From: Halorussus limi
GTDB lineage: Archaea; Halobacteriota; Halobacteria; Halobacteriales; Haladaptataceae
DNA: 64,000 nucleotides
Reading direction: 5' to 3'
NCBI RefSeq assembly: GCF_023238205.1
Contig: NZ_CP096659.1
Coordinates: forward strand, 868,001-932,000
The notes under the pieces were generated by a model. That model was given only the letters and a program-made list of their open reading frames with translations, was not told the origin of the DNA and searched no databases. Below are positions 1-64,000 of this stretch, one piece after another (within the stretch, counting starts at the first letter, position 1; every line of letters starts with the position of its first letter). Made by a program: the position numbers and the translations under genes.

Positions 1-42
1 CCACCTCTCCCCGACCAACCGACACTCGAAATCGACCCCGAC

Positions 43-1224
43 ATGACAGACCGGGAGCGACTGGCGGCGCTCCGGGAACACTTCGCCGATATCGTGGAAG
101 TCAACGCCACGCTCGAAGAGCGACTCGACGACGCCCGCGAGCGACGCGAGAACCTCCGCGAGGAGGTCGACAAACTCGAACGCGAGAACGAGACGCTGAA
201 GACCACCTCGCTGTACGTCGCCACCGCCGAGGAACTCACCGACGAGGGCATCGTCATCAAACAGCACGGCAACAATCAGGAGGTGCTGACCGAGGTCTCG
301 CCCAAACTCCGCGAACAGATAGAGTCGGGCGACCGCGTGGCGGTCAACGACTCCTTCACGGTCCAGACCGTGCTGGAGGCCGAGAAGGACGCTCGGGCCC
401 AAGCGATGGAAATCGACGAGTCGCCCGACGTGACCTACGACGAAATCGGCGGTCTCGAAGAGCAGACCCGCGAGGTCCGCGAGGCGGTCGAGCAACCGCT
501 CGAGAACCCCGAGCAGTTCGAGACGGTCGGTATCGAACCGCCGAGCGGCGTCCTGCTCCACGGCCCGCCGGGCACCGGCAAGACGATGCTGGCGAAGGCC
601 GTCGCCAACCAGACCGACGCCACCTTCATCAAGATGGCCGGGTCCGAACTCGTCCAGAAGTTCATCGGCGAGGGCGCGAAGTTAGTCCGGGACCTCTTCG
701 AGTTGGCGAGCCAGCGCGAACCCGCCATCGTCTTCATCGACGAAATCGACGCGGTCGGCTCGAAGCGCACCGACTCGAAGACCTCGGGCGACGCCGAGGT
801 CCAGCGGACGATGATGCAACTGCTCAGCGAGATGGACGGCTTCGAGGACCGCGGTGAGATTCGCATCATCGCCGCGACCAACCGCTTCGACATGCTCGAC
901 CGCGCCATCCTCCGGCCCGGCCGCTTCGACCGCCTCATCGAAGTGCCCGAACCCGACGAGGAGGCCCGGCGCAGAATCCTCGACATCCACACCCGCGACA
1001 TGACCATCGCCGACGACGTGGAGTTCGACGAACTCGCCAAGGCGACCGAGGGCAAGAGCGGCGCGGACATCGAGAGTCTGGCGACCGAGGCGGGCATGTT
1101 CGCCATCCGCGACGAGCGCACCGAGGTCCGTCAGTCTGACTTCGAGGACGCGCTCGAGAAGATGGACGAGAGCGACGAGACCGGCATCGTCACCGACGGG
1201 TCGCTTCCGAGCTACGCCTACTGA
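43..1224 (+). CDS. pan: Proteasome-activating nucleotidase (PAN), AAA+ ATPase
   Basis: Hexameric cytosolic ATPase that unfolds substrates and feeds them to the archaeal 20S proteasome. The 393-residue protein has the full family layout: an N-terminal coiled coil (about residues 5-55, charged heptads), an OB-like domain (about 55-125), then the AAA+ module with Walker A GPPGTGKT at 174-181, Walker B FIDEID at 231-236 and the second region of homology ending in LRPGRFDR. The ATG at 43 gives the normal family length. The C-terminus is SYAY, so the tyrosines sit at the last and third-last positions, not the penultimate one of a textbook HbYX gate-opening motif. Haloarchaea often have two PAN paralogues, and I cannot say which this is. 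Confidence 0.96.
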
Positions 1225-1446
1225 GCGTCGGGTTTCGGGGACTTCGACGCTTCTCCGGTTCCGTCGAGTCGCTTCGCTGTGTTCTGGCTACGCGGCGCTC
1301 GGTGGCCCGCGCCACCGTTCGCTCGACGGGACGCTCTCTGTCTGCGGTACGCTTTTCGAAGACCCTCAGCGACGCGTCTCGCGAGAAGGGCTACACTCGG
1401 CGATGCGGAAACGATAAAGCGGCGAGAACGAGGTTTCGGCGAGGTC

Positions 1447-1722
1447 TCAGTCGTCGTCCACGACCACTTCGACCGGGGCCTCCTCGGCGGTCATCTGGCC
1501 CTGCTCGCCCTTGCGCTCGTGCCAGAGGAGCGCGCCCGCGACCGCCAGTACGATCCACGAGCGCCAGTTGGCGAGGTTGAGCGTGTAGCCGATGCCGAAG
1601 GGCTTCTCGACCAGCATGCCCTCGTCGGGTTTCCAGTACGACGAGAGCATGCGTCCGATGCTCGGTCGCTCGAAGTTGTACGGCACGCCGAATAGCTCGC
1701 CGGTGCTGGGCTTGTCTGCCAT
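1447..1722 (-). CDS. DUF5808 family small membrane protein
   Basis: 91-residue protein of a family widespread in haloarchaea (DUF5808 by recall). It has a conserved N-terminal part with PYNFERPS, a central GIGYTLNLANW segment and one hydrophobic helix (about residues 55-67, SWIVLAVAGALLW) followed by an acidic tail ending VVVDDD. It is probably an integral membrane or membrane-anchored protein, and its function is unknown. On its strand a TATA-like element (CTTTATT, about 1746-1752) lies about 27 nt before the ATG, which suggests a leaderless transcript. The gene stands alone between pan and the enoyl-CoA hydratase gene. Confidence 0.85.
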   Translation of the reverse strand: MADKPSTGELFGVPYNFERPSIGRMLSSYWKPDEGMLVEKPFGIGYTLNLANWRSWIVLAVAGALLWHERKGEQGQMTAEEAPVEVVVDDD

Positions 1723-1911
1723 GCGAGAAGCGTACGTCGGAAAGGAATAAAGTGCTTTGGCTACGGCCTCGGACGCTCGCGCCGCGGACGATTCCCTAGC
1801 GGGTCGAGAACAGTGAGCGATTGCCGACGCCGCGGTGAGTCGGCCGTGAAGCCGAACGCGAGAAGTTTCGAGACGGGGTGGGCGAGGACCCGACTCCGAG
1901 GTTCACGGGGT

Positions 1912-2631
1912 TCACGACTCCCGCCGGTCGGCGATGGCGTCCGCGTGGCGTTCGACGAGGCGGCCGAAGACCTCGGCCTCCCGGCGCTCGCGGCGGTTCG
2001 CCGGGGCGTCGTCGCGCATCCGCGCTTTGACCGCCCGGAGCGTCTCGGGGTCGTTGGCCGCGAGTTCGTCGGCGACCGCTCGCGGGTCGTCGGTCACGCG
2101 CGAGACCAGACCCATCCGGAGCGCGGTCTCGGCGTCCACGGTCCGGCCCGAGAGCGCGAGGTCGAGCGCCGCTCCCTCGCCGACGACTCGGGGTAGGCGG
2201 ACGGTCCCGCCCCACGCCCCGAACAGGCCGAGTTTCACGCCGGGTTCCGCGAAGGTCGCCTCGGGCGTGGCGACCCGGAGGTCGGCGGCGAGCGCCAACT
2301 CGACGCCGCCGCCGCGGGCCGCGCCGTCGATGCCCGCGACGACCGCGCTCTCGGCCTCCTCGACGGCGTCGGCGACCCGCTGGCCGTGCTCGGCGAACGC
2401 CTCCGCGGACGCCCGGTCGAGGTCGGCGACCACGTCGAGGTCCGCACCCGCGCAGAACGCCGGACCCGCGCCCCGGAGGTAGACGACCGGTTGGTCGGCC
2501 CCGCTGACGGCGGCTTCGAGCGCATCGAGGGCGTCGGGAGTGAGCGCGTTGCGTCGGTCGGGTCGGTCGAGCGTCACGACGCGGACCCGGTCGCGGTCCA
2601 AAATTCGAATCGCTGACGTATCAGATGCCAC
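1912..2631 (-). CDS. Enoyl-CoA hydratase/isomerase family protein
   Basis: Crotonase-fold enzyme, 239 residues, expected to hydrate enoyl-CoA or isomerise an acyl-CoA in fatty acid or branched-chain degradation. Visible family features are the CoA-binding segment around DRPDRRNAL, the first oxyanion-hole motif AFCAGADLD, the second oxyanion-hole region around IDGAARGGGVELALAADLR, and the FAEPGVKLGLFG segment. The start is a GTG at 2631, since the codon there is GTG and no nearby ATG gives the family's N-terminus. It is divergent from the gene at 2702. The second oxyanion region has A where many hydratases have a glutamate, so hydratase versus another crotonase activity is uncertain. Confidence 0.85.
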   Translation of the reverse strand: MASDTSAIRILDRDRVRVVTLDRPDRRNALTPDALDALEAAVSGADQPVVYLRGAGPAFCAGADLDVVADLDRASAEAFAEHGQRVADAVEEAESAVVAGIDGAARGGGVELALAADLRVATPEATFAEPGVKLGLFGAWGGTVRLPRVVGEGAALDLALSGRTVDAETALRMGLVSRVTDDPRAVADELAANDPETLRAVKARMRDDAPANRRERREAEVFGRLVERHADAIADRRES

Positions 2632-2701
2632 GGCTGGTCACGTTCGCATCTCGGAGTCGCTTTCCAAAGGTCTTTGGCGATTCCGTCATAAGACCCGGCT
2701 A

Positions 2702-3490
2702 ATGGAAGCGGCCGTCCGGGCACGAAAAGCAGGACGACAGGCGGTGCGAGACGTCTCGCCCGACCCCCTTCGCGAACGCATCCGCACCCTTCTCGACGAG
2801 TCGGCGATGGTGCCGGGGGTGCTGGCGCTCGCGTCCGCACGCGCAGTCGAGGGCGCGGGCCGAGCGAGCGTCGCCCCGGAGACGTCCGACAGCGACGGGG
2901 AGAGTCGAGCGAACGGAACCGGCCCGACGGGAGCGACCGTCGGTCGAACCGGGAGCGAGGCCGGGCGTGCGGGAAGCGCCGCCGGAGCGGTCGGGGTCGA
3001 GGAGCGCGCCGCCGGCGTTCAACTCATCTACGAGGGACTGCGACTCACCCGCGCTCTCGCCGACGACCCGCCGTGGGAGCGCGACTCGGCACACACCGAC
3101 AGCAACATCGACATCCTCGCGGCCGACGTGATGGTCGCCCGCGGATTCTCGCTGCTGGCCCGGACCGAGGCCGCCGACAAGGCGGTCGAGACCGTCCAGT
3201 CGTTCGGCCGCGACGAGACCGACGACCAGCAGGGTCGGGCGGTTTCGGCCCACGCGCTGGAGACCGACGTCTTCGAACTCGCGGTCGTCGCGGGCACCAC
3301 CGCGTTCGGTTCGGACCCCTCCGACGCGCTGGTCGCGTACGCCGGGGAACTCGCCGAATCGCTCGACGGCGACCGGCCGGAACCGCCCGAGTCCATCGCG
3401 GAAGCGGTCGAGCAGGCGGTCGCCGACGCGCCGAATCCCCGGCGGTTCGGCCCGGCGGAGGACCCCCGGCCGTCGGCGACCGACCCGTGA
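2702..3490 (+). CDS. Conserved haloarchaeal protein (DUF7114-like)
   Basis: 262-residue acidic protein. I recall it as the haloarchaeal DUF7114 family, with moderate certainty. The ATG at 2702 begins MEAAVRARKAGRQAV and matches the start of real coding character; the longer open frame upstream is shadow. The helical first half is interrupted by a low-complexity Gly/Thr/Ser/Glu-rich insert (about residues 60-100). The second half (LIYEGLRLTRAL, then DSNIDILAADVMVARGF and ALETDVFELAVVAGTT) has the feel of an all-helical polyprenyl-synthetase-like subunit, but I see no DDxxD catalytic motif. I would not assign enzymatic activity. It lies divergent from the crotonase gene and ahead of tRNA-Thr. 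Confidence 0.7.
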   Translation: MEAAVRARKAGRQAVRDVSPDPLRERIRTLLDESAMVPGVLALASARAVEGAGRASVAPETSDSDGESRANGTGPTGATVGRTGSEAGRAGSAAGAVGVEERAAGVQLIYEGLRLTRALADDPPWERDSAHTDSNIDILAADVMVARGFSLLARTEAADKAVETVQSFGRDETDDQQGRAVSAHALETDVFELAVVAGTTAFGSDPSDALVAYAGELAESLDGDRPEPPESIAEAVEQAVADAPNPRRFGPAEDPRPSATDP

Positions 3491-3575
3491 CTCGTATTCC
3501 CGTGCCCTATCGTGAATCGAAACGCCTAAAGAGGTTTCCGGGCATATCATGAAATGCGCCGAAGTAGCGGAGTGC

Positions 3576-3647
3576 GCCTGGGTAGCTTAGAGGTAAAGCG
3601 CGTCCTTGGTAAGGACGAGAGCCCGGGTTCAAATCCCGGCCTAGGCT
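3576..3647 (+). tRNA. tRNA-Thr (anticodon GGT)
   Basis: A full cloverleaf can be folded by eye. The acceptor is GCCTGGG with CCTAGGC (one G-T pair), with T as discriminator. The D stem is GCTT/AAGC, the anticodon stem CGTCC/GGACG with loop TTGGTAA (anticodon GGT, reading ACC/ACT threonine codons), and the T stem CCGGG/CCCGG with loop TTCAAAT. Total length is 72 nt, without intron and without an encoded CCA. A short T-run (TATTTTCC, about 3650-3657) follows and may end transcription. Confidence 0.96.
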
Positions 3648-3870
3648 TGTATTTTCCCGCGTCGTTACTGTTCGCCAACGTCCCGTTTCCTCGTGTCGCT
3701 GGGAGTTGTCCGACGAGGCGAACGAGCGATTCGCCGTTCTCTATTTCGGACACGTGGTCGGGTTACGCTGACTTTCTATGGACGTAACGCGACTTACGAC
3801 AGATGAGCAACTAGAACGGTAGCCTGCAGTTTACTGCCTGCCCGGAATACGCGCGACCGAGGGGTTCGAA

Positions 3871-5103
3871 ATGACTCGTGACACCACGAACGCCGACGCG
3901 AATCCGGACGCGGAGTCGAACGCGGACCCGAGCGACACTCGACCGACAGCCTCCCGGCGGCGGTTTCTGACGGGCGTGGCGGCCGCGACGGGGGTCGCGC
4001 TCGCGCCGACCGTCACGGAGGCACAGGAGGTCAGCCTCGAAACCGTGGCCGCGTTCGACCCGCCGAACCTGCCGGAGAACATCGCGACCGACCGACAGGG
4101 AGACGTCTACGTGAGCATGGTACCGCCCCGCGAACTGTGGCGGGTGCCCCACGAGGGCGACCCCTCGTCGGTCGCACAGGTCGGTCCCGAGGACGGAGAG
4201 GGGTCGCTTCTCGGCATCTCGCGGACCGACGACGGGACCACGTACGCCGTGCTGAACTCGGGGGTCGCCGAGACCAACGGCGTCTGGCGGATTCCGTCCG
4301 ACGGGTCGCCCGAACTGATGGCGTCGATTCCGACGGAGGGGACCTTCCCGAACGGCGTCACCCACGACGCGGTGGACGACGGCGTCCTCGTCACCGACTC
4401 CACGCGAGGCGTCGTCTGGCGGGCGACCGACGACGGTGCCTCGGTCTGGTTCGACGACCCGCTACTCGACCCGAATCCGTACGCGAGCAACTCGCTCGGT
4501 GCGAACGGCATCGCCGTGGGTCCCGAGGGGAACCTCTACGTGGCGAACCTCAGTTTCGGTGCCATCGTCCGGATTCCGATAAACGAGGACGGGAGTCCCG
4601 GAAGTCCGGAGGTCGTCGTCCAGAGCGACCGACTCGTCGGCGCGGACGGCCTCACCGTCGCCGACGACGGAACCGTCTACGTCGCGGTGAACGCCCAGGA
4701 CAAGGTCTCTCGGGTCACGTCGGGCGGCGACGTCTCGACGGTGGTCTCGGGCGGCGAACTCTCGTTCCCGTCGGACGTCCACTTCGGTCCCGGCGACGAC
4801 CAATCGACGCTGTACGTCTGTAACTTCGCGCTCCCGGCGTTTCAGGCCGAGGACCAGGAGGCGAACCCGAGCCTGATGCGACTCGACCTCGGGCAGGTCG
4901 CGACGACGGAGGGTGAGGGAACCACCACGACAGAAGAGGAGACGACTACGACGGCGACCGAAGGAGAGACGACTACGACTGAGGAGACGACGACAGCGGA
5001 GGAAACGCCGACCACGACGACCGAGAGTGGAACGACCACGACGACTACGACAGCAGAGGAAACGACCACGACGACCGAGGGTGAAACGACCACGGTCGAG
5101 TAA
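3871..5103 (+). CDS. Tat-exported SMP-30/gluconolactonase-like beta-propeller protein
   Basis: 410-residue secreted protein. A twin-arginine signal (SRRRFLTGVAAATG at about residues 28-41) ends near an A-rich cleavage region (ALAPTVTEAQE). The body carries repeated propeller blades with motifs such as GPEGNLYVANLSFG and VADDGTVYVAVN, typical of SMP-30/NHL-type six-bladed propellers. The last 80 residues or so are a Thr/Glu tract (TTTTEEETTTT and variants), a low-complexity linker common in haloarchaeal surface proteins, with no PGF-CTERM tail. The substrate is unknown. A signal-peptide lactonase or a quinoprotein-like sensor are alternatives. It is not obviously part of the nir/nor cluster that follows on the other strand. 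Confidence 0.75.
   Translation: MTRDTTNADANPDAESNADPSDTRPTASRRRFLTGVAAATGVALAPTVTEAQEVSLETVAAFDPPNLPENIATDRQGDVYVSMVPPRELWRVPHEGDPSSVAQVGPEDGEGSLLGISRTDDGTTYAVLNSGVAETNGVWRIPSDGSPELMASIPTEGTFPNGVTHDAVDDGVLVTDSTRGVVWRATDDGASVWFDDPLLDPNPYASNSLGANGIAVGPEGNLYVANLSFGAIVRIPINEDGSPGSPEVVVQSDRLVGADGLTVADDGTVYVAVNAQDKVSRVTSGGDVSTVVSGGELSFPSDVHFGPGDDQSTLYVCNFALPAFQAEDQEANPSLMRLDLGQVATTEGEGTTTTEEETTTTATEGETTTTEETTTAEETPTTTTESGTTTTTTTAEETTTTTEGETTTVE
4910..5100 (+). repeat. Low-complexity Thr/Glu-coding tract
   Basis: Repetitive ACGACNACGAC/GAGGARACG sequence encoding the TTTTEEE-type tail of the propeller protein. It reads as an imperfect short tandem repeat and is likely to vary in length between strains. 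Confidence 0.7.
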
Positions 5104-5143
5104 ACGACGACCGTTCAGGCCGGTCGCCGACCGGCGCGGCGTC

Positions 5144-6208
5144 TCACTTCTTCGGTTCGGGGTCGAAGATGTCCGGTCGCTCCTTCCCGTCGGCCTGCAC
5201 GATGGCCATGCAGCCCTTTCGAGTGACCCGACTTAGCGAGTGGTCCACGAGTTTGAAGTTGCCCGGAACCGGGAAGCCCATCGTGGCGACGGTAGTGCTG
5301 CCCGGCGCGACCTGCTTGGTCTGGATGTGGGTCTGCGGCCGGGTGGTCAGCGACCCCTCGGGCCAGAGCTTCTCCCAGACGTTGCCGATGGGGTGGAAGC
5401 TACTGGTGAGGTTCGGGCCGCCGGTGACGAAGAACACCCGCGCGGTGTCTCCGGTCTTCACCTTTCCAGGCCCGTACTTGTTCGGCGTGCAGGCGTACTT
5501 CTCGCCGTTCATCACGACGTAGCTCGGTTCCTCGCGCTTCATCGCCTCCACGTCGAAGTTGTGCTGGCCCTGCTCTCCCGGCCGCTTGTCGGTGTATATC
5601 TCGTGCTGGCCGAAGTAGAACTCGTGGTCCACCTCGGGTAGGCCCTCCTCGGGTTCGACGAGGATGATGCCGAACATGCCCGCCGAGATGTGCATGTCCA
5701 TGTTCGGAACCGCGCAGTGGTAGATGTACGCGCCGGGGTAGGTCGCCTTGAACCGGAGATTGGCGGTCTCTCCGGGCGCGGTCATCGTGGCCTCGGCGCC
5801 GCCGCCCGGCCCCGCGGCCGCGTGGAAGTCCACGTTGTGGGGCATGTCGTTCTCGGACGGGTTCTCGAAGGTGAGGTCCACGGTGTCGCCCTTCCGGACC
5901 CGAATCATCGGGCCGGGAACCTGCCCGTTGTAGGTCATGTAGTTGAACGTGACCCCGTCCTCGATTTCGGCCGTGACCTCCTCGGGCCGGAGGGTCACGT
6001 CCACCGTCTTCGGTTCGCTTCGGCTAATCGGGTCTGGGACGTCTGTCGGGTCCGCGGCGACGCGCTGGACGGTCTTCTGTTTCTGTTTGTTCATGGCCTT
6101 CTGGGTCTGGGTCGTTTTGGGGGCAGAGCGGGTCGAACACCCGGCGAGGGTGGCCGCGCCGCCGAGGCCGATACCTTGCAGGACCGTGCGACGATTGGTT
6201 GCGAGCAT
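5144..6208 (-). CDS. nirK: Copper-containing nitrite reductase
   Basis: Reduces nitrite to nitric oxide outside the membrane. The 354-residue protein starts with a Tat signal carrying a lipobox (NRRTVLQG then LAGC, Cys24), so it is probably a lipoprotein. Two cupredoxin domains follow. Residues consistent with the type 1 and type 2 copper sites are H124, D127 and H129 (PHNVDFH), H164-C165 (YHCAVPNMDMH), H173 and M178; later HPIG and VDHSLSR histidines complete the catalytic site. The gene is convergent with the propeller gene and just downstream of norZ on the same strand, but has its own upstream palindrome (6289-6300). The usual donor in haloarchaea is halocyanin, which is present at 24.4 kb. 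Confidence 0.95.
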   Translation of the reverse strand: MLATNRRTVLQGIGLGGAATLAGCSTRSAPKTTQTQKAMNKQKQKTVQRVAADPTDVPDPISRSEPKTVDVTLRPEEVTAEIEDGVTFNYMTYNGQVPGPMIRVRKGDTVDLTFENPSENDMPHNVDFHAAAGPGGGAEATMTAPGETANLRFKATYPGAYIYHCAVPNMDMHISAGMFGIILVEPEEGLPEVDHEFYFGQHEIYTDKRPGEQGQHNFDVEAMKREEPSYVVMNGEKYACTPNKYGPGKVKTGDTARVFFVTGGPNLTSSFHPIGNVWEKLWPEGSLTTRPQTHIQTKQVAPGSTTVATMGFPVPGNFKLVDHSLSRVTRKGCMAIVQADGKERPDIFDPEPKK

Positions 6209-6288
6209 TGGGAGTCACCTTACAGTTACAGATAGTAGCCAACACACCTTCAATCGGAAACCCAATTCTCGGGGCGTAGGAAAGCTAT

Positions 6289-6300
6289 CGAACGTGTTCG
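6289..6300. promoter_or_regulatory. CGAAC-N2-GTTCG palindrome upstream of nirK
   Basis: CGAACGTGTTCG, perfect arms. Its centre is 86.5 nt upstream of the nirK ATG. If the 44.5 nt rule seen at other copies marks the transcription start, nirK would have a leader of about 42 nt. Probable activator site of the denitrification regulon. Confidence 0.7.
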
Positions 6301-6382
6301 CGGCGTTCTCAGGTTCTGGGAATCGAACTGTCGATTCCACGGGAGCTACTCGAAAAATTCGAAAAGAGTAGGGGAGCCGCGG

Positions 6383-8683
6383 TCAGTCGTCGCTCTCGGC
6401 CACCGACCCGGCGGCCGAGACCGGCGCGTCGCCGGGAGCGTCGGTCGGAGTCGTCTCGCCGCGGGCCAGCACCTTCTTCACCACGTCGTAGCCGAAGATG
6501 GCGGTCCCGAGGATGACGAGCGCGTCGCCCGGCATCCGGAGCCAGAACAGCAGTTGGACGAGGTCGCCCTCGTAGAACGAGAGGCTCCGGGCGGCGTCGT
6601 AGCTCTGGGTGAACGCCACCTCCAGTTGGAGGAAGCCGACCGGGAGCAGACTGATGAGACACATCACCGCGAGGCCGACGTTCCACGCCCAGAACGCGCG
6701 CCGGAGGTTCGTTCCCGACCACTCGGCCTCGGGCACCGCGACGCGGAGCATGTACGTCACCATGCCGAGCGCGAGGAAACCGAACGCGCCGAACATCGCG
6801 GCGTGGGCGTGGGCCACCGTGAGGTAGGTGCCGTGTTCGAAGTAGTTGATGAACGGCAGGTTGATGAAGAACCCGAGGACGCCCGCCCCGACGAAGTTCC
6901 AGACGCCGCTGGCGACGATGAACATGAACGGCAGCGTGTAGGGGAACGACTCGCCGCTGCCCGACATCGCGCGGTACTGGCCGATGGCCTCGTAGAGGAT
7001 GAAGACCAGCGGGATGAGTTCGAGCGTCGAGAACGCGCTCCCGATGGGCACCCAGAAGTCGGGTTGGCCGACCCACCAGTAGTGGTGCGAGACGCCGATG
7101 ACGCCCGTCCCCATCACGAGCAGGGCTTGGACCATCACCGCCTTCTCGGCCGAGCGCTTCTTCAGCAGATTCATGCTGACCAGCGTGACGCCGACCAGCG
7201 AGACGATGAAGAACTCGAAGGCTCCCTCGACCCACATGTGGACGACCCACCAGCGCCAGAACTCCGTGACGACGATGTTGGTCTGGGGCGTGTAGAGGAA
7301 GCCCGCGGTGAACAGCAGGGCGATGGAACCGCCCGCGTACAGAATCATGTGGGCGAGGCCCCACTTGGGTTCGCGGTCGAGCAGGGGCTTGAGTCCGCGA
7401 GCCACGAGCGCGGCCCACGCGAGGAAGCCGACGAGGATACCGATCTGCCAGAGCCGACCGATTTCGAGGTACTCCAGCCCCTCGTTGCCGAGAATCCACC
7501 AGAGCGCGCCGTCGATGTACCCCTTCGCGCCGAGCCAGATGCCCGCGAGGGCACCGACCACGACCACGACGAGGACGCCGAGTAAGCGATTAATCCACGT
7601 GCCCTGCTTGCGGGGTTCGCGGCCGGTCAGCAGCGGTGGCAGGAACAGACCCGCACCGAGCCACAGCGTCGCTATCCAGAGGATGCCGAGGTCGAGGTGC
7701 CACGTCTTGGCGATGGAGAACGGGATGAGCTGGAGGAAGTTGACCCCGAGCAGTTCGCCGAGGCCGAAGAAGTCCGCCCGCTCGATGTAGTAGTGGGCGA
7801 GTAGCCCGCCGAGCAACACCTGCCCGAGGAACAGGCCCGCGCCGACGACGGCGAACCGGAGCGCCGCGGCCTGCCCGGGGAACAGGTTCACCTCGTCGGG
7901 CCGAGGCACCGTGACGCCCTCGGTTTCGGGTTCGGGCAACTCGATGGACTTGTAGAGCCAGACGCCAAATCCGGCCCCCGCGACGAGCAGTATCATGGCG
8001 ACGACGCTCCACGTCATCGCCGCGCCCGTGGCGTCGTTACCGGCCGCCGGCTGGTAGGGCCACTCGTTGGTGTAACTGTGGTCCGAGCCGGGGCGGTCGG
8101 TGTGGGAAATCCACGCGGTCCAGAGCGCGAAGTCGGCGAAGCGCCTCGCGTCCTCCTCGGACTCTATCATCCCTTCGGGGACGCCCCGCTCGTGGCTCCC
8201 CTCGTGGTAGCGCTCGACGTACACCTGCGTGACCTGCTCGTGGGCGTACGCCTCCGCGGCGGAGTATTCGACGTTCTTGCCGGGGTTGCCGTCGGTCAAG
8301 TCCGACTTCACCGCCACGTCCACGGTGGCCCGCTCGCTCTCTGAGAGGCTCCCGTAGTCGGAGGTGCCGTACTGTTCGCGGGCGTAGTACTGGCGCATGA
8401 ACTTCACCTTCAGGTCGAGCGCGTCGGCGGTGAAGTCCTCGCCGTAGTACGCGCCGTTGCCCAGTATCGACCCGTGGTTCATCAGGCCGTTCGACTGGAA
8501 AATCGTCTTTCCTTCCCGTACTTGCTCCGCGGTCACGATGGTCTGGCCGTCGGGTCCTTCGACCTCCTTCGGGATGGGCGGGGCCTCCTGATAGGAGTAC
8601 CACGCGCCGACGCCCATCACGGCCAGATTCAGGACGAAGACGACCGCGAGTATCTTGCCGAGCGTGCTGCGTTTGACTCTCAT
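6383..8683 (-). CDS. norZ: Quinol-dependent nitric oxide reductase (qNOR), single-subunit NorB/NorZ
   Basis: Integral membrane heme b enzyme reducing two NO to N2O with quinol. The 766-residue protein fuses a cytochrome-c-like N-terminal periplasmic part (GKTIFQSNGLMNHGSILGNGAYYG, no CxxCH heme c motif) to a 12-14 helix heme-copper-oxidase fold. Typical elements are HMWVEGAFEFF and AHAHAAMFGAFG. I place the start at 8683 (MRVKRSTLGKILAVV), directly ahead of the first membrane helix. The open frame extends 22 codons further, but a TATA-like TTAAAA (8711-8716) sits about 28-33 nt before this ATG, and the upstream residues look non-coding. The palindrome at 8751-8762 lies ahead of that TATA. Confidence 0.95.
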   Translation of the reverse strand: MRVKRSTLGKILAVVFVLNLAVMGVGAWYSYQEAPPIPKEVEGPDGQTIVTAEQVREGKTIFQSNGLMNHGSILGNGAYYGEDFTADALDLKVKFMRQYYAREQYGTSDYGSLSESERATVDVAVKSDLTDGNPGKNVEYSAAEAYAHEQVTQVYVERYHEGSHERGVPEGMIESEEDARRFADFALWTAWISHTDRPGSDHSYTNEWPYQPAAGNDATGAAMTWSVVAMILLVAGAGFGVWLYKSIELPEPETEGVTVPRPDEVNLFPGQAAALRFAVVGAGLFLGQVLLGGLLAHYYIERADFFGLGELLGVNFLQLIPFSIAKTWHLDLGILWIATLWLGAGLFLPPLLTGREPRKQGTWINRLLGVLVVVVVGALAGIWLGAKGYIDGALWWILGNEGLEYLEIGRLWQIGILVGFLAWAALVARGLKPLLDREPKWGLAHMILYAGGSIALLFTAGFLYTPQTNIVVTEFWRWWVVHMWVEGAFEFFIVSLVGVTLVSMNLLKKRSAEKAVMVQALLVMGTGVIGVSHHYWWVGQPDFWVPIGSAFSTLELIPLVFILYEAIGQYRAMSGSGESFPYTLPFMFIVASGVWNFVGAGVLGFFINLPFINYFEHGTYLTVAHAHAAMFGAFGFLALGMVTYMLRVAVPEAEWSGTNLRRAFWAWNVGLAVMCLISLLPVGFLQLEVAFTQSYDAARSLSFYEGDLVQLLFWLRMPGDALVILGTAIFGYDVVKKVLARGETTPTDAPGDAPVSAAGSVAESDD

Positions 8684-8710
8684 ACACGTCGAGGTTGTCC
8701 CTCGTGGGGC

Positions 8711-8716
8711 TTTTAA
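8711..8716 (-). promoter_or_regulatory. TATA-like box of norZ
   Basis: Reads TTAAAA on the minus strand, about 28-33 nt before the norZ ATG, as expected for a near-leaderless haloarchaeal transcript. Confidence 0.5.
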
Positions 8717-8750
8717 CCGGGACGCGGTTCCTGAACACTGGGAACTCACG

Positions 8751-8762
8751 CGAACGTGTTCG
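8751..8762. promoter_or_regulatory. CGAAC-N2-GTTCG palindrome upstream of norZ
   Basis: CGAACGTGTTCG, perfect arms, with its centre 73.5 nt before the norZ start and about 43 nt upstream of the TATA-like box. A second, different inverted repeat (GTTCC-N9-GGAAC, 8727-8745) lies between them. Confidence 0.7.
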
Positions 8763-8937
8763 GACGGACGGGGACACCCATATCTCGCCCGTCGGAGAGT
8801 CGGAAATAACCGCGCGGAGACAGGTTCGCTCCGGGAACGATTCGCCGGAGAGACGGTCGTGTGCGGTCGGTTTTAAGAGACACGGCGAGAGCGCAGGTCG
8901 CACGGAGTCGCCCTCGGCTACGAAACTGAACGTCGAG

Positions 8938-8947
8938 CGAAAAAATG
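8938..8947 (-). terminator. T-run terminator of the DUF2249-cupin operon
   Basis: On the minus strand a run of six T (CATTTTTTCG) lies about 75 nt past the cupin stop codon, after a short CGCG-rich inverted repeat (about 8976-8990). Both fit an archaeal U-tract terminator. The 334 bp between norZ and the cupin gene holds only this and the norZ control elements. Confidence 0.4.
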
Positions 8948-9017
8948 GGGAAGACGAGCGATCCAACGTCGGGTCGCGCGTTTGCGCGAGTCGAGAGTCA
9001 CACCGGCGTTCGGCCCG

Positions 9018-9326
9018 TTACTCCTCGTCGGACCGCGGGGCCAGCACCAGCAGCGCGGTGCTGTCCTCCTCGGCCGTCGGCGACACCTCCCGTTTGCCGT
9101 CGAATCGCAGCAGGTCGCCCGGTTCGAGGACGTTCGATTCGCCGTCGATACGTACGTCGAGGCGGCCCGCGACGAGGTAGACCACGATTTCGCGCTCCGG
9201 GTGGCGGTGGGCCGGAACATCCTCGCCGGCATCGAGCGAGAGGCGAACGGTCTTGGGTTCGGCCCCCGGAAACGCCACTTCGCGGGGGCGCTCGGTCAGG
9301 TCGTCGAGTGCGACTGTCTCGGTCAT
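9018..9326 (-). CDS. Small cupin-domain protein
   Basis: 102-residue single-domain cupin. The two cupin motifs are visible as AHRHPEREIVVYLVAGRLDV and a PGDLLRFDG segment, with His/Glu residues positioned for metal binding. The ATG at 9326 is chosen because the upstream extension is non-coding and overlaps the preceding gene. It is second in an operon with the DUF2249 gene (16 bp gap), which has the regulon palindrome at its promoter. Cupins of this size bind a metal or small ligand. The context suggests a role connected with nitrite or NO chemistry, but no reaction can be named from sequence. Confidence 0.8.
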   Translation of the reverse strand: MTETVALDDLTERPREVAFPGAEPKTVRLSLDAGEDVPAHRHPEREIVVYLVAGRLDVRIDGESNVLEPGDLLRFDGKREVSPTAEEDSTALLVLAPRSDEE

Positions 9327-9342
9327 GGCGGTATCTACGCTC

Positions 9343-9570
9343 CTACTGCTTGGGGAACTTGGCGACGAACTTCTGTGGGTCCTCGCGTTCGACTTCGTAA
9401 CTGTCGGCGTCGAACGACTCCACCTCGGCCTGCATCTCGTAGAACAGCGGCTTGGGTTCGTGGTCGTTGACGATTTCGAGGACCTCGCCGCTGTCCAGCG
9501 CCTCGAACTCCTCGTGTATCTTCGGGTGGCGTTCCGGCGGCGGTATCTCACGGACGTCTAATCTCGGCAT
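9343..9570 (-). CDS. DUF2249 domain protein
   Basis: 75-residue stand-alone DUF2249 protein. Signature elements are LDVREIPPPERHPKI near the start and the VNDHEPKPLFYEM core, which match the family pattern of a conserved LDVR, then N-D-H-x-P-x-P-L. DUF2249 proteins recur beside nitrate, nitrite and NO genes and are structurally related to the TusA fold, but no biochemical role is established. This is the first of four DUF2249 units in the window. It heads an operon with the cupin gene at 9018 and has a perfect palindrome 46.5 nt upstream (centre). Confidence 0.88.
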   Translation of the reverse strand: MPRLDVREIPPPERHPKIHEEFEALDSGEVLEIVNDHEPKPLFYEMQAEVESFDADSYEVEREDPQKFVAKFPKQ

Positions 9571-9610
9571 ACACGTAGAACGAGGCGGACGTCAGCCTTC
9601 GCGGTTGTCC

Positions 9611-9622
9611 CGAACGTGTTCG
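9611..9622. promoter_or_regulatory. CGAAC-N2-GTTCG palindrome upstream of DUF2249-cupin operon
   Basis: CGAACGTGTTCG, perfect arms, with its centre 46.5 nt before the ATG at 9570. Read on the gene's strand it is followed by CGGGACAAC, also seen downstream of other copies. Confidence 0.72.
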
Positions 9623-9803
9623 CTTCCAGTAGCACGGAGAGGTACAACTGCGGAAACCGGCGCAACGGTGACGACTGCCCGACCGGACGACTGTTCGCCG
9701 TTGGCACGATACAGAAAGGCGGGGTTCAGTCGGTTCGCGGGGCGTTTCCGCGCTGTAACACCGTCCACACCGCTTTCAGCGGACGCTCTGGTACGGAGTC
9801 TGC

Positions 9804-10187
9804 TCAGTCGCCACCGCGCGGGTCGAACTCGCCTCGTTTCAACCCCTCGCGCACGGGGTCGTGTTCGGCGTCGGTCGGCGGCGGCGCGGTGACGAGCGTG
9901 GCCTCAAGACGACGGTCGGCGTCGGCCTTCACGCCGCGGTCCTCGCCCGCGGGAACGACCACCACGTCTCCCGGTTCGACAGTGTGTTCGTCGTCGCCGT
10001 CGCGGACGACGCCCCGGCCCTTTCGAACCGTAATCGCCACGTCGCTGTCGGGCGCGTGGACCGGGATGAACTGACCCGGTTCGAAGTAGCCGAGAACGAC
10101 CTTCATCCGGTCGCTCCGGAAGACGGACTGCGCCGAGAACTGTTCGTCGTCGTACTCGCGTTCGGCGTCGAAGTCGGTCGCGACCAT
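9804..10187 (-). CDS. Cupin-domain protein
   Basis: 127-residue cupin, distinct from the one at 9018. Motif 1 is around FEPGQFIPVHAPDSDVAITV with KGRGVV, and motif 2 is the VEPGDVVVVPAG segment. It ends in a charged tail. It is monocistronic, with its own palindrome (centre 43.5 nt upstream), which places it in the same regulon as nirK and nar. Family members bind metals or small metabolites. Nothing in the sequence identifies the ligand. Confidence 0.8.
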   Translation of the reverse strand: MVATDFDAEREYDDEQFSAQSVFRSDRMKVVLGYFEPGQFIPVHAPDSDVAITVRKGRGVVRDGDDEHTVEPGDVVVVPAGEDRGVKADADRRLEATLVTAPPPTDAEHDPVREGLKRGEFDPRGGD

Positions 10188-10224
10188 GTCGGAGATGAGA
10201 GCGTCGCCGTCGTGGGGGCTTTCC

Positions 10225-10236
10225 CGAACCTGTTCG
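10225..10236. promoter_or_regulatory. CGAAC-N2-GTTCG palindrome upstream of cupin gene
   Basis: CGAACCTGTTCG, extended by one more pair to CCGAAC..GTTCGG. The centre is 43.5 nt before the ATG at 10187. Confidence 0.72.
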
Positions 10237-10251
10237 GTCGCTCGCGGGTAG

Positions 10252-11031
10252 TCAGGTCCGGGAGCGCGACGCGAGAATCTCCTTGGCGGTGTCGCCGAGG
10301 CGCTGCATGTCCTCGGCAGTCAGGTGGAACTTGGGGTCCCATTCGGACTGACCGAGGTAGTCGCTGACGACGAACATCGCGCCCGCCTCCACGTCACGGT
10401 AGTCGGCCACCGCGAACACCGCCGACGCCTCCATCTCGACCGTGAGGACGCCCTCCTCGGCGTAGTGCTCGACTTCGGCGTCGGTCTCCTGATAGATGGC
10501 GTCGGTCGTCCACGAGGGACCGACGTGGAACGGTTCGTCTCGCTCGCGAAGCAAGTCCGTCGTATCCTCCACGAGCGAGTCGCTTGGGAAGGCGTAGGTC
10601 TCGGACTCGACGTAGTGGTGGGAGGTCCCCTCGTCGCGGACGGCCTTCTCACAGACGATGAAGTCGCCCATCTCGACGGACTCGTCGAGACATCCCGCGA
10701 ACCCGATGGAGAGGAACGCTTCGACGCCGTCGGCGACGAGTTCGTCCATCAGCATCGCGGTCGTGGGCGCGCCGATGCCGAAATCGCCGAGGACACCGAC
10801 GTCGTAGTCGGTGTCCTCGAAGCAGTAGAGTCGGCCGTAGTAGTGGTCTACCGTCTCCCCGTCGTACGTCTCGGTGAAGTACTCCATCAACCCGCGACTG
10901 TAGCAGAGGACGACCGCTTCCGGCGGTTCCGGTACGTCGCCCTCGGCCTGTGCCGCTCTGTAATCGGCGTGTTCGTCGGGCGTGACGATAGGTTCCGCGC
11001 CGTACTTCTCCGGATGGTTCGGAAACGGCAT
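10252..11031 (-). CDS. Nucleoside phosphorylase (PNP/uridine phosphorylase family)
   Basis: 259-residue cytosolic enzyme of the PNP/UDP family, cleaving a nucleoside with phosphate in purine or pyrimidine salvage. Evidence is the LGDFGIGAPTTAMLMDEL phosphate/ribose segment, SIGFAGCLDESVEMGDF, and the VEMEASAVFAVA motif with the ribose-contacting Met-Glu pair. The start at 11031 (MPFPNHPEKYG) fits the family. A TATA-like TTTTAC on the minus strand (about 11054-11060) is about 26 nt upstream, so the transcript is probably leaderless. No palindrome is present, so it does not look like a member of the anaerobic regulon although it lies inside the island. Confidence 0.9.
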   Translation of the reverse strand: MPFPNHPEKYGAEPIVTPDEHADYRAAQAEGDVPEPPEAVVLCYSRGLMEYFTETYDGETVDHYYGRLYCFEDTDYDVGVLGDFGIGAPTTAMLMDELVADGVEAFLSIGFAGCLDESVEMGDFIVCEKAVRDEGTSHHYVESETYAFPSDSLVEDTTDLLRERDEPFHVGPSWTTDAIYQETDAEVEHYAEEGVLTVEMEASAVFAVADYRDVEAGAMFVVSDYLGQSEWDPKFHLTAEDMQRLGDTAKEILASRSRT

Positions 11032-11145
11032 CTCTCGGCGGTACAGAGGGCACCGTAAAATGTCTTTGCCGGGTTTGGGAGAACGTAGCAATACGGGGTC
11101 CCGTTCGTCGCTGCGCCGGGAGCGTCGATAGCCCCGGTCGCGGAA

Positions 11146-12501
11146 TCACGGGAACTGCTCGTCGGGGTCGTCGGCCGCCTCGCCGGACGCGGCCGACCCG
11201 CCGAGCGCACCGATTCGGAGCGACTCCGGACCGTGGCGGACCACGACGCCGGTCAGGTTCGCGGCGAAGACGGCGAACCCGAGCGTCGCCAGCGCGCCGC
11301 CGACGAACAGCGCCGCCTCGACCCCGCCGACCTCGCCGACCAGAATCAGTCCGACGCCGCCGAGCGTGAGCCAGAAGTCCGCCGCGGCGAGGCGGTCGTC
11401 GTAGAGGTCGTCTATCATCGGCACGGGTTCGAGTCCTACTCGGTCGCTGTACCGGCGGACCCAGACGACGAACGGGACGACGTGGTAGAGCGTCCCCAGC
11501 AGGACGAACCCGACCGCACCGGCGGCGAGCAGGTGGCCGACCGCGGGGTGGCCGAACGTCGTCGCGGGGTCGGCCGGGCGCGAGAGCCACGACGGGAGCG
11601 CCGCGAGCGCCCACGCCGGAACCGCCGCCGCGACCACCGCGTACCGCGACAGCATCGGCGTCCGCTCGACTCTCGTCTCCCAGAGCTTCCGGGCGAGGAC
11701 CGCCGCGAACGCGAGCAGGCCCGCCAGCGCGAGGAGCGCGCCGATTCGAGCGACCCGCTCGGCACCGACCAGTCGCCCGGCGGCGAGCGCGACGACCCCC
11801 GGGGGATACGCCCACTCCTCGACGCGCCGGAGCGTCGCGTCCGCGCCGCGAATCTCAGTCTGGGTGAACATCGTGGCGAGTTGGTAGAGCGCGCCCACGA
11901 CGGTCGTGAGGACGACGCCGAACACCGCGAGCGTGGCGTGGGCCGCGACGACCTGCGAGCGGACCAGACCCGCCGGGGCCAGCGTCGGCCGGACGAAGTC
12001 GAGCGCGAGCGCGAATCCGAGCGTCGTCACGAGCAGGACGTAGCCGAGCGCGAGCGCGAAGTGGCGCTCGGTGGTGTCGAAGTCGCCCGCCCGCGAGAGC
12101 GTCCGGCCGACGTTGTAGACGAAGGTCCAGAACCCCGCGAGCATCGCCGCGCCCGCGACCGGCAGGAGGTCGAGCCGCCCCGACAGGAGCAGGCCCGCGA
12201 ACCCCGCGACCCCGCCGCCGACGAGCGCGAGTTGCGCGAGCGCGAGTCGCCGCGAGTGGAGTTCGACGCCCGACCAGACCGGCACGAACTGGGTCATCGC
12301 GCCAAGAATCGTGAGACAGACCCACCCCACGAGCAGGAGGTGGACGTGGGCCGGTCCAGAGAGACCCGGCGCGAGGCCGACGACGCCGAGGACCCCGAGT
12401 GCCGCGCCCGCCAGCAGGAAGGCGAACCCCGCGAGGAAGTGCGCGAGCGGAATCGCCATCGGCGGGCCGCGGTCGGCGTCGATGCCCGCGGGGACGCTCA
12501 T
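11146..12501 (-). CDS. Polytopic membrane protein related to heme-copper oxidase subunit I / NnrS-type proteins
   Basis: 451-residue protein of about 11-12 hydrophobic helices with no soluble domain. Histidines placed in helices (PAHVHLLLVGWVCLTILG, AAHATLAVFG, TLYHVVPFVVW) recall the CcoN/NorB fold and the NnrS family, but the full catalytic histidine set is not obvious. The ATG at 12501 overlaps the stop of the upstream DUF2249 gene (ATGA), indicating translational coupling. The pairing with DUF2249 and a molybdate-type binding protein, divergent from nar, suggests a role in NO handling or electron transfer. I would not call it an oxidase. Confidence in membrane nature is high; in family, moderate. 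Confidence 0.6.
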   Translation of the reverse strand: MSVPAGIDADRGPPMAIPLAHFLAGFAFLLAGAALGVLGVVGLAPGLSGPAHVHLLLVGWVCLTILGAMTQFVPVWSGVELHSRRLALAQLALVGGGVAGFAGLLLSGRLDLLPVAGAAMLAGFWTFVYNVGRTLSRAGDFDTTERHFALALGYVLLVTTLGFALALDFVRPTLAPAGLVRSQVVAAHATLAVFGVVLTTVVGALYQLATMFTQTEIRGADATLRRVEEWAYPPGVVALAAGRLVGAERVARIGALLALAGLLAFAAVLARKLWETRVERTPMLSRYAVVAAAVPAWALAALPSWLSRPADPATTFGHPAVGHLLAAGAVGFVLLGTLYHVVPFVVWVRRYSDRVGLEPVPMIDDLYDDRLAAADFWLTLGGVGLILVGEVGGVEAALFVGGALATLGFAVFAANLTGVVVRHGPESLRIGALGGSAASGEAADDPDEQFP

Positions 12502-12728
12502 CGCGGTTCTATCTCCACCCGCCACTCGTCGGGGGCGACCCGCTCGGTCTCGTGGTCGAAACCGCGCCGGTCGAGCACCGCGTAGAGCGGTTCGGGTTCG
12601 AAGCTGTTGACGAGGACCAGCGTCTCGTCGTCGCCGAGGTCGTCGAGCGCCGACGTGATGGCCCCGAACGGTTCACCGTCGATTTCCCGTGCGTCGAGTT
12701 CGCGCGTGGACTGAGTGTCGTGGCTCAT
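12498..12728 (-). CDS. DUF2249 domain protein
   Basis: 76-residue DUF2249 protein: RELDAREIDGEPFGAI followed by the core LVLVNSFEPEPLYAVL, where the usual N-D-H is N-S-F. The ATG at 12728 is preferred to the longer frame because the palindrome centre is then exactly 44.5 nt upstream, as at five other genes. It is coupled by a 4-bp overlap to the membrane protein gene downstream and follows the binding-protein gene by 25 bp. Second DUF2249 unit of the window. Confidence 0.85.
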   Translation of the reverse strand: MSHDTQSTRELDAREIDGEPFGAITSALDDLGDDETLVLVNSFEPEPLYAVLDRRGFDHETERVAPDEWRVEIEPR

Positions 12729-12753
12729 GGTTCCAACTCCGGTCGGTTCGCGC

Positions 12754-13617
12754 CTATCGGTTGTCCCGACCATGTTCGACGGGGTATCGGTCGGGCACGG
12801 TGAAGCCGTACTCGCGGAGGCGCTCGGCGTCCTCGACCAGATTCCGGTAGAACCGCTCTCCCCGGTCGGTGAGAAACGCCGCGCCGTACCGAATCGGTTC
12901 GCCCCGAATCGTCTCTCCCCCGACTGTCACCTCGGCGGTCCGGTAGCGGTCGGCCAGTTCGGGGTCCGAGAGGTCGAACTTCGGGGGCAGGTCCACCCGC
13001 GGCAGGTCGTGGGCGACCGCCATGTTCCGGTAGGCGAACGCGGCGTCGAGACCCCCGGCTTCGAGCGTCCGGAGGAGTTGGGTCTCGGGGAACACGTCGG
13101 CGTTCGCCCGGATGGCGTCGGCGGGCGCGCCCTCCCGACCCGCGAGAGTTAGCGCGAGCAGGGTCCGGTAGCCGAGCGGGTCGCGGGCGGGGTCGGTCCG
13201 GCCGACCGAGACGTCTTCGCGCGCGAGCGCCGACCGCCAGTCGTCCCGAATCGCGTCGGCGTACTCCGAGTCGGGGTCGTAGGCCACCGTCAGCGCGTTG
13301 GTGGCGAAGACGGCGTGCCACCCCGCGAGGTCCGAGACCAGACCGGGGTCGGCCAGCGCCACCGCGTCGGGGTCGCGCGCCCCCGACCGGACGAGTTCGG
13401 CCGCCGCCAAACTCCCGTGGGCCTCGACCGTCGCTCCGGCCACCTCGCCCGCGACGGTCTGGAGGCTTCCGGCGACCAGCGCGCGGGCCGGTGGAGTCCG
13501 CGAGTTCGCGCCGGTTCCGTCCGCCTCGGACCCGCCGGAGTCCGACCCCGTGACCCGGACTCCGAGCGCGCCGCCGGCGAGCGCACACCCCGAGAGCAGC
13601 AGGGTTCGTCGTCGCAT
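12754..13617 (-). CDS. Orphan ABC-type substrate-binding protein, molybdate/tungstate (ModA/WtpA) type
   Basis: 287-residue binding protein with an N-terminal signal (MRRRTLLLSGCALAGGALG, Cys11 in a short lipobox-like context). Family features shared with the WtpA-like protein at 38992 are the WHAVFATNALTVAYDP segment, VGRTDPARDPLGYRTLLAL (binding-loop DP-x-x-D-P-x-G-Y-R), and PRVDLPPKFDLSDP. No permease or ATPase gene is adjacent. It lies divergent from narG across 156 bp that hold a palindrome, so it may capture molybdate for the NarG cofactor and use the transporter at 40-42 kb. It could instead have become a sensor. The N-terminal part is shorter than in usual WtpA. Confidence 0.75.
   Translation of the reverse strand: MRRRTLLLSGCALAGGALGVRVTGSDSGGSEADGTGANSRTPPARALVAGSLQTVAGEVAGATVEAHGSLAAAELVRSGARDPDAVALADPGLVSDLAGWHAVFATNALTVAYDPDSEYADAIRDDWRSALAREDVSVGRTDPARDPLGYRTLLALTLAGREGAPADAIRANADVFPETQLLRTLEAGGLDAAFAYRNMAVAHDLPRVDLPPKFDLSDPELADRYRTAEVTVGGETIRGEPIRYGAAFLTDRGERFYRNLVEDAERLREYGFTVPDRYPVEHGRDNR
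12767..12778. promoter_or_regulatory. Near-palindrome CGACC-N2-GTTCG upstream of DUF2249
   Basis: CGACCATGTTCG has one mismatch in the arms relative to CGAAC-N2-GTTCG. It lies inside the 3' end of the binding-protein gene, with its centre 44.5 nt before the ATG at 12728, and probably provides an internal promoter. Confidence 0.6.
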
Positions 13618-13698
13618 GTTCGAGGGTCGTCGCTACCGACCCAAAAAGGAGGACGCGCGTTTTCACCGTCCGGGAATCGCACTGAAAAACCCCCGGCC

Positions 13699-13710
13699 CG
13701 AAGGTGTTCG
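13699..13710. promoter_or_regulatory. Near-palindrome CGAAG-N2-GTTCG between narG and binding-protein gene
   Basis: CGAAGGTGTTCG, one mismatch. The centre is 69.5 nt before the narG ATG and 87.5 nt before the divergent binding-protein ATG. A TATA-like TTAGAAT (about 13729-13735) lies between it and narG. Confidence 0.55.
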
Positions 13711-13773
13711 CGGGCGTTGTCAGGCGGTTAGAATCGCCTCGCCGGTTGAAGGACGTTCCGTCGAGAGAGTCGG

Positions 13774-16700
13774 GTGTATGACGCGAGTAACCACTCGAAC
13801 GACGACGGGCGGTGGTTCGCGGTGAGCCTCTCACGTCGCGACTTCATCCGCGGTGCCGGGACGGGAGCGGTCGGCGCGCTCCTGACCAGCGGTTGGGGCG
13901 CGACCCAGAGCGTCGACCCCGTGACCGACGTGAAGAACCCGCTCAAGTCCTACCCGAACCGGGACTGGGAGCAGGTCTACCGCGACATCTACGCCTACGA
14001 CGACGTGGACTGGACGGTGTGTCACCCCAACTGCACTCAGTCGTGCGCCCTGAACTTTTACATGAAGAACGGGGTGCCGATTCGGGCCGAACAGGTGTAT
14101 CACAACGAGAAGCCGAGCGTCGGTCCCTCGGGCTACGAGGACGCGAACGTCAGCCAGAACTGGAACCCCCGCGGGTGCATGAAGGGACTGACGCTCCACC
14201 GCCGGACCTTCGAACCGAGTCGCATCAAGTACCCGATGGTCCGGAAGGGCTGGTCGCCCGACGACCCCAACCCGGAGGGCCGGGGCGAAGACGAGTTCGA
14301 GCGCGTCTCGTGGGAGAAGGCCGTGGACCTCGTCGCCGAGAAGATGGCGAGTCTGGACGACAACAAGCGGTTCCACATCTTCAACGCCATCAAGGCCGAC
14401 GGCCTCATCACGCGCCACGGCGCGGGACGGCGACTCGCCTCCATCTTCGGAGGCTGTGAGTGGACCGAGTACGACTGGTACGCCGACCTACCGCCGGGCC
14501 ACGTCATCACGACGGGCTACCAGACCAGCGACTCGGACGCCAACGCGTGGCGGAAGGGCGACTACACCATCATTCAGGGGAAGAACCTCATCCACAACAA
14601 ACTCGCGGACAACCACTGGTTGCAGGAGTCCCGCGAGCGCGAGGGGAAGATGGTCGGCATCTACCCCGACTACTCGCCGACCGTCCAGAAGTGCGACCGG
14701 TGGCTCCCCATCCGACCCGGGAGCGACCCGGCGATTCCGCTCGGGTTCGCCCACGTCATCATCCGCGACGAACTGTACGACGCCGACTTCATGCGGAAGT
14801 TCACCAGTCTGCCCCTGCTGGTGCGGTCGGACGACGACAAGTACCTCCGGGCCCACGAGGTGTTCTCCGACCGCGAACCGCCCGCCGAGGGCGACGAACA
14901 CGACTGGGGCGACTTCGTGGTCTTGGACCGGAACGGGAACCCGAAAGCCGTCACGCGCGAGCAGGTCGGCGACGAGATGCCCGTCACCCCGAAACTAGAG
15001 GCCGAGACCGAGGTGTCGCTGGCCGACGGCGGGTCGGTCTCGGTCCGGACCGACTTCTCGCGCCAGAAGCAGAACGTGATGGAGAACTACTCGCCGAAAC
15101 AGGTCGAGGAGATAACCACGGTACCTGCGGACGGCATCGAGAAGACCGCCAAGGAGTTCGCGGCCGCCGAGAAGGGCCAGTGGTTCACCGGCGAGGGCAT
15201 CAACCACTGGTTCCACGGAAACAGCGAACTCCAGCGCTCCATCTTCTTCGTCCAGTCGATGCTCGGCAACGTCGGCGACGCCGGGAAGGGCTACTACAAC
15301 TACTCGGGCCAGTACAAAATCGAGTTGCTGGACGGCTACCCCCACTACGTCAACCCGGACGGCCACTCGGCCCACGGGATGTATCCGGGGTACGCCTTCG
15401 CGTTCTTCGGCGGCGAGCAGTTGGACCCCCACGAGATACGGGGCGACTTCGACCGGGAGATGGACCTCGTCCCGCAGGGCGACGCCGAGCAGCCGGTGAT
15501 GCCGAAGGGCGCGGAGTCGTACACGATGTCCAAGCCCACGATTCTGTGGACGATGAACTGCAACCTCCTGAACCAGACCAAACATCAGGAGCACGTGGTC
15601 AACAACTTCACGAAGCATCCCGACACGAGCAACGAACTGTTCGTCGTGTCGGACATGCACATGACCTACTCGGCGCAACACGCCGACATCGTGTTGCCCT
15701 GTCCCTCGTGGCTGGAGTGTGACTACCCCGACATCACTGTCGGCCCGGAGAACCCCTTCGTCACGATGGACAGCGGGGTGATGGACCCCATCTACGACAC
15801 GAAGCAGGACGGCGAGGTGCTGGCGATGGTCGCCGAGAAGTTGGACGAGAAGATTCCGCCCGAGGAGCGCAACGTCGATTCGTATCGGTCGTACTTCTCG
15901 GAGTTCCTCGACGACGACGGCGACGTGCGCAAGTACATCCAAGAGACGCTGGACGCGGGCATCACGACCCAAGACATCGACGTGAAGGACCTCGAAGACG
16001 GTCCCGAGCGCCTCGACCTCAAGACGTACCCGCGCATCCCGTTCTACTCCCAGATTCACGACGACCGACCGTTCTACACCAAGACCGGCCGCATGGAGTT
16101 CCACAAGGAGGAAGACCGGTTCATCGACCTCGGGCGCGACGACTTGGACCACATCGAGAGCGTCGAGGGGACGCCCTACGGCGTCAACCAGAAGTGGCCC
16201 GAGGCGGGCGAGGAGGAGAACCCCCTCTACCACGACGAGGGCTACCAGTTCTACTACAACACGCCCCACAGCAAGTACCGGACCCACTCCTCGTGGGGGA
16301 TGACCGACTGGAACCTCATCTGGTCGTCGCGGGACTTCGGGTCGACCAGCGCCGACCCCGAGGGCACCGAGCGCCTGATTGACGACTTCTCGTTCCCCGA
16401 GGCCGAGGGCGAGACCAGCGAGGCCCCGCCGCTGGGCGAGGCGTTCGTGGAGATACACCCGAGCGACGCCGAGCAAATCGGCGTGGAGAACGGCGACTAC
16501 GTGCGAATCAAGGGCAAGCGCGGCGGGACGGTGGTCAGGGCCATGCTCAGCGAGCGCCAGCGCCCCGGCAAGGCGGGCGACATGGGCCAGTTGACCCTCT
16601 GGCACGGCTGGTGGCCCCAGCACTTCCCGGACGACGAGGAGAAAGACGACGACGAGGTGAAGGGGTTCAACACGACGACGAACATCTGGCTTGACCCCGG

Positions 16701-17007
16701 TCAGGAGACCGACGAACTCGTCCACAAGGCGGTGTTCGGCGACCCGAACGTCTCCGAGAAGGTGGGCGAGGACATCGCGTGGCACGGCGCGGAACTCGAA
16801 CACGGCTACGAGGAGACCGTCTGGGCACCGACCGGGGTGAACCGCGACGACCTCGTGACCGTCGAGAAGTACGAAGAGGCCGACTGGTGGCCCGGCGACG
16901 CCCGGAAGGACGAACTCGTCTCCGACTACATCGGCGGGTCGCTCCAGTCGAAGGGCGGCGGTAGCGGGACGACCGGCGGCAGCGCGACGACGCGAGGTGA
17001 CGACTGA
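13774..17007 (+). CDS. narG: Respiratory nitrate reductase, catalytic subunit
   Basis: Mo-bisMGD enzyme reducing nitrate to nitrite. In haloarchaea it is exported by Tat and faces outward. The 1077-residue protein has a twin-arginine signal at residues 20-40 (SRRDFIRGAGTG), then the FS0 [4Fe-4S] ligand set H84-x2-C87-x3-C91 and C135 (HPNCTQSC, PRGC), where the first ligand is a His as in NarG rather than a Cys. The TSDSDANAW segment (251-259) aligns with the region of the Mo-ligating Asp of NarG. The ATG at 13774 is listed; a GTG at 13822 immediately before the Tat motif is an alternative. The stop overlaps the narH start (TGATG). First gene of a seven-gene operon. Confidence 0.95.
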   Translation: MYDASNHSNDDGRWFAVSLSRRDFIRGAGTGAVGALLTSGWGATQSVDPVTDVKNPLKSYPNRDWEQVYRDIYAYDDVDWTVCHPNCTQSCALNFYMKNGVPIRAEQVYHNEKPSVGPSGYEDANVSQNWNPRGCMKGLTLHRRTFEPSRIKYPMVRKGWSPDDPNPEGRGEDEFERVSWEKAVDLVAEKMASLDDNKRFHIFNAIKADGLITRHGAGRRLASIFGGCEWTEYDWYADLPPGHVITTGYQTSDSDANAWRKGDYTIIQGKNLIHNKLADNHWLQESREREGKMVGIYPDYSPTVQKCDRWLPIRPGSDPAIPLGFAHVIIRDELYDADFMRKFTSLPLLVRSDDDKYLRAHEVFSDREPPAEGDEHDWGDFVVLDRNGNPKAVTREQVGDEMPVTPKLEAETEVSLADGGSVSVRTDFSRQKQNVMENYSPKQVEEITTVPADGIEKTAKEFAAAEKGQWFTGEGINHWFHGNSELQRSIFFVQSMLGNVGDAGKGYYNYSGQYKIELLDGYPHYVNPDGHSAHGMYPGYAFAFFGGEQLDPHEIRGDFDREMDLVPQGDAEQPVMPKGAESYTMSKPTILWTMNCNLLNQTKHQEHVVNNFTKHPDTSNELFVVSDMHMTYSAQHADIVLPCPSWLECDYPDITVGPENPFVTMDSGVMDPIYDTKQDGEVLAMVAEKLDEKIPPEERNVDSYRSYFSEFLDDDGDVRKYIQETLDAGITTQDIDVKDLEDGPERLDLKTYPRIPFYSQIHDDRPFYTKTGRMEFHKEEDRFIDLGRDDLDHIESVEGTPYGVNQKWPEAGEEENPLYHDEGYQFYYNTPHSKYRTHSSWGMTDWNLIWSSRDFGSTSADPEGTERLIDDFSFPEAEGETSEAPPLGEAFVEIHPSDAEQIGVENGDYVRIKGKRGGTVVRAMLSERQRPGKAGDMGQLTLWHGWWPQHFPDDEEKDDDEVKGFNTTTNIWLDPGQETDELVHKAVFGDPNVSEKVGEDIAWHGAELEHGYEETVWAPTGVNRDDLVTVEKYEEADWWPGDARKDELVSDYIGGSLQSKGGGSGTTGGSATTRGDD

Positions 17008-18188
17008 TGCCAGAAGTGTACAATCCGCAACTCGGCCGCAAGCAGAGCTACCCCTACGAGCATCGCCAGCAGGAACGCGACTGGCACTGGGGGATGGTCA
17101 TCAACACGAATCGGTGCATCAACTGCAACACCTGCTCGTTCGCCTGCAAGTCCACGTGGACCAGCGGGAAGGGCGAGGAGTACATGTGGTGGATGAACGT
17201 CGAGACCGAACCCTACGGGGGCTACCCGATGGGGTGGGACATGCGCCTGCTCGACGACCTCGGTGCCGAGGAGACCATCTTCGAGGCCGCCGAGCAGGGC
17301 GAGAAGGTCAAGGGGTACGTCGCCCAGAAGGAGGAGTGGGAGTATCCCGCCTTGGGCGACGACTCGGTTCACGGCGAGTATCCCGAGGACGAGGTGGTCG
17401 AGTCCGACCCCGAGAAAGGCAAGTACCACGACATCTGGCAGTTCTACCTGCCGCGCCTCTGCAACCACTGTAAGAACCCGGCCTGCCTCGCCGCGTGCCC
17501 CCGGAAGGCCATCTACAAGCGCTCGGAGGACGGCATCGTCCTGCTCGACCAGGAGCGCTGTCGGGGGTACCGCAAGTGCGTGAAGGCGTGTCCCTACCAC
17601 AAGCCGATGTACAACCCCGAGACCGGCGTCTCCGAGAAGCCGGTCGGCTGTTTCCCCCGCATCGAGGAGGGCAACGTCCCCCGGTGCGTGAGCAGTTGCA
17701 TCGGGAAGACGCGACTCCACGGCAACATCAACCGCGGGCCGAAGGCGGGCCACCCCAACGGGAAGAAGTCGGCGGCGAAGGGCCGCAGTCCCATCAACTA
17801 CCTCGCCAAGTCCGACGAGAAGGTCGCGCTCCCGCTCTACCCGCAGTTCGGCACCCGGCCGCAGGTGTTCTACATGCCGCCGTACCACGTGCCGCCGGAG
17901 TTCCTGACCCAGATGTTCACGCCGAACACCGAGCAGAAGCGCAACGACTGGCCCGGCAGCACCTACGAGGAGTCGGTCAAAATCATCCAGCAGCGCGTCC
18001 GAAATCCGAGCCACCACCTGCTGGGCGTGCTCCAGTTGTTCGGCGCGACGACCCGACTCATCGAGACGTACAACGTCAAGGAGAACCGCGTGAAGGGCTG
18101 GGACCGCAAAGGAAAGAAAGTCGTGGACATGCCCATCGAGGAGGACATCGAGGTCCGCGAGGGCGAGAAGTGGACCAACCAACCGTGA
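17007..18188 (+). CDS. narH: Respiratory nitrate reductase, iron-sulfur subunit
   Basis: Electron-transfer subunit that carries electrons to NarG. The 393-residue protein has four cysteine groups: CINCNTCSFAC near residue 37, CNHCKNPACLAACP, CRGYRKCVKACP and a final CFPRI..RCVSSC. These match NarH, with three [4Fe-4S] clusters and one [3Fe-4S] cluster; in the third group the second ligand position is a Tyr (GYRK) where a Cys would be in a normal ferredoxin motif. It has no signal of its own, so it should ride with NarG through Tat. The ATG overlaps the narG stop. Confidence 0.95.
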   Translation: MPEVYNPQLGRKQSYPYEHRQQERDWHWGMVINTNRCINCNTCSFACKSTWTSGKGEEYMWWMNVETEPYGGYPMGWDMRLLDDLGAEETIFEAAEQGEKVKGYVAQKEEWEYPALGDDSVHGEYPEDEVVESDPEKGKYHDIWQFYLPRLCNHCKNPACLAACPRKAIYKRSEDGIVLLDQERCRGYRKCVKACPYHKPMYNPETGVSEKPVGCFPRIEEGNVPRCVSSCIGKTRLHGNINRGPKAGHPNGKKSAAKGRSPINYLAKSDEKVALPLYPQFGTRPQVFYMPPYHVPPEFLTQMFTPNTEQKRNDWPGSTYEESVKIIQQRVRNPSHHLLGVLQLFGATTRLIETYNVKENRVKGWDRKGKKVVDMPIEEDIEVREGEKWTNQP

Positions 18189-18197
18189 GGTGACAGC

Positions 18198-18992
18198 ATG
18201 GACGACATAACCCCAACGGACGACGCGACTTCAGACGCCGACGCCGGACCGCGAGCGGAGCGCCACGCGGCCCGCGCGGCCCTCTACAGCGCCGCGGCGG
18301 GGGCGTTCTGCTACCCCGACGACGAACTGGTCGCGGACCTGACCCACGCCGAGACCGCCGAGGGCCTCCGGTCGGCCGCCGAGACCCTCGACCTGCAATC
18401 GGAAGTCGAGACCTTCCTCGGGGCGCTCGAATCGACCGACCGCGACGACCTCGAATCGGCGTACAACGGCCTGTTCGGTCTGCCGAGCGACGACGGCACC
18501 TACCCCGTGGTGCCCTACGAGGCCGAGTACACGGTCGGCGACGAGGTGGGCCGCCAGCAGCGCCGCATCGCCACCGTGGTCGGCCTGCTCGAAGCGTTCG
18601 GCGTCGAACCGTCCGACCGGTTCGACGAGCGCCAAGACCACGTGGTCGTGGAACTCGAACTGCTACAGGTCCTCGCGGCGCGACGGGCGGTCGCCCGCGA
18701 GGAGGGAGACGACGACACCGCGGCCAACCTCGAACGCGCCGAGGCGATGGTGCTGGACGAACACCTCGGGGACTTCGTGCCCGCGTTCGCCCACGAGGTC
18801 CGGAAGTCCGCGCCCGACCCTGACGAGACGGGAACCGACGCCGACCCGGGCGAGGAGGACGACCTCGGCGCGGCCGCAGTCTATCGCGCGGCCGCGGACC
18901 TCGCGGAGACCGTCGTCACCCGCGACGTGGCCAATCACCCGGAACCCGATGTGGACTTCGACGGGTCGTCGGAGGTGAGAAGTCGTGGCTGA
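18198..18992 (+). CDS. narJ: Nitrate reductase assembly chaperone, NarJ/TorD family
   Basis: 264-residue acidic helical protein of the TorD/DmsD/NarJ chaperone family, expected to hold NarG in the cytosol until cofactor insertion and Tat export. Visible elements are an N-terminal ARAALYSAAAGAFCYPDDELVADL helix pair, the LFGLPSDDGTYPVVPYEAEYT segment (family E-x-x-Y around the ligand groove) and DERQDHVVVELELLQVLAAR. The C-terminus is extended by an Asp/Glu-rich loop. Its stop overlaps the GTG of the next gene by 8 bp. Confidence 0.88.
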   Translation: MDDITPTDDATSDADAGPRAERHAARAALYSAAAGAFCYPDDELVADLTHAETAEGLRSAAETLDLQSEVETFLGALESTDRDDLESAYNGLFGLPSDDGTYPVVPYEAEYTVGDEVGRQQRRIATVVGLLEAFGVEPSDRFDERQDHVVVELELLQVLAARRAVAREEGDDDTAANLERAEAMVLDEHLGDFVPAFAHEVRKSAPDPDETGTDADPGEEDDLGAAAVYRAAADLAETVVTRDVANHPEPDVDFDGSSEVRSRG

Positions 18993-19992
18993 CCGGGACG
19001 CCGCGCGGCGCGCGACCGTCGTCACGGCGGTGGTCGTGGCTACGCTGGTCGTCGCCCAGACCGCGGTGACCGCCGCGGTCACGAGCGGGACGCAACCGGC
19101 GATGTCGGTCGAGTCGGTGCCCGAGGACCCGACCGCCGCGACGTGGCAGGACGCGCCGACCCGGACCGTTTCGCTGTCGAAACAGCAGATGGCCCCGCCG
19201 TTCGGCGGCGGAAGCACCGACGAGGTGCGGGTCCAGACGGTCCACAACGACACGCACACCGCGTTCAGACTGACGTGGGAGGACCCGACTCGCGACGCCA
19301 ACATCCGCGCGCCGGAGAACTACAGCGACGCCGCCGCGGTGATGCTCCGGACCGGCGACCAGCCGCCCATCACGATGGGCGCGGCGGGCAAGCCCGTGGA
19401 CATCTGGTACTGGCGCGCGAGTTGGCAGTTCGAGAATCACTCGGCGTTCGGCGAGATGTACACCTACCCGCACCCGAACAACGAGACGATGCCGGGGCGG
19501 GCCGCCGGGAATCCGCTCTCGAAGTCCCAGTACGAGCGGTTCGCCCAGAACTACTACGCGAAGGGGTACGGGTCGCTGACACACGCGCCGCGCCAGAACG
19601 TCCGGGCGCGCGCCGAGTACGGAGACGGCGAGTGGTCGGTCGTCTTCACCCGGAAGCACGACACCGAGGGGAAGTTCGACGCGTCGTTCTCCGGGTCGAA
19701 GAAGGTGTATCTGGCGTTCGCGGTCTGGAACGGGAGCGCCGACGAGGTCAACGGCCAGAAGTCGCTCTCGCTCCAGTTCACCCAACTGAACACCCAGAAG
19801 TGGGCGATGTCCGACGCGAGTAGCGGGTCGAGCGACTCGGGAAGCGGACAGTCGGCCGGCGAGTCCTCCGGGACCAGTTCGGGCCAGAGCGACGGGCCGT
19901 GGATAGTCCGGTCGGTCGGCAACTGGGTCGGCGGACTCGTGGTGACGACCCTGCTGACGTGGACCGTCGTCTACTGGAGGGCCAGAGAATGA
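18985..19992 (+). CDS. Heme b-binding subunit of nitrate reductase-like complex (ethylbenzene dehydrogenase gamma-like)
   Basis: 335-residue exported protein with an N-terminal hydrophobic signal (about 8-32) and a C-terminal helix (about 310-330, GGLVVTTLLTWTVVYW) that would anchor it outside the membrane. The soluble domain resembles the EB_dh/DMSO-reductase-gamma heme b domain: VHNDTHTAFRLTWEDPTRD, then VDIWYWRASWQ, with Met and Lys/His candidates for axial ligands. It would pass electrons to NarH in place of NarI. A Ser/Gly-rich linker precedes the anchor. The GTG start at 18985 overlaps narJ. No NarI, Rieske or cytochrome b gene lies nearby. Confidence 0.75.
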   Translation: MADRDAARRATVVTAVVVATLVVAQTAVTAAVTSGTQPAMSVESVPEDPTAATWQDAPTRTVSLSKQQMAPPFGGGSTDEVRVQTVHNDTHTAFRLTWEDPTRDANIRAPENYSDAAAVMLRTGDQPPITMGAAGKPVDIWYWRASWQFENHSAFGEMYTYPHPNNETMPGRAAGNPLSKSQYERFAQNYYAKGYGSLTHAPRQNVRARAEYGDGEWSVVFTRKHDTEGKFDASFSGSKKVYLAFAVWNGSADEVNGQKSLSLQFTQLNTQKWAMSDASSGSSDSGSGQSAGESSGTSSGQSDGPWIVRSVGNWVGGLVVTTLLTWTVVYWRARE

Positions 19993-20945
19993 GCGAGCAG
20001 TACAAAAACCGGAGCGCCCGCGCTCGGTCGCCGACCCGCGACGGCGGCGACGAGACCGACCTCCGGAGACTGCTCGACTCGCCCGACGAGTACGAGCGAC
20101 GAGACGCCGCGCTCGCGCTGGTTGACGCGGCCGAATCCGCGGGAATCGACGACGAAACCGCGAGCGCGCTCGCCGACCGCCTCGCCGAGGGCGACAGCGA
20201 GGACGTGCGACAGTTCGCGGTCGAAGCGCTGGGCGTGGCCGGCCCCGACGCGCCGGCCGACGCCGTGACCGCCATACGAGACGCGCTCGACGCGGACGAC
20301 GACGAGTGGGTTCGGGCGGAGGCCGTGGTCGCGCTCTCGCGGGTCGCGCCCCGCGCCGACGAACTGGCCGCCGCGCTCGAAGACGACAGCGGGTGGGTCC
20401 GCCGGAACGCGGTCATCGCGCTCGGCAAGACCGAGCGCGCGACCTTCGGCGACCTGACCGACCGCATCAAGAACGACCCCCATCCCGCGGTCCGGGAGTA
20501 CGCCGCGCGCTACCTCGGCGAGTGCGCCGAGAGGGCGGACGCAGACGCCGAGGACGCGCCCGGCGGAGACGAGTCGGTGAGCGAAGCGGTCCGCCTGCTG
20601 GCGGCAGTGCTGGCCCGCGACCCCGAGGCGTTCGTCCGGGCGAAGGCCGCCGAGTCGCTCGGCGGTCTCGCCACCGACCGGGCCGAGCGAGCGCTCGAAA
20701 CACACGGCGTCACCGACCGGAGCGACGACGTGAAGCGGACCGCCAAGCGCGCGCTGGCCGCGGCCCGCGGCGTGGACCCCGACCAGTTGGACGTGGAGAT
20801 AGACGACGGGCCGCCCGGCGGCGGGCCGCAAGCGCCCGGCGAGACGCCGGGCGGGCCTGGACCGACCGGCGGTCCCGAGAACAGACCGACGGGCGGCCCC
20901 GGCGGACGACCCGGAGGACCCCCGAACGACCCGACCGAGAGGTGA
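19989..20945 (+). CDS. HEAT-repeat protein of the nar operon
   Basis: 318-residue acidic protein made of about five HEAT/PBS-lyase-like helical repeats (YERRDAALALVDAAES, EDVRQFAVEALGVAGP, EWVRAEAVVALSRVAP, GWVRRNAVIALGKTE, HPAVREYAARYLGECA, AFVRAKAAESLGGLA). A disordered Gly/Pro tail (GGPGPTGGPENRP and similar) follows. There are no membrane or export signals, so it is cytosolic. The ATG overlaps the previous stop (ATGA). HEAT proteins usually act as scaffolds; here the likely partners are NarGH or the assembly factors NarJ and Mrp. It is not a standard nar gene outside haloarchaea. Confidence 0.8.
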   Translation: MSEQYKNRSARARSPTRDGGDETDLRRLLDSPDEYERRDAALALVDAAESAGIDDETASALADRLAEGDSEDVRQFAVEALGVAGPDAPADAVTAIRDALDADDDEWVRAEAVVALSRVAPRADELAAALEDDSGWVRRNAVIALGKTERATFGDLTDRIKNDPHPAVREYAARYLGECAERADADAEDAPGGDESVSEAVRLLAAVLARDPEAFVRAKAAESLGGLATDRAERALETHGVTDRSDDVKRTAKRALAAARGVDPDQLDVEIDDGPPGGGPQAPGETPGGPGPTGGPENRPTGGPGGRPGGPPNDPTER

Positions 20946-20950
20946 CAACG

Positions 20951-21529
20951 ATGTCCGAGACCGACTCCGAAAACGAAGCGGTACAGAACGAATCAGTAGG
21001 CGTCTCCATCCCCGACGAACACGTCGGCGCGTTCGTCGCGGAGGTGTTCGAGGACGTGGAGTCCGACACGACGTGGGACCGAATCGTCTCGGCGCTGGTC
21101 GCCGACGACGCCCGCGAGGAGTGGGATGCCCTCGCGCCGAGCGAGCAGGTCGCGGCGGTCCTCTCGGCCGCCGCCGACTACGACGAGCGCGCGGTCGAGC
21201 GACTCGCCGGGATTCCGACGGACCGCGGCAAGCCCACCCCGGAAATTCGCGACGACTACGACGAGGCGATGCGGTGTCGCCGGAACGCCGACCGGTTCCG
21301 CGACGGCGTGGCCGCGGCCTACGACGAGGGAGTGGTCGGCGACGACGAACTGGTGGCCGCGGTCGAGGAGGGCGAGTTCGACACCGGCGTCATCGCCGAA
21401 CGCGAGGACGAACTCGACCGGGTCGCCAACGCCTTCGACTTCGAGTATCGACCCTACGGCGGGACGCTGATGCACGAGGAGGACGGCGAGGACGACGAGA
21501 ACCCGATGGACGACTTCGAGGCGTGGTAA
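20951..21529 (+). CDS. Conserved protein of the nar operon, unknown function
   Basis: 192-residue very acidic protein, not recognised. It starts at the ATG 5 bp after the HEAT gene stop and ends 1 nt before the Mrp fusion. Mainly helical composition, with only one Cys (RCRRNADRF) and no membrane segment. Segments worth noting are TTWDRIVSALVADDAREEWDAL and YDEAMRCRRNADRFRDGVAAAY, the latter ending in a helix that could bind an exported partner. Tight packing between NarJ/HEAT and a Fe-S carrier suggests an assembly or maturation role. That is inference from position only. Confidence 0.7.
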   Translation: MSETDSENEAVQNESVGVSIPDEHVGAFVAEVFEDVESDTTWDRIVSALVADDAREEWDALAPSEQVAAVLSAAADYDERAVERLAGIPTDRGKPTPEIRDDYDEAMRCRRNADRFRDGVAAAYDEGVVGDDELVAAVEEGEFDTGVIAEREDELDRVANAFDFEYRPYGGTLMHEEDGEDDENPMDDFEAW

Positions 21530-21530
21530 C

Positions 21531-22895
21531 ATGACCGACGACACAGACGAGATTACGGCCCGAGTCGAGGAGGCGATAGCGAGCGTCGAGGACCCCGACT
21601 TCGGCGCGAGCGCGCTCGACGCCGGACTCGTGACCGGCGTGGAAGTCGCGGACGGCGCGGCGACGATTTCGGTGGACCTCGCGGGCGCCGACCCCGAGGC
21701 CGCCGAGGAGGTCACGGAGGCGCTCCGGCGCGAGGCGTTCGAGGTCGCCGGAATCGAGAAGGTCCGCGTCGAGAGCGAGACGCCCGACGGTGGCGGCACC
21801 CACGCCGGCAGCGCGGAGGGTGGCGGTGACGCACACGGCGACACACACGATGCCGGCGGCGCGCACGGCGGCCTCTCGCTCCCGGAAATCGACCACGTAA
21901 TCGCGGTCGGGAGCGCGAAGGGCGGGGTCGGCAAGACCACCGTGGCGACCCACCTCGCCCGCGCGCTGGCCGACGACTACGACGTCGGCCTGTTCGACGC
22001 CGACATCCACGGGCCGAACGTGCCCGAGATGGTCGGCGTCGAGGGACCGGTCGAGGCCACCGACGACGGGCGGGCCGCGCCCGCCGAGGTCGGCGGAATG
22101 GAGGTCATGAGCGTCGGCCTGATAGCCAACGACGCGCCGCTGGCGTGGCGGGGCGCGATGGCCCACGACGCGCTGACCGAACTGCTCGAAGACACCGAGT
22201 GGTCCGACCGGGACGTGCTGGTCGTTGACCTGCCGCCGGGGACCGGTGACGTGGTGCTGACGATGCTTCAGGAGGTGCCGGTCACGGGGTCGGTGCTGGT
22301 GACGACGCCGTTCCCGACGAGTCTCTCGGACACCGGCCGGAGCGCCGCGCTACTGGAGGAGAACGGCGTCCCGGTCGTGGGTGCGGCGGTGAACATGCAC
22401 GGGTTCGTCTGCGAGAACTGCGGCCACGACCACGACCTCTACGGCGAGAGCGACCCCGAGGAGGAGTTGGGCGTCGATGTGCTGGCCGAACTCCCGTTCG
22501 ACCGCGGGTTGCAGAACCCCGGCGAATCCGGCGAGGGCGAGCGTTCGGACGCCGAGCGGCCCGACGCCGCGACTCCCGACCCCGTCGCAGACCTCGCGGA
22601 GTCGGTCGGCGAGTTCGTGGAGAGCGACGACGCCGGGCCGGTGTCGGTCCCCGACTCGGCGCTCGACGTTCGGGGACTCCCGCCCCGCATCCGCCACGAG
22701 CAGGTCGGCGAGGAGTTCGCGGCGTTGGACCCCGGCGAGGAGTTCTACGTCGTGAACGACCACGACCCCTCGCCGCTGGCCCAGATGCTCGCCGGGGAGT
22801 TCGCCGAGGAGTCGGCCGACGAGGCGTTCGAGACCTGCGAGGTCCACCGCCGCGCGCCGGACGAGTGGGTGCTGGAACTCCAGCGAGCGGTCTGA
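21531..22895 (+). CDS. Mrp/ApbC-type Fe-S carrier ATPase fused to MIP18-like and DUF2249 domains
   Basis: 454-residue cytosolic protein with three parts. Residues about 5-85 are a MIP18/DUF59-type domain (ASVEDPDFGASALDAG). Residues about 120-340 are a Mrp/Nbp35 P-loop ATPase with deviant Walker A SAKGGVGKTT, DADIHGPNVPEM, VVDLPPGTGDVVLTML and the CENCGHDH cluster-binding CxxC. Residues about 375-454 are a full DUF2249 domain (LDVRGLPPRIRHEQ, VNDHDPSPLAQML). A His/Gly/Asp linker (GGDAHGDTHDAGGAHGG) follows the first part and may bind metal. As last gene of the nar operon it probably delivers [4Fe-4S] clusters to NarGH. The DUF2249 fusion is the best functional hint for that family in this window. 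Confidence 0.88.
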   Translation: MTDDTDEITARVEEAIASVEDPDFGASALDAGLVTGVEVADGAATISVDLAGADPEAAEEVTEALRREAFEVAGIEKVRVESETPDGGGTHAGSAEGGGDAHGDTHDAGGAHGGLSLPEIDHVIAVGSAKGGVGKTTVATHLARALADDYDVGLFDADIHGPNVPEMVGVEGPVEATDDGRAAPAEVGGMEVMSVGLIANDAPLAWRGAMAHDALTELLEDTEWSDRDVLVVDLPPGTGDVVLTMLQEVPVTGSVLVTTPFPTSLSDTGRSAALLEENGVPVVGAAVNMHGFVCENCGHDHDLYGESDPEEELGVDVLAELPFDRGLQNPGESGEGERSDAERPDAATPDPVADLAESVGEFVESDDAGPVSVPDSALDVRGLPPRIRHEQVGEEFAALDPGEEFYVVNDHDPSPLAQMLAGEFAEESADEAFETCEVHRRAPDEWVLELQRAV

Positions 22896-22904
22896 GAGCA
22901 TCGA

Positions 22905-22925
22905 ACGGAAAAGAACTCGTTCCGT
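22905..22925. terminator. Possible bidirectional terminator hairpin
   Basis: ACGGAA / TTCCGT inverted repeat with a 9-nt loop, in the 39 bp between two convergent stops (Mrp fusion and DUF457 gene). Confidence 0.35.
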
Positions 22926-22934
22926 CGTCCGCTC

Positions 22935-23489
22935 TTACGAGGCCGTCGAAGCGCCGCGACCCACGCTGGGTTTCTGCCAGTAGTAGAAGGCCACGTTGAG
23001 CAGGACGCCGAGCGCGAGCAGGCCCCAGTTGAACCACGTGGCGTTGTACCAGACGAGGTCGATGCCGATGGACTGCTGGTAGAGTGGCCAGAGCGGTTCG
23101 ATGGCCTCGGCGATGTCCGGGGCCGAGAGCATGTCGGCGAAGATGTGCGAGAGGCCGGCGACCCACACCATCACGAACCCGAGCGAGAGCGCGCTCCGCT
23201 CGGCCGGTTCGGAGAACCACTCCGAGTCGTCCAGCCACGTCTTCAGTATCCAGCCGACGAGCGGCCCGATTATCGCCGCCAAGATGGTGACGACCAGTAC
23301 GGTGTGGAAGACGCCGTGGTGTTTGATGGTCGGGAACCAGTTCGAGAGGACGAGGTCCACGTCGGGTAACATCCCGAACCAGAAACCGACCGCGACGAAC
23401 GTCGCGGCGGTCTTGCGCCTGTCGATGACGAACCACGCGGGTGCGAGCCATACGAGCGCCATACCGAGGTGCCCGGCTACGTCGACCAT
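22935..23489 (-). CDS. Membrane-bound metal-dependent hydrolase-like protein (DUF457/YdjM family)
   Basis: 184-residue integral membrane protein with about 5 helices. Family landmarks are an early GHLGMALV His, a PDVDLVLSN acidic turn, KHHGVFHTVLV and LSHIFADMLS, the His/Asp set of the YdjM/DUF457 family. Members are often annotated as LexA-regulated hydrolases, but the activity is unproven. It is monocistronic and convergent with the nar operon. No regulon palindrome precedes it. Confidence 0.82.
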   Translation of the reverse strand: MVDVAGHLGMALVWLAPAWFVIDRRKTAATFVAVGFWFGMLPDVDLVLSNWFPTIKHHGVFHTVLVVTILAAIIGPLVGWILKTWLDDSEWFSEPAERSALSLGFVMVWVAGLSHIFADMLSAPDIAEAIEPLWPLYQQSIGIDLVWYNATWFNWGLLALGVLLNVAFYYWQKPSVGRGASTAS

Positions 23490-23650
23490 ACCTGATTTTC
23501 AATACGTACGCCAAAACACTTGATGGCGGATTCGGCGACGCCGACCGTCGAGAAGGCGCGCGGGCGGTGATTCGACCGAGTGTGCGCCGTTCGACCACCG
23601 CGTCCGTGACTCGAAACGACGCCCGGCGACCACGCGGACGACCCGACTCG

Positions 23651-24244
23651 TCAGAACGGGAGCGACGAACTGTCGGCGTCGTCGGCAGGCCCGCGACTCC
23701 GCTCGCCGCTCTCTCGGGAGCGTTCGGGACTCTCGACAGTTCCGTCGTCGTCGAGTCGCCGTTCCATGTTCCGCAACTTCTCGTTGATGTCCGTGCTCTC
23801 GTGGTGTATCGGCGCGACGGCCACCGAGACGCGGTCGAAGCCGTGGCGGTCGCTCAGGCCGTTCCACGCGCGGAACGCCCCGACCGTGAGGGTGTCGCTC
23901 TGGGGACAGAACTCGGTGGTCGGCGTGAACTCCGCGAGCAATACGTCCTCGTCGGCGCCGTCGCCGTCCGGCGCGCGGGCGTACCGCCACCCGGCGTCGG
24001 GGTGTCGGGAGTCGAGGTTGAGTCGCGCGAGGTTGTACCCGAAGGTAGCGTCGTAGACTCCCCGCTCCTCGAAGATGTCGCGGGTGAGGCGGTGGAACGC
24101 GCAGTGTTCCTCGCCGGTCAGCACGTCGGCACCCCGGAGGAACTGACCGGGGTCGGGCAGGTGGTCCGGTCGGAACTCGTCGTACTCGTCGAACGTCTCC
24201 TCGTCGGCGTCGTCGCCGGCGAACGGTCGCGGGATTCCGGGCAT
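23651..24244 (-). CDS. Conserved haloarchaeal protein with CPQS motif (possibly DUF7998), MIP18-like
   Basis: 197-residue soluble protein of a haloarchaeal family. I recall the label DUF7998 but cannot verify it. Conserved-looking blocks are TGEEHCAFHRLTRDIFEE, FGYNLARLNLDSRHP, EFTPTTEFCPQSDTLTVG and VSVAVAPIHHES. The TPTT-x-FCPQ-x-x-TL block followed by a V-x-V-x-VAP strand resembles the T-x-x-CP motif of MIP18/SufT/PaaD Fe-S proteins, an inference from pattern only. The C-terminal 35 residues are charged and disordered. The ATG at 24244 has a perfect 16-bp palindrome centred 44.5 nt upstream, shared divergently with halocyanin, which puts it in the denitrification regulon. Confidence 0.72.
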   Translation of the reverse strand: MPGIPRPFAGDDADEETFDEYDEFRPDHLPDPGQFLRGADVLTGEEHCAFHRLTRDIFEERGVYDATFGYNLARLNLDSRHPDAGWRYARAPDGDGADEDVLLAEFTPTTEFCPQSDTLTVGAFRAWNGLSDRHGFDRVSVAVAPIHHESTDINEKLRNMERRLDDDGTVESPERSRESGERSRGPADDADSSSLPF

Positions 24245-24282
24245 GTGCGTATCTACCGCCGAGCGGCGGGTATCCGTGACCC

Positions 24283-24294
24283 CGAACGCGTTCG
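24283..24294. promoter_or_regulatory. CGAAC-N2-GTTCG palindrome, divergent halocyanin / CPQS protein
   Basis: CGAACGCGTTCG within a perfect 16-bp palindrome (24281-24296, CCCGAACGCGTTCGGG). The centre is 44.5 nt before the ATG at 24244 and 75.5 nt before the halocyanin ATG at 24364. Halocyanin also has a TATA-like TTTATG (24333-24338) about 28 nt before its start. Confidence 0.75.
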
Positions 24295-24363
24295 GGTGCC
24301 GTTTTCACCGACTGGGAATCAGGGCCACCGCCATTTATGTAGCCCTCGAAGGTGGAAACGAAG

Positions 24364-24876
24364 ATGAATCGAGATACTCTCGACCGACGGACGATGCTGA
24401 AGACGATGGCCGCAGGCGCAGCGACCGCGACGATTGCCGGCTGTTCGAGCGGCGGTGGCGGCGACGGCGGGTCGGGCGACTCCGGCGGCGACGGCGGTGA
24501 CTCGGGAAGCGGCGGCTCCGGGAGCAGTTCGGTCAGTTTCGACGGGTGGTTCGACAACACCAGCAACTACGACGGCGTGGTCGACAAGACCGGGAGCAGC
24601 GAGGTGACGGTGAAGGTCGGCGCGAAGGGCAACGGCGGCAACTACGCCTTCGGTCCGGCCGCGGTCAAGGTGTCGAAGGGGACGAAGGTCGTCTGGGGGT
24701 GGACCGGCAAGGGGGCGCTCCACAACGTCGTCGCCGACAACGGCGACTTCGAGAGCAAGCAGAAACAGGAGGCGGGATACACCTTCTCCCACACGTTCGA
24801 CAGCGCCGGGAAGCACAAGTACTACTGCACGCCCCACAAGGCGATGGGCATGAAGGGCGCAATCGTCGTGGAGTAA
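24364..24876 (+). CDS. Halocyanin (type 1 blue copper protein)
   Basis: Small membrane-attached electron carrier, 170 residues. The signal has a Tat-like RR (LDRRTMLKTMAAG) and lipobox (IAGC), so it should be a lipoprotein. A Gly/Ser/Asp linker (about residues 27-55) leads to one cupredoxin domain with ligands His (ALHNVVAD), Cys and His (YYCTPH) and Met (MGMKG). The ATG at 24364 is preferred to the GTG at 24352: a GGTGG lies 8 nt before it and a TATA-like box about 28 nt before it. It is the likely electron donor to NirK and perhaps the nitrate reductase, and shares a palindrome with its divergent neighbour. Confidence 0.93.
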   Translation: MNRDTLDRRTMLKTMAAGAATATIAGCSSGGGGDGGSGDSGGDGGDSGSGGSGSSSVSFDGWFDNTSNYDGVVDKTGSSEVTVKVGAKGNGGNYAFGPAAVKVSKGTKVVWGWTGKGALHNVVADNGDFESKQKQEAGYTFSHTFDSAGKHKYYCTPHKAMGMKGAIVVE

Positions 24877-24885
24877 CTCCCCGCC

Positions 24886-26025
24886 ATGTCGAACCCATCG
24901 AATCGTTCCGGCGGGCCGCCGCGACGGGTCGACACCGACGAGCGACCCTTCGTCCTCATCTGGGAGTTGACGCAGGCCTGCGACCTGACCTGCGAACACT
25001 GCCGGGCCGACGCCCAACCCGACCGCCGCCCCGACGAACTCACGACCGAGGAGGCGAAGACGCTCCTCGACCGGACCCGCGAGTTCGGCGAGGACCAGTT
25101 GGTCGTGTTCTCGGGCGGCGACCCGCTGAAGCGCGACGACGCCGTGGACCTCGTCGAGTACGGCACGGAAATCGGTCTCAACGTGACGATGACCCCGAGC
25201 GGGACCGCCTCGCTGACCCCCGACGCCGTGGCCGACCTCGCGGACGCGGGCCTGCGCCGGATGGCGGTCAGCGTCGACGGCGCGAACGCCGAGCGCCACG
25301 ACGACTTCCGGGGCGAAGCCGGGAGTTTCGAGGAGACGGTGTCGGCCGCCCAGTCCGCGACGAGCAACGGTCTCCCGCTACAGGTCAACACCACGGTCTG
25401 TCGCCAGACCGTCGCGGACCTGCCCGACATCGCCGACCTCGTGGCGGACCTCGGCGCGGTCCTCTGGAGCGTCTTCTTCCTCGTGCCGGTGGGCCGGGGC
25501 GCGGCGCTCGACCCGCTGTCACCCGAGCGCGCCGAACGTGTGATGGAGTGGCTGGTCGACCGGAGCGACGAGTGGCCCTTCGGCCTGAAGACGACCGAAG
25601 CGCCCCACTACCGTCGGGTCGCCGTCCAGCGGACCGACCAGCCTCCGAACCGCCAGATGGGCATCACCGCGGGCGACGGCTTCGCCTTCGTGAGCCACGT
25701 CGGCGAGGTCTACCCCTCCGGGTTCCTGCCCGAGTCGGCGGGCAACGTCCGCGACCGGAGCGTCGTGGACATCTACCGGAACGCGGACCTGTTCGAGGAC
25801 CTGCGCGACGGGGACGCGCTCCGCGGGAAGTGCGGGGCCTGCCCCTACCGGAACGTCTGCGGCGGCAGTCGCTCGCGGGCCTACGCCACGACCGGCGACC
25901 CGCTGGAGAGCGACCCGCTCTGCTCGTTCGTCCCGGAGGGCTACGACGGCCCGCTCCCGTGGGACGACGCCAGTCCGCACGTCGAACCGACTCCCGAACC
26001 CAGTCCCGCGGCGAACTCCCGGTGA
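24886..26025 (+). CDS. Radical SAM/SPASM protein (TIGR04053-like, related to AhbC/AhbD/NirJ heme enzymes)
   Basis: 379-residue cytosolic radical SAM enzyme. The N-terminal cluster motif CDLTCEHC (C-x3-C-x2-C) follows VLIWELTQA. Next come the SAM-contact GGDPL and the SPASM domain with CGACPYRNVCGGSRSRAYA and a final Cys (DPLCSF). The RSRAYA pattern is characteristic of the heme-biosynthesis branch (AhbC, AhbD, NirJ) and TIGR04053. The start codon lies 9 bp after halocyanin, so co-transcription is likely. In haloarchaea heme is made from siroheme by Ahb enzymes, so a role in heme supply for NorZ and the nar heme subunit is plausible. Peptide modification is the alternative. Confidence 0.82.
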   Translation: MSNPSNRSGGPPRRVDTDERPFVLIWELTQACDLTCEHCRADAQPDRRPDELTTEEAKTLLDRTREFGEDQLVVFSGGDPLKRDDAVDLVEYGTEIGLNVTMTPSGTASLTPDAVADLADAGLRRMAVSVDGANAERHDDFRGEAGSFEETVSAAQSATSNGLPLQVNTTVCRQTVADLPDIADLVADLGAVLWSVFFLVPVGRGAALDPLSPERAERVMEWLVDRSDEWPFGLKTTEAPHYRRVAVQRTDQPPNRQMGITAGDGFAFVSHVGEVYPSGFLPESAGNVRDRSVVDIYRNADLFEDLRDGDALRGKCGACPYRNVCGGSRSRAYATTGDPLESDPLCSFVPEGYDGPLPWDDASPHVEPTPEPSPAANSR

Positions 26026-26032
26026 GACCACC

Positions 26033-26491
26033 GTGAACGTAGCGAACGCCGAACCGGCCGCGGACGGCGACGGCGAGCGCCCGCCCTCGGTCCGAGTCGA
26101 GGGCCGAGAGACGGTCGTCGTCTCGGCCGCCCGGACTCGGTCCGACGACCTCCCGCGGGCGACCCGCACCTGCACGGTCGAGTGCGCCTCCGGCGTCCGC
26201 GGGACCGACGAGTGGGCGGGCGTCCCGGTGGACGCGCTCGCGGTCGCGGCCGACTTCCCCGGCGAGACGACACACCTCCACGTCGCGGCCGCGGATTTCG
26301 CGGCCGACGTGCCGATTCGCCCCGCGCTCGGCGGGATTCTGGCGTTCGAGCGCGAGGGCGACCGCGAGGACGGAGCGGTGGGACTTCCGCGGTTCGTCGC
26401 CGACGGCGTGCCCGGCGAGCGACTGGTCAAGCGCGTCGAGCGACTGTCGGCGGTCGCGCTCGACGCCGGAGAGGAACCGGAAGTCGGGTAA
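26033..26491 (+). CDS. Small sulfite-oxidase-fold (molybdopterin-binding-like) protein
   Basis: 152-residue protein from a GTG at 26033, 7 bp after the radical SAM gene. The central part (RTCTVECASGVRGTDEWAGV, then HLHVAAADFAADVPIRPALGGILAF) matches the core of the oxidoreductase molybdopterin-binding (SUOX/YedY) domain, including a Cys at the position of the Mo ligand (ECASG versus ECAGN). It is much shorter than a full enzyme and has no signal peptide. It may be a degenerate or minimal member that binds molybdopterin or a partner rather than a working oxidase. Operon position suggests a function with the radical SAM protein. Confidence 0.65.
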   Translation: MNVANAEPAADGDGERPPSVRVEGRETVVVSAARTRSDDLPRATRTCTVECASGVRGTDEWAGVPVDALAVAADFPGETTHLHVAAADFAADVPIRPALGGILAFEREGDREDGAVGLPRFVADGVPGERLVKRVERLSAVALDAGEEPEVG

Positions 26492-26511
26492 TCTCTCCTC
26501 CAGTCGGCGGG

Positions 26512-26814
26512 TCAGTCGGTCCCGAAGTTCGACTTTCCGAACGCGAACGTGAACCCGACGTACCAACGACAGTGGTCGTGACCACACTCCGGACACTCGA
26601 ATCCGGGGTCGCCTTCGACCGAATCGGGTCCCCGAATAATTCGACGGCAGTTCTGGCCTCCGCACGTCCGCCCGCTGTGACTGCGTCTGAAGTCCAGTGC
26701 GGCTTGCCGCCGGTGGTCGTTGTCGCCGTCGATGTGGTCTTTCACCGCGTTTTTGAGCGCGTCACGGTCCGAGCGTGAGATAGTTTCTCCGCAGTACTTG
26801 CAGTCCCAATCCAT
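26512..26814 (-). CDS. Zinc-ribbon protein
   Basis: 100-residue protein with CKYC near the N-terminus, CGGQNC in the middle and a CPECGHDHC ribbon. His/Asp-rich helices lie between, including AVKDHIDGDNDHRRQAALDFRR. It is probably a small metal-binding regulatory or structural protein. It is convergent with the preceding operon and I do not recognise a named family. Confidence 0.65.
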   Translation of the reverse strand: MDWDCKYCGETISRSDRDALKNAVKDHIDGDNDHRRQAALDFRRSHSGRTCGGQNCRRIIRGPDSVEGDPGFECPECGHDHCRWYVGFTFAFGKSNFGTD

Positions 26815-26840
26815 ACGTCAGCACGACGAACAGACGCCGA

Positions 26841-27311
26841 TTAAATTTGCTGATACTCTCCCGCTCGGTCGCGTTTCGAGGAGTCGATTCCCCCGCTCTC
26901 GGCCAAGATTCGCTCGACGATGGCGCTCGACGAGTGGAGTCGCTCGCCCTCGGCTTCCGCCAGCGACGCTCGCCTGACCTCGCACTCGACGCCCCACTCG
27001 TCGAGCATCGCCGCGACCCGGGCCTCGTCGTGGTGCTGGTCGCCGCCCAACACCAGCACGTCCGGGTCGATGCGCCGAATCGGGACCGAAATATCGTCGG
27101 CGTCGCCGAGACGCGCCGCCGTCACCGGGTCGAGGGCTTCGACCGTCCGGACGCGCTGGTCGCCCGGGAGAATCGGGTCCTTGTGGGCCACGCGCTCGCC
27201 GTTGGCCACGACGACGTGGAGTTCGTCGCCCGCCGCGGCGGCCTCCCGCAGGTAGTGGACGTGACCCGGATGGAGCAGGTCGAAGGTGCCGAGCGCGACG
27301 ACGCGGGTCAT
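26841..27311 (-). CDS. RibL-like FAD synthetase / cytidylyltransferase family protein
   Basis: 156-residue nucleotidyltransferase of the HIGH-type family. LGTFDLLHPGHVHYLREA holds the HxGH nucleotide-binding motif, and LHSSSAIVERI is the ISSS-like C-terminal motif. In archaea such stand-alone proteins include FAD synthetase RibL and CDP-glycerol-forming enzymes. The sequence alone does not separate them, but RibL is the usual haloarchaeal annotation. Its ATG overlaps the stop of mobA (ATGA), so it is translated from the palindrome-controlled mobA promoter, tying flavin nucleotide or related synthesis to the regulon. Confidence 0.82.
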   Translation of the reverse strand: MTRVVALGTFDLLHPGHVHYLREAAAAGDELHVVVANGERVAHKDPILPGDQRVRTVEALDPVTAARLGDADDISVPIRRIDPDVLVLGGDQHHDEARVAAMLDEWGVECEVRRASLAEAEGERLHSSSAIVERILAESGGIDSSKRDRAGEYQQI

Positions 27312-28021
27312 CGCGGGGGCACCTCCCGCTCCTCCGGGTCGCCCGCGTCGGAGCGACCCCGGAGCATGCGGGCCGCCTCCGCCCGGTCCGCGGGCGTGTC
27401 CACGTCGAACAGGCTTCTCGCGGCGTCTCCGGCGACCGTCTCGGCCGGGACCGCCCGCGCGTCGAGGCAGTCGAGCAGCGCCGAGAGTCGGGTCACGTCG
27501 GCGTCGAGCAGGGCCTCGCAGGCGGCCTCGGTCGGGGCGGTCCGGTAGACCGCCTGCGTCGGGTGGCGGCGGCCCCCGGACCGGACCGCGGCGGCGTCGG
27601 CCGACTCGCCGGAGTCGGTCGGAGGGAGTCGCGCGGCGAGGTCCGCGACCACTCGGGGGTCGAGAAACGGCGCGTCGCAGGCGGCCAACGCGCAGGTGGG
27701 GGTCTCGACCGCACTGAGCGCCGTCCGAAAGCCGACGAGCGGACCCCCGTCGGGAACCGAGTCGGCGACGAACTCGACCGGCGCGCCGACCGGGTCGCGG
27801 GCGTCCAGCGCGTCGGCGAACGCCGCGCGCTGGTCGGTCCGGCAGTTGACCACCACGCGGTCGGCCGCCTCGCTAAGGCGGCCGACGACCCGCGCGAGCA
27901 TGGGCCGACCGCCGAGGCGGGCCAGCGCCTTGTCGCGTTCGCCGAACCGCCGGGAGTAGCCGCCCGCGAGGACGACGCCGGTCAGGTCGTCGGTCGCGGA
28001 CGCTCGGGACGTCTCGCTCAC
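27308..28021 (-). CDS. mobA: Molybdenum cofactor guanylyltransferase
   Basis: Converts molybdopterin to the guanine dinucleotide form needed by NarG. The 237-residue protein has the MobA nucleotide-binding start LTGVVLAGGYSRRFGERDKALARLGG and ACDAPFLDP near the metal site. The start is the GTG at 28021: the longer frame upstream is non-coding, and the palindrome centre then lies exactly 44.5 nt upstream. It is coupled by ATGA overlap to the RibL-like gene. A second MobA-type protein is at 51410. Because this copy is in the palindrome regulon, it is the one likely dedicated to nitrate reductase. Confidence 0.9.
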   Translation of the reverse strand: MSETSRASATDDLTGVVLAGGYSRRFGERDKALARLGGRPMLARVVGRLSEAADRVVVNCRTDQRAAFADALDARDPVGAPVEFVADSVPDGGPLVGFRTALSAVETPTCALAACDAPFLDPRVVADLAARLPPTDSGESADAAAVRSGGRRHPTQAVYRTAPTEAACEALLDADVTRLSALLDCLDARAVPAETVAGDAARSLFDVDTPADRAEAARMLRGRSDAGDPEEREVPPR

Positions 28022-28059
28022 GTCCGTCGGTTTTCGCCGCTCGGCGGTAGGCGTTGGGC

Positions 28060-28071
28060 CGAACGTGTTCG
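28060..28071. promoter_or_regulatory. CGAAC-N2-GTTCG palindrome midway between mobA and GluTR-like gene
   Basis: CGAACGTGTTCG extended to GCCGAAC..GTTCGGC (28058-28073). The centre at 28065.5 is 44.5 nt from the mobA GTG (28021) and 44.5 nt from the divergent GTG at 28110, an exactly symmetric bidirectional control site. Confidence 0.78.
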
Positions 28072-28109
28072 GCGTAGCCGCTTCGGAGCGGGCGACGCAA
28101 GGTCGGAGC

Positions 28110-28394
28110 GTGACCGAACTCGCGAGACCGGAGTCGGACTTCTCGGACCTCTCAGACCTCGATTCGTCGGACGCCGCCGACCGAATCCGCGCCCGCGGCG
28201 AGCGAGTCCGCCGCCGGGAACTCGACACCGCGCTCGCTCGCCTCCGGGACCGGGGCGAGGTGACGCCCGCCCAGCGGCGGGTTCTGGCCGCGCTCGCGGA
28301 CCGACTCACCGACGCGCTGGTCGAGCGGTGGGCGTCGAAACTGGCCGACGGCGAGGTAGACCCCGAGACCGCGCTCTCGCTCCTCGCGGAGTAG
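28110..28394 (+). CDS. Mini-protein resembling the dimerisation domain of glutamyl-tRNA reductase
   Basis: 94-residue protein. The part RRRELDTALARLRDRGEVTPAQRRVLAALADRLTDALV strongly recalls the C-terminal dimerisation helices of HemA (GluTR), but the catalytic and NADPH-binding domains are missing. The GTG at 28110 is chosen because it is preceded at 44.5 nt by the palindrome centre. It is followed 78 bp later by hemG, which has its own palindrome. It may bind HemA and tune heme synthesis during denitrification; that role is inference. Confidence 0.65.
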   Translation: MTELARPESDFSDLSDLDSSDAADRIRARGERVRRRELDTALARLRDRGEVTPAQRRVLAALADRLTDALVERWASKLADGEVDPETALSLLAE

Positions 28395-28422
28395 CGGGCG
28401 AGCGGTCCCGGACGCAGAGAGC

Positions 28423-28434
28423 CGAACTTGTTCG
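28423..28434. promoter_or_regulatory. CGAAC-N2-GTTCG palindrome upstream of hemG
   Basis: CGAACTTGTTCG within CCGAAC..GTTCGG, with its centre 44.5 nt before the hemG ATG at 28473. Confidence 0.75.
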
Positions 28435-28472
28435 GGACGAAGCCCATCGACGCGGCGTCCCGAGTGTCGGGT

Positions 28473-29771
28473 ATGAGCGTCGGCATCGTCGGCGGCGGCA
28501 TCACTGGACTGGCGACACACTACTACCTCCGGGAGTCGGGCGTCGAGAGCGTCGTCTTCGAGGCCGACGACGAACCGGGCGGCGTCGTCCGGAGCGCGGA
28601 GGTCGAGGGGAGAGTGCTCGATTTCGGACCCCAGCGGACCCGCCTCACGCCGAGCATCCGGAGACTGGTCGAGTCGCTCGGCTTGGACGACGAGTTGCGA
28701 GAGGCCTCCGACCCGCCGCTGTACGTCTACCGCGACGAGAAGTTACGGCTGGTGCCCCAGTCGCCTCGCGAGGCCGTGACCACCGACCTGCTCTCGTGGC
28801 GGGGGAAGGCCCGCGCGCTGTTGGAACCGCTGACCGGCCCGGCCCGCGAGGGCGAGAGCGTCGAGGCGTTCCTGACCCGGAAGTTCGGGTCGGAGGTCGC
28901 ACGCTACTACTTCGGGCCGCTCTACGGCGGTATCTACGGCTCACATCCCGGCGAGATGCCGGTCGAGCACTCGCTGGCGAAGGCGCTCGACGGGGCGGGC
29001 ATCGAGGGGAGCGTCCTGACCTCGGTCGCCCGGAAAGTGGTCTCGGGCCGGGAAGCCCCGCCCATCGTCTCGTTCGACGCCGGACTCCAGCGACTCCCGG
29101 AGGCGCTGGCCGAGGCCCACCGCGAGAGCGTGCGACTCGGGACGCCGGTCCGGGGGATTCGGCGCGAGGGAGACCGGTTCACACTGGAGACCGCCGACGG
29201 CGAGACGACGGTGGACGAACTCGTCGTGACCACTCCGGCGGACGTGACCGCCGACCTGCTCGGGGACCTCGCGCCCGAGTCGGCCGCGGCGCTCCGCGAG
29301 TTGAACTACAACCCGCAGGCCGTCGTCCACCTCCGCGCCGAGACCGACCTGACCGGCGCGGGCTATCAGGTCCAGTACGACGAGGAGTTCCGGACGCTCG
29401 GCGCGACGTGGAACGCCAGCTTACTCGACCGAGACGGCGTCTACACCTGCTATCTCGGCGGGTCTCGGAACCCCGAACTGGTCGAGCGGAGCGACGACGA
29501 ACTCGCCTCGGTCGCCGCCGAGGAGTTCGAGGCGATTACGGGCCACGGAGCGCGCGCCCTCTCGGTCCGCCGACTCCGGCGCGGGATGCCCGCCTACGAC
29601 CGGAGTTGGGCCGCGCTCGACCGGGTCTCCGCGCCGGAGGGGATTCGGCTCTGTACGAACTACACCTCTCGGGCCGGGATTCCCGGCCGGATTCGGGAGG
29701 CGAAGGCGACGGCGGAGACGCTGGCCCGAAAGGAGTCCGAGCGCGAAACGGCCTCGACGGTCACCGCCTGA
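28473..29771 (+). CDS. hemG: Protoporphyrinogen oxidase (HemG/HemY-type, FAD-dependent)
   Basis: 432-residue flavoprotein. The N-terminal dinucleotide-binding motif VGIVGGGITGLATHYYL is followed by FEADDEPGGVVRSAEVEG and FDFGPQRT-like PPOX elements, KFGSEVARYYFGPLYGGIYGS in the middle, and a C-terminal FAD-closing segment RLCTNYTSRAGIPGRI. It should oxidise a porphyrinogen in the late heme pathway. The ATG at 28473 fits the Rossmann start, and the palindrome is centred 44.5 nt upstream. Haloarchaea are thought to make heme mainly through siroheme, so the real substrate (coproporphyrinogen or protoporphyrinogen) is open. Confidence 0.88.
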   Translation: MSVGIVGGGITGLATHYYLRESGVESVVFEADDEPGGVVRSAEVEGRVLDFGPQRTRLTPSIRRLVESLGLDDELREASDPPLYVYRDEKLRLVPQSPREAVTTDLLSWRGKARALLEPLTGPAREGESVEAFLTRKFGSEVARYYFGPLYGGIYGSHPGEMPVEHSLAKALDGAGIEGSVLTSVARKVVSGREAPPIVSFDAGLQRLPEALAEAHRESVRLGTPVRGIRREGDRFTLETADGETTVDELVVTTPADVTADLLGDLAPESAAALRELNYNPQAVVHLRAETDLTGAGYQVQYDEEFRTLGATWNASLLDRDGVYTCYLGGSRNPELVERSDDELASVAAEEFEAITGHGARALSVRRLRRGMPAYDRSWAALDRVSAPEGIRLCTNYTSRAGIPGRIREAKATAETLARKESERETASTVTA

Positions 29772-29837
29772 ACCGCGGCGAAGTCGGGGCGGGCGGAATC
29801 GACGGTCGAACGGCGGCTATCGTCGGTTAGATAAACG

Positions 29838-29849
29838 TATTTCTTTCTT
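29838..29849 (+). terminator. T-rich terminator after hemG
   Basis: T-rich stretch TATTTCTTTCTT about 70 nt past the hemG stop, in an AT-rich pocket between hemG and the convergent regulator gene. Confidence 0.35.
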
Positions 29850-29888
29850 AAAAGTGGGTATACCAGTCCGAAAGACAGGAATATCTTG

Positions 29889-30512
29889 CTACCCGTCCAC
29901 GTACTCCTTGACGATTTTCTCCTCGACCCGGTGGAGGGTCTCGCTCGCGGTCGATTTCGCCACGCCCGCCACCTCCGCGAGTTCGGTCAGCGAACACTCC
30001 CGCGGGGTGTCGTAGTACCCCTCCTCGACCGCCGTGTGGAGGAGTTCGCGCTGGCGCTGGGTCAGCAGACTCTCGGAGTTTATCATCTCGCGGACGTACT
30101 CCACGTCGAACTCCATCCCGAACGCGCGCAGTTGCGTGGTGAACGCCGACAGTCGGTCGCGCGAGGCGGTGAGTTCGACCGACGCCCGCCCGTCGCGGAT
30201 GGTGAATGGCAGTTCCAGCGGGAGGCCCGACTCCTGGACCGAGAACAGCAGGAGCGGCGCGGTCGTCTCGAACTCCACGAGCGCGGACTCCTCGGACGCC
30301 TGCTGGAGGTCGAGGCGAGTGATGTCCTCGCGTTCGTCCATCGCGGCCACGACCGCCGGGAGGTCGTCGGCCGAGATTTCGAGCAGGCCGACGCCGGTGT
30401 CCTCGGCCGGGAAGGCCGCGAGGACGCGGAACTCGGCGTCCGGGTGCGCCGTCGAGACCTCCGAAATCCACACGTCTTCGGGGAGCGTGATGTGCAGTTT
30501 CGCGGTTGGCAT
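29889..30512 (-). CDS. BAT-type (HTH-10) transcription regulator, candidate regulon controller
   Basis: 207-residue regulator of the bacterio-opsin-activator family. The N-terminal two thirds form the family's ligand-sensing region; the C-terminal HTH-10 domain is visible in LTQRQRELLHTAVEEGYYD, then SLTELAEVAGVAKSTASETLHRVEE. NarO and DmsR, the known activators of anaerobic respiration in haloarchaea, belong to this family. This protein has a single Cys (PRECSL), so a cysteine-based cluster or redox sensor is not apparent. The start at 30512 (MPTAKLHITLPEDVW) has a palindrome centred 48.5 nt upstream, implying autoregulation or control by a paralogue. It is divergent from a DUF2249 gene with its own palindrome. 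Confidence 0.85.
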   Translation of the reverse strand: MPTAKLHITLPEDVWISEVSTAHPDAEFRVLAAFPAEDTGVGLLEISADDLPAVVAAMDEREDITRLDLQQASEESALVEFETTAPLLLFSVQESGLPLELPFTIRDGRASVELTASRDRLSAFTTQLRAFGMEFDVEYVREMINSESLLTQRQRELLHTAVEEGYYDTPRECSLTELAEVAGVAKSTASETLHRVEEKIVKEYVDG

Positions 30513-30554
30513 CTCTGGGTGAATCTTCCGGCCCCACTCCCGGATAAGTCTTCC

Positions 30555-30566
30555 CGAACACGTTCG
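30555..30566. promoter_or_regulatory. CGAAC-N2-GTTCG palindrome upstream of HTH-10 regulator
   Basis: CGAACACGTTCG within a 16-bp palindrome CCCGAAC..GTTCGGG (30553-30568), centred 48.5 nt before the regulator ATG. A GACTTATCC TATA-like stretch lies between. Confidence 0.72.
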
Positions 30567-30596
30567 GGTCTGGCGGGGAGACGCCGGTCTCCGGTG

Positions 30597-30608
30597 CGAA
30601 CGTATTCG
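30597..30608. promoter_or_regulatory. Near-palindrome CGAAC-N2-ATTCG upstream of DUF2249
   Basis: CGAACGTATTCG, one mismatch in the arms, with its centre 44.5 nt before the ATG at 30647. Confidence 0.62.
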
Positions 30609-30646
30609 GGACAAACCCCGTGGCGACGGGCCCCGTCGTCGATAGT

Positions 30647-30919
30647 ATGCAGACCCGCTTCACCGAGCGAGCGGTCGAACGCACCGACGCCCCGGCCGAC
30701 AGACCGCGCGATGGCCTCGACGTTCGGGAACTCGGGCCGCCGAAACCGCTGACCCGGACGCTCGAAACGCTGGCGGACCTCGACGCCGAGACCGTCCTCG
30801 TGCAGGCCAACGACCGGGCGCCCCAGCACCTCTATCCGAAACTCGACGACAGAGGGTACGAGTTCGAGACCGTCACCGACGACGAGGTCGTCCTGACCGC
30901 AATCTGGCGCGAGGAGTAG
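30647..30919 (+). CDS. DUF2249 domain protein
   Basis: 90-residue DUF2249 protein with an N-terminal extension of about 25 residues (TERAVERTDAPADRP). The domain shows LDVRELGPPKPLTRTL and the core LVQANDRAPQHLYPKL, where the usual D-H-x-P-x-P is degenerate. The ATG at 30647 is supported by the 44.5 nt palindrome spacing. Fourth DUF2249 unit, divergent from the HTH-10 regulator. Confidence 0.83.
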   Translation: MQTRFTERAVERTDAPADRPRDGLDVRELGPPKPLTRTLETLADLDAETVLVQANDRAPQHLYPKLDDRGYEFETVTDDEVVLTAIWREE

Positions 30920-30956
30920 CGATTAGGTCCGGCGGGCGGTTTCGGCCCCGACAGAC

Positions 30957-31166
30957 TCACCGTATCTCGCGGAGGGCCACGTACGACCCCGCTTCGGCGG
31001 TTATCCACTCGGTCACGAGCGCTTCGTCGTCGGCCGCCGGCGGGTAGATGGTACACTCGTCGGGGCCGTCGTCGCGTTCCTCCACGACCGCCCGGAGGTC
31101 GGCGGGCGATTCGTCGGCGGTCGGTACCGTTCGGCGGTCCGAGTTCGGGGGAGCGGCGTCGGTCAT
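30957..31166 (-). CDS. Small conserved haloarchaeal protein (DUF7511-like)
   Basis: 69-residue acidic protein. The C-terminal part (ALVTEWITAEAGSYVALREIR) matches a small haloarchaeal family I recall as DUF7511. It has no membrane or metal motifs. It ends 37 bp beyond the DUF2249 gene, convergent with it, and starts 22 bp after the stop of uspA on the same strand, so it may be co-transcribed with uspA. Confidence 0.65.
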   Translation of the reverse strand: MTDAAPPNSDRRTVPTADESPADLRAVVEERDDGPDECTIYPPAADDEALVTEWITAEAGSYVALREIR

Positions 31167-31188
31167 GGTCGTAGCGGGGAGCGGAGAG

Positions 31189-31674
31189 TCAGTTGTCGGA
31201 GGCGGTGTCCATCGCGGCGTCGAAGACCGAGGAGTCGGCGTCCGCGTCGGCGATATCGACGGTCAGCACGGGGACCGACGAGAGGGTGACGACCTTCTGG
31301 GAGACGCTGCCGAGCATGTTTCGCGTCGGGTCCGACCCGTGGGTGCCCATGACCACGAGGTCGGCGTCGCGTTCGTCGGCGACCGCCAGCACCTCGTCGG
31401 CGGGGTTGCCCTCTCGAATCTCGGTCGAGACCGTCACGTTCGCCGGGTCGAACGCGGACGCGACCTCGTCGGTGGCGCGTTCGCCTTCCTCCCGGAGTCG
31501 GTCGGTCACGTCGGGAATCCGGTCGTCGTCGAGCGTCAGGAAGGCCCGGTCGTCCACGACGTAGAGGACGTGAACGTCCGCGCCGCGTCGCTCGGCGATG
31601 TCGCGGGCGTGTTCGACCACAGTCTCCATTGCCGCGCTTCCGTCGGTCGGAAGCAACACTGTGTCGTACATCAC
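31189..31674 (-). CDS. Universal stress protein (UspA family)
   Basis: 161-residue single Usp domain. TVLLPTDGSAAMETVVEHA forms the first strand, and the C-terminal ATP-binding loop GTHGSDPTRNMLGSVSQKVV fits the G-x2-G-x9-G(S/T) motif only partly. A clear TATA box (TATATAT, 31699-31705) lies about 28 nt before the ATG, so the transcript is leaderless. The small DUF7511-like gene follows on the same strand. Confidence 0.9.
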   Translation of the reverse strand: MMYDTVLLPTDGSAAMETVVEHARDIAERRGADVHVLYVVDDRAFLTLDDDRIPDVTDRLREEGERATDEVASAFDPANVTVSTEIREGNPADEVLAVADERDADLVVMGTHGSDPTRNMLGSVSQKVVTLSSVPVLTVDIADADADSSVFDAAMDTASDN

Positions 31675-31698
31675 GTTCGATACTCCGTCCCGGGAACG

Positions 31699-31705
31699 TA
31701 TATAT
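31699..31705 (-). promoter_or_regulatory. TATA box of uspA
   Basis: ATATATA on the minus strand, centred about 28 nt before the uspA start, one of the clearest TATA boxes in the window. Confidence 0.6.
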
Positions 31706-31884
31706 TCCGGCCGTCGTTCTCACGCGATGAAAACGTCGGGACGGCGGGGCGGCAGCGACGGAACGTCGCCGTACCGCCGCGGGTCAGACGAACTCGGACG
31801 ACCCGCCGATTTTCAGGTTCCGGGAATCGGCGGCCCGTTATACCCCTTCGGACCGCCAAGTTACTCCCGTAGGAGGGATTCACT

Positions 31885-32457
31885 ATGGCCACCGACACGT
31901 CCCGATTCGGCGCGGAAGCCAACGTCTTCGAGAGTGACCTCGCGGGCGTCACCGTCCGGGGGAAGGCCCACGGCCTGAGCGCGTGGTTCGTCGTCGCGCT
32001 CCGCCTCATGATGGGCTACGCCTTCCTGCACTCCGGGTGGAGCAAACTGACGGCCGCCGAACCGTTCAGCGCCGCGGGCTACCTCACCCACGTCACGGCG
32101 GCTAGCCCGCTCTCGGGCCTGTTCCACTGGATGGGCCAGACCCCGTGGTTCGTGGAGTTCGTCAACCTCGCGGTCCCGTGGGGCGAGTTCCTCATCGGTC
32201 TCGGCCTGGTGGTGGGCGCGCTGACCCGCCTCGCGGCGTTCTTCGGCGCGTTCATGATGCTGATGTTCTACTTCGGCAACTGGGAGGTCGCCCACGGGTT
32301 CGTCAACGGCGACTTCGCGTACATGCTCGTGTTCCTCGCGGTGGCGGCGTTCGGCGCGGGTCGCCTCCTCGGACTCGACGCTCTCGTCGAGAAGTACGAA
32401 CTCGGCGGTGAGCGACTGGTCGAGAGGTACCCCAAACTCCGGTACGTCCTCGGATGA
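31885..32457 (+). CDS. DoxX family membrane protein
   Basis: 190-residue integral membrane protein with four hydrophobic helices. Typical DoxX features are RLMMGYAFLHSGWSKL at the first helix and WGEFLIGLGLVVGALTRLAAFFG in the middle. Related proteins are subunits of terminal oxidases or thiosulfate:quinone oxidoreductase, but most have unknown function. A GGAGG (31872-31876) precedes the ATG with normal spacing, and a TTATA element lies about 45 nt upstream, so this gene has a short leader. Confidence 0.88.
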   Translation: MATDTSRFGAEANVFESDLAGVTVRGKAHGLSAWFVVALRLMMGYAFLHSGWSKLTAAEPFSAAGYLTHVTAASPLSGLFHWMGQTPWFVEFVNLAVPWGEFLIGLGLVVGALTRLAAFFGAFMMLMFYFGNWEVAHGFVNGDFAYMLVFLAVAAFGAGRLLGLDALVEKYELGGERLVERYPKLRYVLG

Positions 32458-32538
32458 GCCACGGCGCAACCGAGGGCGTGCCGCGCAGCGGGGTCTCGCG
32501 ACCACAGATTTACCTGTTCTGCGACGCACGTCGGATGT

Positions 32539-33315
32539 ATGACAGCTGACTCCCCCGACAGCGACGCTTCCGCCGTCCGATTCAGCGAGCGAACGTGGAC
32601 CGAAATCGAGGCCGCGCTCGAAGGCCAGACGCGGACCGCCGTCGTCGCGGTCGGGTCGGTCGAACAGCACGGACCGCACCTCCCGGTCGCCACGGACGCG
32701 CTGATCGGCGACGCGCTCGCCGAGCGAATCGCCGAGAAACTCGGCGACGCGCTGGCCGCACCGACGATTCGGCCCGGCTGTTCGGGCCACCACATGGAGT
32801 TTCCCGGCACCATCACGATTCCGCCCGAGACCCTGATGGACCTGATTCGGTCGTACTGTCGGTCGCTGGACGAACACGGTTTCGAACACGTCGTCCTCGT
32901 CCCCACCCACGGCGGCAACTTCGCGCCGGTCAACACCGTCGCGCCGGAACTCGGGCGGGAACTCGACGCGAACGTCGTCGCAGTCGCGGACCTGCGCGAA
33001 CTCATGGAGTTACAGAACGAGGGGCTTCGAGAGGCGGGCGTCGAGTACGAGGAACCGGTCGTTCACGCCGGCGCGGTCGAGACGGCCGTGGTGTTGGCGG
33101 TCGCGGAGGAACTCGTCCGCACCGACGAACTCGAAGTCGGCCGCGAGGGCGAGATTTCGACCGCTCGCCTGCTCAGCGAGGGGTTCGCGGCCATCACCGA
33201 GAACGGCGTCCTCGGCGACCCCCGAGAGGGGACCGCCGAGGCCGGAGCGGCGATTTTAGAGCGGATAGCGGACGCGTACGTCGAGCGAATAGAGAGCGAG
33301 CGCGAGGCGGTCTGA
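32539..33315 (+). CDS. Creatininase family protein
   Basis: 258-residue metal-dependent amidohydrolase of the creatininase family. Landmarks are VAVGSVEQHGPHLPVATDAL (metal-binding E-x-H and D), the GHHMEFPGTI loop and VPTHGGNFAPVN. In archaea a member of this family acts as the formylamide hydrolase ArfB in flavin/F420 synthesis; whether this one does is unknown. It is monocistronic. Confidence 0.85.
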   Translation: MTADSPDSDASAVRFSERTWTEIEAALEGQTRTAVVAVGSVEQHGPHLPVATDALIGDALAERIAEKLGDALAAPTIRPGCSGHHMEFPGTITIPPETLMDLIRSYCRSLDEHGFEHVVLVPTHGGNFAPVNTVAPELGRELDANVVAVADLRELMELQNEGLREAGVEYEEPVVHAGAVETAVVLAVAEELVRTDELEVGREGEISTARLLSEGFAAITENGVLGDPREGTAEAGAAILERIADAYVERIESEREAV

Positions 33316-33318
33316 GCC

Positions 33319-33594
33319 TCAGTCGGCGTACAGCGAGTAGAGGATGACCGCGAATCCGACCGCGGTCAGCGCGCTCTCGACCACGAGCGCCCACGTCCCG
33401 GCGGTCGCCAGCAGGCGGTCCACGACGCCGGCGACCAGCGACCCGAGCGTGACCGCCCCGAACCCGAGCGCGAGCGCCCTGAGCGGCCGCGACCCGGTCC
33501 GCCGGTAGGCCTTGAACGCGAAGTAGGTGATGAGACCGCCCAGCACGAGCGTTATCGTCTTGAGCGCGACGATGGTCGAGGTGATGTGAACCAT
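33319..33594 (-). CDS. Small membrane protein paired with wHTH regulator (DUF7521-like)
   Basis: 91-residue protein with three hydrophobic helices (STIVALKTITLVLGGLITYFAF, LALGFGAVTLGSLVAGVV, ALVVESALTAVGFAVIL). The start at 33594 lies just after the stop of the wHTH gene, so the two are translated together. This regulator-membrane pair recurs in haloarchaea (DUF7521 by recall). The function is unknown; it may sense a membrane signal for the regulator. Confidence 0.75.
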   Translation of the reverse strand: MVHITSTIVALKTITLVLGGLITYFAFKAYRRTGSRPLRALALGFGAVTLGSLVAGVVDRLLATAGTWALVVESALTAVGFAVILYSLYAD

Positions 33595-33595
33595 C

Positions 33596-33973
33596 TCAGG
33601 TCTCCTTCCGGACCTCGGCCCAGAGGCCCGCGAGTTGTTCGTCGGCCGACTTGGTCGGGCGGGTGATGGACACCTCGAACTGGCGCTGGTCGTCCAAGAA
33701 CACCGAGACCTCCTCGAACGCGAGCGTGTACTCAGAGGTGTGGTGGCCGTCGGTCCGGATGGCGGTCGTCTCGGAGAGAATCGAGGCGTCGGTGAGTCGT
33801 TCGAGTTTGCGGTACGTGGTCGAGGTCGGGATGTCACACTGAGACGAGATTTCGCTGGCAGTCATGGGTTCGTCGAGTCGGCGGACGATCCGACGGCACT
33901 CCGGGTCGTCCAAGGCGTCGAGAACCGGTTGGAGTTCCGGGGAATCGCCGTCTCCGAACGGGTCGCGGACCAT
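33596..33973 (-). CDS. Winged helix-turn-helix regulator (ArsR-like)
   Basis: 125-residue DNA-binding protein. The N-terminal wHTH is visible in DDPECRRIVRRLDEPMTASEISSQCDIPTSTTYRKLERL, followed by a wing and a C-terminal beta-rich effector half. It is first in a two-gene operon with the small membrane protein. Its upstream region holds a triple TGCAAC repeat (34036-34066), a plausible operator. Confidence 0.85.
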   Translation of the reverse strand: MVRDPFGDGDSPELQPVLDALDDPECRRIVRRLDEPMTASEISSQCDIPTSTTYRKLERLTDASILSETTAIRTDGHHTSEYTLAFEEVSVFLDDQRQFEVSITRPTKSADEQLAGLWAEVRKET

Positions 33974-34035
33974 CTACTGGCTTTCGCCGTGAGAGAAACA
34001 TAAGCGGTTCGACTCGGAATTCGGGGTTGAGAGGG

Positions 34036-34066
34036 TGCAACGGACTGCAACTCACTGCAACGGACC
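34036..34066. repeat. Three TGCAAC direct repeats at exact 10-bp period
   Basis: TGCAACGGAC, TGCAACTCAC, TGCAACGGAC in tandem, about one helical turn apart. They lie between the divergent wHTH gene and response regulator gene, and are a candidate operator for a multimeric regulator binding one DNA face. Confidence 0.6.
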
Positions 34067-34131
34067 GCCCCATCGTTATAGGTGGAGTCCAAAGAGGAGA
34101 CGAGGCTGTTACGGTGCCGCCTGAACTCACC

Positions 34132-34512
34132 ATGCCCGACTTCCCCACGACCGAGACGCCGACCGTGCTGATAGTGGACGACAACCGCCCGCTAGCCGAC
34201 GGGTTCGCGAAAGCCCTCCACGACGAGTACGAGACGCTCACGGCATACAACGCCGCGGAAGCCCGGGAGTCGCTCCACGACGGGGTCGACGTCGTCCTGT
34301 TAGACCGCCGTCTGCCGGACACGCCGGGCGACCGACTGCTCGAAGAGATACGGGCCAGCGACTACGACTGTCGCGTGGCCATGGTGTCGGCCGAGGACCC
34401 GTCTACGGCCACCGACCTCGACTACGACTGCTATCTCACGAAGCCGCTCTCGGGAGTCGAAACGGTCCGACAGGTGGTCACGGACCTGCTCGGCGGAAAC
34501 GTCTCGTACTGA
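34132..34512 (+). CDS. Response regulator receiver-domain protein
   Basis: 126-residue CheY-like receiver domain with no output domain. TVLIVDDNRPLADGF has the acidic pocket, VVLLDRRLPD the phospho-accepting Asp, and LTKPLS the conserved Lys. No histidine kinase is adjacent. The ATG at 34132 fits the domain; a GTG at 34114 would add six residues and cannot be excluded. A TTATA element (34076-34080) lies upstream. Confidence 0.85.
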   Translation: MPDFPTTETPTVLIVDDNRPLADGFAKALHDEYETLTAYNAAEARESLHDGVDVVLLDRRLPDTPGDRLLEEIRASDYDCRVAMVSAEDPSTATDLDYDCYLTKPLSGVETVRQVVTDLLGGNVSY

Positions 34513-34621
34513 GACTCGAACACCGCACGCCGACGGTCGCGGTTCGGTAGACGGCGGACCCGCCGGTCACCTTCCCCGTTCGACGCGAACCCTTTTGTCC
34601 CTACTCGGAGTAAGAGTTACC

Positions 34622-35296
34622 ATGCGATTCGTTATCGTTGGTGCAGGACGGGTCGGCCTCCGTACCGCCCGCATCCTTCAGGAAGAGGGCCACGAGGTCA
34701 ACATCGTGGAGAACGACACCGACAAGGCCGACCGCGCCCGGGACGAGGGGTTCATGGTCGTCGAAGGGGACGGGGCCAGCGAGGAGATTCTCGAACAGAC
34801 CGACCTCGGGACCGCCGACGCCGTCGGCGGGTTGACCGGCGACCTCAACGTCAACTTCGCGGCGTGCATGATAGGGAAACACCACGGCTGTCGGACGGTG
34901 TTACGCATCGACGAGGACTACCGCGAGGACATCTACCACAAGTTCGCCGACGATGTGGACGAGGTAGTCTACCCCGAACGCCTCGGTGCGGCCGGGGCCA
35001 AGACGGCACTGCTCGGAGGCAATTTCAACGTTATCGCTGACTTGACCGAGCAACTCCAGTTGACGACCGTCGTCGTCTCCGACGAATCGCCGGTGGTCGG
35101 CAAGCAGGTCAGCGCGGTCGAACTCCCCGAGGACGCGCGTATCTACGCCCACGGCCGGGCCCGCGAGCGCATGACGATTCCGCTCCCGAACGCGACCATC
35201 GAGGGCGGCGACCAACTCGCGCTCATCGCCGACCAGACCGCGCTGTCGGCGGTCCGCCAGCAGTTGCAGGGCGAGGCGGCCGAGACCGCCGAGTAG
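34622..35296 (+). CDS. trkA: TrkA-type K+ transport regulatory protein
   Basis: 224-residue cytosolic gating subunit for Trk/Ktr potassium channels, important for salt-in osmoadaptation. It has an N-terminal Rossmann RCK_N domain (MRFVIVGAGRVGLRTARIL, then VENDTDKADRARDEG and VVEGDGA) and a C-terminal RCK_C domain (about 135-215, VVVSDESPVVGKQVSAV, ATIEGGDQLALI). The ATG at 34622 gives the canonical start, with a weak TTTTG element about 28 nt upstream. No membrane Trk subunit is adjacent. Confidence 0.9.
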   Translation: MRFVIVGAGRVGLRTARILQEEGHEVNIVENDTDKADRARDEGFMVVEGDGASEEILEQTDLGTADAVGGLTGDLNVNFAACMIGKHHGCRTVLRIDEDYREDIYHKFADDVDEVVYPERLGAAGAKTALLGGNFNVIADLTEQLQLTTVVVSDESPVVGKQVSAVELPEDARIYAHGRARERMTIPLPNATIEGGDQLALIADQTALSAVRQQLQGEAAETAE

Positions 35297-35943
35297 CCGT
35301 CGAAAGCGGCGGTTCGCGCTACCGGTTTTCGCGCGGGTAACGGGTACAAGCTCCCGAAAAAGACGGCGGAGGGCAGTGGGTAGCGCGGGGTCAGTGGTTG
35401 GCGCCCCGAGACGAGAACTTTCGTGGGAAGGGTTGGTGACACTGTGGCGAGAGGCCAACTCGCCGCCAGAGCCTCCGGCCCCGTCGGGACGCCGACCGGG
35501 AGACTGCTGCACGCTTCGCGCCCGAGCCGTCGGGCGCATTCTCTTCTTGGGCGGATTCGGACTTTGTTATGTGGCGTCTGCCCACGCCGTAGGCACCTGC
35601 TCATCGGAAACGACGGCCGGTCAAACGCGGTCTGTCGCACCCGTAACCGGCGGTTACTCGGTCGAAATCCTCGTTTCGGAATGGGGAGTGGGGAGAGGGT
35701 GGGGAGAGTGGTGGTGTGCCGGGCGCGCGGTGTGGGAGGATGGGGGAAGAGAGGCCGTCGATGCGCGCCCAGTCGGGCGTGAGAACGGCATCAACTTAAA
35801 ACTGCGTCAGACGGACGCCGGACGAATCGGCGGCGCATCGGCCCGCCCTCCGGCGAACTCGGCGGTCGCCCGACGGCCGAATCCGGGCGCTCGCGCTTGC
35901 CGGGTGGCCTACCTTCAAGGTCGGTCGGACCGAGTCGGACGGT
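35297..35943. other. Gene-free 647-bp region with RNA-like structure and a G-quadruplex motif
   Basis: No convincing coding frame is present; open frames here encode Cys/Trp/Arg-rich products unlike this acidic proteome. From about 35380 to 35550 the plus strand can form a series of hairpins. These are CGGGG/CCCCG (35386-35408), ACGA/TCGT (35411-35424), GTTGG/CCAAC (35432-35459), GTCGG-GACG-CCGAC (35483-35496) and a perfect 8-bp GCGCCCGA/TCGGGCGC stem with a 4-nt loop (35518-35537), followed by ATTCTCTTCTT. This suggests a structured non-coding RNA of roughly 170-200 nt ending in a terminator. A G4-type motif follows at 35683-35704. I do not recognise RNase P or SRP RNA signatures. Confidence 0.4.
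35518..35548 (+). terminator. Perfect 8-bp hairpin followed by T-rich tract
   Basis: GCGCCCGA-GCCG-TCGGGCGC then ATTCTCTTCTT. It could end the candidate RNA upstream of it or be one of its domains. Confidence 0.4.
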
Positions 35944-36810
35944 ATGCACGGAACCGGCGTGCCGTTGATTACGCCCTTCGACGCGGACGGTGACCTCGAC
36001 GAGGAGCGACTCCGCGAGGTGGTCAGATGGGTCGAAGACGGCGGGGTGGACTTCATCGTCCCCTGCGGGTCGAACAGCGAGGCCGAACTGATGGGCGTCG
36101 AGGAGCGCGCCCGCGTGGTCGAAGTCGTCGCGGACGAGACCGAGTTACCGGTCCTCGCCGGCACCGGCCACCCCGGCCTGAGCGAGACGCTTCGCCAGAC
36201 CGACCTCGCGGCCGAGGCCGGCGCGGACGCCGCGCTCGTCGTGACGCCGTTCTACTACGGCCACGACGGCGAGACGCTGGAGGCCTACTACCGGGACGTG
36301 GCCGACGAGAGTCCGATTCCGGTCTACCTCTACAGCGTGCCCACGTACACCGACGTGAAACTCTCACCGGAGGTGGTCGGCCGACTCGCGGGCCACGATA
36401 ACGTGGCCGGGATGAAGGATTCGAGCGGCGACATCGAGACGTTCCAGCGCGAGCGGAGACTGACCGACGACGAGGAGTTCGACCTGCTGGTCGGGAGCGG
36501 AAGCGTCTACGCCCACGCGCTCGCCTCGGGCGGCGACGGCGGCATCCTCGGACTGGCGAACGTCGCACCCGAACGGGCCAGCGAAATCTTCAAACTCCAT
36601 CAGGCGGGCGAAGACAGGTCGGCCCGCCAACTCAACGCCGAACTGGTCGAACTCAACCGCGCGGTCACGTCGAAGCACGGCGTACCGGGCGCGAAGGCCG
36701 CGATGGCCGAGCGAGGCGTCGACGCGGGGTATCCCCGCAAGCCACACCGGGAAGTCGGCGACGACGTGCGCGCCGAAATCGAGGCGCTGGTCGACGACCT
36801 GACGCCGTAG
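35944..36810 (+). CDS. Dihydrodipicolinate synthase/N-acetylneuraminate lyase family aldolase
   Basis: 288-residue TIM-barrel class I aldolase. The Schiff-base lysine is K158 in GMKDSSGD, with the catalytic Tyr in VYLYSVP (Y130). The usual GTTGE motif of DapA is replaced by CGSNSEAE at residues 41-48, so it may be a 2-keto-3-deoxy-sugar-acid aldolase or another family enzyme rather than lysine synthesis. It begins at the ATG at 35944 after the gene-free region, and no lysine pathway genes are nearby. Confidence 0.82.
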   Translation: MHGTGVPLITPFDADGDLDEERLREVVRWVEDGGVDFIVPCGSNSEAELMGVEERARVVEVVADETELPVLAGTGHPGLSETLRQTDLAAEAGADAALVVTPFYYGHDGETLEAYYRDVADESPIPVYLYSVPTYTDVKLSPEVVGRLAGHDNVAGMKDSSGDIETFQRERRLTDDEEFDLLVGSGSVYAHALASGGDGGILGLANVAPERASEIFKLHQAGEDRSARQLNAELVELNRAVTSKHGVPGAKAAMAERGVDAGYPRKPHREVGDDVRAEIEALVDDLTP

Positions 36811-36867
36811 CGAGTTCGAACCGCAGCGAACGACCGAAAACAGTCTCAGTTCCGCAGACGCTACGAC

Positions 36868-38067
36868 TCAGTCGCTCTTCGAGAGCGTCTGCAACACGCC
36901 GCTCACGAACGGCCGGGGGTCGTCCAAGCGCAAGAAGTCGAAGCGTGGTTGCCGGACCACCGACTCGCCGATTTCCCACGCGGTCTCCCGGAGCGTCGGG
37001 CGCTCGACGTACGGCGACTCGTCGCTGAGGACGCTGGCGAGGTAGCCGAGTTCGCCGTACAGCAGGTGGCTCCCGACGCCGAGTTCGTAGTCGGGGTCGA
37101 TTTCGTCGGTGCGGTCGCGCGACTGAAGCCAGTAGTTGAGCGGGAAGTCCGCGCCCGCCTGCACCGTCGAGGGGAGCGACTGCCACATGCGGGGGTTGAT
37201 TTCGGTCAGGTAGTACTCGCCGGTCTCCTCGTGTTCCATGTACTCGATGCAGGCGAGTCCGTGCCAGTCGAGTTCGCCCAGCAGATCACGGGCCACTCTC
37301 TCTAGTTCCGGGTCGTACATGGACTCGCGGTACACCCCGCCGCCGCCGGTGTAGGAGTTGCCCCGAATCTGGCGGTGCTGGAAGGTGGCGACCGGTTCGC
37401 CCTCGTCGTACAGCGCCGCGAACATGTACTCGTCGCTGGAGGGGACGAACTCCTGGACGATGGGAACGTGGTTCATCTCGGCGACCAACTCGTCGCGGTC
37501 GGGTTCCTCGTCCGGCCGGACGTGCGTGACGTGGTTGACCTCCTCGCACTCGTCCGGCGAGTGGGTGTCGACGTACCGGTCGGCCAGCAGGTTGTACCGC
37601 GACTTGACGATGTGGTCGCCGCTCCAGTCGTCGACGGCGTCGAGCGGCCGGGTCTCGGGAACCGGTGCGCCCGCCGTCTCGGCGGCCTCCGCGAGTTTCA
37701 CGCGGTCGTGGACCCGTTCCAGCGCGTCCATCGGCGGGACTTCGACCGCGGCGCGCTCGGCGAACTCCTCGCGGTAGCGCGACAGCAGGTAGGCGTCGTA
37801 CTCCCGAATCGGAATCACGGACCGCACGTCCTCGCGCGCGGCGAGGTCCAACAGCGCGTCCTTGTACGCGAGCAGGTCGTCGTCGGGCGAGGGGAGTCGG
37901 GCCGTCTCGTCGCAGAACCGCGAGGCGAACACCGGCACGCGGTCGTGTTCCGAGGCCGCGACGGTGCGGACGCCGCGCCGACCCAGCGAGCGCAGGCAGG
38001 GGTAGCTGTAGGGCGCGACGCCCGTCGGAATCAGGACCGACGGCGCGTCGTCGTTGGACGGAGACAT
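36868..38067 (-). CDS. ATP-grasp carboxylate-amine ligase family protein
   Basis: 399-residue ATP-grasp protein. The N-terminal Rossmann-like part (VLIPTGVAPYSYPCLRSLG, then ASEHDRVPVFASRFCDE) is followed by the ATP-grasp core (DHIVKSRYNLLADRY; VQEFVPSSDEYMFAALY; FQHRQIRGNSYTGGGGVYR) and the metal-binding YYLTEINPRMWQSL. It ligates a carboxylate to an amine or similar nucleophile; the substrate is unknown. The start at 38067 (MSPSNDDAP) has ACTAAAA about 25 nt upstream, so it is probably leaderless. Haloarchaeal homologues sometimes lie near cell-surface polysaccharide genes; here it is alone. Confidence 0.85.
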   Translation of the reverse strand: MSPSNDDAPSVLIPTGVAPYSYPCLRSLGRRGVRTVAASEHDRVPVFASRFCDETARLPSPDDDLLAYKDALLDLAAREDVRSVIPIREYDAYLLSRYREEFAERAAVEVPPMDALERVHDRVKLAEAAETAGAPVPETRPLDAVDDWSGDHIVKSRYNLLADRYVDTHSPDECEEVNHVTHVRPDEEPDRDELVAEMNHVPIVQEFVPSSDEYMFAALYDEGEPVATFQHRQIRGNSYTGGGGVYRESMYDPELERVARDLLGELDWHGLACIEYMEHEETGEYYLTEINPRMWQSLPSTVQAGADFPLNYWLQSRDRTDEIDPDYELGVGSHLLYGELGYLASVLSDESPYVERPTLRETAWEIGESVVRQPRFDFLRLDDPRPFVSGVLQTLSKSD

Positions 38068-38244
38068 GTCCCGGAGTTGGAACGCGGTGCGTTTTAGTAT
38101 GTGCCGACAAATCGCTCGTTTCACGGGCGTAGGGCGCTCTTTCCCGTCTCTAGGCTCGGTATACCGGTCGGTGTTCGCCCGCGATTCTCGACGGTGACGG
38201 GTCGGGGCGACTGCGGCGGGAACGAACTGCTCGACGCGAACGAA

Positions 38245-38931
38245 CTACTCGCGGGGACTCGCACGCGTCGCAGTCGCCTTGAACGACGCCACCACGTCCG
38301 AACCCGCCGCCAAGTCCAGTTTCTCGACGCTCGACATCGTGACAAGCGCGGCGAGGGTCGCGTCGGCGTCCACGTCGACGAAGACCCGCGCGACCTGCTC
38401 GCCGGCGTCGATGGCCGCGACGGTACCCGCGAAGCGGTTCCGGGCGCTCGTGGCCTCCGCGGCCGGGGCGTCGTCGGGCGCGTGGAGGGTCACGGCGTCG
38501 GCCCGAATCGCGACCTGTACGTCCTCGGCGTCCGTCGCGGGTGCGAGCGCCCGGACCCGCCCGGCCGGAGTTTCGACGGTGGCCAACTCCCCCTCGCGAG
38601 CGACCACCGAACCGGACAGAACCGTCTCCTCGACCTCCGCGGTGCCGGTGAACTCCGCGCGGAGGCGCTCAAACCGGGTCAAGAGGTCGCGGGCCTCGTC
38701 GGTCAGGCGGGACCCGCCGCCGCCCGACCCGCCGCGCTGGCGGGCCACCAGCGGCCCGAGCGCGTCTTCGAGCGCGGTCAGTCGCTGGTGGGCGCGGGAG
38801 TACGACCGGCCGAGCGCGTCGGCGGCCCGGTTGAGCGACCCCTGCTCGTCCACCGCGCGCAGGAGTTCGGCGTCGGCCGCGTCGAACTCCACCTCGTCGG
38901 CCCGGAGGTGGGCCTCGAATCCGGCGTCCAT
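38245..38931 (-). CDS. ModE-like molybdate-responsive regulator (LysR-type HTH + TOBE)
   Basis: 228-residue regulator. The N-terminal LysR-like HTH (FDAADAELLRAVDEQGSLNRAADALGRSYSRAHQRLTALEDALG) is followed by two TOBE/Mop-like segments (VLSGSVVAREGELATVETPAG and NRFAGTVAAIDAGEQVARVFVD, then VTMSSVEKLDLAAGSDV) that should bind molybdate or tungstate. It is divergent from the transporter operon across only 60 bp, so it probably represses that operon when oxyanion is plentiful. The start at 38931 gives the family's N-terminus. Confidence 0.88.
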   Translation of the reverse strand: MDAGFEAHLRADEVEFDAADAELLRAVDEQGSLNRAADALGRSYSRAHQRLTALEDALGPLVARQRGGSGGGGSRLTDEARDLLTRFERLRAEFTGTAEVEETVLSGSVVAREGELATVETPAGRVRALAPATDAEDVQVAIRADAVTLHAPDDAPAAEATSARNRFAGTVAAIDAGEQVARVFVDVDADATLAALVTMSSVEKLDLAAGSDVVASFKATATRASPRE

Positions 38932-38991
38932 ACCCGGACCAGAACGCGAGCGAGCAAAACCGTTATGTCTCGGGCGATAGAACGGAGGGTT

Positions 38992-40080
38992 ATGTCCAGA
39001 GGGGAACAACGCTCCCGCCGAGACCTGTTGAAGGCGACCGGTGCGCTCGGCGTCGCCGGACTCGCAGGGTGCGTCGGCGGAGAGTCGTCCGGTCAGGAGA
39101 CGACCACTGACGGCGAAAGCGAGACCACGACGGGAATCGGAAACGCGACCGAAGCGTCGGAGGACGCCCCGACGCCCACCGCCGATTCGGCGACCGTCTT
39201 CCACGCCGGAAGCCTCGCGCCGCCGTTCAGCGCGGCCGAACCCGAGTTCGAGGAGAAGTACGGCGTCACGGTGAACCGCGAAGCCAAGGGGTCGGTCGCG
39301 TCCACGAAGAAAATCACTACGCAGGGCCGGAGCGCCGACGTGCTGGGCGTCTCGGACTTCCGACTTATCCGGGACATGGTGGTGCCCGAGTACGGCAGTT
39401 GGTACGCCGTCTTCGCCACGAACGCGATGTCGCTCCAGTACCGCGAGGACTCGCCGGGCGCCGACGAAATCGGGCCGGACAACTGGTGGGAGATTCTCTC
39501 GCGGGACGGCGTGAAAGTCGGCCACAGCGACCCGGCCGTGGACCCCGGCGGCTACCGAGCGGTCATGGCGGTGCAGTTGGGCAAGGAGAAACTGGACGGA
39601 CAGCGTCTCTACGACCGACAGACCTACGACCGGATTCGGGACAACATGACCGTCCCCACCGGGACCGAGACCAAACTCGAGGGCCAGTTGAAGGCGGGGA
39701 AACTCGACTACGCGCTCTACTACCGGTCCATCGCCTCCCAGTCGGGACTGCCGCACGTGGACCTCCAACCCCACGTGGACCTCTCGAAACTGAACCGGAA
39801 GTACGCCCAACACTACGAGAAGGCGACGGTGACGGCGGGCGGCAACGAGTACGTCGGCGCGCCCATCGCCTACGGCATCACGGTCCCGAGCGTCGCCGAG
39901 GCCCCGGTCCGAGGCGCGCAGTGGGTCGAGTACATGATAACCGACCCCGGCCGGCGGATTCTGAAGAACAAGGGCCTGATTCCGAAGACGCCGGCGGTCG
40001 TCACGAAGGACGGCGACGTGCCCGCCCGCGTGGCGAAGCACGCGGAAGCAAAGACTTCAGTGGGTCCGCTCGAACTGTGA
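38992..40080 (+). CDS. wtpA: Molybdate/tungstate ABC transporter, substrate-binding lipoprotein (WtpA type)
   Basis: 362-residue binding protein with a Tat lipoprotein signal (RRDLLKATGALGVAGLAGC) and a Thr/Glu/Asp linker (residues about 32-65). The binding domain has VFHAGSLAPPFSAAEPEF, YAVFATNAMSLQY and VGHSDPAVDPGGYRAVMAVQL, which match WtpA. The ATG at 38992 has GGAGG just upstream; an ATG at 38965 is an alternative that adds nine residues before the Tat motif. First gene of a binding protein-permease-ATPase operon, with the ModE-like gene divergent. Confidence 0.9.
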   Translation: MSRGEQRSRRDLLKATGALGVAGLAGCVGGESSGQETTTDGESETTTGIGNATEASEDAPTPTADSATVFHAGSLAPPFSAAEPEFEEKYGVTVNREAKGSVASTKKITTQGRSADVLGVSDFRLIRDMVVPEYGSWYAVFATNAMSLQYREDSPGADEIGPDNWWEILSRDGVKVGHSDPAVDPGGYRAVMAVQLGKEKLDGQRLYDRQTYDRIRDNMTVPTGTETKLEGQLKAGKLDYALYYRSIASQSGLPHVDLQPHVDLSKLNRKYAQHYEKATVTAGGNEYVGAPIAYGITVPSVAEAPVRGAQWVEYMITDPGRRILKNKGLIPKTPAVVTKDGDVPARVAKHAEAKTSVGPLEL

Positions 40081-40084
40081 GACC

Positions 40085-41161
40085 GTGAGTACCGACACGG
40101 AGACCCGGGGCGAGGCCGGACGCCGGTCGGACGACGCGTCCGCTTCGCGGCGAGCGACCGATTCGCCCGCCGAGAGTCTCGGCGACCGAATCGGGGCGGG
40201 AACGACCGTGCTGGCGGTCGTCTCGGTCCAACTCGTCGCGTTCGCGGCCGCGCTGGCGGTCGGCTACCCCGGCGCGTACGCCGGGTTCGCGGTCCTCTCG
40301 GCGGCGGCCATCGCGGCCCGCCGGAACCGGGGCGCCTTCGGCGTCCTCGCGGCCGCGCTCGGCACCGTCCTGCTGGTCGCGCTCGGCCTCCCCTTGCTGA
40401 TGATGGTCGCCCGGCAGGACCCCGGTCTGGTCGCGGAGACGGCCGCCGACCCGGCGGTCCAGCAGGCGCTCTACCTCTCGGTGTACGCGCCCCTGCTCGC
40501 GGCGGTCGCCAGCGTCGCGCTCGGCGTTCCGCTGGCGCTCGTCCTCGCCCGCGGGTTTCCCGGACAGCAACTGGTCGAGAGCCTCGTGGACCTCCCGCTC
40601 GTGGTCCCCCACAGCGTCGCCGGCCTCGCCATCCTGTTCGGGTTCGGCGAGGGCGGCGCGTTCGGCGGCGTGGAGTTCACGGTTCCGGTAATCGAGTTCA
40701 CGTTCAAGTTCACCGTCCTCCAGACGATGCTCGGGATGGTGCTGGCGATGACGTTCGTCTCCGCGCCGTTCGCGGTCAACGCGGCCCGCGAGGCGTTCGA
40801 GTCGGTCCCGACCCGAGTCGAGTGGGCGGCCCGGACGCTCGGCGCGAACCGCTTCGAGACGTTCCGGCGCGTGACCGCGCCGCTGGCGTGGCGCGGCGTC
40901 CTGACCGGCGGGGTGCTGGCGTGGGCGCGGGCGGTCTCGGAGTTCGGCGCGGTCGCCATCGTGGCCTACAGCGTCGAGTTCTTCTACCTTCCCGAGGGCG
41001 AGAGCCTGAGCGCACAGCACGCGCCCGTCTTCATCTACAACACCTACCTCTCGTCGGGCCTCCAACGGTCGGGCGCGGTCGCCACGCTCCTGCTGGCGCT
41101 GTCGGCGCTCATCTTCCTGCTGGTCAGAACGGTCGCCTACGACGACGGAGGGTGGCCATGA
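40085..41161 (+). CDS. wtpB: Molybdate/tungstate ABC transporter, permease (WtpB/ModB type)
   Basis: 358-residue membrane protein with an N-terminal disordered extension (about 50 residues) and about 8 helices. The cytosolic coupling motif region around VNAAREAFESVPTRVEWAARTLGANRFETFRRVTAPLA is typical of ModB/CysT permeases (EAA motif). The GTG start lies 4 bp after the wtpA stop. Its C-terminal codons and stop (GGWP, TGA at 41159-41161) overlap the start of a 10-codon frame described separately. Confidence 0.9.
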   Translation: MSTDTETRGEAGRRSDDASASRRATDSPAESLGDRIGAGTTVLAVVSVQLVAFAAALAVGYPGAYAGFAVLSAAAIAARRNRGAFGVLAAALGTVLLVALGLPLLMMVARQDPGLVAETAADPAVQQALYLSVYAPLLAAVASVALGVPLALVLARGFPGQQLVESLVDLPLVVPHSVAGLAILFGFGEGGAFGGVEFTVPVIEFTFKFTVLQTMLGMVLAMTFVSAPFAVNAAREAFESVPTRVEWAARTLGANRFETFRRVTAPLAWRGVLTGGVLAWARAVSEFGAVAIVAYSVEFFYLPEGESLSAQHAPVFIYNTYLSSGLQRSGAVATLLLALSALIFLLVRTVAYDDGGWP

Positions 41162-41190
41162 AGAGACCACCTAACGGAGGGTGGCCCTGA
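41145..41190 (+). repeat. 17-bp tandem duplication creating a 10-codon coupled frame
   Basis: ACGGAGGGTGGCCNTGA occurs at 41145-41161 and again at 41174-41190 with one mismatch. Between them an ATG at 41158 opens the frame MKRPPNGGWP, whose start overlaps the permease stop (ATGA) and whose stop overlaps the ATPase start (TGATG). Its last residues copy the permease C-terminus (GGWP). Confidence 0.6.
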
Positions 41191-42230
41191 TGCTGGACAT
41201 CGACGTGTCCGCGACGTTCACCGCCGAAGGCGCGGACCGGTTCCGCGTCGCGGCCGACCTCTCGGTCGCCGACGGCGAGACGCTGGTCGTCCTCGGGCCC
41301 AGCGGGTCGGGCAAGAGCCTCCTGCTCGAAACCGTCGCGGGGTTCCACGACCACGAGGGCCGGGTCGCGCTCGCGGGCCGGGACCTGACCGACCGACCCC
41401 CGGAGGAGCGCGGTCTCGGCTTCGTCTTCCAAGACTACGCGCTCTTCCCCCACATGTCGGTCCGGGAGAACGTCGCGTTCGGCGGGAACTACCACGACGC
41501 TCGCGACCCCGACGACCTGCTGGCGGAGTTCGGCGTGGCGGACCTCGCGGACCGCTACCCGCCGACGCTCTCGGGCGGGGAGTCCCAGCGAGTCGCGCTG
41601 GCGCGGGCCTTGGCGGTCCGGCCCGACGCCTTCCTGCTCGACGAACCCCTCTCGGCGCTCGACGTACCGACCCGCCAGACGCTCCGGGAACTGCTCGCCG
41701 ACGTGCTGGCCGACCAGACCGCGATGTACGTCACCCACAATCGGACGACGGCGCGGGCCGTCGCCGACCGGGTGGCGGTCATCCGCGACGGCGAAATCGT
41801 CCAGACCGGGAGTCCGGAGGCGGTCTTCGAGCGACCCGATACGCCGTTCGTCGCCCGGTTCACGGGCGCGAACTGCCTCGAACTCGACGGCGGGGCGCTC
41901 GCGGTGCCGGATGGACGCCTGCGCTTCGACGGGGCCGGAGCGTCGGAAGCGACCGCCGAATCGGCCACCCACCTCGCGGTCCGGCCCGAACACGTCGAAC
42001 TCGACCCCGCGGACCCCGACTTCGCGGCCCCGGTCGAGCGCGTCGTCCGGGAGGACGGCCGGAACCGAATCGCGCTCGACGTGGCGGGTCAGCGACTCGA
42101 CGCCTACGCCGACGCCGATATCGCCGAACTGCCCGCCAGCGGGCGGTCCGACGGGGACGCCTCCGCGGCACACGACTCGGTCGGCGTCGCGCTTCCCCGA
42201 GACCGCGTAACAACGCTTTCTGACAGATAG
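41190..42230 (+). CDS. wtpC: Molybdate/tungstate ABC transporter, ATP-binding protein (WtpC/ModC type)
   Basis: 346-residue ATPase. It has Walker A LGPSGSGKS, Q-loop FVFQDYALFPHMSVREN, signature LSGGESQRVALARAL, Walker B AFLLDEPLSALD and H-loop YVTHNR. A C-terminal extension (about residues 235-346) resembles a regulatory Mop/TOBE-type domain. The ATG at 41190 is used, with GGAGG 9 nt upstream; a GTG at 41181 would add three residues. Confidence 0.92.
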   Translation: MLDIDVSATFTAEGADRFRVAADLSVADGETLVVLGPSGSGKSLLLETVAGFHDHEGRVALAGRDLTDRPPEERGLGFVFQDYALFPHMSVRENVAFGGNYHDARDPDDLLAEFGVADLADRYPPTLSGGESQRVALARALAVRPDAFLLDEPLSALDVPTRQTLRELLADVLADQTAMYVTHNRTTARAVADRVAVIRDGEIVQTGSPEAVFERPDTPFVARFTGANCLELDGGALAVPDGRLRFDGAGASEATAESATHLAVRPEHVELDPADPDFAAPVERVVREDGRNRIALDVAGQRLDAYADADIAELPASGRSDGDASAAHDSVGVALPRDRVTTLSDR

Positions 42231-42320
42231 GTATTCTGTCGCCTCACGCCGAAAAAATTACTTACGGGAGGATTTGGAACCCTCCCGCATGGCACGCGAA
42301 CAGCGGTACGGGGTGGTACG

Positions 42321-44135
42321 GTGAGCATCGTGGGCGGTACGCTCGGCAAGGTCGCGGCCATCCTCGCGGCGGGACTCGTCGTCTCGGCCGCGGGGGTGGG
42401 CGCGGCCGTCTCGACGGGGGCCCTCAGCCTCCAGTCGCCGACGGTCGAATCGATAGACAACCAGTGGGGCGAAATCTCCGAGGAGCGCACGGGCATCCGG
42501 ACGAACGTCGTCGTGAACAACCCGAACGGGGTCGGCATCCCCGGCGTCGTCGGCGTCTCGTACGACGTGTCGATGAACGACGTGACGGTCGCCGAGGGGT
42601 CGAGCGGCGGCGTCTCGCTGTCGCCGGGCCGCAACGAGATGACGCTCCGGACCCACATCGACAACGACAAGATTCCGGCGTGGTGGGCGAGCCACATCAA
42701 CAACGGCGAGAAGACGACCGTCTCGGTCGAACCGTCGGTCGAGGCGGCGTTCCTCTCGAAGGGCCTGCCCGCCCAGAACCGGACATTCGAGACCGACATA
42801 CTCTCGTCGTTCGAGAGCGAGTCGGGCCAGTCGGTCGAGGTGAACGGTCGAACCGTCCTCGCGGTCGAGGAGACCAGCGCCTCGTGGGGGACCGCCACCG
42901 AGAACGAGACGCCGCTCCGGTTCTCCGGGACGGTCCGGAACCCCAACGGCGCGCCGATAGAGTTCTCCAAAATCGGCTACGAGGTGTCGATGAACGACGT
43001 GACGGTCGCCGAGGGGACGACGGGTGAACCGGTCAAAATCGCGGCGAACTCGACCGACACCGTCCGCATCAACGCAACGCTCGACAATCGGAAGTTGGAC
43101 GAGTGGTGGGTCAGCCACCTCCGGAACGACGAGACGACGAGGCTGAACGTGTCGGTGTTCGCGGTCTCCGAGACCGACTCGGGCACCCAACGCGTTCCGC
43201 TCCCGTTCCTGAGTGAACGAGTCGTCTTCGAGACCGACATCCTCGCGGGCGGGCAGGCGACGACCCGGGCCGTCGACTCCGAGAAGGGATTCGGCTTCGA
43301 ACCGCCGCGAATCGGGTCGGTCGAGCGCGACTGGTCGACGACCGCCTCGGGGACCCAGTTCTCGACGCGCGTCGTCGTGGAGAACCCCAACCCCGCCGAC
43401 TCCGCGCTCGGCCAAGTGGGACTCGACGCGAACTACCGGGTCGCGCTCAACGACGTGACGCTGGTCGAGGACGGCACTCAGACCACGCTCGGACCGGGCG
43501 AGACCGAACTCGAATTCTCGGGCGACGTGAGCGACCGGACCATCAAGAAGTGGTGGGTCAGCCACGTCGAGAACGGCGAGCGGACGAAACTCACGACCGC
43601 GGGCGGCGCGACCGCCGACCTCGGATTCGCTAAGCTTCCGGTGCCGCTCCCCGGCCAGAACCGGACGTTCGAGACCGACATGCTCGCCGGGTTCTCGCAG
43701 ACCGACCAGACCGTCGCGGTCCGCGGGCGAACGGTCGCCCGACTCCACGACATGAACTCGTCGTGGGGCGACGCGACCACGGAGCGGTCGCCGATGAAAA
43801 TCTCCGGCGACGTGACCAACGAGCGGAGTCGGCCGCTGACGGTGAAGACGTTCGGCTACCGCGTGACGGCGAACGACGTGGTGCTGGCCGACAACGAGAC
43901 GCACGTCGGCACGACGATTCCGGGGAAGGCGACCCGGCGCATCGAGACGACGGGCTACCTCGACAACGACGAGATTCCCGAATGGTGGGTCAGCCACCTC
44001 GACCGGGGCGAGAGGACCGAACTGTCGGTGTCGTACTACGTCGTGGTCGAGTACCGCGGCCAGGAGTTCACGGTCGAACTCGACGACATGAGCTACACCG
44101 ACACCATCGAGACGAACGCCTTCGGCGACGCGTAG
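42321..44135 (+). CDS. Membrane-anchored protein with four WHy/LEA14-type repeats
   Basis: 604-residue exported protein. An N-terminal helix (GKVAAILAAGLVVSAAGVGAAV) serves as signal anchor, and four repeats of about 130 residues follow. Each repeat holds the Water-stress/Hypersensitive (WHy, LEA type 2) pattern, with recurring VSMNDVTVAEG-like strands, a WW(V/A)SH(I/L/V)xxGE/D turn and NRTFETD(I/M)L. WHy proteins are linked to desiccation protection. The GTG start at 42321 gives the membrane helix directly. The tandem arrangement probably arose by duplication. N-glycosylation sequons (N-x-T/S) are frequent. Confidence 0.85.
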   Translation: MSIVGGTLGKVAAILAAGLVVSAAGVGAAVSTGALSLQSPTVESIDNQWGEISEERTGIRTNVVVNNPNGVGIPGVVGVSYDVSMNDVTVAEGSSGGVSLSPGRNEMTLRTHIDNDKIPAWWASHINNGEKTTVSVEPSVEAAFLSKGLPAQNRTFETDILSSFESESGQSVEVNGRTVLAVEETSASWGTATENETPLRFSGTVRNPNGAPIEFSKIGYEVSMNDVTVAEGTTGEPVKIAANSTDTVRINATLDNRKLDEWWVSHLRNDETTRLNVSVFAVSETDSGTQRVPLPFLSERVVFETDILAGGQATTRAVDSEKGFGFEPPRIGSVERDWSTTASGTQFSTRVVVENPNPADSALGQVGLDANYRVALNDVTLVEDGTQTTLGPGETELEFSGDVSDRTIKKWWVSHVENGERTKLTTAGGATADLGFAKLPVPLPGQNRTFETDMLAGFSQTDQTVAVRGRTVARLHDMNSSWGDATTERSPMKISGDVTNERSRPLTVKTFGYRVTANDVVLADNETHVGTTIPGKATRRIETTGYLDNDEIPEWWVSHLDRGERTELSVSYYVVVEYRGQEFTVELDDMSYTDTIETNAFGDA

Positions 44136-44303
44136 GCCGCCGCGGACGCTTTTTCTGAGATTTACAGCCGACCGTCAGACGGCACGACGACGCCGAGCGG
44201 CGGCAGGTGCTCGCCGAACGGGACCGCGGCCGGGCGCACGGTGCGACGACCTCCGGGCGAGACGGAACGCAGACTTTTCACCGCGCACGCCCCACCTCCG
44301 ACC

Positions 44304-44432
44304 ATGAACTGGGCCGACCTCTTCGAGCGAGCGCAGGCGTCCGAGACCGACGTGGAGACGATACGCGCGGCGCTCGCCGCCCACCGGGAGAGCGCCGCCG
44401 AAGCGTCCGACGCGGAGGGGACCGATGCCTGA
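44304..44432 (+). CDS. 42-residue helical protein upstream of PIN-like gene
   Basis: Short acidic helical protein (MNWADLFERAQASETDVETI...). Its last 8 bp overlap the ATG of the next gene (44425), so the two are coupled. The coding character is supported by the acidic composition, the haloarchaeal pattern DLFERA and conserved spacing before the partner. It could be an antitoxin-like partner of the PIN-like protein, but there is no DNA-binding motif, and that is speculation. Confidence 0.6.
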   Translation: MNWADLFERAQASETDVETIRAALAAHRESAAEASDAEGTDA

Positions 44433-44901
44433 GACGCCCGAGACGAACCCCGCCCGCATCGTCGCGGACGCCGACGTGCTGGCCGCTGACCTGCTGGTCG
44501 GCGGGGCCGCGCGCGAGGCGATGGACGCCGTCCGGGGCCACTCGTGGGTCGAACTCGTCGCCAGCGACCACCTGCTCGACGACGCCGAGGCGGTGGTCCG
44601 GGACCTCGCGGACGACGACCTCGCGGCGGCGTGGCGCGAGCGAGTCGAGGACCTGCGCATCGAAGTCGAGCATCCTCCTGACGACCACCCGGCGCTGGCG
44701 AGCGCGTATCGGGGGCAGGCCGCCCACGTCCTGAGTTACGACGAGGGACTCCGGAGCGCGGAGGCCGGCGCGACGTTCGGGTCGCGACTGAACGTGAGCG
44801 TCAAGACGCCCGAGGGGTTCGCCGCGCTGTTCGACGCCGAATCGCTCTACGAGGCCGTGGTGGGCGGCGATTATCCCGGTCCCGACCGGGACGCACGCTA
44901 G
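44425..44901 (+). CDS. PIN-like domain protein (DUF7384-like)
   Basis: 158-residue protein with PIN-domain-like acidic residues: ARIVADADVLAADLLVGG at the first strand, DHLLDDAEAVV in the middle, and an AHVLSYDEGL segment where PIN nucleases place a third Asp. I recall a haloarchaeal PIN-like family (DUF7384). It should be a metal-dependent RNase fold, but activity is not shown. It is translationally coupled to the 42-residue gene upstream. Confidence 0.7.
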   Translation: MPETPETNPARIVADADVLAADLLVGGAAREAMDAVRGHSWVELVASDHLLDDAEAVVRDLADDDLAAAWRERVEDLRIEVEHPPDDHPALASAYRGQAAHVLSYDEGLRSAEAGATFGSRLNVSVKTPEGFAALFDAESLYEAVVGGDYPGPDRDAR

Positions 44902-44945
44902 TAGTAGACCGAGTCCCCGCCCGCGACCGCGCCGGAAAAGGACAG

Positions 44946-44989
44946 TATTTCTACAGAACCCGATTCCAGTAACGCCGACTACAGAAATA
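44946..44989. promoter_or_regulatory. AT-rich control region with TATTTCT/AGAAATA inverted repeat
   Basis: TATTTCT (44946-44952) and AGAAATA (44983-44989) are inverted, and CTACAGAA occurs twice (44951-44958, 44979-44986). A TATA-like ATATTATT follows, ahead of the small membrane protein gene at 45046. Confidence 0.4.
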
Positions 44990-45045
44990 TTATTCAGATT
45001 ACACTTTTGGGGTCGGCGTTCCTATCTACACGTGAGGACAGACCG

Positions 45046-45327
45046 ATGAAACTGAACGCGCATCTCCGGCGGGTCGCACCCTCGACTCGCCTCCGACGCG
45101 GTCGCATCGCCGCGGGACTGACCCGGTTCACGCTCCCGGTCGCCACCCTGCTGGCGTTCGTGGTCTCGGCGCTGGTGACGGGCGCGGCGTTCGCCACCGC
45201 GGCGGACCTCGTGGCAGTCTCGCTCCCGGTCCTGCTCGCCGGTTGGGTCGCCGCCATCGGCGCGACGTTCGCGCTTCCGCTGCTCGTCGTCCGCGGCGTG
45301 GTCGCACTACTCGAACGGTACGAGTAG
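45046..45327 (+). CDS. Small two-helix membrane protein
   Basis: 93-residue protein with a basic N-terminus (LRRVAPSTRLRRGR) and two hydrophobic helices (LPVATLLAFVVSALVTGAAFATAA and VSLPVLLAGWVAAIGATFALPLLV). The family is not recognised. The start at 45046 (MKLNAHLRR) follows an AT-rich promoter. The basic N-terminus suggests it stays on the cytosolic face. Confidence 0.6.
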   Translation: MKLNAHLRRVAPSTRLRRGRIAAGLTRFTLPVATLLAFVVSALVTGAAFATAADLVAVSLPVLLAGWVAAIGATFALPLLVVRGVVALLERYE

Positions 45328-45466
45328 AGAGACTCAGGCCGGGGAACCGCGCTCCTCGGGGACGGGGAGAGAATCGCAAACGCGCTCGTTTTTGGCCGGC
45401 GACCTGTCGCCGCACGTCGAAAACTCGTAACTCGATGGCGGTCGGAGATTCGAGTGGGGAGTTAGC

Positions 45467-45769
45467 ATGTGTCACAGACGCGGCGAGCGGTCACGTACGT
45501 CCAGCAGAGCCAGCGAATCAGCCGGTGAGACCGAGCGCGAGGACCCTCCGGGGTTGGCCGCGCGCGCCAAGCGGCGACTCGTCGCGCTCGTCTCCGCCGA
45601 TAGCGAGGCGGAATCTCCCGACAGCCCGGCGGTGGAACGCGAACCCGAGACGCCGAGCGTCGACGCGACGAGCGAGGAACCGACCGCGAGCGAGGAATTG
45701 ACCGAGAGCGAAGACGAAGCGGACGCGAGCGACGAGCGCGAACGAGAGCCGATTCCCGCCCACGACTAG
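45467..45769 (+). CDS. Small acidic haloarchaeal protein, unknown
   Basis: 100-residue protein with a Ser/Arg-rich N-terminus, a short basic helix (GLAARAKRRLVALVSA) and a long Glu/Ser/Asp-rich disordered tail. Nothing identifies a function, and no family is recognised. Composition and codon pattern fit a real gene, but conservation cannot be judged here. Confidence 0.45.
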   Translation: MCHRRGERSRTSSRASESAGETEREDPPGLAARAKRRLVALVSADSEAESPDSPAVEREPETPSVDATSEEPTASEELTESEDEADASDEREREPIPAHD

Positions 45770-45847
45770 CGGCGAAGGAGACCCCGAGGCCCAGAGCGCG
45801 GACGCGGCGAGCGAGCCTTTTTCTCCCCGCCGCCCCGAGTCAGGGCC

Positions 45848-46810
45848 GTGCGAGAGTACCCCTTCGAGTTGGCGCTGTGCGCGCACCTCGAAGCCAACGA
45901 GGAGGCCGTCGTCGCCCGGCAGATAGGCGGCGGCGTCCGCGCGCCGTCGAACCGCGTCCTCGACGTGGTGTGCGTCGAACCCGGTCCGGAGATGGACGCG
46001 CGGGCCGCGCTGACGCCCGCGAGGATTCCCGACGCCGCCATCGAGAGCGGCGTGGGCGTCGGGCGAGCGCGCGACCCCGCGGCGGCCATCGACGCCCGGC
46101 CCGAGCGCGCCCGAAAAACCGCCGAGCGTGCGGTCGAAATCGGCTTCTTCGAGCGCGCGGTCGGCGGCGGCGTCAGGCGGGTCGCGCGCTACCCCGACGA
46201 GTGGTTCGGACGACTGGTCGCGATAGAGAACAAACCCGACCTCGGCGACCCCGGCGACCTCCGACTCCAACTCCGGAAGGACGTGAGCCTCGCGCTCGCC
46301 GACGAAGTCGTCCTCGCCACCGAGAGCTACGTGACCGGCGCACACCTCAACCGCATCCCCGAGGAGGTCGGCGTCTGGCGCTTCGACCCCGAGTCGGGCG
46401 ACCGGGAGGTAGTCCGGGAGGCGACCCCGCTGGACGCCGACGAGTGGGGCGTCGAACTCCTCGACGAGCGTCCGCTCCGGACCGACGTGGCGACGGTCCC
46501 GGCCGACGAGAAGGCCCGCCAGCGCAGGCGGATGGCCGAGCGCGCCTACGGCAAGGGGTGGCGGCCCGACGAGTTCCCGGCCTGCGCCGAGGCGGAGGCG
46601 GTCGCCCGCGAGGGGAGCGAGAGCCTGCCCTTCTGTGGCTGGAAGGGGAGACTCGTCAACCCCGCCCGCTGCGGGCCCGACTGTCCGGGCCACGACCCCG
46701 CGGACGCTCCCGACGCGGACGCCGACGAGGCGCGCGACGGTCGGACGCCGTGGGTCGCGGAACCCGAGGGCAAAGTGAGGCGACAGGCGGGACTCGACAG
46801 GTTCGGGTGA
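45848..46810 (+). CDS. DUF5787 family protein
   Basis: 320-residue haloarchaeal protein (DUF5787 by recall). It begins MREYPFELALCAHLEANEEAV from a GTG and has RAPSNRVLDVVCVEPGPE, YPDEWFGRLVAIENKPDLGDPGDL (a PD-(D/E)xK nuclease-like E-x-K) and a C-terminal Cys cluster (FPACAEAE, LPFCGWKG, PARCGPDCPGH). The combination suggests a restriction-endonuclease-like core with a zinc or Fe-S site, an inference from motif pattern. It is convergent with the AOR-like gene. Confidence 0.72.
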   Translation: MREYPFELALCAHLEANEEAVVARQIGGGVRAPSNRVLDVVCVEPGPEMDARAALTPARIPDAAIESGVGVGRARDPAAAIDARPERARKTAERAVEIGFFERAVGGGVRRVARYPDEWFGRLVAIENKPDLGDPGDLRLQLRKDVSLALADEVVLATESYVTGAHLNRIPEEVGVWRFDPESGDREVVREATPLDADEWGVELLDERPLRTDVATVPADEKARQRRRMAERAYGKGWRPDEFPACAEAEAVAREGSESLPFCGWKGRLVNPARCGPDCPGHDPADAPDADADEARDGRTPWVAEPEGKVRRQAGLDRFG

Positions 46811-46813
46811 GCC

Positions 46814-48808
46814 TCACCCCACCGGCGTCTCGTCGTCCACCGCGTCCAGCAGGTCGAGACGCTCCAGCAGGCCCCGGGTCGGCCGACCCCGCTCGTCCCA
46901 CCCGCGCCGGTCGTAGTACGCCGACAGCAGTGCCTCGAACTCGACCGAATCGATAGCTTCCCCCTCGTTCGGGCCGCCTTCGAGGGGTTCGGTCAGCTTC
47001 GCGGGGAGTTCGTCGTCGGCCCGGTCGAACCCCTCCCGGACGTTGAACAGGCGCGTCAGCGTCCAGATGCGCTCGCCAGCGGTCCGGAGGTCGGCGGGCG
47101 AGCGGTCGAGACCGACCGCCGAGAGCCACGTCGCGCCCAAGTCCTCGAAGGTCTCGCCCGCGAAGTCGTCCACGACGAGACTCCAGAGCAGCGACCGGGC
47201 GTCCTGTTCGGCGACGACGGTCTCGGCCCGGCGCTCGTCGCTCCACGACTCGGTGGCGAACACCTCCTCGACCACCGGGCGGGCGCGGCGGTGGCAGGCG
47301 CCCCGGTCGCTGGTCGCGTAGGCCAGCGCCATCCCGGTCGCGCCCCGCGGGTCGTAGGTCGGGAGTTCCATCGCCTTCACGGTCGGCACGAAGTCGTCGC
47401 CCCCGTAGCGGTCGGCCGCGGCGTCCACGCCGCGCGCGAGCAGGTCGCCCAACTCGGTGTCCCGGCGGGCGATTTCCCCCAGCAGGTCGCGGGCCGCCGC
47501 CTCGTCGCCGAACGCGAGGTCACGGTCGAGGACGCCCTCCTCGCTCGCCCGGACGGCCCACGCGACGGCGTTGCCCGCGCTGATAACGTCGATGCCGAGT
47601 CGGTCGCAGGCCCCGCCGAGCGCCGCGACGGCGTCGAAGTCCGCGATGCCGAGACCGGACCCGAGCGAGATGGCGGTCGCACCCCGCGGGACGGTCTCGC
47701 CGTCGCCCGTCTCCGCGCTCGTGTTCGCCGCCTCCGCACTCGTATTCGCGTCCGCTGTCTCCGCGCTCGCGTTCGCGTCCGTTACCGTCTCCGACTCGGT
47801 CTCCACGCGGAAGCCGCCGGGAATCGGCCCCTCGCGCTCGCGGGCGACCGCGGCCCGGCGGACCGCCTCGATGCCGACCGCGCTCGCGCCCTCGAACGCG
47901 CCCGACGACCACCCGCGGGTCGGGAGGACGCCCACCTCGTCGGCGAAGTCCACCGTCTCGACGGTCTCGCTGGCGGCCTGCCACCGGCCGGTCTCGCCGT
48001 CGGCGAACCGGGCCTCGTACGCCTCGCGGAGGTCCGCGAGCGCGTCGGGCGGTTCGGGCGGGTCGCTCCCGGCGACGACCGCCTTGAGGTTCTTCGACCC
48101 CATCACCGCGCCCGCGCCGCCCCGGCCCGCCTGATGGTCGCCGCCGTCGGAGGCGATAGTGGCGTACCGGACCCCGCGCTCGCCCGCGGGACCGACGCAG
48201 GCGACCGGCGCGTCGAACGCCGCGCAGGTCTCGGCCGCGTCCGCGCCCCAGAGGTCCCCCGCGGGTTCGAGCGTCGCGCCGTCGGCCGCGATTCGGAGGA
48301 CGGTCGGTTCGTCGGCCGCGCCCTCGACGAGGACCGCGAGACAGCGGCTGGGGTCGCGGCCGTCGGGCGCGCGCGACTCGCCGCCCCGGAGCGCGCCCGC
48401 CAGCGCCGCCGGGAAGTCGCCGCCGGCGTAGGAGTCGAGGAACGTGCCGGTCAGCGGCGACTTCGTGACCGCGGCGTAGCGCTGTTCGCCGGGCGTGAAT
48501 CCCGAGAGCGGGCCGAGCGCGAACAGCAGGACGTTCTCGGGGCCGAGCGGGTCGGTGCCGGGCGCGAGTTCGTCGTAGAGGTACCGGGCCGCCAGTCCCT
48601 TCCCGCCGAGGTAGCGCCGTCGCCACCGCTCGGGAATCGGTTCGGTCTCGACGCGCCCCGCGGTCAGGTTTACTCTGAGCAGGTGTTCCGGCGGGGCGTC
48701 CCCGGCGGCGGTGTCGCCCGACGCGTCGCTCTCGGATTCGTCGCCCGGCGCGTCGCCCCCGAACGCGTCGTCCGACCGCTCTCCCCGCGGTTCGTTCCCT
48801 CCACCCAT
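46814..48808 (-). CDS. Aldehyde:ferredoxin oxidoreductase (AOR) family protein lacking Fe-S cysteines
   Basis: 664-residue relative of tungsten AOR enzymes. The N-terminal domain is clear after an acidic, disordered 40-residue lead (LLRVNLTAGRVETEPIP, YLGGKGLAARYL, GRGGAGAVMGSKNLKAVV). The central CxxCxxxC set that binds the [4Fe-4S] cluster in AORs is absent: the region after EGPIPGGFRV instead holds an Ala/Ser/Asn/Glu repeat insert. The late Cys ligand is also missing (SLVVDDFAGE where AORs have a Cys). It may be a cluster-free paralogue or an enzyme of altered function. Active-site residues for tungstopterin cannot be checked here. Confidence 0.75.
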   Translation of the reverse strand: MGGGNEPRGERSDDAFGGDAPGDESESDASGDTAAGDAPPEHLLRVNLTAGRVETEPIPERWRRRYLGGKGLAARYLYDELAPGTDPLGPENVLLFALGPLSGFTPGEQRYAAVTKSPLTGTFLDSYAGGDFPAALAGALRGGESRAPDGRDPSRCLAVLVEGAADEPTVLRIAADGATLEPAGDLWGADAAETCAAFDAPVACVGPAGERGVRYATIASDGGDHQAGRGGAGAVMGSKNLKAVVAGSDPPEPPDALADLREAYEARFADGETGRWQAASETVETVDFADEVGVLPTRGWSSGAFEGASAVGIEAVRRAAVAREREGPIPGGFRVETESETVTDANASAETADANTSAEAANTSAETGDGETVPRGATAISLGSGLGIADFDAVAALGGACDRLGIDVISAGNAVAWAVRASEEGVLDRDLAFGDEAAARDLLGEIARRDTELGDLLARGVDAAADRYGGDDFVPTVKAMELPTYDPRGATGMALAYATSDRGACHRRARPVVEEVFATESWSDERRAETVVAEQDARSLLWSLVVDDFAGETFEDLGATWLSAVGLDRSPADLRTAGERIWTLTRLFNVREGFDRADDELPAKLTEPLEGGPNEGEAIDSVEFEALLSAYYDRRGWDERGRPTRGLLERLDLLDAVDDETPVG
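47708..47793 (-). repeat. Tandem repeat encoding (D/A)AN(A/T)SAE(T/A) units in AOR-like gene
   Basis: Three imperfect 24-bp units insert a disordered linker in the place where AORs have their cluster-binding region. Confidence 0.55.
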
Positions 48809-48915
48809 CGAAGTCAGTTACGCCGCGACTCGTGGTAACAGTTCGGGTGCGAGAGACTCGGGAACCGAGGGCGACGACGGGGAGATATTTCCGTCTCAGT
48901 CCAGTAGAGTCACGC

Positions 48916-49560
48916 ATGTACGACCGGATTCTGGTCCCGACCGACGGCAGCGAGCAGCACCCGGTGGTCACGCAGGCCATGAACGTCGCCGAACTCGCGG
49001 ACGCCACGGTCCACGCGCTCTACGTCGTGGACGAGCGAGCGCTGGATTACCAACCGTCCGAGTCCGGCAGGCAGGAGACCCGGGACGCGCGCCGCGAGGA
49101 GGGCGAGGAGGCGACTCAGCACATCGCCGACGCGGGCGCGAACCGCGGCGTCGAAGTCGTCACCGCCATCCGGGAGGGGACGCCCGCGACGACCATCGTG
49201 GAGTACGCCGCCGACGAGGACGTTGACATGGTCGTGATGGGGACTCACGGCCGGTCGGGCGTGGACCGTTACGTCCTCGGGAGCGTGACCGAGCAGGTCG
49301 TCCGGACCAGCGACGTGCCGGTGCTGACTGTCAACCTCGCGCGCCAGCGCCGGGCGGTCCGCGACGACGAGACCGCGATCGAACGCGCAAAGCAGGTCCT
49401 CGCGGACGAGGGCCACGACATCGCCGACGTGCCCGAGGACCCGTACCGCGAGAGCAACACCTGGATAGTCCGCGTCGAGACGGCCGACGGCGACACCTTC
49501 AACGTCCACATCGACTCGGCCTCCGGCGAGGCGCGGCTCGCCCGAATTCGGAGCGAGTGA
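48916..49560 (+). CDS. Universal stress protein with C-terminal PepSY-like extension
   Basis: 214-residue protein. The N-terminal Usp domain runs from MYDRILVPTDGSEQHPVV to the GTHGRSGVDRYVLGSVTEQVV ATP-binding loop (fits G-x2-G-x9-G-S). About 60 further residues (AKQVLADEGHDIADVPEDPY, then TWIVRVETADGDTFNVHID) look like a small PepSY-like domain, an unusual addition. The start at 48916 has GATATTT about 27 nt upstream, so it is probably leaderless. Confidence 0.88.
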   Translation: MYDRILVPTDGSEQHPVVTQAMNVAELADATVHALYVVDERALDYQPSESGRQETRDARREEGEEATQHIADAGANRGVEVVTAIREGTPATTIVEYAADEDVDMVVMGTHGRSGVDRYVLGSVTEQVVRTSDVPVLTVNLARQRRAVRDDETAIERAKQVLADEGHDIADVPEDPYRESNTWIVRVETADGDTFNVHIDSASGEARLARIRSE

Positions 49561-49744
49561 GTCGGTCCGAGCGAGTCGGTGATACGTTGCGACGTGCGGC
49601 CTCGTCGGTCCGTCGGCGGTCCACGCGACGTTCTGGAACGTCCGACTCAGTCGAAAGCCAGTGGCTCTGGCAGGGGTGCAACGGACGATCGGAGGCCGAA
49701 ATATGCCGAGGCCGGATAGCGACAGTCAGCGGACTGCCGTTTTC

Positions 49745-51187
49745 CTACCGGTTCTCCTCGAGGACTTGGTTGATCTCCTTCGCGGCCTGCGTCGTCGCTT
49801 CGTTGACGGCCTCGTCCAGTCCCGTGCCGCGCCGCAGCATCTGCGAGATGCGCTGGTGCATCTTGCGCGGGATGTCGTAGGTCACCGCGCTCGCGCCCGG
49901 CACCGCCGGAATCACCGCGGGCTGGAACTCCTTGAGCGTCCCGAGACACGCACCGCGCCAGAACTCCGTGTGGGCCTGGGTCTGCCCGAAGAAGTCCTCC
50001 TCTTGAATCGTCTGGGGCGTGACCGGAACGAACCCCAACTTCTTCGAGTTCTGGACCGCACGCTGGTCGTCACCTATCCACCACTCGAGGAACCTGACCG
50101 CGGCGTCTTTCTCCTGTTGGTTGCTGAATCCGTCGGCGATGAATCCGAGCGACGGCAGCCACGCCAGTGCCGCCTTGGTGCCGGCGTTCATCGGCAGCCC
50201 CCACGTGTAATCGCCGTTCTTCATGGCTTTGGGTTGTTCTTCGAGGTAGTCACCCCACAGGTCGGTCGAGTCCTGCAAGTGGTTGACCGCGGTCTTCCCC
50301 GACCAGTGGAGCGTCGTGGACTCCTCGTCGCCGTGGTTGATGGAGTTCTCGTGGAACAGCCCCTCGTCGATGAACTCGAACTGCATCTTGATTGCGTTCC
50401 GGGCCGCCTGACTGTCGATGGTGGCCTCGGTGCCTTTCACGTTGACGACGCCGGAGAGCGACCCGCCGTGCTGGGGGATGTACAGCGAGAGGTACTCCTC
50501 GTCGCTCTGTTTCATTCCGGTCGTGTCCGGGTAGAACCCCTGCTGCTGACCCAACTGCGTCTGGTTGAGGCGCTCGTAAATCGGTTTGATGTCGTTCTGC
50601 CAGTGGAGGCTTCCGGCCTTGTAGTTGACCTCGCTCGGATCGATGTTCGCCTGGTCGAGCCAGTCCTTCCGCCAGGCGCTGAAGTACGGCCTGAACCCGA
50701 GCGGGAAGGTCACCAAGTTACCTTTCTTTCCCGTCGACTGGGCGCCCCACACCTTGTGACCCTTCATGATCTTCTCGGCGGTCTTGTCGGCGAGTTCGGA
50801 ACTCTGCCAGAGGTCGTTGACGATTAGCCCCGCATCGCCAGCGAGGATGCCGGGCCGGGTCATTACCTCGACGAGGTGCGGAACGTTGCCGGCGGCCCGC
50901 GCCGACCGGAACTTGGTGACGATGTCCGTGTACGGAACCCCCGTGATGTTGATTCCGATGCCGGTCTGGCTCTCGAACTGGTTGACTATCTTGTCGGTGT
51001 ACGCCCGTTTCGTCTCGCCCTCGGTGTAGTACGACAGCCAGATTTCGAGCGTCGGTTTCCCCTGGAACCCGACGTACCCGGGTAAACTGGTGGCCGCAGT
51101 ACCCGCCCCGGCGGCTTTCAGGAAGTCCCTCCGATTGACTGGTCTATCGCCGGTCTGGCTGTCGGTGCCGTCCGCCCGTTTTGTCAT
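49745..51187 (-). CDS. Orphan carbohydrate ABC transporter substrate-binding protein
   Basis: 480-residue family-1 type binding protein (UgpB/MalE-like). A Tat signal (NRRDFLKAAGAGTAATSLPG) precedes LEIWLSYYTEGETKRAYTDKIV and many Trp/Gln-rich binding segments. No permease or ATPase gene is adjacent, so the transporter is elsewhere or the protein works alone. The start at 51187 follows a TATA-like AATAAA (about 51239-51244) with a leader of about 27 nt. The glutamine- and lysine-rich composition is less acidic than neighbouring proteins, which could mean acquisition. Confidence 0.85.
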   Translation of the reverse strand: MTKRADGTDSQTGDRPVNRRDFLKAAGAGTAATSLPGYVGFQGKPTLEIWLSYYTEGETKRAYTDKIVNQFESQTGIGINITGVPYTDIVTKFRSARAAGNVPHLVEVMTRPGILAGDAGLIVNDLWQSSELADKTAEKIMKGHKVWGAQSTGKKGNLVTFPLGFRPYFSAWRKDWLDQANIDPSEVNYKAGSLHWQNDIKPIYERLNQTQLGQQQGFYPDTTGMKQSDEEYLSLYIPQHGGSLSGVVNVKGTEATIDSQAARNAIKMQFEFIDEGLFHENSINHGDEESTTLHWSGKTAVNHLQDSTDLWGDYLEEQPKAMKNGDYTWGLPMNAGTKAALAWLPSLGFIADGFSNQQEKDAAVRFLEWWIGDDQRAVQNSKKLGFVPVTPQTIQEEDFFGQTQAHTEFWRGACLGTLKEFQPAVIPAVPGASAVTYDIPRKMHQRISQMLRRGTGLDEAVNEATTQAAKEINQVLEENR

Positions 51188-51409
51188 TTGGTAACTACCC
51201 CCAATTGATTTGAGAGGCCATCCATAACGACGCTTGCGGTTTATTCCTCGGCGGAGCGGAATCTTTTTAGTGAATCGTTGGCGAACCCCGATCCGTACCG
51301 GGGATTCTGGCCTCGTATCGGAGGAGTACCGCCCGCGGTCGGTGACTGCGCTTCGACCTGCGCGAGCGACGCCCCGGAGTATTTCACGCTGGCAACCGAA
51401 CCCTGCGGC

Positions 51410-52027
51410 ATGCCCGCCGGAGTCGTCCTCGCGGGCGGTCGCTCGACCCGGTTCGGCGAGGGCGACAAGGCGGTCGCCGACCTCGCCGGCGTGCCGATGA
51501 TTCGCCGAGTCGCCGACCGACTCGCGCCCGTCGTGGACGTGCTGGTGGTCAACTGCCGGGCCGACCAGCGCGAGGCCGTCGCCGACGCGCTCTCGGGGTA
51601 CGACCGACCCGTGCGGTTCGCAACCGACCCCGACCCCGACGAGGGACCGATGGCCGGGATTCGGACCGGACTCCGCGAAGTCGAGGCGACCGACGCGGCG
51701 TACGGGTTCGTCGCGGCCTGCGACATGCCGTTTCTGGACCCGGACCTCGTGGCGCACCTGTTCGAGCGCGCCCGGGGGACGGACGCCGCGGTGCCGCGGC
51801 CGACCGAGTGGTTCGAGACCACCCACGCGGTCTACCGGGCGACGGCGATGGCCGACGCCTGCGACGCCGCGCTGGCGGCCGGGGAGCGCCGAATCGTCGA
51901 ACCGCTGTTCGAGTTGGACTACGTGGTCGTGGAGGGCGAGGAGTTGGCGCAGTTCGACGCGGCGAGTTTCGCGAACGTCAACACCCGCGAGGAGTTCGAG
52001 GACGCCGAGAGGCGTCTGCGGGAGTGA
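51410..52027 (+). CDS. MobA-type molybdenum cofactor nucleotidyltransferase (second copy)
   Basis: 205-residue NTP-transferase. AGVVLAGGRSTRFGEGDKAVADLAGVPMI gives the nucleotide-binding loop and ACDMPFLDPDLV the metal site. It is convergent with YqeC, which is linked to molybdenum hydroxylase maturation, so this copy may make a cofactor form for hydroxylases or act as a general MobA. It has no regulon palindrome, unlike the copy at 27308. Confidence 0.85.
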   Translation: MPAGVVLAGGRSTRFGEGDKAVADLAGVPMIRRVADRLAPVVDVLVVNCRADQREAVADALSGYDRPVRFATDPDPDEGPMAGIRTGLREVEATDAAYGFVAACDMPFLDPDLVAHLFERARGTDAAVPRPTEWFETTHAVYRATAMADACDAALAAGERRIVEPLFELDYVVVEGEELAQFDAASFANVNTREEFEDAERRLRE

Positions 52028-52066
52028 GCGGTCGCCGGCCGGTCCGAGAACACGGGAACGCGCTCC

Positions 52067-52840
52067 TCACTCCACCACGGCGACCACCGGGTCGTCGGCG
52101 ACCATGCGCGTCAGGACGACGCGGGGAACGTCGGGAGCGCGGTCGAGGACTCCGTCGGCGATTTCGCGCGCGGTCGCCTCCAACTCGGGCGAGTCGACCA
52201 TGTTCACGACCGGAATCGCGGTCGCGCCCTCGGGGACGCCCTTCAGGCCGCCCGCCTCGCCGGCGAGGACGGCCGCCACGTCCGCGGGGCGAATCTCGTC
52301 GCCGACCTCGCGGCCCGCGACGGCGGCCACGCGCTCGGGCCGGTGGACGCGTTCCTCCGCGAGCGACTCGCCGACGACGCGGGCGCTGGCTATCGGAAGC
52401 ACGGTGTCCGCCGTCGCGGGAATTTGAGGTTCGCGCTCGTTCGGTGCCTTGAGCCACCGCGTCCGCGCGCCGTCGGCCTTCACGAGGACCGGCCCGTCGT
52501 GGGCGTCCGCAATCTCGGTTACCGTCTCGGGGTCGTAGCCCCGGTAGCGGTCGTCGCGCTCGCGTTCCGGCACGAGTCCGAGGGGAAAGCGGTCGGGAGC
52601 GTCTGCCTCGCGGAGCGCGGCCACGGGGTCCTCGGTGACGACGACTTCGGCGACCGACGCGTCGAAGACGGGGATGCGGACCGTCGCGGTCACGACCGGC
52701 CGACTCCGGGGGTCGGCCGGGCCTCGCTCGCGGAGTCGGTCCGCCAGCGCGTAGAGCGTCGTCTTCTTGCCGCCCGCGCCGACGACGCAGGTCAGGCCGG
52801 TCTCGGCGTCGAGAGCGGCCGGGAGGTCAGGCGGGGTCAT
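52067..52840 (-). CDS. yqeC: YqeC-type putative selenium cofactor biosynthesis protein
   Basis: 257-residue ATP-binding protein. CVVGAGGKKTTLYALADRL is a P-loop variant of the YqeC family, followed by VLVKADGARTRWLKAPNEREPQIP and TVLPIASARVVGE. It is associated in bacteria with selenium-dependent molybdenum hydroxylases. The start at 52840 overlaps the stop of the DUF6653 gene (ATGA). Confidence 0.85.
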   Translation of the reverse strand: MTPPDLPAALDAETGLTCVVGAGGKKTTLYALADRLRERGPADPRSRPVVTATVRIPVFDASVAEVVVTEDPVAALREADAPDRFPLGLVPERERDDRYRGYDPETVTEIADAHDGPVLVKADGARTRWLKAPNEREPQIPATADTVLPIASARVVGESLAEERVHRPERVAAVAGREVGDEIRPADVAAVLAGEAGGLKGVPEGATAIPVVNMVDSPELEATAREIADGVLDRAPDVPRVVLTRMVADDPVVAVVE

Positions 52841-53295
52841 CGTTCTGCCGCGGGCGTCTCCCGGCCCGCCTCCCGGTCGTACAGTTTCGCCATCCGGTCG
52901 ACGAACGCGAGTTTCAGCGCCATCGTCAGCGCCGTGAACACCGCGGTCTGGGCGGGCCGCCGCCGGACCGCCGCGTACACCGCCCAGAGGAACACCGGCA
53001 CGTTGACGGCGTTCAGGAGGCCCGCCCGGCCCGCGTCGGCCCCCTGCACCCACAACCGCTCGCCGCGGACGCCGCGGGTCATCCAACTCGCGTCGGCCTC
53101 CGGACCGGGTTCCGGAAAGAGGACGGGGTTGAGCGCGACGAACGCCGCCGTCGCACCGAGCAGTCTCCAGTTGCGAGCGTAGACGGCGTACAGCAGTAGC
53201 GGTCCGGTCGGCACGCGCGACCACCCGCTCGCGGGGTTCTCGTGGCGCTCCCAGAAGTCGGCGTCGGCGAGGCGTCGGCGGAGGACGGAGAACAT
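52837..53295 (-). CDS. DUF6653 family membrane protein
   Basis: 152-residue protein with about three hydrophobic segments. The start is MFSVLRRRLADADFWERHENP with SGWSRVPTGPLLLYAVYARNWRL and VALNPVLFPEP following, as I recall for DUF6653. The function is unknown. Its stop overlaps the start of yqeC. The ATG at 53295 is used because the upstream frame is non-coding. Confidence 0.75.
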   Translation of the reverse strand: MFSVLRRRLADADFWERHENPASGWSRVPTGPLLLYAVYARNWRLLGATAAFVALNPVLFPEPGPEADASWMTRGVRGERLWVQGADAGRAGLLNAVNVPVFLWAVYAAVRRRPAQTAVFTALTMALKLAFVDRMAKLYDREAGRETPAAER

Positions 53296-53411
53296 ACCGC
53301 GGCGTACCACGGGAAGCCACAAAGCATTCACGTCGGAGAGGGAACAGCTCCGTCCGAGTAATCGCACCCTAACCAGTAGCGGTAAACCGACCAACGACGA
53401 TACCAGAATCC

Positions 53412-54947
53412 ATGCAAACGACCTCTCGGCGGACACTCGCCGCCGCGTTAGCCGTGCTGTGTAGCCTCTCGATGGTAGCGCCCGTCGTGGCAGGCCCGAG
53501 CGCCACCGGTCCGAGCGCCGGCGTTCCGGCGGCCGCGAGCGCCCAGAACGCGACGGACGAGGCTCCGAACCCCTGCGTGGGGACGATGGCCTCGCCCGCG
53601 AACGGAACGACCGTCATCAGCGTGCAGGGCTTCCAGTTCGGGAAGAACGGCGGCAAGCGCCCGGCGAAACTCGTCGGGGTCGGGCCGAGCGGCGAGATAC
53701 GGTGGGTCCACCAGAGCGCCGAGAAGTACGGCGTCGTCTGGGGCTACGACGTGGACCCGATGGACAACGGGAACCTCTTCGTCACCGCCACCCTGCAGAA
53801 CCACACGACGCTCGTCTACGAGTTCGACCCCGAGACCCAAGAGCAGGTCTGGTCGAAAACTTTCGACCTCGGCGACACCCACGACGCCGACCTCATCAAC
53901 AACGGCAGCGAGATTCTGCTGGCGAACATGCGCAACTACAACGCTACCGCCGGGCGCAACGACGACCGCATCTTCGTCTACAACCGCACGACCGAGCAGA
54001 TAGAGTGGGAGTGGCGCTTCGACGACCACTACGACCGCCGGAATCTGGAGGAGAACTACACCGACGACTGGACCCACGTCAACGACGTTGACAAGATCGG
54101 CGACGGTCTCTACCTCGCGTCGCCGCGGAACTTCGACCAAGCCATCGTCGTGAACCGCTCGACGAACGAAATCGTCATGAAACTCGGCGAGGACGGGAAG
54201 AAAGGCATTCTCGCCGAGCAGCACAACCCCGACTACCTCGAAAGCGAGAACGGAACGCCCGCGCTCCTCGTCGGCGACAGCGAGAACGACCGCATCGTGG
54301 AGTACGCGAATCCGGACGGCGACCTGACGAACGGGAGCGGATGGACCCGGACGTGGACGCTGAAGGGCGACCTGAACTGGCCCCGCGACGCCGACCGACT
54401 CCCGAGCGGCAACACCCTCGTCACCGACTCCAGCAACCACCGCGTGCTGGAAGTGACGCCGAACGGAACGGTCGTCTGGGAGTTCTACGCCCCGTGGCTG
54501 GTCTACGACGCGGCCCGCATCCCGGCGGGCGAACACGGCGGCCCGACCATGACCGACCTGAACGCGACCGGCACCTACCAACTCCGCGGCGACACCGACC
54601 GGAACCGGACCGAGTTGCGGCAGTGCCACCGGGTTCTCCGGAACGTCAGCGGTCTCGCCGACGGTCGGACGCCGTCGAACGCGAGCGACGCCGGAGAGAC
54701 GACGGAGGGCGCGATGGACGACGAGTCGAGCGAGAGCGACGGAAGCGACGCGCCGGGGAGCGGAGAGGAAACGACGAGCGGCGACGGCGAGTCCGCCAAC
54801 AACGGAAGCGACGCGACGACCGGCGAGGGTGACGCGACGAGCGACACCGCTTCGACCGGAGTCCCCGGGTTCGGCCCGCTCGCGGCGCTCGCGGGCCTGT
54901 TCACCGCGTTCGTCGCGCTCGGCGTCGGGACTCGTCGGAGTCGGTAG
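53412..54947 (+). CDS. Arylsulfotransferase-like secreted beta-propeller protein with PGF-CTERM
   Basis: 511-residue surface protein. A Sec signal (LAAALAVLCSLSMVAPVVA) leads to an ASST/arylsulfotransferase-like propeller with repeated HDADLINNGSEILLANM, VNDVDKIGDGLYLASPRNFDQ and NWPRDADRLPSGNTLVTDSSNHRVLE. N-glycosylation sequons are frequent. A Ser/Glu/Asp-rich linker ends in PGFGPLAALAGLFTAFVALG plus RRSR, the PGF-CTERM signal removed by archaeosortase A, so the protein should be lipid-anchored at the cell surface. The enzymatic activity is not certain. Confidence 0.88.
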   Translation: MQTTSRRTLAAALAVLCSLSMVAPVVAGPSATGPSAGVPAAASAQNATDEAPNPCVGTMASPANGTTVISVQGFQFGKNGGKRPAKLVGVGPSGEIRWVHQSAEKYGVVWGYDVDPMDNGNLFVTATLQNHTTLVYEFDPETQEQVWSKTFDLGDTHDADLINNGSEILLANMRNYNATAGRNDDRIFVYNRTTEQIEWEWRFDDHYDRRNLEENYTDDWTHVNDVDKIGDGLYLASPRNFDQAIVVNRSTNEIVMKLGEDGKKGILAEQHNPDYLESENGTPALLVGDSENDRIVEYANPDGDLTNGSGWTRTWTLKGDLNWPRDADRLPSGNTLVTDSSNHRVLEVTPNGTVVWEFYAPWLVYDAARIPAGEHGGPTMTDLNATGTYQLRGDTDRNRTELRQCHRVLRNVSGLADGRTPSNASDAGETTEGAMDDESSESDGSDAPGSGEETTSGDGESANNGSDATTGEGDATSDTASTGVPGFGPLAALAGLFTAFVALGVGTRRSR

Positions 54948-55016
54948 CGAAGTCGTCTTTCTGACCTCCGTGAAGTCCTCCGCGACAGACAGATAGAGTG
55001 GGTTACTAATCAATAC

Positions 55017-55043
55017 AGAGCGTGTTCAAAGCAGAGCCTGTTC
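55017..55043. repeat. Direct repeat AGAGC(G/C)TGTTC, 16-bp spacing
   Basis: AGAGCGTGTTC and AGAGCCTGTTC lie in tandem just past the stop of the pilin-like gene. They are short, and their meaning is unknown. Confidence 0.35.
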
Positions 55044-55044
55044 G

Positions 55045-55422
55045 CTATTTTACCTCGTAGACGTCCACGACTCGACTGGTGTCACACTCCGTATGTACTT
55101 CGAGGATGAGTATCTCGCCCGGTTGGAGAACGCGAACAGTTACCGAGTCTCCGACTTCGTCCAGCGAAGCGTACTGACCATGTCCCTCAGCGTACGATTC
55201 GTGGACCGAAACGTGGGACGCATCGCTGAGTTCTGTGAGGTTGATAGTGAGTCGGTGACTGCTGCCGTCCACGGACTGATTGTATTCGACGTTTGCGCTC
55301 GGCTTTTCACAGCATCGTTCCGAGTCGAATATCCCTGACACCACACCCAGTCCGGCAACGCTCAAGACACTGAGGAGTAGAATACTGCTCCCAACGATGC
55401 GGACGGTACGCGTCGTTTCCAT
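55045..55422 (-). CDS. Membrane-anchored protein with pilin-like C-terminal domain
   Basis: 125-residue protein in a lower-GC pocket. The N-terminal helix (RIVGSSILLLSVLSVAGLGVVSG) is followed by ERCCEKP and a beta-rich domain (HRLTINLTELSDASHVSVHE, LDEVGDSVTVRVLQPGEILILEV) that looks like the C-terminal part of haloarchaeal type IV pilin proteins. The ATG at 55422 is supported by a TTTATTAT element (55443-55450) about 25 nt upstream. The longer frame (to 55461) would include that element in the coding region. Confidence 0.6.
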   Translation of the reverse strand: METTRTVRIVGSSILLLSVLSVAGLGVVSGIFDSERCCEKPSANVEYNQSVDGSSHRLTINLTELSDASHVSVHESYAEGHGQYASLDEVGDSVTVRVLQPGEILILEVHTECDTSRVVDVYEVK

Positions 55423-55555
55423 ACTCCGAAACAGTCTAAGTAGATAATAAATCCCGTTCATATTGAAAACAGGTTCACGAGAGGTTCGTACCGCGAATTA
55501 GTCGATGCGACTACTGTCGTTCTCGACGGATTTCGACGGGACTGTCTTTCCGCTC

Positions 55556-56380
55556 TCAAAGCTCGTACTGCTCGCCGTCCACGGCCAGCGGTTCCTCGAA
55601 GGCCTCCTCGACGGGGTAGTAGTGAGCGAGGTGGACCAGTCGCGTCTCCGCGGCGTCGAGTTCGTCGGCCAGCGCCAGCGCGCCCTCCCGGGTCATGTGC
55701 TTGGTGCCGAACGTGCGGGGGACGCCCTCCTCGTCGTGGTGGTCGCCGCCGAGCGGGTGGTGTTCACAGAGGTGTGCGGGGACGATACCGTCCGCGAGCA
55801 GGAGGTCGGCGTCGGCCAGAACCTCGCGGCTGACCTCGGGCACGTCGTAGTTTGTGTCGCCGGTCAGCGAGAGTTTCGCGCCGGTCTCGGGGTCCTCGAC
55901 GGCGACGCCGTAGCAGAGCAGCGGCGGGTGTTCGACCGGGACCAGCGTCACCTCGAACCCGCAGGTCTCGAAGGGTTCGAGCGGCGCGTGGTCGCGGACC
56001 GTCACCCGGTCGAGGTAGTCGTACTTCGAGCGGACGGTCCCGGCGACGCTCTCGCCGGTCAGGGGGTCTACCTCGCTGGCGGCGTGGACCGGCAGGTCGT
56101 CGAACAGGCGGTAGGCGTTGCCGAGTCCGTCGAGGTGGTCGAAGTGAATGTGGGAGATGACTGCCTCGTCGGGCAGGCCGACTTCGTGAGTCAGAAACTG
56201 GTGGCGGAAGTCGGGGCTGGCGTCTATCAGGAGCGCCTCGCCGGTGCGCTCGTTGCGGACGTGGACCGAGAACCGCGAGCGCTCGACGCCGCGACTGCGG
56301 GCCTCCTCGCAGGTGTCGCAGTCGCAGTCCGGCGTGGGCGTGCCGGTCGTGTCGCCGGTTCCGAGCAGCGTGACCTGCAT
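55556..56380 (-). CDS. Metallo-beta-lactamase fold hydrolase (PhnP-like)
   Basis: 274-residue binuclear metal hydrolase. Metal motif HIHFDHLDGL (HxHxDH), then PPLLCYGV and LTGDTNYDVPE, and a Zn-binding PDCDCDTCEEA near the N-terminus as in PhnP phosphodiesterases. It is likely to act on a cyclic phosphate or related phosphodiester. The start at 56380 (MQVTLLGTGDTTGTP) is typical of the family. No phosphonate genes are adjacent. Confidence 0.85.
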   Translation of the reverse strand: MQVTLLGTGDTTGTPTPDCDCDTCEEARSRGVERSRFSVHVRNERTGEALLIDASPDFRHQFLTHEVGLPDEAVISHIHFDHLDGLGNAYRLFDDLPVHAASEVDPLTGESVAGTVRSKYDYLDRVTVRDHAPLEPFETCGFEVTLVPVEHPPLLCYGVAVEDPETGAKLSLTGDTNYDVPEVSREVLADADLLLADGIVPAHLCEHHPLGGDHHDEEGVPRTFGTKHMTREGALALADELDAAETRLVHLAHYYPVEEAFEEPLAVDGEQYEL

Positions 56381-56479
56381 TTGCCGGAGGTAGTCGCTTG
56401 GGGTACAAAGCTTCCGGGGACGGACGCGCCGCCCGGCCCGCAGTTCCATCACGGTGGAGGACGAACGACCGATGTTCGC

Positions 56480-56779
56480 ATGAGTACGCCAGAGCAGAGC
56501 TTTCAGACCGCGATGGACGAGTCGAGCGACGACGAGGCCCGCGAGGAAGCCATCCACCAACTCGAAACCGCCAACGAGTGCGGCATGCTGGCCGACCTCG
56601 CCCGGTCGGACGACATCGCCAAGCAGTACCGAGAGCGGGCGCTGACGGGACTGGCCCATCCGCAGTGTAAATCGGTGCTCGAAGACCTCACGGAGGGCGA
56701 GAGCCTGTCGGATTCGCTCCGAGAGCGCGCCGAATCGCTGTTGGACGAGACGCCGGACAACTCGGGGGCGGGACCGTAA
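56480..56779 (+). CDS. Small conserved acidic protein
   Basis: 99-residue soluble helical protein (FQTAMDESSDDEAREEAIHQLETANECGMLADL). It has two short Cys contexts (NECGML, HPQCKSV). The helical repeats resemble a small HEAT-like unit of haloarchaea. It is convergent with the AAA ATPase gene and no function can be stated. Confidence 0.65.
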   Translation: MSTPEQSFQTAMDESSDDEAREEAIHQLETANECGMLADLARSDDIAKQYRERALTGLAHPQCKSVLEDLTEGESLSDSLRERAESLLDETPDNSGAGP

Positions 56780-56804
56780 GCGGTCGAGAACTCGCGGGAA
56801 CCGC

Positions 56805-58196
56805 TCAGTGGTCGTGGCTGTGGCCGCCGTCGGCGCTCGCGCCGCCGGACCCGGAGATGTCGCCCCCGGCCACCAGCGCGTCGTGGTCGCCCTCTATCAT
56901 GTCGAGGTCCTTGAGGTTGTCCCGCTCCTCGAAGTCCTTTATCGCGTCCACGAAGTCCTCCTGCGTGAGCGCGGTCCGCTCCTCTGTCAGGGCGTCCAGC
57001 ACCGCCTCGCGCAGGACCATCCGGAGGTCGCTGCCGGTCAGGCCCTCGGTCTCCTCGGCCAACTCGTCGGGGTCGAAGTCCACGATGTCCATCGGCCGGG
57101 TGATGAGTCGCAGGATGTCCGAGCGCATCCCCTGGTCGGGTTTCGGGAAGTTGACGATTTCGTCGAAGCGCCGCCACGCCGCGGCGTCGAGTTGGTCGGG
57201 GTGGTTGGTCGCGCCGATGAGCAGCACGTCGTCCTGAATCAGGCTGATGTTGTCGATGGACTTCAGGAGGGTGTTGACCGCGCGCTTGATGGCGGCGTGT
57301 TCGTCGCTCGCGCGGGTCTTGGCCACGAAGTCGAACTCGTCCATGAACAGGATACACGGCGAGAGCCGTTTCGCCACCTCGAACACCTTCTCGACGTTCT
57401 TGGCGGTCTCGCCGAGGTACTGGCTCGTTATCATCGAGAGTTTGACCTCCACGAACGGGAGGTCGAGGTCGTAGGCCAGCGCCCGAGCGGTCGAGGTCTT
57501 GCCGGTCCCCGGCGGTCCGACGAACAGGAGTTTCCCGATTTCGCGCAGGCCGATTTGGGCGAGGTACTCCCGATGTTCGATGGCCTTCACTATCTTGTGA
57601 ATCTCGGACTCCTGGTCCTCGGTCAACACGAGGTCGTCCAGCGTGGTCTCTATCTCCTCGGGCGCTCGGATGTCCACGAGGTCGAGCATCTCCTCTTCCT
57701 CCTCGTCGGCGAAGTACTGGGCGAGCAGGCCGTCTATCCACGCGCGGTCGGCCTGTACGGGCCGGTTGGCCTCCCGGGCCGCCTCGTAGTCGGCCTCGGC
57801 CACCTCGTCGGCGAAGGCGTGGGCCAGCACCGGGTTGTGGAGGACCCGCTCCTCGCCGCGGTCGAGGAACCACTCCTCGGCCATCTCCTGCTGGGTGAGT
57901 TCGAGCGACCCGGAGAACTCGTCGCGGTCGCTGAACATCAGCCCCGAGATGGCGCTCCACGGGTTCTCGACGCCGGTGGCTCGCCGCGCGGTGTCGATGG
58001 TCGCCCGAATCGGGCGCTCGATACCCAGCGGCGAGTCGTCGCTCCCCGGTCGGTCCGGGCCGTCGTCGGCGGTGCCGTCGGGCCAGAACACCTGTCGGTA
58101 GCGCGGGGGAAGGTCGTTCTCGTCTAACTCTCGATTGTCGTTGTAGAGGCTCGCGGTGAGCAGAAACTCGACGACGTCCAGTGCCGCGTCGCTCAT
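56805..58196 (-). CDS. AAA+ ATPase, haloarchaeal type
   Basis: 463-residue AAA protein. The N-terminal region of about 200 residues is helical and acidic; the AAA core has [31 protein letters not shown] (Walker B in the form DEFD) and ATNHPDQLDAAAWRRFDE. The C-terminus ends in a His/Gly tail (GGHSHDH). Typical roles are remodelling of membrane or DNA-associated complexes. The start at 58196 gives MSDAALDVV. Confidence 0.88.
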   Translation of the reverse strand: MSDAALDVVEFLLTASLYNDNRELDENDLPPRYRQVFWPDGTADDGPDRPGSDDSPLGIERPIRATIDTARRATGVENPWSAISGLMFSDRDEFSGSLELTQQEMAEEWFLDRGEERVLHNPVLAHAFADEVAEADYEAAREANRPVQADRAWIDGLLAQYFADEEEEEMLDLVDIRAPEEIETTLDDLVLTEDQESEIHKIVKAIEHREYLAQIGLREIGKLLFVGPPGTGKTSTARALAYDLDLPFVEVKLSMITSQYLGETAKNVEKVFEVAKRLSPCILFMDEFDFVAKTRASDEHAAIKRAVNTLLKSIDNISLIQDDVLLIGATNHPDQLDAAAWRRFDEIVNFPKPDQGMRSDILRLITRPMDIVDFDPDELAEETEGLTGSDLRMVLREAVLDALTEERTALTQEDFVDAIKDFEERDNLKDLDMIEGDHDALVAGGDISGSGGASADGGHSHDH

Positions 58197-58329
58197 TCCC
58201 CGGAGTTTTGACGCCAAAGGTGCTTAAGCGCGTCGAAGGCTTCGCCCAGTCGGCGGCGGTCGGCGGGCAGGTGGTCGCAGGAAGATGGTCGCGAGTCAGC
58301 GGTCGCGAACCGAGCGCCGTCCGAGGAGG

Positions 58330-60135
58330 TCAGCCCTGCGTCGCGTTCTCGTTCACGTAGATGACCGTCGTGCTGATGACGCAACCGCTGTCGTGGAGGT
58401 ACCGCTGGACCTCGTGGCGCTCGTAGCCGTCCATGTACTGGTCGATGTCACCGGCGTTGTCGTAGTCGTCCGAACAGGAGTCGGTCTGGCCGAGCGCGAT
58501 GACGACGGGCGGCTTCTGGCCGTCCTGCAACTCCTCTTGGACGAGTTCGGCTTGGTTCACGCTGTCGGTCTGTGCGCCGTACATCTCCATGTACCACGCG
58601 AACGGCAGGCGGGCGAACCAGCCGTCGCCCGCGGGCGGCGTGTCGTGGGTCGAAGGGTCCGGCGCGTAGAAGTTGTCGCCGTCGAAGTCGGGGTCGTCGC
58701 CGTAGTACATCACGTCCACCCCCTCGTTGCCCTTCGCGGCGTCGCGAATCTGGCGGAGGACCGGTTTCATCTCGCTCGACGACTGGGCGTACTGGACGAG
58801 TTCGTTGTCCTCGCTCTGGGCGTCGAGGTACGAGGTGCCGACCGCCGTCGCGCCGACCTGCGCGACGACCAGCAGGACGACCAGCGCGGCCGCCGTCGCG
58901 GAAACCGCGTCGCCGTCGGTCACGCTCTCGACGCCGAGTCGGGCGACGAGCGCCAGCCCCACCGCGGCCGGAATCGCGAGCGGGACTATCATGTGGATGA
59001 CCTCCCACGGGAAGGGGTTGTCCACGATGACGGGGTAGCCCAGCACGCTGGCGAAGCCCCAGTAGGCCGCGAACGACACCACGTCGCTCGGGCGCTCGCC
59101 GACGTAGCGGTCCACGACGAACCCGAGGACCGCGAGCACGAGCAGGACGATAGCGCCCGACTCCAGCACGGGCCAGAGCGACTTCAGCGCCGAGAGGTAC
59201 GACTCCTGATTGCCGCCGCCCCACTGGCCGACGAAGTCGTTCCACGACCCGAGGGTCGCGTGTTCGATAACCGCCGGGAGCAGGACCGGATTGGCGAGCG
59301 CCTCGTAGAGGCCCGGCACGTCAACGCCGGGGATGCGGTCGGTGTTGCGCGGCGCGTAGAAGAACACGACGATTGCGAAGAGCTCGAAGACGGCGAGCGT
59401 GAGGTGGGGCCACCAACGCGCGAGGCCGCGCCCAGTCACGCGGAGTCGGTCCGCGACGGCCGAGAGCAGGCCGCGCTCGCCGGCGCGCTCGACGAAGAGG
59501 CGGTGGTCCCAGAGCAGGGCCGTGGCTCCGAGCCAACAGACCGGGTACACCAGCGCGTTCTCCTTGGTCGTGAACGCCAGCGCGAACACGGCGGTTCCGG
59601 CGTAGAGGGCGGCGGGCCGCCGGTGGTCGTACGCCCGGACGAAGAAGCCGAACGCGACCAGCATGAACCCCGCCAGCAGCAGGTCGTTGCGGTAGAACCG
59701 CGAGTAGTAGAGCAGGACGGGGTTGAACGCCAGCAGGAGCGCCAGCGCGACCGTCTCGGAGTCGCGCAGTCGCTGGCGGAACAGGAGCGCCGCGAGGGGG
59801 AGCAGACCCCCGACGAGGGCGACGACGAAGCGCATCGTGAAGTCCGAGGCCCCGAACAGACCGAAGAGGTAGCCGTCCACGATGGTCAGGAACGGGCCGT
59901 GGACGATGGGTCGGTACTCGTAGACCCCGGTCTCCATGAAGCGGTAGGCCCAGTAGGCGACCCGCGCCTCGTCCTGATGGGCGACCCGGGCCCCGAGTTC
60001 CACGAAGCGCGCGAGGAGGGCGACGACGGCTATCGCGGCCACGACGAGTTGGGTTCGAGCGGCGTAGTCCGTCAGCGTCTCGCGGGCGTCCGCGGTCGAG
60101 ACGGAGCTTTCGGAGGTTTCAGTTTGCGATGCCAT
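58330..60135 (-). CDS. Flippase activity-associated protein Agl23-like (TIGR03663), GT39-type
   Basis: 601-residue polytopic membrane protein. The pattern ARVAYWAYRFMETGVYEYRPIVHGPF, LLLAFNPVLLYYSRFYRNDL and TTKENALVYPVCWL matches the Agl23 family linked to N-glycan transport and tetrasaccharide assembly in haloarchaea. About 12 helices are followed by an outside domain (about residues 460-600). The ATG is at 60135, with TATA-like ATAAC about 60-65 nt upstream. It stands alone here. Confidence 0.88.
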   Translation of the reverse strand: MASQTETSESSVSTADARETLTDYAARTQLVVAAIAVVALLARFVELGARVAHQDEARVAYWAYRFMETGVYEYRPIVHGPFLTIVDGYLFGLFGASDFTMRFVVALVGGLLPLAALLFRQRLRDSETVALALLLAFNPVLLYYSRFYRNDLLLAGFMLVAFGFFVRAYDHRRPAALYAGTAVFALAFTTKENALVYPVCWLGATALLWDHRLFVERAGERGLLSAVADRLRVTGRGLARWWPHLTLAVFELFAIVVFFYAPRNTDRIPGVDVPGLYEALANPVLLPAVIEHATLGSWNDFVGQWGGGNQESYLSALKSLWPVLESGAIVLLVLAVLGFVVDRYVGERPSDVVSFAAYWGFASVLGYPVIVDNPFPWEVIHMIVPLAIPAAVGLALVARLGVESVTDGDAVSATAAALVVLLVVAQVGATAVGTSYLDAQSEDNELVQYAQSSSEMKPVLRQIRDAAKGNEGVDVMYYGDDPDFDGDNFYAPDPSTHDTPPAGDGWFARLPFAWYMEMYGAQTDSVNQAELVQEELQDGQKPPVVIALGQTDSCSDDYDNAGDIDQYMDGYERHEVQRYLHDSGCVISTTVIYVNENATQG

Positions 60136-60399
60136 GGCTCGGCGGTCGGTGGGGGGCAGTCGGTCTGCGAGCGACGCGAGCGGAGGAAGTCATTGCACAG
60201 TTATAGCCGCGGGTTCGGACAAATAGTTTCTGGACCGATGCGTTCGGCGGACGGCTTCGCGGACGGCCGCGGTTCGCGTCGCCCTCGACGCCCACGACGC
60301 CCTCGCGCGGTCGGCCCGACAGGAGGTCGTCCGGAAACTCCGCGCCACGGGGGCCGAGTTCTACTGTCATTTAAGACCATAGAGAACCCATACGGAGGT

Positions 60400-61542
60400 A
60401 TGGGAGACGACACCACCCCAGTCATCGCCAAGGCGGTCCGAACGCCGCAGGGTAAAGAGGACGGCGTCTTCGCCGACACCCGGAGCGAAGACCTCTCGGT
60501 GCCGCTCATCGACACCATCCTCGACGAGACGGGTCTCGAAGGCGAACACATCGACGACCTGATGTGGGGCTGTGCCCAGCAGCGCGAGGAACAGGACAAC
60601 AACGTCGCGCGGGTCATCGCCCTCCTCTCGGAGTTGGGCGAGAGCGTGCCCGCCACGACCATCAACCGCTGGTGCGCCTCCTCGATGCAGGCCATCATCA
60701 GCGCGAGCGACGCCATCCGGGCGGGCCAGCGACGGGCCATCATCGCGGGCGGCGTCGAGAACATGAGTCGCGTGCCGATGAGTCAGGGCTACGGGAACGT
60801 CCACCCCGGAATCGCCGATATGTACAACGTCGGCGAACTCTCGATGGGGATGACCGCCGAGAAGGTCGCCGAGGAGTACGGCATCACCCGCGAGATGCAG
60901 GACGAGTACGCGCTCCAGAGCCAGCAGCGGGCGGCCGAGGCGTCCGAATCGGGGCGGTTCGACGACGAAATCGTCCCCATCGAGACCGACGAGGGCCTCG
61001 TGGAGGAAGACGAGGGCATCCGACCCGACACCGACTTGGAGACGCTCTCGGAACTCCCGACGGTGTTCAAGGCCGACGGGACGGTCACGCCCGGCAACGC
61101 CTCCCAGATTTCGGACGGCGCGTCCGCGACGCTCGTCACGAGCGAGGCGTTCGCCGAGGAACACGACCTCGAAATCTTGGCCCACGTCGGCGACAACAAC
61201 GTCGCGGGCGTGGACCCCACCGTGATGGGCATCGGGCCGGTCCCGGCGACCCGCGGCCTGTTGGAGCGCACCGGCCAGTCCATCGAGGAGTTCGACCTCG
61301 TGGAACTCAACGAGGCGTTCGCCAGTCAGACGGTCTACTCCCGCGACGAACTCGGCGTCGACCCCGAGAAGTTCAACGTCAACGGCGGCGCAATCGCGCT
61401 CGGCCACCCGCTGGGGGCCTCGGGCGCTCGCCTGCCCGTGACGCTGATTCACGAGATGCAGAAGCGCGACGCCGACAAGGGTCTGGCGACGCTCTGCGTC
61501 GGATTCGGTCAGGGTGCGGCGATTACGTTCGAGCGGAAGTAG
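60400..61542 (+). CDS. Acetyl-CoA C-acyltransferase (thiolase)
   Basis: 380-residue thiolase of beta-oxidation or acetoacetyl-CoA formation. It has the active-site Cys ([11 protein letters not shown], about residue 88), the LNEAFASQ loop, [16 protein letters not shown] with its catalytic His, and CVGFGQGAA with the second catalytic Cys. The ATG at 60400 has TTTAAG about 28 nt upstream, so it is probably leaderless; the longer frame upstream overlaps Agl23 in antisense and is shadow. Confidence 0.93.
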
Positions 61543-61903
61543 TCCGACCGCGGTCGTTTCCTCGGCGTTTTCTCGCGTTCGGTCGCTCCCGTCCTCGCGG
61601 ACGTTGCCCGCTCGGACTTCGGGACGTTCGCGCCGCCCACCGTTCGCCACCGACTCGAGAAGTGTAGAACATCTTTCGCGTTGCGGCGGCGGAGGCGCCG
61701 AACACGGGGACGGCGGCGGCTGACTTTACCCCAGAAATATCCCCTTTTTCACGCTATAGCTCGGGGATACCCTGCGAACGCTCGCGTTCCACTCGACCCT
61801 CGCCGTAGTAATTCCCACTACTCGCGGGAAAGCCGCTCCCGCGAGGGCGAACTATCGCGTTCCCTTATCCCGATGGGTCCCGACCCGATTCGAGGGGTTA
61901 CCC
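61543..61903. other. 361-bp non-coding region with tandem hairpins before the dehydrogenase gene
   Basis: No convincing gene is present. Two hairpins lie side by side: GTAGT-AATTCCC-ACTAC (61805-61821) and a perfect 9-bp stem CTCGCGGGA-AAGCCGC-TCCCGCGAG (61821-61845), about 60-100 nt before the ATG at 61904. They may be a leader RNA element or a terminator. An AT-rich CCAGAAATATCCCC (about 61730) lies further upstream and could be a TATA box. Confidence 0.45.
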
Positions 61904-63901
61904 ATGAGCGATAACGACGAGAACCGAATCGACGACGCGAACCGAACGGACGAACAGAACCGAGCGAACACCTCGCGCCGAACAGTACTGCAGGGGGTCG
62001 CCGCCGGGTCCGTAGTCGGACTGGGCGGACTCGCGGCCGGACGGGACGGCGGGGACGCGGCGGCCGGACAGGAGACGACGACGCAGCAGGGCGGACAGGA
62101 GGGCTTCTTCGAGCAGGGAACCGAAGTCGGGACCCAGATGGTCGCGAACGGCGACCTGACCGCGCCGACCGACTTCGCGGTCGCGCAGGGGCAGAACCAG
62201 CGCCAGTACGTCACGGACCAGACCGGACAGGTGTACGTCATCACGGAGAACGGCCTCCGGGACGAACCGTTCATGGACGTCACCGACCGGATGGTCGAAC
62301 TGGGCCGGTTCTACGGCCTGTACGCCGACGCTCAGCAGAACTACGACGAGCGCGGACTGCTCGGCATCGACTTCCACCCGAACTTCCAGGAGAACCGGAA
62401 GTTCTACCTCCACTACAGCGCGCCGCCCACCGACGAGTTGCGGACCATCAACTGGGACCACATCGAGGTCGTCTCGGAGTTTCAGGCGACCGAGGACTTC
62501 TCATCCGGCGACCCCGACTCCGAGCGCCAACTGCTCCGTATCCCGTCGCCCCAGTACAACCACGACTCCGGACCGATGGCGTTCGGACCGGACGGCTACC
62601 TCTACGTTCCGATGGGCGACGGCGGAGGCGCGAACGACAACATGTACGGCCACGTCCCCGACTGGTACGACCGCAACACGGGCGGCAACGGACAGGACAT
62701 CGTCCACAACCTGCTGGGCGACGTTCTCCGCATCGACGTGGACAGCGAAGGCGAGGACACGCCGTACGGAATCCCGGAGGACAACCCCTTCGCGGGCGAG
62801 GCGCCGGGGCGAGACGAGATATGGGCCTACGGGTTCCGCAACCCGTTCGGCATCTCGTTCGACAGCGACGGGAACTTGTTCGTCGCGGACGCCGGCCAGA
62901 ACCTCTGGGAGGAGGCCGACGTGGTCGAGAAGGGCGGCAACTACGGGTGGAACATCAAGGAGGGTACCCACTGCTTCAGCACGGAGCAACCCAGCAGTCC
63001 GGAGGCCATCACGGACTGCCCCTCGAACGCGCCCGACCAGCCGTACGGCGGCGCGCCGCTTCGGGACCCCATCGTCGAGTTCCCCCACGAGTACGGGGGC
63101 GGATGGGTCGGCATCACCATCATCGGCGGCCACCGCTACGAGCAGTCGACCATCTCCGGCATGCAGGGCAAGTACGTCTACGGCATCTGGACCGAAGACC
63201 CGACGCGGGAGGAACCCGCCGGCCGGATTCTGACCGCCGACCCGCCGGAGAGCTTCGGACAGGGCGGCGGGACGCAGACGACTGCGGCGGGTGAGCAGAC
63301 GACCGCGGCAGGCAACCAGACGACTGCGCCGGGCAACCAGACGACCGCGGCGGGCGAGACCACCGCGGCGGGCGAACAGACGACCACACAGGAGGGTGCG
63401 CTTCAAGACGAGACGACCACGACCGCCAACGAGACCGGCACGCCGACGGTGGAACCGGCCGAGACCGAGAACGTCGAGAAGGCCCCGGCCGAGACCGGCA
63501 CGCCGGGCGACGTGACGACCACGGCCGGTGGTGGCGAGGACGACGTTCCGCCCCAAGGCCCGCAGGTCGTCCCGCGCGACGAACTCTGGGAGATGCGCGA
63601 ACTCCAGATAACTGGCGGATTCGACTGGTTCGTCCGCATGTTCGGTCGGGGCGCGGACGGCGAAATCTACGTCCTCGTGAACAAGCGCGGCGTCCCGGAG
63701 GGCGACACCGGCGCGGTGCTGAAGTTGGTGCCGCCCGGACAGGGCGACGGCGGGCAGACCACGCAGGCGGACGGCGAGACGACGGACGGAGCAGAAGGGA
63801 CCACGACCGTCGGGAAGGACCCTGCCGGAACCGAGACGCCCGGTGCCGAGACGACCACTGTCGATACGGACGAGACGACGACGGCCGCGCAGGACCGCTG
63901 A
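61904..63901 (+). CDS. PQQ-dependent sugar dehydrogenase-like secreted beta-propeller protein
   Basis: 665-residue exported quinoprotein-like enzyme. A Tat signal (SRRTVLQGVAAGSVVG) precedes a six-bladed propeller of the soluble aldose sugar dehydrogenase/sorbosone dehydrogenase family: ERGLLGIDFHPNF, GPDGYLYVPMGDGG, WAYGFRNPFGISFD and GGHRYEQSTISG. The last third is unusual: a Thr/Ala/Gly/Glu-rich block (TTAAGEQ, TTAAGNQ units) separates the propeller from a short C-terminal beta segment (VVPRDELWEMRELQ), and the protein ends in another Thr-rich tail. It is likely anchored or embedded at the surface. Cofactor binding cannot be proved here. Confidence 0.85.
   Translation: MSDNDENRIDDANRTDEQNRANTSRRTVLQGVAAGSVVGLGGLAAGRDGGDAAAGQETTTQQGGQEGFFEQGTEVGTQMVANGDLTAPTDFAVAQGQNQRQYVTDQTGQVYVITENGLRDEPFMDVTDRMVELGRFYGLYADAQQNYDERGLLGIDFHPNFQENRKFYLHYSAPPTDELRTINWDHIEVVSEFQATEDFSSGDPDSERQLLRIPSPQYNHDSGPMAFGPDGYLYVPMGDGGGANDNMYGHVPDWYDRNTGGNGQDIVHNLLGDVLRIDVDSEGEDTPYGIPEDNPFAGEAPGRDEIWAYGFRNPFGISFDSDGNLFVADAGQNLWEEADVVEKGGNYGWNIKEGTHCFSTEQPSSPEAITDCPSNAPDQPYGGAPLRDPIVEFPHEYGGGWVGITIIGGHRYEQSTISGMQGKYVYGIWTEDPTREEPAGRILTADPPESFGQGGGTQTTAAGEQTTAAGNQTTAPGNQTTAAGETTAAGEQTTTQEGALQDETTTTANETGTPTVEPAETENVEKAPAETGTPGDVTTTAGGGEDDVPPQGPQVVPRDELWEMRELQITGGFDWFVRMFGRGADGEIYVLVNKRGVPEGDTGAVLKLVPPGQGDGGQTTQADGETTDGAEGTTTVGKDPAGTETPGAETTTVDTDETTTAAQDR
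63280..63390 (+). repeat. Tandem repeat encoding TTAAG(E/N)Q units
   Basis: Four to five imperfect units of about 21 bp (ACGACYGCGGCRGGYRANCAG) form a linker in the dehydrogenase gene. Confidence 0.7.
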
Positions 63902-64000
63902 AGCGACGGTCCGCTCGCCCGTTCGCCGCTCGTTCTCTGGGCCCGAGTCTGGGTAACTATACCTATTTTAGAGAATGGAAAATGATTGAGAGGGAATCAG

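Follow-up and report, generated by a model that had tools for sequence, protein, structure and literature searches.

The gene, its family, and the surrounding island

The window analyzed here, a 64,000-nucleotide stretch of DNA from Halorussus limi, is a denitrification island. It carries nirK for a copper nitrite reductase (5144–6208, minus strand; TIGR02376, E = 1e-136), a gene for the quinol-type nitric oxide reductase qNor (6383–8749, minus strand; PF22085 plus PF00115), and narG, narH, and narJ (13774–18992, plus strand), together with several DUF2249 genes, a halocyanin gene, a TIGR04053 radical SAM gene, and a gene for an HTH_10 regulator. The gene at 23651–24244 (minus strand, ATG start), hereafter called the target, encodes a 197-amino acid MIP18-like protein whose family has no name. 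Because full-length homologues are found at 50 to 80% identity, we take the target to be a real gene. Homologues are present in 254 of 391 Halobacteria genomes, and in other genera the gene has similar denitrification neighbors. The family is confined to haloarchaea, in that 393 sampled genomes of the phylum gave matches only inside one order. The target is labeled hypothetical in other records, including plasmid records, as is the COX1-like membrane protein described below.

An alignment of 27 family members contains 43 invariant columns. Among the invariant residues are H47, H51, D65, H81, C113, H134, and H147, and the block VYDxTFxYNLAxLN and the C-terminal residues P196-F197 are also kept. 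A preliminary description of this locus had drawn attention to two sequence elements, both of which are present as quoted: EFTPTTEFCPQSDTLTVG, which spans residues 105 to 122 (23879–23932, minus strand), contains Cys113, and is invariant across the family, and VSVAVAPIHHES, a strand and loop at residues 139 to 150 (23795–23830, minus strand) that contains His147. That account had also proposed additional conserved His and Cys residues, which holds for histidine, with five invariant positions, but not for cysteine, since C48 varies and C113 is the sole invariant Cys. The C-terminal Pro-Phe (23654–23659, minus strand) ends 68 of 70 distinct members and follows a disordered, acidic, variable tail for which pLDDT falls below 50 in the full-length AlphaFold model. 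This arrangement resembles a docking peptide. We rejected the possibility that it is the targeting signal of the CIA pathway, because the [ATVSLI]-P-F ending of the family differs from the C-terminal [LIM]-[DES]-[WF] tripeptide that defines the CIA TCR signal (PMC10623007).

A gene for an Mrp/NUBPL carrier (21531–22895, plus strand) encodes an N-terminal PF01883 (MIP18) domain and a C-terminal DUF2249 domain, and it is in this neighboring protein, not in the target, that the curated MIP18 domain of the island sits. Its counterpart in Haloferax mediterranei, E6P09_17415, is described in a published study as induced in denitrification (PMC11218638). A gene for a HEAT-repeat protein (19899–20945, plus strand) adjoins the carrier gene near narGHJ, and the HEAT-repeat protein, the Mrp carrier, and the target together recall the CIA set of MMS19, NBP35, and CIAO2. 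Only two relatives, both of them Halorussus (loci L042 and L043), have a HEAT gene close to the target. The TIGR04053 radical SAM gene (24886–26025) stands beside the halocyanin gene, and in related loci a gene annotated for a CGCGG-type putative rSAM-modified peptide is located near the target (for example, 9736–10041 in L150).

The halocyanin gene (24364–24876, plus strand; TIGR03102, E = 4e-44; alternative GTG start at 24352) diverges from the target. As described previously, a perfect 16-bp palindrome is common to the two genes: CCCGAACGCGTTCGGG, a NarO/denitrification motif, lies between them at 24281–24296. The pattern CGAANNNNTTCG (CGAA-N4-TTCG) occurs 14 times in the window versus 2.7 times expected, a count that none of 100 shuffles reached. 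Among 69 distinct upstream regions, 52 have it at −50/−49 relative to the target ATG, and most of the remaining ones contain a degenerate version, with one or two mismatches, at about −50. The operator matches the denitrification motif CGAAYATDKTYG of H. mediterranei, which PMC11218638 credits to earlier NarO work. This match and the fixed position across the family strongly support the proposed regulon membership of the target, and we regard its place in the denitrification regulon as close to certain. A position at −50, just upstream of the archaeal core promoter, would be the expected placement for an activator site.

The halocyanin gene adjoins the target in only 3 of 28 loci, for which reason we rejected halocyanin as the key partner. 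Because the distance between operator and target is fixed even where halocyanin is not a neighbor, the palindrome belongs first to the target promoter, and halocyanin in this window may share it. The gene for the HTH_10 regulator, which is of the bacterio-opsin activator/NarO type (29889–30512, minus strand; PF04967, E = 1.5e-18), has two palindromes upstream (at 30555 and 30597) within the interval 30555–30608, between it and a DUF2249 gene (30620–30919). The positions of these sites suggest that the NarO-like regulator controls its own gene.

Co-occurrence with a COX1-like membrane protein

Of all neighbors of the target, the commonest is a relative of the gene at 11146–12525 (minus strand), found in 20 of 28 loci; that gene encodes a COX1-like membrane protein whose family is unclassified. 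This protein matches PF00115 only marginally (35.5 bits versus a cut-off of 34.8) and has no NCBIfam model. It has about 11 predicted membrane spans and the invariant histidines H29, H62, H155, H196, H348, and H431. At four loci the genes share a strand and are separated by 54 to 73 bp, and at some loci they apparently form one operon. They also recur jointly on haloarchaeal megaplasmids.

The COX1-like gene is a near-obligate genomic partner of the target, being found in 53 of 56 target-positive versus 2 of 62 target-negative genomes, in a survey that used one query at E = 1e-20, such that diverged copies could escape, and that sampled related genomes with a target-positive set that was not random. 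Of 40 genomes that have the target without qNor, 37 carry the gene, as do all 16 that have both. It was found in 1 of 40 genomes with neither, where the single match is a 93-residue fragment, and in 1 of 22 genomes with qNor but without the target, this genome being fragmented and 87% complete. The three target-positive genomes that lack the COX1-like gene all carry defective target copies: an in-frame deletion takes out the VYDMTFGY block in G062, and the target is truncated at its N terminus in G227 and at its C terminus in G214. We consider it very probable that the target and the COX1-like protein are a functional pair.

The link of the target to the COX1-like protein is far closer than its link to qNor or to NarJ-type chaperones. 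Target and qNor are both present in 185 genomes, the target alone in 66, qNor alone in 22, and neither in 118, giving an odds ratio of 15, although a Fisher test overstates the significance of such co-occurrence because the genomes are related. For NarJ/TorD-type chaperones the co-occurrence is weak (odds ratio 2.8), and the Fe-S/Mo enzymes NarGH were accordingly lowered as candidate clients of the target. Candidacy of qNor or NirK was likewise lowered, as some genomes have the target but not these enzymes and some have qNor but not the target.

A different account of these patterns is general Fe-S repair under nitrosative stress, wherein the target and the Mrp-DUF2249 carrier would rebuild NO-damaged clusters in the cytoplasm and the link to the COX1-like protein would arise only through a common response to NO. 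MIP18/SufT proteins do act in Fe-S maturation (PMC11838916), a carrier with both MIP18 and DUF2249 domains is encoded in the same island, and the target follows the nitrite and NO steps (qNor, and NirK in 24 of 40 target-positive versus 1 of 40 target-negative genomes) more than it follows the NarJ/TorD-type chaperones. We nevertheless judge this account rather unlikely: the link to the COX1-like protein is tighter than that to qNor, the COX1-like gene is also missing from 21 of the 22 genomes that have qNor without the target, and only 4 of 28 loci have the Mrp gene close to the target.

A probable remote relationship to MIP18 proteins

The preliminary description had likened the target to MIP18-family Fe-S assembly factors and had proposed a profile search against MIP18 families and a comparison of predicted folds as checks. 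The profile search did not bear out the resemblance, as no model matches the target. None of the 27 family members matches PF01883 at E ≤ 10, and Pfam and NCBIfam searches with the same members up to E = 10 returned nothing beyond chance matches to one member. For the target itself, searches of Pfam and NCBIfam and phmmer/hmmsearch runs against the PDB gave no meaningful match, and the PDB profile search recovered no MIP18 chain. The PDB sequence matches that did appear were set aside as chance (a designed repeat protein).

Profile–profile comparison gave a different picture. By using hhalign, the core of the target was aligned to a SufT/PaaD-type profile with a probability of 80.9%, and to a profile that also included CIAO2A/B sequences drawn from PDB matches with a probability of 93.5% (score 45.3), with Cys113 falling on the MIP18 cysteine. 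The latter value depends on the combined profile, since CIAO2 alone (two sequences) yields 3% and Mrp-type MIP18 domains yield 0.3%. Scores did not exceed 17.6 for 300 column shuffles, 31.7 for 200 shuffles of ten-column blocks, or 23.5 for 31 unrelated neighbor families used as decoys (probability ≤ 4.5%).

The alignment pairs the first conserved element with the SufT/CIAO2 Cys motif, and the conserved cysteine of the TxxxCP-type motif after the central strand corresponds to C113, invariant in TPTTEFCPQ. The second element is paired with the GTHASE loop of CIAO2, such that HHxSxxINxKL of the target, with its invariant H147, aligns with GTHASE...VNKQL, for which hhalign to CIAO2 alone again gives 3%. 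The DPE loop that follows helix 1 and serves as a MIP18/DUF59 signature is not kept; only D65 persists, and VYDMTF stands in its place.

AlphaFold models were obtained for the full-length protein (pLDDT 74, pTM 0.72) and for its core (pLDDT 82, pTM 0.81). When the core model was compared with 350,542 PDB chains by Foldseek, Rv1466, CIAO2A, or CIAO2B occupied ranks 1, 2, 4, 5, 7, and 8, with Rv1466 as the best-ranked match (E = 0.018–0.15; TM-scores about 0.35–0.41). With the full model, MIP18 proteins took ranks 2 to 6 and 8. The fold comparison places MIP18 proteins on top but with weak E-values: across both models these matches have E-values of 0.018 to 0.19, never below 0.018, and TM-scores of 0.2 to 0.4.

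The claimed resemblance therefore stands in part: it is upheld by the profile–profile scores relative to their controls and by the predicted fold, and it is not reflected in any Pfam or NCBIfam match among the 27 members. Given the missing library matches and Foldseek E-values of at least 0.018, the relationship is distant and unproven. Remote homology to MIP18 proteins nevertheless appears likely to us, and the models support, without proving, a MIP18-like fold. We do not assign the target to the MIP18 family, because it neither matches the Pfam model nor retains the DPE loop. It represents a new family, which is probably a divergent offshoot of the MIP18 type.

Convergence offers another explanation, in which the target has some other α/β fold and shares the FTPTxxxCP loop with MIP18 proteins by chance. 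The silence of the curated libraries and the weak Foldseek E-values are consistent with this, and intact ten-column blocks alone reach hhalign probabilities of 62 to 71%, which indicates that much of the signal comes from the motif. The full collinear alignment, however, outscores all shuffles and decoys, and in both fold searches MIP18 proteins are overrepresented among the best matches. We consider convergence unlikely.

In the hhalign alignment, the target is collinear with CIAO2A and CIAO2B of the eukaryotic CIA pathway, which are among its top fold matches, over FTPTxxxC and the helix, strand, His-containing loop, and N-x-x-L helix that follow it. It differs from them in being only about 11 to 22% identical, outside the reach of sequence-profile detection, and in having an extra N-terminal helix with an invariant HxxxH and the long acidic tail ending in PF. 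The Cys-Pro motif occupies the same place as in SufT/PaaD-type DUF59 proteins such as Rv1466 (PF01883), whereas the DPE loop is lost except for D65 and, by this comparison, the five invariant histidines are not found in SufT. Mrp/ApbC-type carriers with MIP18 and DUF2249 domains share the island with the target but are P-loop NTPases with a curated MIP18 domain, whereas the target has no NTPase and its hhalign comparison with them is negative.

A candidate role in metal-cofactor handling

The regulon site, the MIP18 likeness, and the pairing with the COX1-like protein mark the target as a promising candidate for a helper dedicated to a metal cofactor. We propose that it would assist haloarchaeal nitrite/NO respiration as an accessory protein in the cytoplasm. 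The NarO-type palindrome at −50 would control its expression, its fold would be a strongly diverged MIP18 (DUF59/SufT/CIAO2)-like one, and it would work with the COX1-like membrane protein that is nearly always encoded in the same genome. Its most likely task would be the loading or repair of a metal cofactor, either in that protein or in its direct redox partners. Cys113, which falls on the active position of MIP18 proteins, and the nearby His147 would handle the metal, and the C-terminal Pro-Phe tail may dock the target to its partner. The preliminary suggestion that the target may be a new factor for assembly or metal handling in denitrification is narrowed by its close link to the COX1-like protein. 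Involvement in metal or Fe-S handling seems to us an evenly balanced prospect, and the whole reading, of a NarO-type-regulated MIP18-like accessory factor for assembly or repair of a metal cofactor in the COX1-like protein, is offered tentatively, at somewhat below an even chance. Of its parts, the analysis establishes the gene, where its operator lies, the denitrification surroundings, the co-occurrence, and the invariant features of the family; metal handling, the identity of the client, and docking by the tail are inferred.

The target might instead carry no metal and, as a sensor or adaptor, use its Pro-Phe tail to regulate or anchor the COX1-like protein. Its almost one-to-one pairing with a membrane protein would suit such a role, as would the conserved terminus behind a variable disordered tail, which is typical of a docking peptide. 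Set against this, the invariant C113 and five invariant histidines suggest chemistry rather than docking alone, and we find a metal-free role quite unlikely. Least probable, and in our estimation very doubtful, is a CIA-like metallocofactor module dedicated to denitrification, in which the target as a stand-alone CIAO2-like protein with its own C-terminal docking peptide, the Mrp-MIP18-DUF2249 carrier, and, in Halorussus, the HEAT-repeat protein would serve the COX1-like protein as a new membrane component of nitrite/NO respiration.

The proposed accessory role can be set beside the NarO-type regulon of Haloferax, which has the same operator (motif CGAAYATDKTYG) and the same clustering of nirK, nor, nar, halocyanin, and DUF2249 genes, but whose account in the main text of PMC11218638 does not discuss the target or its COX1-like partner. 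To the extent of the literature searched, the partnership is previously unreported.

To our knowledge, the assembly and protection of metal cofactors during denitrification in archaea are little understood. The MIP18-like and COX1-like proteins offer a testable pair that occurs in well over half of the sampled Halobacteria and that is annotated only as hypothetical. If the relation to MIP18 proteins is true, the target would be an archaeal representative, dedicated to one pathway, of a family known for its general role in Fe-S maturation, and it could reveal how such factors choose their clients.
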